Positions 1 through 35,511 of a stretch of 35,511 nt of DNA are shown here, in pieces; positions within the stretch are counted from its first letter, which is position 1; the number at the start of each line of letters is the position of its first letter. The position numbers and the translations under genes were made by a program. Where the stretch lies: positions 1 to 35,511 of the forward strand of contig JAGOZX010000028.1 of assembly GCA_018058425.1 (NCBI GenBank), in the 5' to 3' direction. The DNA is from Sebaldella sp. Lineage in GTDB: Bacteria; Fusobacteriota; Fusobacteriia; Fusobacteriales; Leptotrichiaceae. The notes under the pieces were generated by a model that saw only the letters and a list, made by a program, of their open reading frames with translations, did not search any database and was not told the origin of the DNA.

Positions 1-3000
1 GTTGATAATGTATGGGAGAGCATAAATTTAAAGGGGAAAATATGGTTTGCAGTAGAGTATTTACCGGGACAGTATGATCAAAGGGCTGATTCTGCTGTTC
101 AATGCATGAGATTACTATCTAAAAAAAATAGAAATGTTAGTATAAAAAGTGGGAAGTTAGTTATATTAAGTGGAGAATTAGATGATAAAGAAATAGAAAA
201 GATAAAAAAATATTATGTAAATACAATAGAAATGAAAGAAAAAGATTTGAAGATTTTAGAGGAAAATAAAGATACTGAAAATAAAGAGAATATAGAAATT
301 TATGATGGATTTATAGATTATAATAATAAGAAGCTAGAAGGATTTAGAAAGAAATTAGATTTGGCAATGTCAAAAGAAGATTTAGAATTTATACAAGAAT
401 ATTTTAAAGATGAAGAAAAAAGAGATCCTAGTGAAACTGAGATAAGAGTTTTGGATACTTATTGGTCTGATCATTGTAGACATACAACATTTGAGACAAA
501 AATAGAAAATATAGAATTCGAAAATGGTAAATATGAAAAATTATTTCAAGAGGCTTTTGACGGATATATAGAAAGCAGAAAATATTTATTTGAAGAAAAG
601 GAAAAAAATAGACCAATAACTTTAATGGATATAGCTACAATATTTGGAAAAGAACAAAGAAAAAAAGGTCTGTTAGATGATCTAGAAGTATCAGATGAAA
701 TAAATGCCTGTTCTGTATTTGTAGATGTGGATATAAATGGAAAAATAGAAAAGTGGCTTATGCAGTTTAAAAACGAAACTCATAATCACCCAACTGAGAT
801 AGAGCCATTTGGAGGAGCTTCTACTTGTATTGGAGGGGCTATAAGAGATCCATTATCTGGAAGAACTTATGTATACCAAGCTATGAGAGTGAGTGGCTCA
901 GGAGACCCATTAGAAAAAATAGAAAATACACTAAAAGGGAAATTACCACAAAAAGTTATAACTACAAAGGCAGCTCATGGTTTTTCTTCATATGGAAATC
1001 AAATAGGACTTACAACTTCTCATGTTTCTGAAATATATGATGATGGATATAAGGCCAAGAGAATGGAAGTAGGTCTTGTAGTAGGTGCTGCACCAATAGA
1101 AAATATAAGAAGAGAGAAACCTTTGAAAAGTGACTTTGTCATACTACTAGGAGGTAAGACAGGAAGAGATGGGTGTGGTGGAGCAACTGGTTCGTCAAAA
1201 GAACACTCTCATGATTCATTTGAGAAATCAAGTGCAGAGGTACAAAAGGGAAATGCAATAACAGAGAGAAAAATACAAAGATTATTTAGAAATATAGAAG
1301 TAACTAAATTAATAAAAAAATGTAACGATTTTGGTGCTGGTGGAGTTTCGGTAGCAATTGGAGAGCTGGCTGACGGCTTGGAGATAAGTTTAGATAATAT
1401 TCCTGTGAAGTATATAGGACTTAGCGGAACAGAGCTGGCAATATCAGAGTCACAAGAGAGAATGGCAGTAGTAGTAAGTAGAAAAGATTCTGATAAGTTC
1501 ATGGAATTAGCAGAAAAAGAAAATCTAGAAGCTACAATAGTGGCAAGAATCACAGATAAAAATAGATTAGTAATGAAATGGAGAAATAAAAAGATAGTAG
1601 ATATATCAAGAGATTTTTTGAATACAAATGGAGCATCAGCAAAGGCTAAAGCAGTTATTGAAACCCCTCAAAAGAAAAATCCAATTGAAAATAAAAAAGT
1701 AAATGGTGAGACTTTAAAAGACAAATTTTTAAATAATATTTCTTTATTAAATGTGTGTTCACAAAAGGGTTTAGTGGAAATGTTTGATTCTACAATAGGT
1801 GCTTCTACTGTTCTAATGCCTTATGGCGGGAGGTATCAGCTGACACCATCAGATACTTCTATACAGAAATTCCCAATTTTAGAAGGATTTACAGATACAG
1901 CATCAGCTGCAGCATATGGATATAATTCAGAAATTTCTAAATGGTCCCCATTTCACGGAGCTGTTTACGCAGTTATAGAATCTGTATCAAAAATAGTAGC
2001 TTCTGGGGGAAATTATAAAGATATAAAGTTTACATTTCAAGAGTATTTTGAACGTTTGGGTGAAGACGAAAAAAAATGGGGAAAACCTTTAGCAGCTTTA
2101 TTAGGAGCACTACATGCACAAAAACAATTTTCTATTCCTGCTATAGGTGGAAAAGATTCTATGAGTGGAACTTTTAATGATTTGAATGTACCGCCAACAT
2201 TAATTTCATTTGCAGTGAATACACTAAAAGCAAGTAAAGTAATATCACCAGAATTTAAATCATGTGGAAATAAGGTATATTTGATAAGGCATAAAATAGA
2301 TTCTAAGCAAATGCCACATTTTGATGAAATAAAAGAAAATTATGAGGAGATACATAAAGGTATTTTAGAGGAAACGATAGTTTCTGCAATGGCATTAAAG
2401 TATGGAGGAGTGGCTGAAGCAATATCTAAAATGTGCTTTGGAAATAAAATTGGAGCTAAAATAAGTTTTGATGAAAATGAATTATTTAATTTTAATTATG
2501 GTGCTGTGATTGTAGAGAGTACTAAAGAATTAAAATATAAAAATGCGGTATTACTTGGAGAAACTATAAAAGAAGAAAAGATAATGATAAATGAAATAAA
2601 AATTTCTTTAAATGACCTAATAGAAAGATGGACATCTAAATTAGAACCAGTATTTTCAACAAGGCTACATAAAAAAATCGAGATAGTAAAAGAAATACCA
2701 ATTAAAAATGAAATATTAAATAAAATAAAAGCAACAAAATTTTCCATAGCAAAGCCAAGAGTTACAATATTAGTATTTCCAGGAATTAATTGTGAATATG
2801 ATACTGTAAAAGCTTTTAACAGCCAAGGTGCAGAAACTAATGTAGTGATATTTAATAATTTAACTCAAAGAAACATTGAAGACTCAATAAATAAGATAAT
2901 AATAGCAATAAATAACTCACAAATATTAATGCTTCCCGGAGGCTTTAGTTCTGGAGATGAACCTGATGGATCAGCTAAATTTATAGCAGCTGTATTGAGA

Positions 3001-3546
3001 AATAAAAATATATCCAAAGCTATAGAAAAGCTTTTACGAAGAGATGGATTAGTATTAGGTATTTGTAATGGATTTCAAGCATTAATTAAATCTGGTCTTT
3101 TACCATATGGGAAAGTAACAAAATTAGAAGAAAAGTCGCCAACACTTACATATAACAGTATAGGACGACATGTATCTAAAATGGTATCTACTAAGGTGAT
3201 TTCTAATAACTCTCCTTGGCTAAATGGAATTAAAGTAGGAGATGTACATCAAATAGCTATGTCACATGGAGAAGGAAGACTTATTATAGATGAAAAGATG
3301 GCAAAAAAGATGTTTGAAAATGGACAAATAATAACTCAATATGTTGATCAAGATGGTAATCCTACAATGGATTCTCAATATAACCCTAATGATTCTGACT
3401 ATGCAATAGAAGGAATGATTTCTGAAAATGGAAAAATATTAGGTAAAATGGGTCATTCTGAAAGAACAGGAATAGATCTATATAAAAATATTATTGGAAA
3501 TAAAGATCAGAATATTTTTAGAAATGGAGTTAAGTATTTTCAATAG
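1..3546 (+). CDS. purL: Phosphoribosylformylglycinamidine (FGAM) synthase, 5'-truncated by window edge
   Basis: Catalyses step 4 of purine synthesis: FGAR + Gln + ATP to FGAM, in the cytoplasm. The reading frame is open from base 1, and the first codons already read as PurL (…WFAVEYLPGQYDQRADSA…), so the ATG at 106 is internal; roughly the first 80-100 residues lie outside the window. It is the one-piece form with a C-terminal amidotransferase domain. Visible motifs: SDHCRHTTF near nt 466-492, the ATP-site region KNETHNHPTEIEPFGGA near nt 770-820, and GGKDSMSGT near nt 2149. The glutaminase domain starts near nt 2749, with FPGINCEYD, GGFSSGDE, the nucleophile Cys in LGICNG (nt ~3055-3072) and the His/Glu pair in GHSERTG near nt 3450. 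The DTYWSDHCRHTTF wording matches the clostridial/Bacteroidetes-type single-chain clade rather than the E. coli wording. First visible gene of the pur operon, 65 nt before purE. Confidence 0.97.
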   Translation, partial: VDNVWESINLKGKIWFAVEYLPGQYDQRADSAVQCMRLLSKKNRNVSIKSGKLVILSGELDDKEIEKIKKYYVNTIEMKEKDLKILEENKDTENKENIEIYDGFIDYNNKKLEGFRKKLDLAMSKEDLEFIQEYFKDEEKRDPSETEIRVLDTYWSDHCRHTTFETKIENIEFENGKYEKLFQEAFDGYIESRKYLFEEKEKNRPITLMDIATIFGKEQRKKGLLDDLEVSDEINACSVFVDVDINGKIEKWLMQFKNETHNHPTEIEPFGGASTCIGGAIRDPLSGRTYVYQAMRVSGSGDPLEKIENTLKGKLPQKVITTKAAHGFSSYGNQIGLTTSHVSEIYDDGYKAKRMEVGLVVGAAPIENIRREKPLKSDFVILLGGKTGRDGCGGATGSSKEHSHDSFEKSSAEVQKGNAITERKIQRLFRNIEVTKLIKKCNDFGAGGVSVAIGELADGLEISLDNIPVKYIGLSGTELAISESQERMAVVVSRKDSDKFMELAEKENLEATIVARITDKNRLVMKWRNKKIVDISRDFLNTNGASAKAKAVIETPQKKNPIENKKVNGETLKDKFLNNISLLNVCSQKGLVEMFDSTIGASTVLMPYGGRYQLTPSDTSIQKFPILEGFTDTASAAAYGYNSEISKWSPFHGAVYAVIESVSKIVASGGNYKDIKFTFQEYFERLGEDEKKWGKPLAALLGALHAQKQFSIPAIGGKDSMSGTFNDLNVPPTLISFAVNTLKASKVISPEFKSCGNKVYLIRHKIDSKQMPHFDEIKENYEEIHKGILEETIVSAMALKYGGVAEAISKMCFGNKIGAKISFDENELFNFNYGAVIVESTKELKYKNAVLLGETIKEEKIMINEIKISLNDLIERWTSKLEPVFSTRLHKKIEIVKEIPIKNEILNKIKATKFSIAKPRVTILVFPGINCEYDTVKAFNSQGAETNVVIFNNLTQRNIEDSINKIIIAINNSQILMLPGGFSSGDEPDGSAKFIAAVLRNKNISKAIEKLLRRDGLVLGICNGFQALIKSGLLPYGKVTKLEEKSPTLTYNSIGRHVSKMVSTKVISNNSPWLNGIKVGDVHQIAMSHGEGRLIIDEKMAKKMFENGQIITQYVDQDGNPTMDSQYNPNDSDYAIEGMISENGKILGKMGHSERTGIDLYKNIIGNKDQNIFRNGVKYFQ

Positions 3547-3611
3547 ATTCAATAGAATAGTTTAGTAATATTTAATTAACTTTATTAAATGTAATTATAT
3601 GAGGAGGAAAT

Positions 3612-4091
3612 ATGAAAGCAGCAATAATTTTTGGAAGTAAATCAGATACTGAAAAAATGAGAGGAGCAGCAAAGTGTTTTAAAGAATTTGGAGTAGAATA
3701 CGAAGCACATATATTATCGGCCCATAGAGTTCCGGAAAAATTAGAAGAAGTATTGGAAAATCTTGAAAAAAAAGATATAGAAGTTATTATTGCTGGAGCA
3801 GGATTAGCAGCTCATCTTCCTGGAGTAATAGCCTCAAAGACAGTTTTACCTGTAATAGGTGTTCCTTTAGATGCTGGTTTAGATGGCTTAGATTCACTGT
3901 TTTCTATTGTTCAAATGCCAAAATCTATTCCTGTGGCAACTGTGGGAATAAATAATTCTTATAATGCAGGAATGCTGGCTGTACAGATATTAGCTCTAAA
4001 ATACCCTTTGTTAAAAGAAAAGCTTATTAATTTTCGCAAAGAGATGAAAAAACAGTTTATTATTGAAAATGGAGATGGAGTGGAACTATAG
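3612..4091 (+). CDS. purE: N5-carboxyaminoimidazole ribonucleotide mutase
   Basis: Converts N5-CAIR to CAIR in purine synthesis, as an octameric cytoplasmic enzyme. 159 aa, the usual length. Visible motifs: FGSKSD at the N-terminus (phosphate-binding Ser/Asp), SAHR near residue 36, AGAGLAAHLPG, and the C-terminal GLDSLFSIVQMP and PVATVGINNSYNAG segments. AAHLPG and the SIVQMP block favour class I PurE, which works with PurK, over the class II AIR carboxylase; no purK is in the window. The start is fixed by an AGGAGG box 6 nt upstream. It sits between purL and purC in one transcription direction. Confidence 0.96.
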   Translation: MKAAIIFGSKSDTEKMRGAAKCFKEFGVEYEAHILSAHRVPEKLEEVLENLEKKDIEVIIAGAGLAAHLPGVIASKTVLPVIGVPLDAGLDGLDSLFSIVQMPKSIPVATVGINNSYNAGMLAVQILALKYPLLKEKLINFRKEMKKQFIIENGDGVEL

Positions 4092-4145
4092 AAAGAAGCA
4101 AAGCAATAATAAGAATATTAATAATATAAATTTTAGGAGGATAAG

Positions 4146-4853
4146 ATGGAAAAGAGAGATTTTTTATATGAAGGAAAAGCTAAACAAATATATTCTACAG
4201 ATGATGAAAACTCGGTAATCATACATTATAAAGATGATGCTACAGCTGGAAATGGAGAAAAAAAAGGAAGTATTAAAGATAAAGGAATTATAAATAATCA
4301 GATAACAACTTTATTATTTAAAAGATTAGAAGAAAAAGGAATAAGAACGCATTTTATAAAAAAATTAAATGATAGAGATCAGCTTTGTGAGAAATTAAAG
4401 ATATTTCCTTTAGAGGTCATAGTAAGAAATATAATAACAGGTTCTATGTCAAAAAGGTTGGGAATAGCTGATGGAACTAAGCCTAAGAATACAATACTGG
4501 AAATTTGTTATAAAAATGATGACTTCGGAGATCCTTTAATAAATGATCATCATGCAGTGGCAATGGATCTTATAACATATGAAGAGCTTGAAAAAATATA
4601 TGAAATAACAAGAAAAATAAATGATTTTTTAAAGGAATTATTTGATAAAGAAGGAATAATATTAGTAGATTTTAAAATTGAATTTGGTAAAAATGCCAAA
4701 GGTGAAATACTACTTGCTGATGAGATAACACCAGATACATGTAGATTATGGGATAAGGAAACTGGTAAGAAATTAGATAAAGATAGATTTAGACAGGATT
4801 TAGGTGGAATAGAAGAAGCTTATATAGAAATTTTAAAAAGACTTGAGGCATAA
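4146..4853 (+). CDS. purC: SAICAR synthetase
   Basis: Phosphoribosylaminoimidazole-succinocarboxamide synthase: joins aspartate to CAIR using ATP. 235 aa, the normal length for a monofunctional PurC. Family signatures visible: [10 protein letters not shown] at residues 7-16, DDATAGNG near 31-38, the VIVRNI segment, and [11 protein letters not shown] near 191-201. AGGAGG lies 5 nt before the ATG. Its stop is followed 3 nt later by the purF ATG, so the two are very probably co-translated. Confidence 0.97.
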
Positions 4854-4856
4854 ATT

Positions 4857-6284
4857 ATGAAAATGGAAGATAACTATATTATAAGAGATAAAATGGAAGA
4901 AGAATGTGGAATTTTTGCAGCATATTCAAATGACGTAAGAGATGACTTAATGGGAATAGGTTATTATGGACTTTATGCATTACAACACAGAGGACAGGAA
5001 AGTGCTGGAATAACTATAAGTAATAATGGGATCTTTGAAACAATAAAAGGTATGGGCCTAGTTTCAGAAGTATTTTTAGAAAAAGATCTAAAAAATAATA
5101 AAGGAAATGCAATTATTGCCCATGTACGATACTCTACTACTGGAAGTTCATCAATAATGAATGCTCAGCCATTAGGTGGATATTCAAAATTAGGGCAATT
5201 ATCAATAGCTCATAATGGAAACCTTGTGAATACTAATGAGATAAAAAAACAACTGGAAAATGAAAGTGCTGTATTTCAAACAACTACAGATACAGAAGTA
5301 ATTTTGAATTTATTAGCAAGATACTCTACTAATGGAATAAAAGACTCTGTAATAAAGACAATGAAGACTATAAAAGGTTCATTTGCATTAGTTATGCTTG
5401 TGGATAATAAGCTAATTGGTGTAAGAGACCCACATGGAATAAGACCATTATGCCTTGGACAAAGAAAAGATGGCATGTATTTTTTATCATCTGAAACATG
5501 TGCATTAGATACAGTAGATGCAAAGTTCATAAGAGATATAGAAGCGGGGGAAATAGTAATTATAGATAGCAATGGAGTAGAATCTGTAAAATATGCGGAA
5601 AATACTCATAAAGCTCCATGCTCTTTTGAATATATATATTTTGCAAGGCCGGATACTAAAATTGATGGTATAGATGTGTATAGTGTGAGACATGAAACGG
5701 GAAAGTATTTATACAGACAAAATCCCATAGAAGCTGATGTGGTAATAGGTGTTCCAGATTCAGGAATTCCAGCTGCAATAGGATATTCAGAAGAGAGTAA
5801 AATTCCGTATGGTATAGGTTTAGTAAAGAATAAGTATATAGGAAGAACATTTATAAGTCCTACTCAAGAACTACGTGAAAAGGCTGTAAAAGTGAAGTTA
5901 AATCCAATAAAGAAAGTAGTAGAAGGAAAAAGGGTTGTTGTAATAGATGATTCGTTAGTAAGAGGAACAACTTCAAAAAAATTAATTAAAATGTTAAGAG
6001 AAGCAGGTGCAAAAGAGATTCACTTTAGATCAGCTTCACCAATAGTAAAAAACGAATGTTATTTTGGAATTGATATAGCAACTAAAAAAGAATTAATTGG
6101 AAATGAAATGACTATAGAACAGATAAGAAAAAAGATTGATGCTGATTCGTTGGATTATTTATCACTAGAAAATTTAAGAAAAACATTAGGCGGGAACAAT
6201 TTCTGTATGGGATGCTTTACAGGGAAATACCCAATAAATGAAGTAGAAAATTTATCTTTGGAGGAATTAAATGATAACTTATAA
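4857..6284 (+). CDS. purF: Amidophosphoribosyltransferase, Fe-S (Bacillus-type), with short propeptide
   Basis: First committed enzyme of purine synthesis: PRPP + Gln to phosphoribosylamine. 475 aa. The N-terminal Ntn glutaminase nucleophile is Cys17 in EECGIFA, so a 16-residue propeptide must be removed to expose it. The PRPP loop VVVIDDSLVRGTTS lies at about 360-373. Four cysteines fit the 4Fe-4S ligands of the B. subtilis enzyme: Cys255 (APCSFEYIYF), Cys401 (NECYFGID), Cys450 and Cys453 (FCMGCFTGKYP). The gene is therefore of the oxygen-sensitive Fe-S type, in keeping with an anaerobe. The start has a GAGG about 10 nt upstream inside the end of purC; an ATG two codons later (4863) is an alternative. 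Its 3' end overlaps purM by 14 nt. Confidence 0.97.
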   Translation: MKMEDNYIIRDKMEEECGIFAAYSNDVRDDLMGIGYYGLYALQHRGQESAGITISNNGIFETIKGMGLVSEVFLEKDLKNNKGNAIIAHVRYSTTGSSSIMNAQPLGGYSKLGQLSIAHNGNLVNTNEIKKQLENESAVFQTTTDTEVILNLLARYSTNGIKDSVIKTMKTIKGSFALVMLVDNKLIGVRDPHGIRPLCLGQRKDGMYFLSSETCALDTVDAKFIRDIEAGEIVIIDSNGVESVKYAENTHKAPCSFEYIYFARPDTKIDGIDVYSVRHETGKYLYRQNPIEADVVIGVPDSGIPAAIGYSEESKIPYGIGLVKNKYIGRTFISPTQELREKAVKVKLNPIKKVVEGKRVVVIDDSLVRGTTSKKLIKMLREAGAKEIHFRSASPIVKNECYFGIDIATKKELIGNEMTIEQIRKKIDADSLDYLSLENLRKTLGGNNFCMGCFTGKYPINEVENLSLEELNDNL

Positions 6285-7266
6285 AAATTCAGGTGTAGAC
6301 AAAGAAGAAGGATATAAAAGTGTAAGTTTGATAAAAGAAATGGTTAAAAGTACTTATAACAAAAATGTTCTTGATGATTTAGGCAGTTTTGGATCATTAT
6401 ATAAATTAGGGAAATATAGAGATCCAGTTTTAGTTTCAGGTACAGATGGAGTAGGAACAAAGCTAAAAATTGCTTTTCACACTAAAAAATATGATACAGT
6501 GGGAATAGACTGTGTGGCAATGTGTGTAAATGATATTTTATGTCATGGAGCAAGACCATTATTTTTCTTAGATTATTTGGCTTGTGGAAAGCTAGATGCT
6601 AAAGTGTCATCAGAGATTGTAAAAGGAGTTGTGGACGGATGTTTGGACTCTAAAATGGCTTTAGTAGGAGGGGAAACAGCTGAAATGCCTGGTTTTTATG
6701 AAGAGGGCGAGTATGATATAGCTGGTTTTGCTGTTGGAGTGGTAGAAAAAAAGGCAGTTATTAATGGAGAAAAAATAAAAGAGGGAAATATTCTTATTGC
6801 TTTGGAGTCAAGCGGAGTACATAGTAATGGTTTTTCGTTGGTAAGAAAATTAGTGACTGATTTAGATGAAGAGTTTGAGGGTGAAAAAATAGGTGAGTAT
6901 TTATTAAGACCTACAAAGATTTACGTAAAACCAGTATTGAAAATTTTGAAAAAATTTAAAGTAAAAGGAATGGCACATATTACAGGTGGAGGACTAATAG
7001 AGAATGTTCCTAGAATTATTCCAGAAGGCTTATGTGCAGTAATTGATAAAGATAAAATAAAAGTGCCTAAAATTTTTGAATATATAAAGTCAAGAGGTGT
7101 TCCTGATGATGAAATGTGGGGAACATTTAATATGGGAGTCGGTTTTGTACTAATTGTAAAAGAAAAAGATAAAGAAAAAATAATTGCTAAATTGGAAAAA
7201 TATGGTGAAAATGCTTATGAAATAGGAAGAATGGAAAAAGGAGATAATAAGATATGTCTAAAATAG
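6271..7266 (+). CDS. purM: Phosphoribosylformylglycinamidine cyclo-ligase (AIR synthetase)
   Basis: Closes FGAM to AIR with ATP. 331 aa. The PurM/PurL-type ATP-binding signature is clear: VLVSGTDGVGTKLKIAF near residues 53-69, then DCVAMCVNDILCHGARPLFFLDY and LVGGETAEMPGFY. The C-terminal AIRS domain contains MAHITGGGLIENVPR and GVPDDEMWGTFNMGVGF. The start overlaps the purF stop by 14 nt; a GGAGG 6 nt upstream, inside purF, supports it. The 3' end overlaps purN by 13 nt, so purF-purM-purN are translationally coupled. Confidence 0.97.
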   Translation: MITYKNSGVDKEEGYKSVSLIKEMVKSTYNKNVLDDLGSFGSLYKLGKYRDPVLVSGTDGVGTKLKIAFHTKKYDTVGIDCVAMCVNDILCHGARPLFFLDYLACGKLDAKVSSEIVKGVVDGCLDSKMALVGGETAEMPGFYEEGEYDIAGFAVGVVEKKAVINGEKIKEGNILIALESSGVHSNGFSLVRKLVTDLDEEFEGEKIGEYLLRPTKIYVKPVLKILKKFKVKGMAHITGGGLIENVPRIIPEGLCAVIDKDKIKVPKIFEYIKSRGVPDDEMWGTFNMGVGFVLIVKEKDKEKIIAKLEKYGENAYEIGRMEKGDNKICLK

Positions 7267-7823
7267 CTGTTCTTGTATCTGGAAGCGGTTCAAATTTACA
7301 ATCTATAATAGACAGTGTAAAGTCTGGAAGATTGGAATGCAGCATAGAGTGTGTCGTTTCTGACAGGGTGTGCTATGCAGTAGAGAGGGCAGAAAAGGTA
7401 GGGATAAAAACAAAAGTTTTAGATAAAGCTGTATATAAAAGAAATCTTTCAGATAAAATAGATGAATTATTAGAAGGAAAGGTAGATTATATAATCTTAG
7501 CAGGTTTTTTATCAATTTTGAATTCAGAGTTTGTAAAAAAATGGGAAAAGAGAATCATAAATATTCATCCATCTTTATTACCAAAATATGGAGGAGCAGG
7601 TATGTATGGAATGAAAATACATGAGGCTGTGATAAGAGATGGCGAAAAAGAAAGTGGTTGCACTGTTCACTATGTAGATTCTGGAATAGATACAGGTGAA
7701 ATTATCATTCAAGAAAAAGTAAAAGTAGAAAAAAATGAGAGTCCAGAAACTCTTCAAGACAAGGTATTGGAGAAAGAACATAGAGTTTTAGTTAAGGCTA
7801 TAGAGATGCTGATCTTAAAGTAA
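7254..7823 (+). CDS. purN: Phosphoribosylglycinamide formyltransferase (10-formyl-THF dependent)
   Basis: Transfers formyl from 10-formyltetrahydrofolate to GAR. 189 aa. GSGSNLQSII at residues 10-19 is the nucleotide-binding start; the catalytic triad aligns as Asn103 and His105 in INIHPSLLP and Asp146 in DSGIDTG. The ATG lies inside the end of purM, with AAGGAG about 10 nt upstream. It ends 56 nt before purH; that gap holds a GGAG box and no obvious terminator. Confidence 0.96.
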   Translation: MSKIAVLVSGSGSNLQSIIDSVKSGRLECSIECVVSDRVCYAVERAEKVGIKTKVLDKAVYKRNLSDKIDELLEGKVDYIILAGFLSILNSEFVKKWEKRIINIHPSLLPKYGGAGMYGMKIHEAVIRDGEKESGCTVHYVDSGIDTGEIIIQEKVKVEKNESPETLQDKVLEKEHRVLVKAIEMLILK

Positions 7824-7879
7824 GCAGGAAGATAATAAATATATAAGAGAAATAAATTAAAAAATTTAAGGAGTATATT

Positions 7880-9382
7880 ATGATAAAAAGAGCTCTAATT
7901 AGTGTATATGATAAAGAAAATATTTTAGAATTTTCAAAATTTTTAGTAGAAAATGATGTGGAAATAATATCAACTGGAGGAACATTTAAGTATTTAAAAG
8001 AAAATGGAATACCTGTGGTAGAAGTTTCTGAAATAACAAATTTTAAAGAAATGTTAGATGGAAGAGTGAAGACACTCCATCCAAATATCCATGGTGGAAT
8101 ACTTGCGATACGTGATAATGAAGTTCATATGAAAACTATAGAAGAAAATGGGATAAAACCAATTGATATAGTTATAGTAAATCTTTATCCATTCTTTGAT
8201 GAAGTAAAAAAGGATAAAACCTTTGATGAAAAAGTAGAGTTTATAGATATAGGCGGTCCTACAATGTTAAGATCAGCAGCTAAGTCTTTTAAAGATGTAA
8301 TAGTGATATCTGAAATAACAGATTATAAGATTGTAAAAGATGAAATAATAGAAAATAAAGATGTTAGCTTTAATACTAGAAAGAAATTAGCAGGAAAAGT
8401 TTTTAATCTTTGTTCTGCATATGATGCAGCTATTTCAGAGTTTTTATTAGATGAAAATTTTCCAAAGTACTTAAATGTATCATATGAAAAAATGTTTGAT
8501 TTAAGATATGGAGAGAATCCACATCAAAAATCTGCATATTATGTGTCTACAGTGCAAGATGGATCAATGAAAAGTTTTGAACAATTAAATGGAAAAGAAC
8601 TTTCTTTTAATAATATACGTGATATGGATATAGCGTGGAAAATAGTAAATGAATTTGAAGAGGCAGCTTGCTCAGCAGTAAAGCATTCTACTCCATGTGG
8701 AGTGGCTGTGGCGGAGAACTCATATGATGCATATAAAAAGGCTTATGAATGTGATCCAATATCTATATTTGGAGGAATAGTAGCATTTAATAAAGAAGTA
8801 GGAGAAGATGAGGCAAGCGAGCTTGCACAGATATTTTTGGAAATAGTAATTGCACCTTCATTTACAGGAAAAGCCTTAGAGATATTAAAAGGTAAGAAAA
8901 ATTTAAGAGTAATAAAAACAAAGCTTGGAAAACCACAAGACAACGTAGAGTATGTGAAAGTTGACGGTGGACTTTTAGTTCAGGACGTAAATAAAGAAAT
9001 GATAAAAGAATTTAAAATAGTAACTAAAAAATCTCCTACAGTAGTAGAAAAAAGAGATATGATGTTGGGGATGAAGGTAGTTAAACATGTAAAATCAAAT
9101 GCAATTGTAGTAGTAAAAGATGGGATGGCTAAAGGGATAGGAACAGGAGAGACAAATAGAATTTGGGCTACAAAGCAAGCTTTAGAAAGAGCAGGAGATG
9201 GTTCAATTTTAGCTTCTGATGCATTTTTCCCATTTAGAGATTGTATAGATGAAGCAGCAAAAGCTGGAATAAAAGCAATTATACAGCCTGGAGGCTCTAT
9301 TAAGGACCAAGAATCTATTGATGCCTGTGATGAATATGGAATAGCAATGGTGTTTACTGGAATTAGACACTTTAAGCATTAA
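7880..9382 (+). CDS. purH: Bifunctional AICAR transformylase / IMP cyclohydrolase
   Basis: Last two steps to IMP. 500 aa, a typical full-length two-domain protein. The N-terminal MGS-like IMP cyclohydrolase domain (about 1-195) contains [22 protein letters not shown] and [14 protein letters not shown]. The C-terminal AICAR transformylase domain has RYGENPHQ, the catalytic Lys268-His269 in [10 protein letters not shown], and SDAFFPFRD. The family motif usually reads KHANPCG or KHNNPCG; here it is KHSTPCG, a mild variant. Start supported by AAGGAG upstream. It is followed 18 nt later by purD. Confidence 0.97.
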
Positions 9383-9400
9383 TATAGACAAGGAGAAAAA

Positions 9401-10645
9401 ATGAAAATATTAATAATTGGAAGCGGTGGAAGAGAGCACGCTATAGCATGGAAATTATCGCAGAATAAAAAAATAAAACATATATATGTTACTCCTGGAA
9501 ATGCAGGAATTGATCTGTTAGAAAAAGGTGAAAGTATAAAAATAAAGGATACAGATGAGATTTTAAAATTTGCACTAGAAGAAAAGATAGATTTAACCTT
9601 AGTGGGAAGTGAAGAATTATTAGTAGCAGGAATAGTAGATAAGTTTAAAGAGAAGAATTTAAAAATCTTTGGGCCTGATAAAAAAGCAGCTATGTTAGAA
9701 GGAAGCAAAGTTTATTCTAAAAAATTTATGAATAAATATGGTGTAAAAACAGCAGAATACGAAGTTTTTACTGATAGTATAAAAGCTTTAGAGTATTTAG
9801 AAAAAATAGAGTTTCCTGTGGTGGTTAAAGCTAGCGGACTGGCTGCTGGGAAAGGAGTTATAATAGCACAAAATAAGGAGGAAGCTAAGACTGCTGTTAG
9901 AGAAATAATGATAGATAAAAAATTTAGTCATGCAGGAGATGAAGTTGTTATTGAAGAGTTTTTGGAAGGATACGAGGCTTCTATTTTATCATTTACAGAC
10001 TCTAGAGTTATACTGCCTATGTTAGCAGCAAAGGATCATAAGAAAATTTATGAAAATGAAACAGGTTTAAATACAGGAGGTATGGGAGTCATTTCTCCTA
10101 ATCCATATGTGACAGAGGAAGTGTTAGAGGAATTTCAGAAAAAAATATTAGAACCAACATTAGATGGAATAAAAAAAGAGGAAATGGACTTTGAAGGAGT
10201 GATTTTCTTTGGAATTATGATAACTAAAAAAGGTGTTTATTTATTAGAATATAACATGAGAATGGGTGACCCTGAAACACAGGCAATACTTCCATTATTA
10301 AAAAGTGACTTATTAGACATAATTGAAAGTTGTTTTGAGAAAGAATTATATAATCAGAAACTTGTATGGGAGGAGAAATATTCTTGTTGTATTGTAGCTT
10401 CTTCTTCTGGATATCCAGAAAAGTATAAGACAGGAATTGAAGTTACTTTTGATGAAAATATTAATTTAGTATTCTTTGCAGGAATTGAAAAACTTGAAAA
10501 TAGGTTTCTAACAGCAGGTGGAAGAGTTTTAAATGTAATAGGAACAGGAGAAAGTTTGGAATTAGCAAGGGAAAAAGCATATGAAAATATAATGAAGATT
10601 CATTTTGATGGCATGTATTATAGAAAAGATATTGGCAAAATATAA
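9401..10645 (+). CDS. purD: Phosphoribosylamine-glycine ligase (GAR synthetase)
   Basis: ATP-grasp enzyme joining glycine to phosphoribosylamine, step 2 of the pathway. 414 aa. Motifs: IGSGGREHAIAWKL at residues 5-18, VVVKASGLAAGKGVIIA around 142-158, EEFLEGYEAS, GMGVISPNPY and EYNMRMGDPETQAILP around 284-299. GGAG lies 7 nt before the ATG. It is the last gene of the pur operon. No GC-rich hairpin follows, only A/T-only inverted repeats (ATAAAAATTTTAT near 10660). Confidence 0.97.
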   Translation: MKILIIGSGGREHAIAWKLSQNKKIKHIYVTPGNAGIDLLEKGESIKIKDTDEILKFALEEKIDLTLVGSEELLVAGIVDKFKEKNLKIFGPDKKAAMLEGSKVYSKKFMNKYGVKTAEYEVFTDSIKALEYLEKIEFPVVVKASGLAAGKGVIIAQNKEEAKTAVREIMIDKKFSHAGDEVVIEEFLEGYEASILSFTDSRVILPMLAAKDHKKIYENETGLNTGGMGVISPNPYVTEEVLEEFQKKILEPTLDGIKKEEMDFEGVIFFGIMITKKGVYLLEYNMRMGDPETQAILPLLKSDLLDIIESCFEKELYNQKLVWEEKYSCCIVASSSGYPEKYKTGIEVTFDENINLVFFAGIEKLENRFLTAGGRVLNVIGTGESLELAREKAYENIMKIHFDGMYYRKDIGKI

Positions 10646-11001
10646 GTTAAGTTAGATATAAAAATTTTATAATCTGAGTTGTGAAATTCCAGTATAATAT
10701 GTATTTGAAAATTTCAATATCAAGTAGATAAAGACCCTATAAATTATGGATTGACAAAAATACAAAAAAAATGATATATTGATGTGAGACACTTTTTTCC
10801 AATTAAGTTTAAAAGTTATAAAATTAAAGAGTGATTTATTTTACAGCTTTATCAAGGATTAAAGTAAGTGTCTTAGTAAGCGAAATAATATACTAAGTAA
10901 GACTCCACACACTTGTTTGGAGAAATAGAATCAAAATTAAGTAATGTAACTGAATAATTGAAATTTAAAATGAAAAAAAAAATAACAATGAGGAGGAAAG
11001 T
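10646..11001 (+). promoter_or_regulatory. Intergenic: promoter plus ~215-nt structured 5' leader of the first barrel gene
   Basis: A near-consensus promoter is visible: TTGACA at 10751-10756, an 18-nt spacer and TATATT at 10775-10780. The expected transcript begins near 10787 and runs about 215 nt before the barrel ATG. The leader has a 10-bp helix (TGAGACACTT 10785-10794 with AAGTGTCTTA 10866-10875, one G-U), a 7-bp helix (CTTAGTA 10872-10878 with TACTAAG 10891-10897) and a small CTCCA/TGGAG hairpin (10903-10907 with 10918-10922). The first two helices share 10872-10875, so both cannot form fully together. No short ORF with a convincing ribosome site was seen. From 10646 to 10750 I see only AT-rich sequence. 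Confidence 0.6.
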
Positions 11002-11730
11002 ATGAAAAAATTATTAGCTGGTTTATTTGTAGTATCATCAATGTTAGCTTTTTCAGATGAAGTTATTATTAGAGGCGGATTAGATGTCTTCAATGATTTT
11101 AATGGGATGTCTGACTACATAACTGGAGACACAGGAGATAACAGTCTTGGTTATGAATTAGGAGTAGAATACTTGAAAAGTGTAACACCAAACTTTTTAA
11201 TAGGGGCAGGGGTTGCGTATCAAGGACATGCTAAGGCAGAAGGTAAAGATGTACTTTTAGGAAGCTGGTATGATGCTTATGGAGATTATTATGAGCATAC
11301 AGTTGGATATGATGATGAAGTTTACTACGATAGTATTCCATTATACATAACAGCAAAATATGAATTTGATACTAGAAATAAGAACATAAAGCCATATGTA
11401 AAGGCTAATTTAGGTTATTCATTTAACTTAAAAAAGAATGATCTAACTTATAGTGATAAAGTAACTCAATCAGTATATGACTGGTATGATGATATTTATG
11501 ATACTTATGATTATACATACTCATCAGCATCATATGATACAACAATAAAAAATGGTATTTATTATGGAATAGGTGGAGGGATACAAATAAACAATGTTAC
11601 TGTTGATTTAATGTATCAAGCAAACTATGCCAAAGCAAAAATAGACTATAAAGATGGAAGCGGATCAGAAGAGCATGATATAAATGTTTCTAGACTAACT
11701 CTAGGAGTAGGTTACGCATTTCAGTTTTAA
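11002..11730 (+). CDS. Small outer-membrane beta-barrel protein, copy 1
   Basis: 242 aa. Signal peptide MKKLLAGLFVVSSMLAFS with a likely cut before DEV. The rest alternates hydrophobic and polar residues and is rich in Tyr, Gly and Asp, as in beta-barrels, and ends GVGYAFQF; a C-terminal aromatic Phe is the usual barrel-assembly signal. Size suggests an 8- to 10-stranded barrel of the OmpA/OmpW-like group, but the ligand is unknown. A Tyr/Asp-rich stretch near residues 158-180 (VYDWYDD, YDTYDYT, SSASYD) is probably a surface loop. AGGAGG lies 6 nt before the ATG. It is a 91% identical tandem paralogue of the next gene. Confidence 0.88.
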   Translation: MKKLLAGLFVVSSMLAFSDEVIIRGGLDVFNDFNGMSDYITGDTGDNSLGYELGVEYLKSVTPNFLIGAGVAYQGHAKAEGKDVLLGSWYDAYGDYYEHTVGYDDEVYYDSIPLYITAKYEFDTRNKNIKPYVKANLGYSFNLKKNDLTYSDKVTQSVYDWYDDIYDTYDYTYSSASYDTTIKNGIYYGIGGGIQINNVTVDLMYQANYAKAKIDYKDGSGSEEHDINVSRLTLGVGYAFQF

Positions 11731-11741
11731 AAGTAAAGAGT

Positions 11742-11775
11742 AAAAATAACTAGATATTTTCTTCTGGTTATTTTT
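11742..11775 (+). terminator. Intrinsic terminator after barrel copy 1
   Basis: AAAAATAAC (11742-11750) pairs with GTTATTTTT (11767-11775) and is followed by more T residues. It starts 12 nt after the stop codon and separates the two barrel genes transcriptionally. Confidence 0.7.
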
Positions 11776-11814
11776 TTATTTAAATAATATAATTTTTTTC
11801 AGTTCAATTCACAT

Positions 11815-11842
11815 TAACTTCACACACAAATGATAGTATAAT
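11815..11842 (+). promoter_or_regulatory. Promoter of barrel copy 2
   Basis: TATAAT at 11837-11842, with a weak -35 (TTAACT) 17 nt upstream, just after the terminator of copy 1. The resulting leader would be only about 25 nt, with no room for the structure seen before copy 1. Confidence 0.55.
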
Positions 11843-11870
11843 ATAAAGAAATTATTATTAGGAGGAAAAT

Positions 11871-12599
11871 ATGAAAAAATTATTAGCTGGATTATTTGTA
11901 GTATCATCAATGTTAACATTTTCAGATGAAGTTATTATTAGAGGTGGGCTAGATGTATATAGCAATTTTAGCGGAATGTCAGATTACATAACAGGGGATT
12001 CAGGAAATGATAGTCTTGGTTATGAATTAGGAGTAGAGTATTTAAAAAATGTAACACCAAACTTTTTAATAGGAGTAGGAACTGCATATCAAGGGCATGC
12101 TAAGGCAGAAGGTAAAAATGTACTTTTAGGAAGCTGGTATGACGGATATGGAGATTACTATGAGCATACTGTAGGATATGATGACAAAGTTTATTATGAC
12201 AGTATCCCATTATATGTAACTGCAAAATATGAATTTGATACTAGAAATAAAAATATAAAGCCGTATGTAAAGGCTAACTTAGGTTACTCATTTAACTTAA
12301 AAAAGAACGATCTAACTTATAGTGATAAAGTAACTCAATCAGTGTATGACTGGTATGATGATGCTTACGATACTTATGATTATACAAATTCATCAGCATC
12401 TTATGATACAAAGATAAAAAATGGAATCTATTATGGAATAGGTGGAGGAGTACAAATAAACAATGTTACAGTTGATTTAATGTATCAAGCAAACTATGCC
12501 AAAGCAAAAATAGATTATAAAGATGGAAGCGGATCAGAAGAGCATAACTTAAATGTTTCTAGAGTGACTCTAGGAGTAGGTTACGCATTCCAATTTTAA
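11871..12599 (+). CDS. Small outer-membrane beta-barrel protein, copy 2
   Basis: 242 aa, same length as copy 1, with 22 substitutions and no gaps (220/242 identical by direct comparison). The substitutions cluster in residues 30-47 and at scattered loop positions such as 92, 106, 164 and 172; the signal peptide and the GVGYAFQF end are conserved. The same secreted barrel architecture and unknown ligand apply. AGGAGG precedes the ATG. The gene is followed after 30 nt by the Pro/Arg-rich lipoprotein, with no terminator between. Confidence 0.88.
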   Translation: MKKLLAGLFVVSSMLTFSDEVIIRGGLDVYSNFSGMSDYITGDSGNDSLGYELGVEYLKNVTPNFLIGVGTAYQGHAKAEGKNVLLGSWYDGYGDYYEHTVGYDDKVYYDSIPLYVTAKYEFDTRNKNIKPYVKANLGYSFNLKKNDLTYSDKVTQSVYDWYDDAYDTYDYTNSSASYDTKIKNGIYYGIGGGVQINNVTVDLMYQANYAKAKIDYKDGSGSEEHNLNVSRVTLGVGYAFQF

Positions 12600-12629
12600 A
12601 GAATTTAATAATAGAAAATGGTGAAAATT

Positions 12630-12914
12630 ATGAAAAAAATAAAAATGTTGATAATATTTTTAGTTTTACTATTAACAACAACTTCATGTATATACGATGA
12701 TTATGGCTATAATACACCATATAGAAGGTATCCAAGCAGTAGACCACCATATAGACCGCCTTACAGACCGCCGTATAGGCCTCCATATAATCCACCACGG
12801 CCATCCCGGCCGCCTGCAAGGCCACCAAGACCATCGAGACCGCCAAGTCCTCCAAGACCTTCACGTCCATCGAGACCACATGGAGATAATCATGGAAGAC
12901 CACCGCACAGATAG
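12630..12914 (+). CDS. Small Pro/Arg-rich lipoprotein, unknown function
   Basis: 94 aa from the ATG at 12630 (an ATG at 12618 is possible, but GGTGA just before 12630 gives the better start). Hydrophobic signal MKKIKMLIIFLVLLLTTTSC with a plausible lipobox ending in Cys. After a short IYDDYGYNTPY linker, the rest is almost only Pro, Arg, Ser and Tyr: RPPY repeated with a 12-bp period near 12742-12790, then PRPSRPP-type repeats, ending HGDNHGRPPHR. Such a basic polyproline tail would be extended and could bind acidic envelope polymers or peptidoglycan; that is inference. The high local GC reflects CCN codons. I do not recognise the family. Confidence 0.65.
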   Translation: MKKIKMLIIFLVLLLTTTSCIYDDYGYNTPYRRYPSSRPPYRPPYRPPYRPPYNPPRPSRPPARPPRPSRPPSPPRPSRPSRPHGDNHGRPPHR

Positions 12915-12941
12915 TAGTAAAGGAAATGGAAATATTAAAAT

Positions 12942-12982
12942 AAACATAAGGGATTGTCTAAAAAGGCGATCCTTTATGTTTT
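12942..12982 (+). terminator. Intrinsic terminator after the Pro/Arg-rich lipoprotein
   Basis: A 17-bp stem including three G-U pairs (12942-12958 with 12965-12981), closed by a TAAAAA loop and followed by TTTTAGTTT. It ends the barrel-2/lipoprotein unit. Confidence 0.8.
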
Positions 12983-13004
12983 AGTTTATTATTATATATT
13001 TTAA

Positions 13005-13193
13005 GATTTTCAATATTGCTTTGCTTTTCAAGTTAGTGAATTAGAAGAAGTAAGCAAGAAATAAAAATATGATGATATTGGACTTAGAGTATCTATAGTA
13101 AAGTCAATTTTAGAAAAATGTGAAAGCAGATATGGCGCTGTAAATATTGACAAGGGAATAAAATTTTTGTTTACTTTAAAAAAGTATATTTGA
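13005..13193 (+). pseudogene. Remnant of a sensor histidine kinase C-terminus
   Basis: No start codon or intact ORF. In one frame, the codons from 13071 to the stop at 13191 read DDIGLRVSIVKSILEKCE, then RYGAVNIDKGIKFLFTL and KKYI. This matches the G2-box end of histidine kinase ATPase domains (GIGLSIVKSILEKHN…YGVxNxxxGVxFxFTL). Upstream, the same frame reads FQVSELEEVSKK, like the SEEEL-x-x-V-x-x-x-F segment before the G-box, then meets TAA at 13062. The GxGLG motif is damaged. So about 60 codons of a kinase survive, with an internal stop and no N-terminal domains. It lies between a terminator and the promoter of the exonuclease gene. Confidence 0.6.
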
Positions 13194-13218
13194 AAAAATT
13201 TTCTAAATGAAATATAAT
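13190..13218 (+). promoter_or_regulatory. Promoter of the DEDDh exonuclease gene
   Basis: TTGAAA (13190-13195), a 17-nt spacer and TATAAT (13213-13218), about 35 nt before the start codon; the -35 overlaps the stop of the kinase remnant. Confidence 0.6.
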
Positions 13219-13252
13219 ATATGTAAATTGAGTTAGACTTGAGGTGGGAATG

Positions 13253-13843
13253 ATGTCAAAGAATATAGTTTTTTTTGATGTGGAGACAAATGGAAAAGTG
13301 GGAAGTTCTGTTTTATCTATGTCAGCAATAAAAGTAAATTATAATAAAGAAACGCAGAAATGGGAAAAAGTAGGAGAATATAACAGGTTTTATTTTAGAA
13401 ATCCAGGAGAAGAAATTAATTTTGGAGCAATAAATGTAAATGGATTGACTGATGAAGCCATTGAAGCAAAAAGATCTAATAATGAATATCCTATGCATTT
13501 TAAAGATGATATTGAGTCATTTTACAGCTTTTGTGAAAATACATTTCATTTTGTGGCACATAATATAAAATTTGACAGAAGTTTTGTACCATTTATTCTA
13601 AAAAATCAGTTTGATACTATGATGGAAAATATAGAAATAGTAAAAGCAGGTATAAATGAATATTATGGAACTTATAAGTGGCCAAAACTTAATGAATGTG
13701 CTAAATTTTATAATATACCATTTGATGAGGAAAACTTACATGAAAGTCTATATGATGTATTAATAACTTTTAGAGTATTTTACAAAATGTCAAAACATCC
13801 AGTAGCAAGAAATAAAATTTTAAGTTTTATAGAAAAAGAGTAG
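13253..13843 (+). CDS. DnaQ-like DEDDh 3'-5' exonuclease family protein
   Basis: 196 aa from the ATG at 13253, chosen because GAGGTGG ends 5-6 nt upstream; GTG at 13244 and ATG at 13250 are too close to that site. All three exonuclease motifs are present: ExoI FFDVETNG with Asp9 and Glu11, ExoII AHNIKFDRSF with Asp108, and ExoIII with His163 and Asp168 in HESLYD. The fold therefore matches the epsilon-subunit/RNase T superfamily, with two-metal 3'-5' exonuclease activity on DNA or RNA. It is a single domain with no BRCT or polymerase part, so it is not PolC or the usual DinG fusion. The substrate cannot be told from sequence. It is monocistronic, with its own promoter. Confidence 0.85.
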   Translation: MSKNIVFFDVETNGKVGSSVLSMSAIKVNYNKETQKWEKVGEYNRFYFRNPGEEINFGAINVNGLTDEAIEAKRSNNEYPMHFKDDIESFYSFCENTFHFVAHNIKFDRSFVPFILKNQFDTMMENIEIVKAGINEYYGTYKWPKLNECAKFYNIPFDEENLHESLYDVLITFRVFYKMSKHPVARNKILSFIEKE

Positions 13844-13926
13844 AGAAATACCTTATTTAGAAGCTGGTAACTCTCTACCATAGACATATTATATAGTTGA
13901 TATAAATAATATATATTACGTTACTA

Positions 13927-13955
13927 TTGACATTTAATGCTCATTTTATTATAAT
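13927..13955 (+). promoter_or_regulatory. Strong promoter of the structured leader and amino acid ABC operon
   Basis: Perfect TTGACA (13927-13932), a 17-nt spacer and perfect TATAAT (13950-13955); transcription should begin near 13962. A second TATAAT lies at 13961-13966 but has no -35. This is the best promoter match I found in the window. Confidence 0.8.
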
Positions 13956-13989
13956 TTACGTATAATAGAATACTTTAGGAGGAACTAAA

Positions 13990-14031
13990 ATGGTAGAGAA
14001 AGTTTTTGAAAGCATGTGTCATCATAGGTAA
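13990..14031 (+). CDS. Possible 13-aa leader peptide
   Basis: ATG preceded by a perfect AGGAGG (13977-13982) at the ideal 7-nt spacing, encoding MVEKVFESMCHHR and then TAA. It lies inside the structured leader: its ribosome site forms the 5' strand of P1 and its last codons form the 5' strands of P2 and P3. Two His codons and an Arg just before the stop would suit a His/Arg-sensing attenuator upstream of an amino acid importer, but the SD-ATG combination could also be a by-product of RNA structure. No homologue is known to me. Confidence 0.4.
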   Translation: MVEKVFESMCHHR

Positions 14032-14133
14032 GGGTTTGTGCAGTAGTGGTACAGACTCTTGTTAGAATGTTTTAATTTGAGTCTTACCTGTGATGCTTTC
14101 TGAAACTTGTTTTATTTAGTTCTTATAAAAAAG

Positions 14134-14161
14134 CTCTCAGGGAACTGAGAGAATTTTTTTT
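14134..14161 (+). terminator. Conditional terminator of the leader
   Basis: CTCTCAG (14134-14140), GGAA tetraloop, CTGAGAG (14145-14151), then AA and eight T residues. It lies before, not after, the ABC genes, and 30 nt upstream of the first start codon, as attenuator terminators do. Confidence 0.85.
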
Positions 14162-14191
14162 ATTATATATTTGTTTGAAAGGAAGGTGTCT

Positions 14192-14989
14192 ATGAAGAGA
14201 ATTATTTTATCGTTGATATTCGTACTTAGTATATTAATGTGTGGTAAAAAAGAAAGTAGTAAAGTTAGTGAGTCAGCTGGTGAAGATAAGCTGCCGGAAA
14301 AACTAGTTATTGGGTTAGACGATACTTTTGCACCAATGGGTTTTAGAGATGATAAGGGTGAATTAGTGGGGTTTGATATTGATTTAGCTAAGGCAGTAGG
14401 AGAAAAGCTAGGGTTAAAGGTAGAATTTCAGCCAATAAATTGGGATACAAAAGATCTAGAACTAAAAAATGGAAATGTTAATTTAATATGGAATGGACTT
14501 ACAATAACAGAAGATAGAAAAAAACAAATGCAATTTTCTGATCCTTATTTAGAAAATTCTCAGGTAATAGTGATAAAAAAAGATTCATTAATAAAAACAA
14601 AAGAGGACTTGGCTGGAAAAGTTATAGGAACTCAAAGTAAAAGTAGTGGAGAGGAAGCTGTCTTAAAAGATCCTATTAATCCTAAACTAAAAGAACTAAG
14701 AACTTATGACACATATGATCAAGCATTCTTAGATTTAGATGCTGGAAGAATAGAAGCAATAGCTGCAGATGAAGTATTAGCAAGATATATAAAAACAAAT
14801 AAAGAAAAAAAAGAGGGTAAAGATTTATATGTAGTTTTAGACTCTAGTAATTTTGGAAAAGAAGAATATGGAATTGGAGCAAAAAGCAGTGATACATTCT
14901 TGATTTCAAAAATAAATGAAGCACTAAAAGAGTTAAAAGAAGATGGTACATATAATAAGATACACGATAAATGGTTTGGAGCAAAGTAG
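14192..14989 (+). CDS. Polar amino acid ABC transporter, substrate-binding lipoprotein
   Basis: 265 aa from the ATG at 14192; AAAGGAAGG lies about 5 nt upstream, so the in-frame TTG at 14171 is not the start. Signal MKRIILSLIFVLSILMC followed by GKK: a lipoprotein start, although Met just before the Cys is unusual for a lipobox. The mature part is a family 3 solute-binding protein: VIGLDDTFAPMGFRDDKGELVGFDIDLAKAV, NLIWNGLTITEDRKKQM, FSDPYLENSQVIVI, and the C-terminal LKEDGTYNKIHDKWFG. The TEDRKKQM…FSDPY wording fits His/Arg/Lys/Gln or cystine binders; the ligand cannot be decided by eye. Arg in TEDR is the usual carboxylate contact. Followed 9 nt later by the permease. Confidence 0.92.
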   Translation: MKRIILSLIFVLSILMCGKKESSKVSESAGEDKLPEKLVIGLDDTFAPMGFRDDKGELVGFDIDLAKAVGEKLGLKVEFQPINWDTKDLELKNGNVNLIWNGLTITEDRKKQMQFSDPYLENSQVIVIKKDSLIKTKEDLAGKVIGTQSKSSGEEAVLKDPINPKLKELRTYDTYDQAFLDLDAGRIEAIAADEVLARYIKTNKEKKEGKDLYVVLDSSNFGKEEYGIGAKSSDTFLISKINEALKELKEDGTYNKIHDKWFGAK

Positions 14990-14998
14990 GAGAGTTAA

Positions 14999-15646
14999 AT
15001 GAGCGAATTATCTATATTTTTACAAATTTTAAGTTCATTACCAAATGTACTAATAATATATTTTGTAACTGCAATATTTTCACTGCCTTTAGGAATATTA
15101 GGAGCACTTGCCTATACCAGTGATTCAAATATTTTTAAAAAAGTAATTTCTTTTTTTACTTGGATATTTAGAGGAACACCACTTTTATTACAATTATTTT
15201 TTATTTATTATGGGCTTCCTATACTTACAAATAATGTGATAGTTTTAGATAGAATGCCAGCGGCTTTAGTTACATTTATTATAAATTACACAGCATACTT
15301 AGTGGAGATAGTTAGAAGTGGTTTAGAAAGTATAGATAAAGGGCAAAGTGAAGCAGCAAAAGTACTAGGTTATACTTATTCTCAAAAAATAAGATATATA
15401 ATTCTTCCTCAGGCAATAAGAAGGGTTTTACCTTCTCTGGGAAATGAAGCTATTACATTGCTGAAAGATACAGCACTTATATATATATTATCATTAACAG
15501 AAATTCTAAAAGCTACTAAGGAAATAGCAAATAGATATTCAATAATAACACCTTATCTTTATGCTGGAATAATTTATTTAGGACTTAGTTTTTTAATAGA
15601 TAAAATATTTAAAAATATTGAAAAAAGAAATAAAGTGAGAGTATAA
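14999..15646 (+). CDS. Polar amino acid ABC transporter, permease
   Basis: 215 aa integral membrane protein of the HisMQ family, with about five hydrophobic segments. The RGTPLLLQLFFIYYGLP motif near residues 60-76 is typical of this group. The EAA loop reads EAAKVLGYTYSQKIRYIILPQAIRRVLPSLGNE near 118-150, which contacts the ATPase. It is a single permease, so the transporter is probably a permease homodimer, as in GlnP/YecS-type systems. GGAG sits just before the start, and the ATPase start follows its stop by 1 nt. Confidence 0.95.
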   Translation: MSELSIFLQILSSLPNVLIIYFVTAIFSLPLGILGALAYTSDSNIFKKVISFFTWIFRGTPLLLQLFFIYYGLPILTNNVIVLDRMPAALVTFIINYTAYLVEIVRSGLESIDKGQSEAAKVLGYTYSQKIRYIILPQAIRRVLPSLGNEAITLLKDTALIYILSLTEILKATKEIANRYSIITPYLYAGIIYLGLSFLIDKIFKNIEKRNKVRV

Positions 15647-15647
15647 T

Positions 15648-16379
15648 ATGACTATAATAGAAGTAAAAGGCGTAGAAAAAAGTTATAGCGGAAATAAAGT
15701 TTTAGATAATGTATCCCTAAAAATAAATAAAGGGGAAGTAGTCTCTATTATTGGACCTTCTGGGAGTGGAAAGTCGACATTGCTTCGTAGTATAATAGAC
15801 CTAGAAGAAGTAGATAGTGGTAAAATATTAATTGAAGGATTTGACATTACAGATAAGTCATTAAATAAAGTAAAGAAAAAAGAGACTTTATTAAAAACTG
15901 GGATGGTTTTTCAAAATTTCAATTTATTTCCACATATGTCTGTTAGAAACAATATCACTAGAACTTTGAAAGTGGTGAAAAAATCTTCTAACGATGAAGC
16001 AAAAGCAATAACAGAAAAAGTATTATTAAAGGTTGGGCTCTTAGATAAAATAGATAATTTTCCAAATGAATTATCAGGTGGGCAGAAACAAAGAGTAGCA
16101 ATAGCACGTGCAATGGCATTAAATCCAGATATACTGTTGTTTGATGAGCCAACTTCTGCACTTGATCCAGAACTAGTAAAAGAAGTATTGGACATTATTA
16201 AGAAGTTAAAAGATGAAAAAACAACTATGTTAATTGTAAGTCATGAAATGAAATTTGTAAAAGATATATCGGATAAAGTAATTGTCATGGAAAATGGTAA
16301 GATATTAGAGGAAGGAACGCCAGAAAAGATTTTTGAAAATTCTTCTTTGGAAAGAGTAAGAGAGTTTTTAAAACTGTAA
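15648..16379 (+). CDS. Polar amino acid ABC transporter, ATP-binding protein
   Basis: 243 aa GlnQ/HisP-type ATPase. Walker A GPSGSGKST near 38-46, Q-loop VFQNFNLFPHMSV, signature LSGGQKQRVAIARAMA, Walker B ILLFDEPTSALDP, and the switch His in VSHEMKF. The family often has GMVFQ-x-FNLFPH as here. It completes a one-binding-protein, one-permease, one-ATPase importer. It follows the permease by a single base (TAATATG), with no distinct ribosome site, so translation is probably coupled. It ends 18 nt before the M23 gene. Confidence 0.96.
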   Translation: MTIIEVKGVEKSYSGNKVLDNVSLKINKGEVVSIIGPSGSGKSTLLRSIIDLEEVDSGKILIEGFDITDKSLNKVKKKETLLKTGMVFQNFNLFPHMSVRNNITRTLKVVKKSSNDEAKAITEKVLLKVGLLDKIDNFPNELSGGQKQRVAIARAMALNPDILLFDEPTSALDPELVKEVLDIIKKLKDEKTTMLIVSHEMKFVKDISDKVIVMENGKILEEGTPEKIFENSSLERVREFLKL

Positions 16380-16397
16380 ATAAAGGTGCGGTTTAAT

Positions 16398-17186
16398 ATG
16401 AAAAAGTTTTTTATAGTTACAATTACAGATATAAATGGAATTAGAAGTTACAAATTAAATGAGAAAATAAAAAAAATATTTTCCGTTATTGGTGTATCTG
16501 TATCTATTTATTTAGTAATCTCTATAATTGGGATTTTATTTCTCGGAGGTTCATACTTAAAAAATTCTGATATTTTATCACAAAATAGAGATTTAAGAAA
16601 ATTTAAATCAGACTATGAGTTAGAGCAAAAAAGAGAAAAAGAAAGAGAGAATAAAAAGGTTGATATAGATCATCTAAATGAAGTCTCTAAAGTAAAGAAA
16701 AATAGAATATTACGTATGATACCTAATTCATTTCCAGTAAAAGCAGATACTCGAATGACTAGTGAATTTGGTAGTAGAGTTCATCCTATATCAGGTGTAG
16801 TAAAGGATCATAAAGGCCTAGATTTTGGAACTGGAATGGATGCGGATATATATTCTACAGCTGATGGAATAGTAAGCTTTGCTGGTCAGCAAAATGGCTA
16901 TGGAAATGTTGTGATTATAGATCATAGCTTTGGTTTTCGGAGTTTTTACGCTCATTTGAATTCATATTCAGTGAGTACACGACAATTTGTTAAAAAAGGT
17001 GAAGTAGTAGCTAAGAGTGGAAATACTGGTAATAGTACAGGGCCACATTTGCACTATGAAATAAGATTTTATGGAACACAGTTAGATCCCAAAAATTTTG
17101 TAAATTGGGACGCTGAACATTTTGATTATTTATTCAAAAACGAGAGGAGTATAGAATGGGAGTCTTTTCTAAAGGAAGTAATATGA
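16398..17186 (+). CDS. Membrane-anchored M23 family metallopeptidase
   Basis: 262 aa from the ATG at 16398 (AAAGG about 11 nt upstream; an in-frame GTG at 16386 lies within that site). A short cytoplasmic start is followed by one membrane helix (IFSVIGVSVSIYLVISIIGILFLGG, about 28-52, described by its ends), then a charged, probably coiled-coil stretch (about 62-100), then an M23 (LytM) domain. Zinc ligands: His138 and Asp142 in HKGLD, and His219 in HLHYE, with His217 as the catalytic partner. All are intact, so it should be an active peptidoglycan endopeptidase in the periplasm. It overlaps the bactofilin gene by 31 nt, an arrangement seen in other bacteria where bactofilins position M23 enzymes to shape the cell. 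Confidence 0.93.
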   Translation: MKKFFIVTITDINGIRSYKLNEKIKKIFSVIGVSVSIYLVISIIGILFLGGSYLKNSDILSQNRDLRKFKSDYELEQKREKERENKKVDIDHLNEVSKVKKNRILRMIPNSFPVKADTRMTSEFGSRVHPISGVVKDHKGLDFGTGMDADIYSTADGIVSFAGQQNGYGNVVIIDHSFGFRSFYAHLNSYSVSTRQFVKKGEVVAKSGNTGNSTGPHLHYEIRFYGTQLDPKNFVNWDAEHFDYLFKNERSIEWESFLKEVI

Positions 17187-17551
17187 TTTCAGAAACAAAT
17201 ATAACAGTAATTTCTTCAAATACAGAATTTAAGGGGGATATTACAACAGAGGGAATAATACAAATAGAAGGTAAGTGTGAAGGTAAGATAACATCTAGAA
17301 ATTCTGTAATAGTGGGATTAGCTGGAACTGTAACAGGAGAAATAATAGCTGAGGAAATAGTAGTAAATGGAAGAGTAAATGGTACAGTAGAAGCAGATAG
17401 AGTTAGAATTGGTGAAAAAGGAATATTAAAAGCTACAGTTATATCTGAAATATTTGCTATATCAGAAGGTGGAAGCTTTGAGGGTGAGAAAAAGTTTAAA
17501 CTAAAAAGATCAGAAGAAGAGTATATAGAAGCAGATACAGAGTTAGTATAA
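17156..17551 (+). CDS. Bactofilin (polymer-forming cytoskeletal protein)
   Basis: 131 aa. The central part (about 22-105) is a right-handed beta-helix with regularly spaced hydrophobics and glycines: GDITTEGIIQIEGKCEGKI, VIVGLAGTVTGEIIAEEIVVNGRVNGTVEADRV, IGEKGILKATVI (split here into segments). Short N-terminal tail and an acidic C-terminal tail, as in bactofilins, which form non-polar filaments on the inner membrane without nucleotide. The start is set by GAGGAG upstream of the ATG, inside the M23 gene. The overlap implies coupled translation, and probably a shared role in local peptidoglycan remodelling. Confidence 0.93.
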   Translation: MGVFSKGSNMISETNITVISSNTEFKGDITTEGIIQIEGKCEGKITSRNSVIVGLAGTVTGEIIAEEIVVNGRVNGTVEADRVRIGEKGILKATVISEIFAISEGGSFEGEKKFKLKRSEEEYIEADTELV

Positions 17552-17567
17552 AGTGGAGGTGGAAGCG

Positions 17568-18581
17568 TTGTCGAAGCATATAGAAGTAAAAAACTTAACT
17601 AAAATATATAAAAATAAGGAACGAGAATTTAAAGCAGTAGATGACGTAACATTATCTATAAATAAAAATGATATATATGGGATAATGGGATTAAGTGGAG
17701 CAGGAAAATCTACTTTTATAAGAATGTTGAACAGATTAGAAGAACCTACTTCAGGAGAAATATTTGTTAATGGGAAAAATATAATTAATTTTTCTAAAAA
17801 CGAATTAATGGAATATAGAAGAAAAACTGGAATGATATTTCAACATTTTAATCTACTAAGTTCTAGAGATGTAAAAGGAAATGTGGCATTTGCATTAGAA
17901 TTAGCTAAGTGGCCTAAGAATAAAATTGATCCTAGAGTTGATGAATTATTAGAATTAGTTGGTTTAGAAGATAAAAAAGATGTTTTTCCAAGTCAGTTAT
18001 CTGGAGGACAAAAGCAAAGAGTGGCAATAGCAAGAGCTTTAGCTAATTACCCAGAAATATTACTGTCTGATGAAGCAACTAGTGCATTAGATCCAAGAAC
18101 TACAGCCTCTATACTGGAACTTTTAAAAGATATTCAGAGTAAGCTGGGTTTAACAATAGTTCTAATAACACATCAAATGGAAGTAATAAGAAAAGTTTGT
18201 AATAGAACAGCTATAATGTCAGAAGGAAAAGTAATTGAAGAAGCAGCAACTAAAGAAATATTTTTAAATCCTAAGAATGAGCTGACTAGAGAGTTTGTAT
18301 CTCATATAACACCTGAAAGAGAAAGAAAAAATGAAAAATTAAAAATAGGAGACAGACAAGTAGTCAGATTAAATTTTCCAGGGGATCAAGCTGATAAGCC
18401 TTATATTTCTGAATTAGTGAAAAAGTTTGGCTTGGATTTAAATATATTAGGTGGATCAATTGATGATCTTACTGATGCTAGTATTGGACATTTACTTGTG
18501 GAATTTCTTGGTAATGATGAAGATAGAAATAATGCAATAATTTGGCTAAAAGATAACAAAATTGAAGTGGAGGAAATATAA
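17568..18581 (+). CDS. metN: Methionine ABC transporter, ATP-binding protein
   Basis: 337 aa from TTG at 17568, placed by the GTGGAGGTGG site ending about 6 nt upstream; upstream GTG codons lie inside that site. Walker A GLSGAGKST, Q-loop IFQHFNLLSSRDVKGNVAFALE, signature LSGGQKQRVAIARALA, Walker B ILLSDEATSALDP (DEAT is typical of MetN) and switch His ITHQMEV. A C-terminal NIL/ACT-like domain (about 255-337, containing LGGSIDDL) is where MetN binds methionine and self-inhibits; its presence argues for methionine or a related ligand. One-base overlap (TAATG) with metI. Confidence 0.96.
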   Translation: MSKHIEVKNLTKIYKNKEREFKAVDDVTLSINKNDIYGIMGLSGAGKSTFIRMLNRLEEPTSGEIFVNGKNIINFSKNELMEYRRKTGMIFQHFNLLSSRDVKGNVAFALELAKWPKNKIDPRVDELLELVGLEDKKDVFPSQLSGGQKQRVAIARALANYPEILLSDEATSALDPRTTASILELLKDIQSKLGLTIVLITHQMEVIRKVCNRTAIMSEGKVIEEAATKEIFLNPKNELTREFVSHITPERERKNEKLKIGDRQVVRLNFPGDQADKPYISELVKKFGLDLNILGGSIDDLTDASIGHLLVEFLGNDEDRNNAIIWLKDNKIEVEEI

Positions 18582-19261
18582 TGAAATTTAATTGGGCAGA
18601 ATTTTTAAATTTTAGTGATATGGTAATGCCGCTTTGGGAGACTATATATATGGTTGTTATCTCAATGTTTTTTGCTTTGTTAATTGGTCTTCCAATAGGA
18701 ATATTACTTGTAATTAGTGAAGAAAATCATATAGCTCCAAATAAAACTCTAAATAAAATTTTAGATATAATACTAATTAATATAACTAGATCTATTCCAT
18801 TTATTATTTTGATGGTGGTATTAATACCATTAGCAAGAGAGATAGTCGGAAAGTCATTTGGTTCAGAGGCATTTATAGTATATTTATCACTAGGGTCGGC
18901 ACCTTTTGTGGCAAGAGTAATAGAGGGTTCGCTAAATGAAGTAGATGGAGGATTAATAGAAGCTTCAAAATCTTTAGGAGCATCAAATTTTCATATTATA
19001 ATGAAAGTTTTACTTCCAGAAGCTCTTCCTTCACTAATACACGGTATAGTTTTAACACTTATTACCTTAATAGGTTATTCAGCAATGGCTGGAATAGTGG
19101 GTGGCGGCGGCTTAGGGAATTCAGCAGTAGTGGCTGGTTTTCAAAATAGTAATCCTGAAATAATTTGGAAAGCTACAATAATTATAATAGTTTTAGTACA
19201 AATTATACAATTTTTTGGTAATATTATGGTATCAAAAATATATAAAAAAAGAGGAAAATAG
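18581..19261 (+). CDS. metI: Methionine ABC transporter, permease
   Basis: 226 aa, five predicted membrane segments. Family blocks: ETIYMVVISMFFALLIGLPIG near 20-40, NITRSIPFIILMVVLIPLAR, the EAA coupling loop EASKSLGASNFHIIMKVLLPEALPSL near 127-152, and GYSAMAGIVGGGGLGNSAV near 164-182, which is strongly MetI. It pairs with MetN; the start overlaps the metN stop by one base and metQ follows after 9 nt. Confidence 0.96.
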   Translation: MKFNWAEFLNFSDMVMPLWETIYMVVISMFFALLIGLPIGILLVISEENHIAPNKTLNKILDIILINITRSIPFIILMVVLIPLAREIVGKSFGSEAFIVYLSLGSAPFVARVIEGSLNEVDGGLIEASKSLGASNFHIIMKVLLPEALPSLIHGIVLTLITLIGYSAMAGIVGGGGLGNSAVVAGFQNSNPEIIWKATIIIIVLVQIIQFFGNIMVSKIYKKRGK

Positions 19262-19270
19262 GAGGACAAA

Positions 19271-20098
19271 ATGAAAAAGTTTTTAATTGGATTATTAACA
19301 TTAGGAGTAATATTTTCTTGTGGAAAAAAGGAAGAAAAGCCTACAGCAGAAGCTACACCAAAAGAGGAAACAAAAACAGAACAAAAATTAGTTATAGGTG
19401 CATCACCAACACCACACGCAGAGATTTTGGAACAAGTTAAAGAGGACCTGAAAAAAGAGGGAATTGATTTAGAAATAAAGATATTTAATGATTATGTTTT
19501 ACCAAATAAATTATTAGGAGATAAAAGCCTAGATGCTAATTTTTTCCAGCATGTACCATATATGGAAGAGTTTGCTAAAAAAAATAACATGGAATTAGTA
19601 GCTGTGGGAAAAGTACATGTAGAGCCACTAGCAGCATTTTCTAAAAAACATAAATCAATAGATGAATTACCAGTTGGAGCAGAAGTATTAATTCCAAACG
19701 ACCCTACAAATGGTGGTAGAGCTTTAATTTTATTAGATAAAAAAGGAATAATAAAGTTAAAAGATAATACAAAATTAGATTCTTCAATAGCTGATATAGC
19801 AGAAAATCCTAAAAAGATAAAATTTACTGCTATGAATGCTGAGCAAATACCAGCAAGATTAGTAGAAGTAGATGCAGCAGTAATAAATGGAAACTTTGCT
19901 ATTAAAAATGGCTTGAATCCAGTTACAGAAAGCATATTAATAGAGGATGCAGATTCTCCATATGCGAATGTAATAGTTGTATTAAAAGGAAGTGAAAATG
20001 ATGAAAGAATTCAAAAGTTAGTAAAAGCTTTACAAAGTGAAAAAATTAAAAAATTCATAGAAGAAAAATATAAAGGATCAGTAATACCAGCATTTTAA
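19271..20098 (+). CDS. metQ: MetQ/NlpA-family binding lipoprotein, copy 1
   Basis: 275 aa. Signal ends LGVIFSC, then GKKEEKP and a Glu/Thr/Lys-rich linker, typical of a tethered lipoprotein. The domain starts near LVIGASPTPHAEIL. Conserved blocks: NDYVLPNKLL, DANFFQHVPYMEEF, IPNDPTNGGRALILLDK, AVINGNFAIKNGL and EDADSPYANVIVV. The Asn in NGNFA corresponds to the methionine-contacting region of MetQ. AGGAGG lies just before the start. It is the metQ immediately joined to metNI and has a terminator after it. Confidence 0.94.
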   Translation: MKKFLIGLLTLGVIFSCGKKEEKPTAEATPKEETKTEQKLVIGASPTPHAEILEQVKEDLKKEGIDLEIKIFNDYVLPNKLLGDKSLDANFFQHVPYMEEFAKKNNMELVAVGKVHVEPLAAFSKKHKSIDELPVGAEVLIPNDPTNGGRALILLDKKGIIKLKDNTKLDSSIADIAENPKKIKFTAMNAEQIPARLVEVDAAVINGNFAIKNGLNPVTESILIEDADSPYANVIVVLKGSENDERIQKLVKALQSEKIKKFIEEKYKGSVIPAF

Positions 20099-20104
20099 CA
20101 AATA

Positions 20105-20150
20105 AAAAAATCAGAAGGAGAGATATTCTGGATTCTTAGTCTGATTTTTT
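20105..20150 (+). terminator. Terminator between metQ copies 1 and 2
   Basis: AAAAAATCAGA (20105-20115) pairs with TCTGATTTTTT (20140-20150), with a T-run at the end and a 24-nt apical part that can add a few pairs. It would lower expression of the two downstream metQ genes relative to the first. Confidence 0.75.
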
Positions 20151-20200
20151 TTTAGAAATAATTCTGTAAACTAAAATCTGAAACTAAAAGGAGTTATATA

Positions 20201-20986
20201 ATGAAGAAATTATTTTTTATTTTATTTGCAATAACATTATCGGTCTCTTGCATTAAAAAGGAAAATGGAACTGTATTAAAAATAGGTGTAACTCCTGTTC
20301 CACACGCTGAAATTTTAAAAATAGTCAGTGAAGATTTGGAAAAAGAAGGAATAAAGCTAGAAATTATAAATTTTGAGGATGCAGTAATACCAAATCAAGA
20401 GGTTGCAAATAAAGGTTTAGATGCTAATTATATTCAACATACTCCTTATATGGAAGATTTTAATAAAAAATACAATACAAAATTAGTATCAGCTGGAAAA
20501 ATACATGTAGAACCATTAGCAATGTATTCCAAAAAAATCAAATCAATTAATGATTTAACACCTGGAGCAGAAATTCTAATACCAAATAATGCCACTAATC
20601 AGGGAAGAGCACTTTTATTATTGGACAAGAGTGGAATAATAAAATTAAAAGATAATACAAAGTTAGATTCAACAGTAAATGATATAGTGAAAAATCCTAA
20701 AAAATTAAAAATAATTCCTATGGCAGCAGAGCAAATTGCACCAAGAATTAATGAAGTAGAAGGTGCTATAATAAATGGGAACTTTGCTATAGCAAATAAC
20801 TTAACGATAACAGATGATGCTATTTTAGTAGAGGATAAGGACTCACCTTATGCAAATATAGTAACTGTTTTAGATGGAAATCAAAATAATGAAGCAATAC
20901 AAAAATTAATGAAGGCTTTACAAAGTGAGAAAGTAAAGAAATTTATAGAAGAGAAATATAAAGGTTCAGTAATACCAGCATTTTAA
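20201..20986 (+). CDS. MetQ/NlpA-family binding lipoprotein, copy 2
   Basis: 261 aa, shorter than copy 1 because the linker after the lipobox (LSVSC, then IKKENG) is nearly absent. Same blocks as copy 1: VTPVPHAEIL, DANYIQHTPYMEDF, IHVEPLAMYSKK, IPNNATNQGRALLLLDK, IINGNFAIANNL, DKDSPYANIVTV. The last stretch, FIEEKYKGSVIPAF, is identical to copy 1, so the duplication is lineage-specific. It departs from the usual PNDPTN wording (PNNATN). AAAGGAG precedes the ATG; I saw no clear promoter after the terminator. Methionine, D-methionine or a small Met-containing peptide is the likely ligand. Confidence 0.92.
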   Translation: MKKLFFILFAITLSVSCIKKENGTVLKIGVTPVPHAEILKIVSEDLEKEGIKLEIINFEDAVIPNQEVANKGLDANYIQHTPYMEDFNKKYNTKLVSAGKIHVEPLAMYSKKIKSINDLTPGAEILIPNNATNQGRALLLLDKSGIIKLKDNTKLDSTVNDIVKNPKKLKIIPMAAEQIAPRINEVEGAIINGNFAIANNLTITDDAILVEDKDSPYANIVTVLDGNQNNEAIQKLMKALQSEKVKKFIEEKYKGSVIPAF

Positions 20987-21010
20987 GAAAAATTATCAGG
21001 AGGATTCAAT

Positions 21011-21826
21011 ATGAAAAAATTATTAATTGGAATAATAATGGGAACACTATTATTATCATGTGGCAAAAAAGATGAAACAAAGACAGGAACAGGTTCAGGA
21101 GAGAGTAAAAAGGAAATCTTAAAAGTAGCGGCAACTCCAGAGCCACATGGGGAAATTTTAAAGGCAGCAATACCATTAATGGAAAAAGAGGGAATAGAGC
21201 TACAAGTAGAAATATTTAATGATTATGTTATGCCAAATAAAGTTTTAGCAGAGAAAAGTGTAGACGCTAATTTATTTCAACATAAGCCATTTATGGATAA
21301 TTACAATGTAAAAAATGGTACTGAAATAGTAGATGTAGCAAGAAGTTATACTGCTCCATTAGCATTATATTCAGCTAAATATAAAAGCTTAGATGAAATA
21401 CCAGCAAAAGGAGAAATTTTAATAGCAAATGACCCAACTAACTTAGCTAGATCACTAATATTATTAGATAAAATTGGTGTTATAAAATTAAAAGATCCAA
21501 CTAATGTAGTGGCAACTTTAGCAGATATAGTAGAAAACCCTAAAAATCTAAAAATCACAGTATTAACTGCAGATCAAATAGCTATTAGATTAAAAGAAGT
21601 AGATGCAGCTGTAATACCTGGAAATTATGCAGTGAAAAATGGATTAAATCCTGAGGAAAGTTTAGCAGTGGAAAGTAAGGATTCACCATATGCAAATGTA
21701 CTAGCAGTATTGAAAGGTAATGAAAATGATGAAAGAATTAAAAAATTAATAAAAGTTCTTCAAAGTGATGAAATGAAAGAAATAGTAAAAGAAAAATACA
21801 AAGGCTCTGTAATAGCTACGTTTTAA
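21011..21826 (+). CDS. MetQ/NlpA-family binding lipoprotein, copy 3
   Basis: 271 aa. Good lipobox (LLLSC, then GKKDE) and a Gly/Thr/Ser linker. More diverged than copies 1 and 2: RSYTAPLALYSAK replaces KVHVEPLAxxSKK, and the ligand-loop segment reads AVIPGNYAVKNGL instead of INGNFA. It keeps DANLFQHKPFMD, ANDPTNLARSLILLDK and ESKDSPYANVLAV. The changed pocket residues suggest a different ligand or affinity, still feeding MetNI, since no other permease is nearby. AGGAGG precedes the ATG and the gap to copy 2 is 24 nt. Confidence 0.92.
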   Translation: MKKLLIGIIMGTLLLSCGKKDETKTGTGSGESKKEILKVAATPEPHGEILKAAIPLMEKEGIELQVEIFNDYVMPNKVLAEKSVDANLFQHKPFMDNYNVKNGTEIVDVARSYTAPLALYSAKYKSLDEIPAKGEILIANDPTNLARSLILLDKIGVIKLKDPTNVVATLADIVENPKNLKITVLTADQIAIRLKEVDAAVIPGNYAVKNGLNPEESLAVESKDSPYANVLAVLKGNENDERIKKLIKVLQSDEMKEIVKEKYKGSVIATF

Positions 21827-21845
21827 TGGGAAATAGATATTAATA

Positions 21846-21874
21846 TTGATTTTCTAAGGAAAATTTGTTAAAAT
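21846..21874 (+). promoter_or_regulatory. Promoter of the L,D-transpeptidase pair
   Basis: TTGATT (21846-21851), a 17-nt spacer and TAAAAT (21869-21874), with TG one base before the -10. It lies about 40 nt before the first transpeptidase start. Confidence 0.55.
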
Positions 21875-21916
21875 AAACAATAATAATAAACGTAAAAGAA
21901 AAAGGAGTTTTAGGAG

Positions 21917-23419
21917 TTGAAAAATTTAATAAGAATAGCATTAACAGCAATTATTTCAGTTTTTACATACAGCATAAACGTTCCACAAGTTTATAAAGAG
22001 AAGTCTATGAAGCTAGACGGATACAAAATGACAGAACAAGAGATTAATTTGAAAAATGGTAAAGCGCCTTCGAAATTAGTAGTTTACTATAAGAATGGTG
22101 AAAATAATGAAATAGAAGCATATTTCAATATTTATGAACAATCAAAATTAGTATTGCAGTCTGAGAAGAAAATAAAATACAGTTTTAATTTTATAGAAGA
22201 ACTTTCTTCATATGTTAGTAACTTAATAACAAATATGGGTGATAATACTAAAAATTTAAATGACAATGAAATAAGAGAAGTAGAGGTATTTAGTACTTAT
22301 TTACCAGATGAACTAAAATTATCACTTAAATATGACAAAAATGCACCTAAGTTTAATGATTTTTTATTTGTAAAAAAGCCTACGCCAGTAAATGAAGCCC
22401 CCTTAGAAACAGCACCTGTCTTAGAAACTGTAAATTATCCACAAAAGATAAAAGTCAATTCTATGATAAAGTCAAATTTAAATGGTGATTGGTATGAAAT
22501 AGAATTAAAAGATGGAAAAAAAGGCTATGTGAAGGTTTCTGAAAATATAGAAAAAAGAAGTTTTAAGTGGAATAAAATGGTAGAAAAAATAGATATAATA
22601 AATGATTTTATTAGTGAAACATTAGATGAAAAACAAAAATTATATACAATAAGTGCCTATGCACCATTATCAAGAGATTATTATGGTGAAAAAGATAAAT
22701 TTGGTAATCGTCCTAATCAGAGTATAAAAGGATATATAGCACCGAATTCTAAAGAATATGTAAATATTCCTGATAGAACTATTTTTAAATTACTAAGTGA
22801 AAAAGATGGTTTTTATGAAATAGAAACACCATTTTATGGTGGCCCTTATTATATAAAAGCTAACCCAAATACAATAGTTGAAGAAAATGAATTAACTGGA
22901 ATTATAACTAAATTTATAGTTATTGATCCTGATACTCAGTCAGAAGCTATTATTGAAAGAGAAAAAGATACATGGAATGTAATTACATATTCATTTGTAA
23001 CTACTGGAAAAGATAACGGAGTTTCATCATATGAAACACCACATGGAGCTTTTTTAGTAGCTTATAGTAAGCCTGTAATGCAGTATACAAGAAATAGAAA
23101 AAAAGATGAAGTTACTGTAGCAAATCATTTGAAAGTAGGTAATAGAGATGATTTAGTAATTTCTGGAGAAGCTTTGTATGCAGTAAGATTTAGTGGAGGT
23201 GGTTATTTGCATGGAATACCTGCTACTTATGGAGGTGGAACAGCCACTAAAAAAGCTTATACAGGATTAAAAATTGGTACTAATAAAGAGTCACATAAAT
23301 GCGTAAGGCATTTCGATGATCAAATAAAGTTTATATACGATTGGCTGGGTGATGCTTCGCCAAATGATGAAAAAGGTTTAAGAAAGCCTTTGAATCCTAC
23401 TGTTGTAGTTGTATTATAA
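21917..23419 (+). CDS. L,D-transpeptidase (YkuD) with SH3-like domain, copy 1
   Basis: 500 aa from a TTG start, supported by AAAGGAG 9 nt upstream. Signal peptide about MKNLIRIALTAIISVFTYS. Residues 1-130 are a lineage-specific domain shared with the next gene. A degraded SH3-like domain follows (about 145-210, with WYEIELKDGKKGYV). The YkuD catalytic domain fills the C-terminal 170 residues: GGYLHGIP with His432 and SHKCVRH with His460, nucleophile Cys462 and Arg464. Most YkuD enzymes read S-x-GC-[IV]-R; here Gly is Lys. Role: peptidoglycan 3-3 cross-linking or attachment of proteins to peptidoglycan in the periplasm. Paired with a paralogue 23 nt downstream. Confidence 0.85.
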   Translation: MKNLIRIALTAIISVFTYSINVPQVYKEKSMKLDGYKMTEQEINLKNGKAPSKLVVYYKNGENNEIEAYFNIYEQSKLVLQSEKKIKYSFNFIEELSSYVSNLITNMGDNTKNLNDNEIREVEVFSTYLPDELKLSLKYDKNAPKFNDFLFVKKPTPVNEAPLETAPVLETVNYPQKIKVNSMIKSNLNGDWYEIELKDGKKGYVKVSENIEKRSFKWNKMVEKIDIINDFISETLDEKQKLYTISAYAPLSRDYYGEKDKFGNRPNQSIKGYIAPNSKEYVNIPDRTIFKLLSEKDGFYEIETPFYGGPYYIKANPNTIVEENELTGIITKFIVIDPDTQSEAIIEREKDTWNVITYSFVTTGKDNGVSSYETPHGAFLVAYSKPVMQYTRNRKKDEVTVANHLKVGNRDDLVISGEALYAVRFSGGGYLHGIPATYGGGTATKKAYTGLKIGTNKESHKCVRHFDDQIKFIYDWLGDASPNDEKGLRKPLNPTVVVVL

Positions 23420-23442
23420 TGCTAATTTAGGAGGTTTAAACG

Positions 23443-25092
23443 TTGAAAAAGAAATTATTAATAATCTTCATGCTTTTATCTGTTATGCTGTTCTCAGATG
23501 TTTTAAAATTACCAAATCAATATAATAAAGCAGCAGTAAATTTAAGCGGGTGGAGTTTAAATGAAAAAGATCTTGATCTAAATCAAGATGCTTTGGACGA
23601 TATACTTTTGATACATTATAAAGTAGAATCTACTAATGTGGTTACCTATTATACTTCATATATAAATCAAGGTAATGGAACTTATAAAAAAGAACTTCAA
23701 ATAGAAAAGATTTTTAGCAGTGATACTTTTGCTAATGATTTTAGTGCATTTACAAAGGATTTTGTAAGCAACTATTTTGAATATAAATCTGGTAAAAAAA
23801 CTGGAACAACTGTTAGTAATACTGTAACACCAGCTAAAAAGGAAACAGTAAAGCCGGCTGATAAACCAAGTACTACAGCAAAGCCTGTTACAGAAGTGGT
23901 AAAACCAGTAGAAAATGTAGAACCAACTACCACTGACTATAATATTTTAGAATCATATAGTGATAAAAAACCAGATAATATGACTTTTAATTTAAAATAT
24001 GATAAAAATGCTCCAAAAAACATAGATAATTTTGTATTTGTAAAATCAGATGTAAAGATTAGAAAAGAGCCTAATTATCAATCACCAATAGTTTCAACAG
24101 CTAAGTTTACTGATAAAATAAAAGTATTAAGTAAAATAGATAAAAAAAGTGTAAATAGTCAATATGATTGGTATGAAGTGCAATTAGCTGATGGTACAAA
24201 AGGCTATGTTTATGCTGATGGAGTAGAAAAAAGAGCATTTGAATGGAATGAAATGGCAGTTCGAATAGATAAGAGTAATAAATTTTTCGAACAATCAGAG
24301 AAAGAAAAAAAAGATGTTTATGTAGTAGATCAATATGTTGCTTTAAGTAAGGATGTTAATACACCAAAAGACAGATTTGGGAATAGAGAAAATCAGAGTA
24401 TAAGAGCTTACTCAGCACCTGGTTCTAAAGATTATATAAATATTCCAGATAGATCATTATTAAAGATATTAGAAGAGAGTAATGGTTATATAAAAGTTGA
24501 AACTCTTGCTTATGGCGGACCTTTTTATATAAGCTCGTCAAATAAAGCTAAATTAAAGAAGTCAAATATTACTTCTGAAGTTAAGAGATTTATTATTGTA
24601 GATTCTGAAAGTGAAAATGAAGCAGTAATAGAAAAGACTAATGGAAAATGGAATGTAATAACATATTCATTTGTAACAACAGGAAAAGATAACGGTACAT
24701 CTTCTTACGCAACTCCGTATGGAGACTTTTTAATTGCATATTCTAAGCCAGTAATGGTTTATACAAGAAGTGCTAGAGCAGATGAAAAAATAGATGATAG
24801 CAAAAAAGTAGCAGGAAGAACAGATGTAGTTGTAGATGGAGAAGCAGCTTATGCAGTGAGATTTAGCGGAGGCGGTTATTTACATGGAATTCCAGCAGCT
24901 TATGGTCCAAATAGAGATGCGAGAAAAGCAGCTACTGCCAAGAAAATTGGAACATATAGAGAATCACATAAATGTGTGAGACACTATGATGACCAGATAA
25001 AGTTTATTTATGATTGGCTTGGAAATTCAACACCTGGAGATAAGAATGGTTATAGAGCTCCTACAGAACCAACTTTAGTAATAGTAATGTAA
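23443..25092 (+). CDS. L,D-transpeptidase (YkuD) with SH3 domain, copy 2
   Basis: 549 aa from TTG, with AGGAGG 8 nt upstream. Signal MKKKLLIIFMLLSVMLFS. It shares the N-terminal domain of copy 1, then a Thr/Lys/Pro/Val-rich linker (about 122-163, with KPADKPSTTAKPVTE), which copy 1 lacks, then a clearer SH3 domain (VRKEPN-like: KIRKEPNYQSPIVS, then DWYEVQLADGTKGYVYADG). Catalytic domain: HG at His481, SHKCVRH with His509, Cys511 and Arg513. Both copies contain the matching segments WNVITYSFVTTGKDNG and ESHKCVRHxDDQIKFIYDWLG. Linker and SH3 suggest it reaches and holds the glycan or peptide substrate. It ends the unit; a long hairpin follows. Confidence 0.88.
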   Translation: MKKKLLIIFMLLSVMLFSDVLKLPNQYNKAAVNLSGWSLNEKDLDLNQDALDDILLIHYKVESTNVVTYYTSYINQGNGTYKKELQIEKIFSSDTFANDFSAFTKDFVSNYFEYKSGKKTGTTVSNTVTPAKKETVKPADKPSTTAKPVTEVVKPVENVEPTTTDYNILESYSDKKPDNMTFNLKYDKNAPKNIDNFVFVKSDVKIRKEPNYQSPIVSTAKFTDKIKVLSKIDKKSVNSQYDWYEVQLADGTKGYVYADGVEKRAFEWNEMAVRIDKSNKFFEQSEKEKKDVYVVDQYVALSKDVNTPKDRFGNRENQSIRAYSAPGSKDYINIPDRSLLKILEESNGYIKVETLAYGGPFYISSSNKAKLKKSNITSEVKRFIIVDSESENEAVIEKTNGKWNVITYSFVTTGKDNGTSSYATPYGDFLIAYSKPVMVYTRSARADEKIDDSKKVAGRTDVVVDGEAAYAVRFSGGGYLHGIPAAYGPNRDARKAATAKKIGTYRESHKCVRHYDDQIKFIYDWLGNSTPGDKNGYRAPTEPTLVIVM

Positions 25093-25126
25093 TAAAATAA
25101 TATCTATATAGAAATTAGTTAAATAG

Positions 25127-25168
25127 AATAAGGAGCTGACTCAAATTTTTTTGAAGCAGCTCCTTATT
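25127..25168 (+). terminator. Long hairpin after the L,D-transpeptidase pair
   Basis: A perfect 12-bp stem AATAAGGAGCTG (25127-25138) with CAGCTCCTTATT (25157-25168) continues, after a 2x2 internal loop, into TCAAA/TTTGA with a TTTT loop. It is followed by TATTGTAG rather than a clean T-run, so termination may be modest, or the hairpin may mainly protect the 3' end. Confidence 0.65.
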
Positions 25169-25231
25169 TATTGTAGTGAAATAAAATTATTTTAATTTTA
25201 AAAGACCCTTATTTGACTAAGAATATTTTAA

Positions 25232-25255
25232 ATTATGGCTATTTTATGGTATAAT
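25232..25255 (+). promoter_or_regulatory. Extended -10 promoter of smc
   Basis: TGGTATAAT ending at 25255 (TG one base before a perfect TATAAT) with no good -35. It lies about 30 nt before the smc ATG, which has CGGAGGAAAG in front. Confidence 0.6.
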
Positions 25256-25284
25256 ATTAAAATAAACCTACAATCGGAGGAAAG

Positions 25285-28200
25285 ATGTATTTAAAAGCAT
25301 TAGAGCTGAATGGCTTTAAGTCGTTTGCTGAAAAGACTGTAATAGAGTTTACTGATGGAATAACGTCTATAGTTGGGCCAAATGGAAGCGGTAAGAGTAA
25401 TATTTTAGATGCTATACTGTGGGTTCTGGGTGAACAAAGTTATAAAAGTATTAGAGCAAAAGATAGTTCAGATGTAATATTTTCTGGGGGAAAAAATAGA
25501 AAAGCAAAATCTATAGCAGAAGTAAGTCTTCTTATAGATAATTCTGACAGATATCTGGACATAGACTTTACAGACTTAAAAATAACTAGAAGAATATATA
25601 GAAGTGGTGAAAATGAGTATTTAGTTAATAATAGAAAAATTCGTTTAAAAGATATAAATAATCTTTTTATGGATACTGGAATTGGTAAACAGGCGTATTC
25701 TATCATTGGCCAAGGAAGAGTAGAAAAAATTATATCTTCATCACCAAAAGAATTAAAGGAATTAATAGAGGAAGCTGCTGGAGTAAAAAAGGCAAAATAT
25801 GAAAAAGAAGAATCAGTAAAAAAATTAAATGATGTACAAAGTGAAGTAGAAAAAATAGAATATGTAGAAAATGACCTAGTATCTCGTGTATCAGTCTTAA
25901 AAGAGCAAAGTGATAAAGCAAAGTTATATAAGGCTTTGACTAAGAAAATTGATACATATAAATTAATGGTTATTGATTATAATATAAAACAAAAAGATAA
26001 ATCTAAAAATGAGATAAAAGAGAAGATAGATACTTTAAATGAAAAGATAAAAGAAGTAGAAAATGAGTTTTCAGTGAAAGAATCAGAACTCACAAAGCTA
26101 AATGTTTATAGGGAAAATTCATATGAGGAGCTTCAAAAGAAGAAAGATATAAATGTTGATATTTTTAAGGAGCTAGAAGCATTAAAAACAAAGGTATCTG
26201 AGATAACAAACAGAGCCTCAAATCTAGATGTAGAATTTCATGAAAAAGGGAAAAGACGGGAAAATATTGAAAAAGAATTAGTAGGTAAAAACACTGTCTT
26301 AGAAAAAAGTACTTCTGAATTAAATGAAATTAAAAGATTATTGGACGAAAAGAATAGTGTAAAAAATGAAGTTGAAAAAGAATTAGAAAAGATTAAAGAG
26401 GAAAGTTTTAGTATTGAGAAAAAATTGATTCAATTACAAGAGGAAAATCGAGATTTTGAAATTGAAAAAATGAAGTTAAATGGAGAATTGGAAGACTTAG
26501 AAAAAAGAATAAATTTAGCAAAGGCTAGAATAAATACAATTTTAAAAGAAAAAAGCAAGATACTAGAAGACTTTGAAAAAATAAATAATAATATAAAAAA
26601 ATATGAAGATATATTTTCAAAAAATATAAATGAAATAGAAGAAAAAAAGCTAGAATCTAAGAATGTAGAAGAAGAGCTGTATTCGATTCAGAGGAATAAA
26701 GATGAAGTCTCAAAGGCACTAAATGAACTAAATTATAGAAATACTAATTTAATAGCTAAAAAAAGAGCACTAGAAAATATCATTGAAAATAATGAGACTT
26801 TTCATAAATCTATAAAAACTATTTTAAATAAAAAAATAGATGGAGTTTTAGGTGCATTTGCTAATTTAATAAAGGTGCCAGAAGAATACCAATATGCAGT
26901 TCAGATATTATCAGGTGGTAATTTTCAGGATATAGTGACGGAAAATGATAGTGTAGCTAAGAAATGTATTGATATCCTGAAAAATGAAAGAATAGGAAGA
27001 GCTTCTTTTTTACCTATTGAAACAATAAAAACTGGAAAAGTGATAAATGATCTTCCTAAGGGAGAAAATATAATAGGCTTTGTTAGGGATATAGTACAAT
27101 ATGAGGATAAAATTTCAAAAGTAAGCAGCTTTGTATTCGGAAATTCTATTATTGTAAAGGATTTAGACAGTGGGCTAAAAATATTAAAAAATGGCTTTTC
27201 TGATAGAATTATAACAATAGATGGTGAACTGATAACTTCAAGAGGAAGAATTAGTGGGGGACATAAAACAAAAGGAAAAGATGAGTTATTTGAGAGAAAA
27301 AAAGAATTGGATGAAATAAATGAAGAATTAGAAAAATTAAATAAAAACATACAAATTCATATGAAAAATATAGAAAATATCCAATTATCTGAGGAAAAAA
27401 GTTTTCTTCTTGTACAAGAAGCTAAAAATGATTTAGCTAAAATCGAAAACAGAAATTTAGAGTTTAATAATGAATTTGAAAATGCTAAATCTGAGTATAG
27501 TAGAAGTAAAAGAGAGCTAGATACCATAAGCTTCGAAGAAAATGATAATAATGAATTTATTAAGAAACAAACTTTGAAAATAGAAGAAAATAATGAGTTT
27601 ATAAAAAAAATAGATAGTAATATAAAAGAGAATAATAAACAAATTCTATTATTTACAGAAAAAAAGGAAAAAATTAAAGATACTACAGAATTATCTAATA
27701 AATTAAATGAAATATCAATAGAAAGTGCAATACTAAATGAGAAATTTATAAATAATAAAAGTAGATATGAAGAAATTAGTGAAGAATACAATAAGTCTTT
27801 AAATGAAAAAAAAGAATTAGATATTTTTTTCACTGAAAATAAAAATTTAAAAGAAGAATTAGAAAGTAAGAATTCAAAAACTATAGAGGTAATAAAGCAA
27901 AAAGAAAATGAAAATACAAAACTTTTAGAAGAAATAAGACTTTTAGAGGTTGAGATAAGAAAGCTAGAATTTAATGAAAAAGAGTTAATCGGAAATGTAA
28001 AAGATATAGAAACTAAAATAATTTTAAACAAAAATGAATATACAAAGCATATTGAGAACTTTACTAAATTAAGTAAGGAGTTAGAATACTTAGCTATAGA
28101 ACATTCAGAGCTTCCAAGAGAAGAGATAAATGAGGAAGAATATGAAGATATTAATGATGAGAATCATTCTATTGCCATTAAGAGAAAGATGTCTGTAAAT

Positions 28201-28812
28201 GAAAAATCAAGAATGGATATAGGACCTGTTAATCTTGCAGCTATTGAAGAGTATGAAAGAGAAGAAGCTAGGTACAGAGAATTGCGTGATCAAAAAAATG
28301 ACTTATTAAAAAGTAGAGAATCACTTTTTACTCTAATAAAGGATATTGAAAACGAGATAGTTCAAAAATTTTCTCATGCTTTTCATGAAATAAATAAGAA
28401 CTTTATTTATATGTGTAAGGAAGTATTAAACAATGCTAAAGGTGAGATAAAAATTTTAAATGAAGAAAACATGCTAGACACTGGTTTAGAATTAAGTGTA
28501 AAATATAAAAATAAACCTGAACAGACACTTTTACTGTTATCAGGTGGAGAAAAATCAATGCTTGCAGTTTCTTTCATTATGGCTATTTTCATATTTAAGC
28601 CTAGTCCTTTTACCTTTTTTGATGAGATTGAAGCAGCTTTGGATGATGCGAATACAAAAAAAATAGTGAGATTATTAAATGAATTTACAGATAGATCTCA
28701 GTTTATACTGATAACGCATAATAAAGAAACTATGAAAGGATCACATAGATTATATGGTGTGACAATGAATAAAGAAGTTGGAGAATCAAGAATAGTCAGT
28801 GTAGATATTTAG
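25285..28812 (+). CDS. smc: Chromosome segregation ATPase SMC
   Basis: 1175 aa, the usual length for bacterial SMC. The N-terminal head has Walker A GPNGSGKSN at residues 31-39 and the R-loop/IIGQGRVEKI region near 150. Two long coiled-coil arms (about 170-515 and 660-1010) flank a hinge (about 518-655, DGVLGAFANLIKVP to GRISGGH). The C-terminal head has signature LLLSGGEKS at 1083-1091 and Walker B FTFFDEIEAALDD with Asp1113-Glu1114. It condenses and aligns chromosome arms as a homodimer with ScpA and ScpB, neither of which is here. Coiled-coil regions are extreme in Lys/Glu/Asn, reflecting the AT-rich genome. Confidence 0.98.
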   Translation: MYLKALELNGFKSFAEKTVIEFTDGITSIVGPNGSGKSNILDAILWVLGEQSYKSIRAKDSSDVIFSGGKNRKAKSIAEVSLLIDNSDRYLDIDFTDLKITRRIYRSGENEYLVNNRKIRLKDINNLFMDTGIGKQAYSIIGQGRVEKIISSSPKELKELIEEAAGVKKAKYEKEESVKKLNDVQSEVEKIEYVENDLVSRVSVLKEQSDKAKLYKALTKKIDTYKLMVIDYNIKQKDKSKNEIKEKIDTLNEKIKEVENEFSVKESELTKLNVYRENSYEELQKKKDINVDIFKELEALKTKVSEITNRASNLDVEFHEKGKRRENIEKELVGKNTVLEKSTSELNEIKRLLDEKNSVKNEVEKELEKIKEESFSIEKKLIQLQEENRDFEIEKMKLNGELEDLEKRINLAKARINTILKEKSKILEDFEKINNNIKKYEDIFSKNINEIEEKKLESKNVEEELYSIQRNKDEVSKALNELNYRNTNLIAKKRALENIIENNETFHKSIKTILNKKIDGVLGAFANLIKVPEEYQYAVQILSGGNFQDIVTENDSVAKKCIDILKNERIGRASFLPIETIKTGKVINDLPKGENIIGFVRDIVQYEDKISKVSSFVFGNSIIVKDLDSGLKILKNGFSDRIITIDGELITSRGRISGGHKTKGKDELFERKKELDEINEELEKLNKNIQIHMKNIENIQLSEEKSFLLVQEAKNDLAKIENRNLEFNNEFENAKSEYSRSKRELDTISFEENDNNEFIKKQTLKIEENNEFIKKIDSNIKENNKQILLFTEKKEKIKDTTELSNKLNEISIESAILNEKFINNKSRYEEISEEYNKSLNEKKELDIFFTENKNLKEELESKNSKTIEVIKQKENENTKLLEEIRLLEVEIRKLEFNEKELIGNVKDIETKIILNKNEYTKHIENFTKLSKELEYLAIEHSELPREEINEEEYEDINDENHSIAIKRKMSVNEKSRMDIGPVNLAAIEEYEREEARYRELRDQKNDLLKSRESLFTLIKDIENEIVQKFSHAFHEINKNFIYMCKEVLNNAKGEIKILNEENMLDTGLELSVKYKNKPEQTLLLLSGGEKSMLAVSFIMAIFIFKPSPFTFFDEIEAALDDANTKKIVRLLNEFTDRSQFILITHNKETMKGSHRLYGVTMNKEVGESRIVSVDI

Positions 28813-28848
28813 CATAAAGGAAATAAATTTCATTTTAGCATAAAAAAA

Positions 28849-28857
28849 TGTTATAAT
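28849..28857 (+). promoter_or_regulatory. Extended -10 promoter of the hydrolase-mlaA pair
   Basis: TGTTATAAT ending near 28857, again with TG one base before TATAAT and a weak -35. The 100-nt gap after smc also holds two copies of TTTAGCATAAA flanking GGAAATAAATTTC; I cannot assign a role to them. Confidence 0.5.
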
Positions 28858-28914
28858 ATTAAACAATTGTTCGAAAAAATATTTATTTAAATTTATAAAA
28901 ATTAAGGAGAGTAT

Positions 28915-30216
28915 ATGAAGTTAAAAAAAATTATTTTATTACTTTTAATAGCATTATTTTCATTTTCAGTTTTTGGAGATGAGGATAATGATATTATTGA
29001 AATAGCAAAAGATTATCCATATAAAGATAGTCCGTTAATGGCAACTGTATTTGGAACGCCGTCGAAAGATTGGTACAAATTTAAAAATTTGAAAATGCCT
29101 AAAAAAGATACTGTTAAATCAAATAAGGTTGACATACCAGAGGTATTAAAAAAATGGTCTAACTACGATTACTATATCTGGACACAAGAAAAAGAAGCAC
29201 CACTTATGATAGTGATTTCTGGAACAGGTTCTACTTATAACAGTTCGTTATCAATGTATTTAGGAATGATGTTTTATGATAATGGGTATAATGTAATAAC
29301 AGTAAGTTCTACTAGTACATTACCATTTATAGTAAGCCAGGGAAGAAATAATTATTCTGGATATTTAAAAGATGACATTAAAGATGTATATGATATATTA
29401 GTTGGAATTACTTCTAAATATTCTGATAAAATGAAGGTTACAGATACTTATGTAACTGGTTATAGTTTAGGTGGCTTTCAGTCACTACTACTTCATGAAT
29501 ATGACAGCGAGCAACATAAATTGGATATAAAAAAGTCTTTATTATTAAATAGTCCAATAGATATATTTAAAGCATCACAAATTTTAGATAGTTATTTGGT
29601 ACGAAATAAAATATATGATTCTGAAGGGATAGAAAAATACTTTGATTCAATATTCAAAAAAATGCTGACTAATAAAAATTTAAAATTATCAAATTTTGAT
29701 ATAAATGATATGGCTAGTATGATGAAAGAGCTGGATTTAGGAGAAAAAGATTTAGGAATATTAACAGGACTTCTATTTAGAATATATTCAGCTAATCTAA
29801 CTTTTACTGGTGATGTATTTAATGATGGTGGAAGGTTAGTCAAAAAAGGAGTAGTACCAAAAAGATTTGATTCTACTACTAAGTATTTTTTAGATGGATT
29901 ATCAATTTCTTATAAAGAGTATGCGTCTGAAATACTATATCCTTATTTAATTGAAAATAACAAAATTAATATGTCTTATGATGATTTTTTAGCTACTTTT
30001 TCTCTAAAAAGTAGTGAAGATTTTATAAAAAAACATAATGAAGATATTATTTTTATAACTTCTATTGATGATATTTTAATTGATGAAGGTGATATAGCTT
30101 ATATAAGAAAAACTTTTAAAAATAGAGTATTCTTACCATATGGTGGGCATACAGGTATTTTATGGAATGCCGAAGTGGATAAATTATTATTAGATAAAGT
30201 AAAGGAGGGGGAATAA
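28915..30216 (+). CDS. Secreted alpha/beta hydrolase next to mlaA
   Basis: 433 aa with signal peptide MKLKKIILLLLIALFSFSVFG. Alpha/beta hydrolase features: VISGTGSTYNSS near 101-112 (oxyanion region), the nucleophile elbow GYSLGG with Ser184, an Asp candidate at 385/386 in SIDDILI, and His412 in PYGGHTG. A helical insert (about 215-330) forms a large lid, as in lipases and esterases. Overlap by one base (TAATG) with mlaA implies a joint role at the envelope; a phospholipid or lysophospholipid substrate in the periplasm would fit, but this is inferred from context. Start supported by AAGGAG. Alternatives: a peptidase or thioesterase of the same fold. Confidence 0.75.
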   Translation: MKLKKIILLLLIALFSFSVFGDEDNDIIEIAKDYPYKDSPLMATVFGTPSKDWYKFKNLKMPKKDTVKSNKVDIPEVLKKWSNYDYYIWTQEKEAPLMIVISGTGSTYNSSLSMYLGMMFYDNGYNVITVSSTSTLPFIVSQGRNNYSGYLKDDIKDVYDILVGITSKYSDKMKVTDTYVTGYSLGGFQSLLLHEYDSEQHKLDIKKSLLLNSPIDIFKASQILDSYLVRNKIYDSEGIEKYFDSIFKKMLTNKNLKLSNFDINDMASMMKELDLGEKDLGILTGLLFRIYSANLTFTGDVFNDGGRLVKKGVVPKRFDSTTKYFLDGLSISYKEYASEILYPYLIENNKINMSYDDFLATFSLKSSEDFIKKHNEDIIFITSIDDILIDEGDIAYIRKTFKNRVFLPYGGHTGILWNAEVDKLLLDKVKEGE

Positions 30217-31184
30217 TGAAGAAAACTTTATTGGCAGTTTGCCTTTTATCAGCAGTATTAAACTTAAATGTGTCTTTTTCTAGTAACCATACTAAGAAAA
30301 TTAATAAAGAGATCACTGATAGTGATGTTTACGTTGAATTTACAGATGACATAGTTGTTCCTAATTCAGATAAGTATTTTATAAATGAGGGCGCAAATAG
30401 CGATAATTTTAGTGACTATTTAGACTCTGATTTTTCTGTGGATAAAATAGAAAATTATGTGATATTAAATAAGGATTCATTTGGTACATTAGCAAGTAAT
30501 ATAAAATATCCAAATGAAGAGTATATATTAGAAGATAAAGTTTTTTATCTTGGTACAATGGATGACTCATTAGAGTCATTTAACAGAAGAATGTATGCTT
30601 TTAATACAGAAGTAGACAAGTATGTATATATTCCTATAGTGACAGTTTATACTGCATTTGTTCCAAAACCAGTTAGAGTAGGAATTAATAATTTTTTTGT
30701 TAACTTAGGAGAAATCACAACGACTGTAAATTCTATATTACAATTAAACCCAGGGAAAGCATTGAATTCAATAGGGCGTTTTGCTATTAATAGTACAGTT
30801 GGAATAGGTGGTATTTTTGATGTTGCTAAACATGCAGGATTAAACAATGATCCTGAAACTTTTGGGGAAACTTTAGGAGTGTACGGAGTAGATGCAGGTT
30901 CTTATTTAGTTGTACCTTTTACAGGACCAACTACAGTAAGAGATGGTGCAGGAATGATAGTAGATGGATATGTATCTGGAGAAATACAAGGAAAAATATT
31001 TAAGAGTACTATTTATGAGATTGGAATAGAAAAAAATGTATTTTTTCCCACAAAAACAACAGCTCAAGGATTAAATGCCAGAGCTATGGTTAAATTTAAA
31101 TACGGAGATATGAATTCACCTTTTGAATATGACTTAGCAAGAGCATTTATATATAATTATAGACAGCTGCAAGTAGGGAAATAA
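30216..31184 (+). CDS. mlaA: MlaA/VacJ-family protein (outer-membrane lipid asymmetry)
   Basis: 322 aa. MlaA removes misplaced phospholipids from the outer leaflet of the outer membrane. The family core is clear from about residue 120: SLESFNRRMYAFNTEVDKYVYIP, PKPVRVGINNFFVNLGEITTTVNSILQL, RFAINSTVGIGGIFDVAKHAGL, FGETLGVYGVDAGSYLVVPFTGPTTVRD (quoted in pieces). The 100-residue N-terminal extension is acidic and Ser/Asn-rich and is not part of the core. Unlike classical MlaA, no lipobox Cys follows the signal MKKTLLAVCLLSAVLNLNVSFS; the only Cys, residue 9, is too early. The rest of the Mla system is not in the window. GGAGG lies upstream of the ATG. Confidence 0.92.
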   Translation: MKKTLLAVCLLSAVLNLNVSFSSNHTKKINKEITDSDVYVEFTDDIVVPNSDKYFINEGANSDNFSDYLDSDFSVDKIENYVILNKDSFGTLASNIKYPNEEYILEDKVFYLGTMDDSLESFNRRMYAFNTEVDKYVYIPIVTVYTAFVPKPVRVGINNFFVNLGEITTTVNSILQLNPGKALNSIGRFAINSTVGIGGIFDVAKHAGLNNDPETFGETLGVYGVDAGSYLVVPFTGPTTVRDGAGMIVDGYVSGEIQGKIFKSTIYEIGIEKNVFFPTKTTAQGLNARAMVKFKYGDMNSPFEYDLARAFIYNYRQLQVGK

Positions 31185-31193
31185 GAAGAGAAC

Positions 31194-31221
31194 AAAAAAA
31201 GAGGCATAAGCCTCTTTTTTT
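31194..31221. terminator. Bidirectional terminator between mlaA and nagA
   Basis: AAAAAAAGAGGC (31194-31205), ATAA loop, GCCTCTTTTTTT (31210-31221). The flanking A and T runs make it work on both strands between convergent genes. Confidence 0.9.
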
Positions 31222-31230
31222 ATGAATAAA

Positions 31231-32373
31231 CTAATTAAAATTTTTATAATTACCCTTAGCAATAATTCCTAAAACTTCAAAGTTGTCTGAAAGTACTACT
31301 AAATCAGCAATATAATTATCTTTTATATAACCATATCTATCATCTACTGCAATTGCCTTTGCAGGATACGAAGTTGCCATTCTTAAAGCTTCATCTATAG
31401 GAAGCTTAACATGTTCAACTAAATTTCTAACTCCCACATTCATGACAAGAGCAGAGCCTCCAAGAGTACCATCTTCACCAAAGCATTTTCCATTCTCATG
31501 AAAAACTCTTTGTCCTTCAAACATAAACTCTTTCATATCAGTTCCAGCAGGACTAACTGCATCTGTAAGAAGATAAGATTTATCTTTTAAAATATCATGG
31601 GCCACTCTAATACTAGCAAAATCACAATGAAAACCATCTACGATTATTCCCGCATAAATATCCTTTTTATCAAAGATATAACCAACAACACCGGGTTCTC
31701 TAGAACCAAATTCTGTCATAGCATTAAATAAATGTGTAGCATTTTTAAAATATTCTTCTTTTTCTTCACATTCTTTATATTTAGCAAAGGTATGTCCCAT
31801 AGAGACTTTTATACCTGACTCTTTTAATTTTTTTAAGTGTTCTACTTTTGCTTTTTCAGGTGCCATAGTAATTATTTTAGTAACATCGCTTCCTAGTTCT
31901 GCAATTTTACTGATTATTTCATCTGATAAAATTCTTATGTATTTAGGATTATGAATTCCTTTTTTTTCTAGACTGATATTCGGCCCTTCAATATGAAGTC
32001 CTAAAACTCCTAATTCTTCTTTATTAGGTAAGTTTTTTATTAGCTCTAAAGCCTTTATAATTTTTTCATCAGGTGAAGTAATCAGAGTAGGTAAGAATGA
32101 TGTACACCCATATTTATGATTAGTTTCATTCATTATCTCTAATGCTTCCACAGTAATACTGTCATTAAAAAGTACTCCGCCGCAGCCATTAACTTGAGTA
32201 TCAATGAATCCAGGTGACAAAATAGCATTATTAAGATCAATTATTTCCTCATTGTTGATATTTAATACTTCATCTTCAGAAAGTAGTTTTATAATTTTAT
32301 CATTACTTATAAGAACAGCTCTCTTATTTATGAATTCAGCACCATCAAAGATTCTGCAATTTTTCAAAATCAT
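31231..32373 (-). CDS. nagA: N-acetylglucosamine-6-phosphate deacetylase
   Basis: 380 aa. Removes acetate from GlcNAc-6-P to give GlcN-6-P, the substrate of the adjacent NagB. Amidohydrolase motifs: LSPGFIDTQVNGCGG near 52-66 (in this group the usual HxH is HxN-like or replaced by QVN), LGLHIEGP near 122-129 with the metal-binding Glu, SMGHTFA near 193 and ATHLFNAMTEF near 214 (metal His residues), and LLTDAVSPAGT with the catalytic Asp. Start has AGGGGTG upstream on the minus strand. It lies 12 nt behind nagB in the same operon. Confidence 0.96.
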   Translation of the reverse strand: MILKNCRIFDGAEFINKRAVLISNDKIIKLLSEDEVLNINNEEIIDLNNAILSPGFIDTQVNGCGGVLFNDSITVEALEIMNETNHKYGCTSFLPTLITSPDEKIIKALELIKNLPNKEELGVLGLHIEGPNISLEKKGIHNPKYIRILSDEIISKIAELGSDVTKIITMAPEKAKVEHLKKLKESGIKVSMGHTFAKYKECEEKEEYFKNATHLFNAMTEFGSREPGVVGYIFDKKDIYAGIIVDGFHCDFASIRVAHDILKDKSYLLTDAVSPAGTDMKEFMFEGQRVFHENGKCFGEDGTLGGSALVMNVGVRNLVEHVKLPIDEALRMATSYPAKAIAVDDRYGYIKDNYIADLVVLSDNFEVLGIIAKGNYKNFN

Positions 32374-32385
32374 TAATAATCACCC

Positions 32386-33216
32386 CTATTTTAATTTATA
32401 TAATTCGTCTTTTAGTTTGTCTAAGTTTAAGTTTTCAGCTTCAATATCTTTAAAGTAATTATAAGTTTTTACTTTTAATTCAACAGAAGCACTTTCATCA
32501 ATAACTACAACAGCTCTTCTATGTAATTGCAGTGCAGTGATAGTCCATAAATGATTTACTCCACCTTCAATTCCTTCATGAATAGCATTTGCTTTTTTAT
32601 AGCTGTCAGCCATTATTACTACTTCTTCTGCATCTAATAAAGTTCCAACGCCCACTGTTAAAGCAACTTTAGGTACTTTAGTAACATCATTATCAAAGAA
32701 TCTTGAGTTAGCTATAATAGTATCTTGAGTTAATTCTTTATCACGTGTTCTAGATTCTAGTGAAGAACCAGGCTCATTAAATGCTATATGTCCATCTTCT
32801 CCAACTCCACCTAGAAATAATTTAATTCCACCATATGATTTTATTTTATCTTCATATTCTTGGCAAGTTTTCTTCATATCTGTAGTTAATCCATCTAAGA
32901 TATTAACATTTTTTCTATCAATATCAACATGGTTGAAAAAATATTCATCCATAAAGTAGTGGTAGCTTTGAGGATGTGTAGGAGCTAGTCCAAGATATTC
33001 ATCCATATTAAATGTAACTACATTTTTAAATGAAATAATACCTTCTTTGTGTAATTGAATTAAATTTTTATATGTTTCCATTGGAGTACTTCCTGTAGGT
33101 AATCCCAATACAAACGGTTTATCTTCAGTAGGTTTAAACTCTAATATTTTTTTTGCTGTGTGATAAGCAACCCATTTTCCAATTTCTTCCCTGTTTTTTA
33201 ATATGATTAATCTCAT
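32386..33216 (-). CDS. nagB: Glucosamine-6-phosphate deaminase
   Basis: 276 aa. Converts GlcN-6-P to fructose-6-P and ammonia, linking amino sugars to glycolysis. Motifs: [17 protein letters not shown] near 39-55 (phosphate loop), FNMDEYLGL with the catalytic Asp, [20 protein letters not shown] near 134-153, and SRTRDKELT. The long form, with the C-terminal region seen in the hexameric E. coli enzyme, suggests allosteric behaviour, but this is inference. GGAGAGGTG precedes the start. First gene of the nagBA unit. Confidence 0.97.
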
Positions 33217-33732
33217 AAAAAATTCACCTCTCCAATATTATTTTCTTTTCTATATCTAATTTATACTATATTAAGTCTAAAAAGGCAAGGGTTTTTGAAT
33301 TAATTTATGAATAAAGTTTTTTTATTGAATATCCAGCATATTATTGAAATTTATAAATTAAGTGGTATAGTGTAATTCATTTTGAACTTTAAAATATGAA
33401 TTTTAATGCTGATTTATTAAGAATAGAGATTTTGTCCTAAAAATAAAGAAAAAATGAAAGTTTATGACTTAGAATATGAAAAGAAATCATTTCTAAAATA
33501 AAATTTAATATTTTTTTATTTCTTTTATTTTTATTAATAAAATTGGTATTTAAATGCAATAATATCTAAGGAATTAGCAATTCATTTGTGAATGAAAAAC
33601 TGAAATTAATTATTTAAAAAATTCAAAATATTTATGAAGTGCTATTGACTTTTAAAAAAAACGTGGTATTATTATAGTGAATTTTGATTCAATAGAATTT
33701 AAAAAAAATGAATTTAAAAGTCGGTGATTAAG
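33217..33732. promoter_or_regulatory. Divergent nagB / rpiR-family regulator intergenic region
   Basis: 516 nt, extremely AT-rich, without a credible gene. Minus strand: the nagB promoter, TTGCCT (33288-33283), 17-nt spacer, TATAAA (33265-33260). Plus strand: TTGACT (33645-33650), 16 nt, TATTAT (33667-33672) for the regulator, and TTGAAA (33344-33349), 16 nt, TATAGT (33366-33371) for an unknown transcript. Palindromes: TTCA-TTT-TGAA at 33376-33386, GAATT-AGC-AATTC at 33571-33583, ATTCA-TTTG-TGAAT at 33580-33593 and TGAAT-TTTG-ATTCA at 33678-33691. The last lies at the expected start point of the regulator gene. Confidence 0.6.
33678..33691. promoter_or_regulatory. Candidate operator for the RpiR-family regulator
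   Basis: A perfect inverted repeat TGAAT-TTTG-ATTCA, 6 nt after the -10 of the regulator's own promoter, so a bound protein would block its transcription. RpiR-family regulators commonly bind TGAA…TTCA-type palindromes; assignment here is by position. Confidence 0.45.
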
Positions 33733-34563
33733 ATGCTACAAGTGAAATTAAAGTCTACTTATGATTCTTTAACTAAATCAGAAAAAAAAATTGCTAACTT
33801 TATAATGAAAAATTTTGAGAAGACAAAGAATATGACTTCTTATGAAATTTCAAATAAAGTAAATGTTGGTCAAGCAACTGTTATAAGATTTTCTAAAAAA
33901 TTAGGTTACTCAAGTTTTAGTGAATTAATTAGTTCAATTAATAAATTAGAACATGAAGATATATTAGAAAAAAATATAAGTTTAAGTGATGATGTTACAA
34001 CTACAAATACTAAAATTGCTAATCAGTATATTGATGTCGTAAAATTAACATTGGAATTAAATCCAGCAAATGTTTTTGAAGAGGTGATAGAGGAGATAAT
34101 TAATGCAGAAAGAATAGTAGTACTGGGAATAGGAAATTCAGCTATTGTATCTACGGATTTTGTAAATAAATTAGCAAGAGTGGGAATGAATGCATTTACC
34201 AATTTAGACACCCATTTACAATTTTCTATGATTACTAATCTTAAGAAGAAAGATTTACTGATATTAATTTCAGATTCAGGTGAGACAAGAGAAATTGTGG
34301 AGGCAGCAAAATTAGCTAAACAAAATAATACTAAAATAATTTCAATAACAAAATTTACTAAAAATAAGCTATATGCGTACTCAGATCACATATTAAAAAC
34401 AGCAAGTTTTGACGTAAATTTAAGATTAGATGCAACAACTTCCAGAATAGCTCAATTTACTATTATTGATATGATCTTTATAAATATTCTTAAAACAGAT
34501 TTTTCTAAATATAAAGAAATTATAACTAATAGCGATAATGCAGTAAGGATACTAAAATATTAA
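33733..34563 (+). CDS. MurR/RpiR-family transcriptional regulator
   Basis: 276 aa from the ATG at 33733 (GGTGA about 5 nt upstream; the in-frame GTG at 33724 lies within it). An N-terminal RpiR-type helix-turn-helix (about 1-75) contains LTKSEKKIANFI and QATVIRFSKKLGYSSFSEL. A C-terminal SIS domain (about 115-245) binds phosphosugars: IVVLGIGNSAIVSTDFVNKLARVG, and LILISDSGETREIVEAAKLAKQNNTKIISIT. It is divergent from nagBA and just before a GlcNAc-type PTS gene, so it probably senses GlcNAc-6-P or GlcN-6-P and controls both. Sialic acid or MurNAc-6-P are alternatives. Confidence 0.9.
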   Translation: MLQVKLKSTYDSLTKSEKKIANFIMKNFEKTKNMTSYEISNKVNVGQATVIRFSKKLGYSSFSELISSINKLEHEDILEKNISLSDDVTTTNTKIANQYIDVVKLTLELNPANVFEEVIEEIINAERIVVLGIGNSAIVSTDFVNKLARVGMNAFTNLDTHLQFSMITNLKKKDLLILISDSGETREIVEAAKLAKQNNTKIISITKFTKNKLYAYSDHILKTASFDVNLRLDATTSRIAQFTIIDMIFINILKTDFSKYKEIITNSDNAVRILKY

Positions 34564-34615
34564 TAATTGGAAAAGAAATAAAAAAATATTTGATTTAATG
34601 AGAGGTGTGAATTTT

Positions 34616-35511
34616 ATGATTTTAGGAAAACTACAAAAATTAGGTAAAGCGTTAATGCTACCAATAGCAGTACTGCCAATAGCTGGTATATTACTTAGAC
34701 TTGGACAGCCAGATGTTTTAAATATACCATTTATAGCAAACGCAGGAGATGCAATTTTTAAAAATCTATCAATCTTATTTGCAATAGGTATTGCAATTGG
34801 GTTGACAGAGAATAATGACGGAGCAGCAGGTTTAGCAGGAGCAGTGGCAAACTTTATATTTCTAGCAGCAGCATCAACAATAGTTGCAGCAAAATATCCA
34901 GATTTAAAATTTGATATTGGTGTTTTAGGAGGAATAATTTCTGGAATAACAGCAGGTTTACTTTATAATAAGTATCATAATATAAAAGTACCAGAGTTTT
35001 TAGGATTTTTTGGAGGCCGACGTTTTGTTCCTATAGTTTCTGGATTAGTTGCAGTTATTGAGGGAGCAATATTAGGATTTATATATCCTGGATTTGATAA
35101 AGTATTTACTACATTAGGAAACTGGATAACTGGTTCAGGAGCAATAGGTGCATTCTTTTTTGGAATATTCAATAGATTATTAATTCCAACAGGATTACAT
35201 CACATATTAAATAACTTAGTTTGGCAAGTATTTGGAAAATATAACGGTGCATCAGGGGATTTAAATAGATTCTTTGCTGGAGATCCACAATCTGGACAAT
35301 TTATGACAGGTTTCTTCCCAGTAATGATGTTTGGAGTATTAGGTGCTGCACTAGCTATGTATATGACAGCTAGAAAAGGAAGAAGAGCAGAAGTTGGAGG
35401 AATGCTTGCTTCAGTTGCATTAACTTCATTCTTAACAGGAATAACAGAACCATTTGAATTTTTATTTATGTTTTTGTCTCCAGTATTATACTTATTACAT
35501 GCTATATTAAC
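34616..35511 (+). CDS. nagE: PTS GlcNAc-type IIC permease, 3'-truncated by window edge
   Basis: 298 codons visible from the ATG (GAGGTG 9 nt upstream); the frame is open to the last base. Start MILGKLQKLGKALMLPIAVLPIAGILLRLGQ is the classic glucose/GlcNAc-family IIC beginning (quoted by its ends). LLIPTGLHHILNNLVWQVFG, SGDLNRFFAGDP and FMTGFFPVMMFG match the NagE group better than PtsG. GITEPFEF is the conserved IIC motif. It imports and phosphorylates GlcNAc to GlcNAc-6-P, feeding NagA. Any IIB and IIA domains would lie beyond the window. It lies 52 nt after the regulator and is probably cotranscribed. Confidence 0.9.
   Translation, partial: MILGKLQKLGKALMLPIAVLPIAGILLRLGQPDVLNIPFIANAGDAIFKNLSILFAIGIAIGLTENNDGAAGLAGAVANFIFLAAASTIVAAKYPDLKFDIGVLGGIISGITAGLLYNKYHNIKVPEFLGFFGGRRFVPIVSGLVAVIEGAILGFIYPGFDKVFTTLGNWITGSGAIGAFFFGIFNRLLIPTGLHHILNNLVWQVFGKYNGASGDLNRFFAGDPQSGQFMTGFFPVMMFGVLGAALAMYMTARKGRRAEVGGMLASVALTSFLTGITEPFEFLFMFLSPVLYLLHAIL

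Follow-up and report, generated by a model that had tools for sequence, protein, structure and literature searches.

To our knowledge, the known leader-peptide attenuators were each invented separately and have a principle, but not an RNA, in common. T-boxes take uncharged tRNA as their direct input. In the his and trp attenuators of Proteobacteria (RF00514; PMC1183508), a leader ORF with cognate codons is combined with alternating hairpins and an intrinsic terminator, and a ribosome at the stop codon covers the segment starting the antiterminator; these features would recur in the element proposed here. A His-codon ORF plus terminator is likewise found outside Proteobacteria in the His leader peptides before hisZ and hisS* of Bacilli (PMC2965389), a source whose accessible text has no occurrence of 'Fusobacteri'. 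The uORF motifs of Breaker and colleagues (PMC8632094) are also predicted leader-peptide attenuators with cognate codons; as far as the accessible text goes, uORFC-8-2 (cysS) and uORFC-13-1 (aroF) serve one gene each, in Rhodobacterales or Acholeplasma, and none is described for Fusobacteria. The trpB motif (RF04312, SRC-39-1) of Firmicutes and Fusobacteria was presented as a strong riboswitch candidate, with a classic attenuator not ruled out; like our element it lies before amino-acid ABC transporters and occurs in Fusobacteria, and the part of the publication available notes no leader ORF and no codon-gene link (PMC11109978). Our literature search, which had most subscription journals outside it, found no description of the present elements in Fusobacteria.

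The window, that is, the whole stretch of 35,511 nucleotides of Sebaldella sp. DNA that was analysed, carries an element in front of an amino-acid importer that is, judged from sequence, very likely a histidine-responsive ribosome-mediated transcription attenuator, on a scaffold that would be reused with other codons in Fusobacteriota. That it responds to charged tRNA, in the folding order proposed below and with histidine as the window's amino acid, we infer. Its parts and the genes that follow are listed in Table 1.

Table 1. Parts of the candidate attenuator and neighbouring genes in the window
Feature	Positions	Strand	Remarks
Promoter (predicted)	13927..13955	+	TTGACA 13927-13932, spacer 17 nt, TATAAT 13950-13955; exact consensus hexamers
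Shine-Dalgarno AGGAGG of leader ORF	13977..13982	+	also inside the 5' strand of the first-pass P1
Outer helix P1, 5' strand	13981..13989	+	3' strand 14115-14123; from fold; mismatched in both congeners
Leader ORF MVEKVFESMCHHR*, 13 codons	13990..14031	+	ATG 13990; His codons 14020-14025; stop 14029-14031
Segment A	14008..14032	+	GAAAGC 14008-14013 and CATCATAGGTAAG 14020-14032, the regulatory codons; partner D; from fold and pair counts
Segment B GGGTTTGTGC	14032..14041	+	immediately 3' of stop codon; partner C
Segment C GGTACAGACTC	14048..14058	+	partner B or D
Segment D GAGTCTTACCTGTGATGCTTTC	14079..14100	+	partner A, C or E
Segment E AAGCTCTCAGG	14131..14141	+	terminator 5' arm, or D partner (antiterminator)
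Segment F	14145..14161	+	CTGAGAG 14145-14151, T run 14154-14161; terminator 3' arm; stem 14134-14140/14145-14151
Binding protein of amino-acid ABC transporter (SBP_bac_3)	14192..14989	+	related to histidine-bound 4ohn
Permease and ATPase of the same importer	14999..16379	+	permease 14999-15646, ATPase 15648-16379
M23 peptidase and bactofilin	16386..17551	+	16386-17186 and 17156-17551; close-packed 3' of importer
MetN, MetI, three NlpA/MetQ-like lipoproteins	17553..21826	+	one lipoprotein tested by domain search; probably co-transcribed with the leader

The first-pass annotation had seen here an attenuator before an amino-acid ABC operon, which our analysis supports; its promoter sequence is present, and its terminator before the importer genes is confirmed as a stem followed by a T run (14134-14161). 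The three lipoprotein genes stand in succession (19271-20098, 20201-20986 and 21011-21826), the first being a Pfam match. Upstream, positions 106-10645 hold what we take, by protein features, to be a purine biosynthesis gene cluster, followed by two tandem near-identical 242-aa ORFs (11002-11730 and 11871-12599) that look like outer-membrane β-barrels and show a 300-nt repeat at 86% identity.

The minimum free energy fold of 13966-14165 reaches -63.5 kcal/mol, compared to -41.1 (sd 3.7) in shuffles (z -5.98; none of 200 shuffles equally stable), and contains, within 1-2 bases, the previously claimed helices P1, P2 and P3, the hairpin with a 7-nt loop and a second hairpin. What had been missed is the leader ORF with its Shine-Dalgarno sequence; as the AGGAGG and ATG open an ORF, the three helices overlap a gene start and its codons. 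The antiterminator proposed earlier, TTTAGTTCT:GGAACTGAG, can indeed pair (-7.9 kcal/mol, compared to -7.8 for P1), but is unsupported as a switch: both congeners have TTTAGTCCT, which puts an A.C mismatch into this pairing and also into P1, and in alignment A4 (30 leaders) GGAACTGAG is confined to 3 leaders of one genus, being absent from the other 27. A stronger alternative that had been overlooked, CCTGTGATGCTTTC (14087-14100) with AAGCTCTCAGG, is worth -12.2 kcal/mol and has counterparts in the homologues.

Covariance-model searches with Rfam brought no family to its gathering score in the window. His_leader (RF00514) has no match there at E<=10, and the T-box (RF00230) has none at gathering in the window and none at E<=10 in 13900-14200. 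RF04312 scores 24.8 bits against a cut-off of 59 and is aligned in full length on C:D plus E:F. The element is undescribed in so far as no family reaches gathering, but its 3' half corresponds to the published trpB motif.

The six segments A to F can form the mutually exclusive pairings A:D, B:C, C:D, D:E (antiterminator) and E:F (terminator), in which the antiterminator and the intrinsic terminator share E, while A:D and C:D share D. Unlike in the his and trp attenuators, A pairs with D around B:C, and one RNA core serves many specificities. Among 29 distinct importer leaders, the cells are paired in 335/348 cases for A:D, 283/319 for B:C, 372/435 for C:D and 309/330 for D:E. At position D0, Leptotrichiaceae have C and Fusobacteriaceae T, and the bases paired with it in A, C and E follow this difference (in A with some G.U); D3 and D9 vary together with E. 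Inside each of the two families, D:E covariation in the importer leaders is not above shuffling. In alignment A5 (21 leaders, his operons included), double-change cells number 25 for A:D plus B:C, compared to 9.3 in shuffles, and 25 for C:D, compared to 9.8; in A7 (42 leaders, all specificities) the figures are 61 against 25.0 and 41 against 18.9, with relatedness remaining in all these shuffles. Relatedness is removed by the slid controls, where A:D plus B:C in A5 pairs at 90.9% compared to 31-50% when slid, although a structure drawn from the same sequences tends to beat its slid versions. A:D, B:C and C:D withstood the covariation check that the first-pass annotation had named as a refuting condition; its own antiterminator failed on comparison with the homologues. 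Conserved letters lie in B, C and the following loop. In addition, a T-rich TTT/TTGT stretch 3' of segment C (~14059-14065 in the window) is found in 112 of the 121 leaders with C located; it exceeds what pairing explains and could serve in polymerase pausing or protein binding.

The first leaders came from a DNA search of 60 relatives and a binding-protein search in 33 genomes of the family. R1, a covariance model of the core built on 8 sequences, matched 30 loci, spread over 29 of the phylum's 98 genomes; the two main families are Leptotrichiaceae and Fusobacteriaceae. A Shine-Dalgarno sequence and an ORF are kept in all 30 of these importer homologues, and the stop lies between 1 nt inside the GTTTGT box and 6 nt 5' of it. 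The peptides end in HHHHHR*, HHHHRY*, HHHHHG*, HHHR*, CHHR* or a few variants, AGCTCTCAGG is found at segment E in 8 of 9 Leptotrichiaceae leaders, and diverged copies of the leader precede hisZ. The importer table excludes one locus (L032, genome G013) whose A segment the pattern did not capture, and three hisZ leaders (L105, L112 and L116) were left out of the table of 135 leaders used below. At 13 loci of the Leptotrichia-like group g3, the orthologous binding protein is present and no leader was found. A pattern scan of GTDB contigs gave 11 matches, six in Fusobacteriota, all R1-positive, and five elsewhere, all R1-negative; when the later model R3 was run on the latter five contigs, its one match was weak (L079, E 0.036) and did not lie at the pattern match. 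In genome G009 (L118), one cluster has two leaders, one ahead of the binding-protein gene and one ahead of the permease gene; the second attenuator has a different terminator arm, GGTTCTCAGG, and its D segment is still able to pair with GGTTCTCAGG.

In the window, two His codons face an importer related to a histidine-bound protein, so that histidine is the predicted substrate. As there are only two, immediately preceded by Met and Cys codons, cysteine or methionine could contribute. A window copy responding mainly to cysteine or methionine would suit the MetN, MetI and NlpA-type genes downstream, and the residues ESMCHHR are identical in three leaders of the same genus; moreover, the leader MCMS* of genome G018, with no His and an extra Met, stands directly before MetN (identified by its NIL domain), MetI and two NlpA/MetQ-like genes, and the structural neighbours of the window's binding protein include a Neisseria cystine receptor (27% identity). 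However, we regard such a response as unlikely, since the G011 leader reads MHHHR without Cys, the Fusobacteriaceae orthologues, with a binding protein of this kind downstream, carry four or five consecutive His, and the window's binding protein is closer to 4ohn (40%). Against the histidine reading, two importer-type leaders lack consecutive His, SMCSHRC of G009 and MCMS of G018, a genome in which no binding-protein orthologue was found in a search at E<=1e-20. The G018 leader and the pair of leaders in one G009 cluster are single cases and only suggestive of a switch of specificity.

In the histidine-responsive attenuator that we favour, a shortage of histidine, and hence of charged tRNA-His, would stall the ribosome at the His codons, where it would cover A and leave B free. 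B:C would then form as C emerges, and D, without another partner, would take E; with D:E formed there would be no terminator, and the importer would be transcribed. A ribosome at the stop codon would instead cover B, allowing C:D and E:F and ending transcription. With no ribosome, A:D enclosing B:C (or C:D) would leave E to F, and transcription would likewise end. D amounts to an antisense copy of the regulatory codons, so that new codons would call for compensating changes in D and E; across the family D and E do vary with the codons.

The geometry of the leaders is consistent with this scheme. With an assumed ribosome footprint and the A site on the first regulatory codon, B is free in 134 of 135 leaders, and at least 4 nt of B are covered by a ribosome at the stop in 131; both hold in 130, and for two of the exceptions, L180 and L261, B was probably misplaced by the pattern. 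At the window's first His codon B is free by 1 nt, and with the ribosome at the stop 8 nt of it are covered. Masked folding of the 30 importer leaders with C emerged gave, in 29 of them, B:C probabilities of 0.75-1.00 with the ribosome at the first His codon and of at most 0.01 with it at the stop (L048: 0.45); D:E stayed at 0.00-0.01 in the free and stop states in all 30. With B:C held, D:E reached at least 0.5 in 17 of 30 leaders but only 0.11 in the window. In equilibrium folding, a ribosome at the first His codon gives a mean D:E of 0.14 in 21 Fusobacteriaceae and of 0.19 in nine Leptotrichiaceae leaders, C:D often winning, so that the model needs a kinetic order. The first step, formation of B:C, is therefore well supported in these calculations, whereas the last, D:E, would depend on the kinetics of folding and is least well predicted for the window.

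Across Fusobacteriota the same RNA layout, carrying other codons, is found upstream of genes for no fewer than six further amino acids. R2, trained on 21 leaders (20 His leaders and the MCMS leader), matched 63 of 98 genomes at E<=0.05 and, although it had seen almost only histidine leaders, found the scaffold with other codons before cognate genes. R3, built on 42 leaders, had matches in 17 of 33, 27 of 33 and 29 of 32 genomes at E<=0.3, a cut-off that lets in chance matches. In the window, R3 gave two further, weak matches, at 5250-5341 (E 0.31) and on the minus strand at 25099-25178 (E 0.023), the latter a plain terminator. We read 118 stretches, 58 from further R2 matches and 60 from R3 matches. 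Duplicate or truncated rows were left out (L155, L157, L161, L165, L179 and L245), three leader ORFs were assigned by hand (L052, L166 and L168), and three without a clear Shine-Dalgarno sequence were admitted under a looser rule (L185, L200 and L240).

The downstream genes, identified by NCBIfam or Pfam on one or two representatives each, correspond to the codons. Leaders with PIPPR or NPMVP precede PutP, YWWC or HWWF precedes TrpS, YWQSH or SWQSHWI precedes TrpX (above its cut-off), and WW or WWW precedes sodium-dependent symporters; YYYYY is found before TyrS, YYYYYLT before an AGCS symporter, TTTT before ThrS, and NNNN before AsnA. In addition, NMMMMLWKGL stands before MetN and MetG, MMMYM or LMMML-type leaders before MetY, NMLMMMLW before homoserine dehydrogenase, TITTTIIIM before aspartate-semialdehyde dehydrogenase, WYFYYYF before DAHP synthase and, in one case each, MCCCM before a dicarboxylate-type symporter and MCMC before a sulfite/nitrite reductase. 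For HisZ, PutP, TrpS, TyrS, ThrS, MetG, MetN and AsnA, taking one leader per family and genus (26 units), the last 12 codons hold 103 cognate residues compared to 24.8 with permuted labels, the cognate residue is the commonest or jointly commonest in 23 of the 26 units, and none of 10,000 permutations was as high, permutations that correct for relatedness only in part.

That the partners change with the codons is further indicated by exchanging them among 52 units. A leader's own A:D averages -13.5 kcal/mol compared to -8.7 with the D of another specificity, and its own D:E -13.0 compared to -8.5; none of 5,000 permutations was as low for either pairing, again with only partial correction for relatedness. 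The own partner is the best over all other specificities in 13 of 52 units for A:D and 8 of 52 for D:E, and the median unit beats 91%. The terminator finder placed 122 of the 135 leaders and missed 13, including the window and its two congeners, which is why the window's genus is absent from this permutation test.

These results bear on what else the element could be. The first-pass annotation had suggested a riboswitch for a free amino acid, in which the closed A:D/B:C domain binds the ligand directly and controls the terminator; the strong fold, the conserved letters and the published candidacy of RF04312, as given in the accessible part of PMC11109978, agree with such a reading. However, homologues keep a Shine-Dalgarno sequence and a short ORF with codons that match the gene, and D varies with these codons, neither of which a ligand pocket needs; moreover, a single pocket would hardly sense all the amino acids whose genes follow one B/C core, and we judge a riboswitch very unlikely. 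Arrest by the nascent peptide ESMCHHR on a small-molecule cue would account for its identity in the same-genus leaders, but outside the genus only cognate residues and some short family-specific flanks are conserved, and the constant feature across the family is the amino acid named by the gene, leaving arrest a highly improbable explanation. Finally, an ordinary stable 5' leader and terminator, with the ORF and alternative pairings arising by chance, would fit the 17 of 118 read matches that have no credible leader and are mostly plain terminators (L191, L202, L203, L209-L211, L213, L215, L217, L218, L220, L221, L227, L235, L237, L253 and L258). Covariation in mutually exclusive helices, the codon-gene match and the partner match speak against it, and we give it next to no credence.

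A ribosome-mediated attenuator also allows the trpB motif to be reread. The published description gives RF04312 a P1 hairpin, a terminator and a predicted antiterminator in the right shoulder of P1 (PMC11109978). In our alignment, P1 and the terminator fall on C:D and E:F, and the predicted antiterminator corresponds to D. Across the phylum, RF04312 has matches in 52 of 98 genomes at E<=0.1 and in 0 of 98 over its cut-off. At E<=1e-3, 42 of 46 matches overlap R3 matches and start 27-49 nt inside them, and thus cover C to F; the remaining four are a Trp leader before TrpX (L298) and three loci without a leader (L302, L303 and L304). Among 18 further RF04312 stretches, one is clearly an attenuator (L311; Tyr, AGCS symporter) and one probably so (L307); no credible leader is seen in the remaining 16. 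We conclude from these alignments that in Fusobacteriota RF04312 is the downstream (3') half of this proposed attenuator. Rfam at gathering returned nothing but a tandem glycine riboswitch and a tRNA from 20 loci with attenuators; at E<=0.5, 18 of these loci and relatives gave RF04312 in L053, L055, L109 and L183, and sub-threshold rows included His_leader (RF00514) in the his-operon leader L109 (34.5 of 49 bits, E 0.055), Phe_leader in L089 (E 0.11) and others.

Attenuation is known in principle; what is new is one inherited scaffold with exchangeable codons. We consider it probable that a single ancestral leader-peptide attenuator, with at least ten interchangeable codon cassettes and with D and E refitted for each, runs much of the amino-acid metabolism of Fusobacteriota as a ribosome-read, T-box-like sensor, and that the trpB candidate of Firmicutes and Fusobacteria is its 3' half and no riboswitch. 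The proposed cassettes are His, Pro, Trp, Tyr, Thr, Thr/Ile, Met, Cys, Asn, Phe/Tyr/Trp and probably Leu. As in the T-box, one scaffold with many specificities, a specificity-setting codon and a terminator/antiterminator output are combined, but here the reading would be done by translation of a peptide. The attenuator would provide a control system for a phylum in which T-box matches are sparse (21 of 98 genomes at E<=0.01, two over the cut-off, under strict filters); the available text of a previous survey counts no T-boxes in two Fusobacteria/Thermotogae genomes (PMC2494555). Because the B/C core stays the same and the codons vary together with D and E, the origin of a new amino-acid specificity becomes readable from sequence, and a published riboswitch candidate, RF04312, gains a re-reading that can be tested.

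The codons also predict transporter substrates, among them tryptophan for the sodium-dependent symporters. The five-Tyr leaders of L226, L229, L231, L249, L255, L259 and L311, before AGCS (sodium:alanine family) symporters, suggest tyrosine transport, and the leader MRKFRELMCCCMKL of L219 (G018), before a dicarboxylate/amino-acid:cation symporter, suggests a cysteine or cystine transporter. L307 (G057), whose Leu-rich leader ends in NVLLLLADLL and precedes a sodium-dependent symporter, would represent a leucine version, and the Trp-containing leader FTWQSWYFED of L247 (G068) precedes a family 5 peptide-binding protein. In L175 (G050), the tandem glycine riboswitch (214-308 and 587-735) lies between a Thr/Ile attenuator and the aspartate-semialdehyde dehydrogenase gene (833), so that RNA control of two kinds may operate one after the other.
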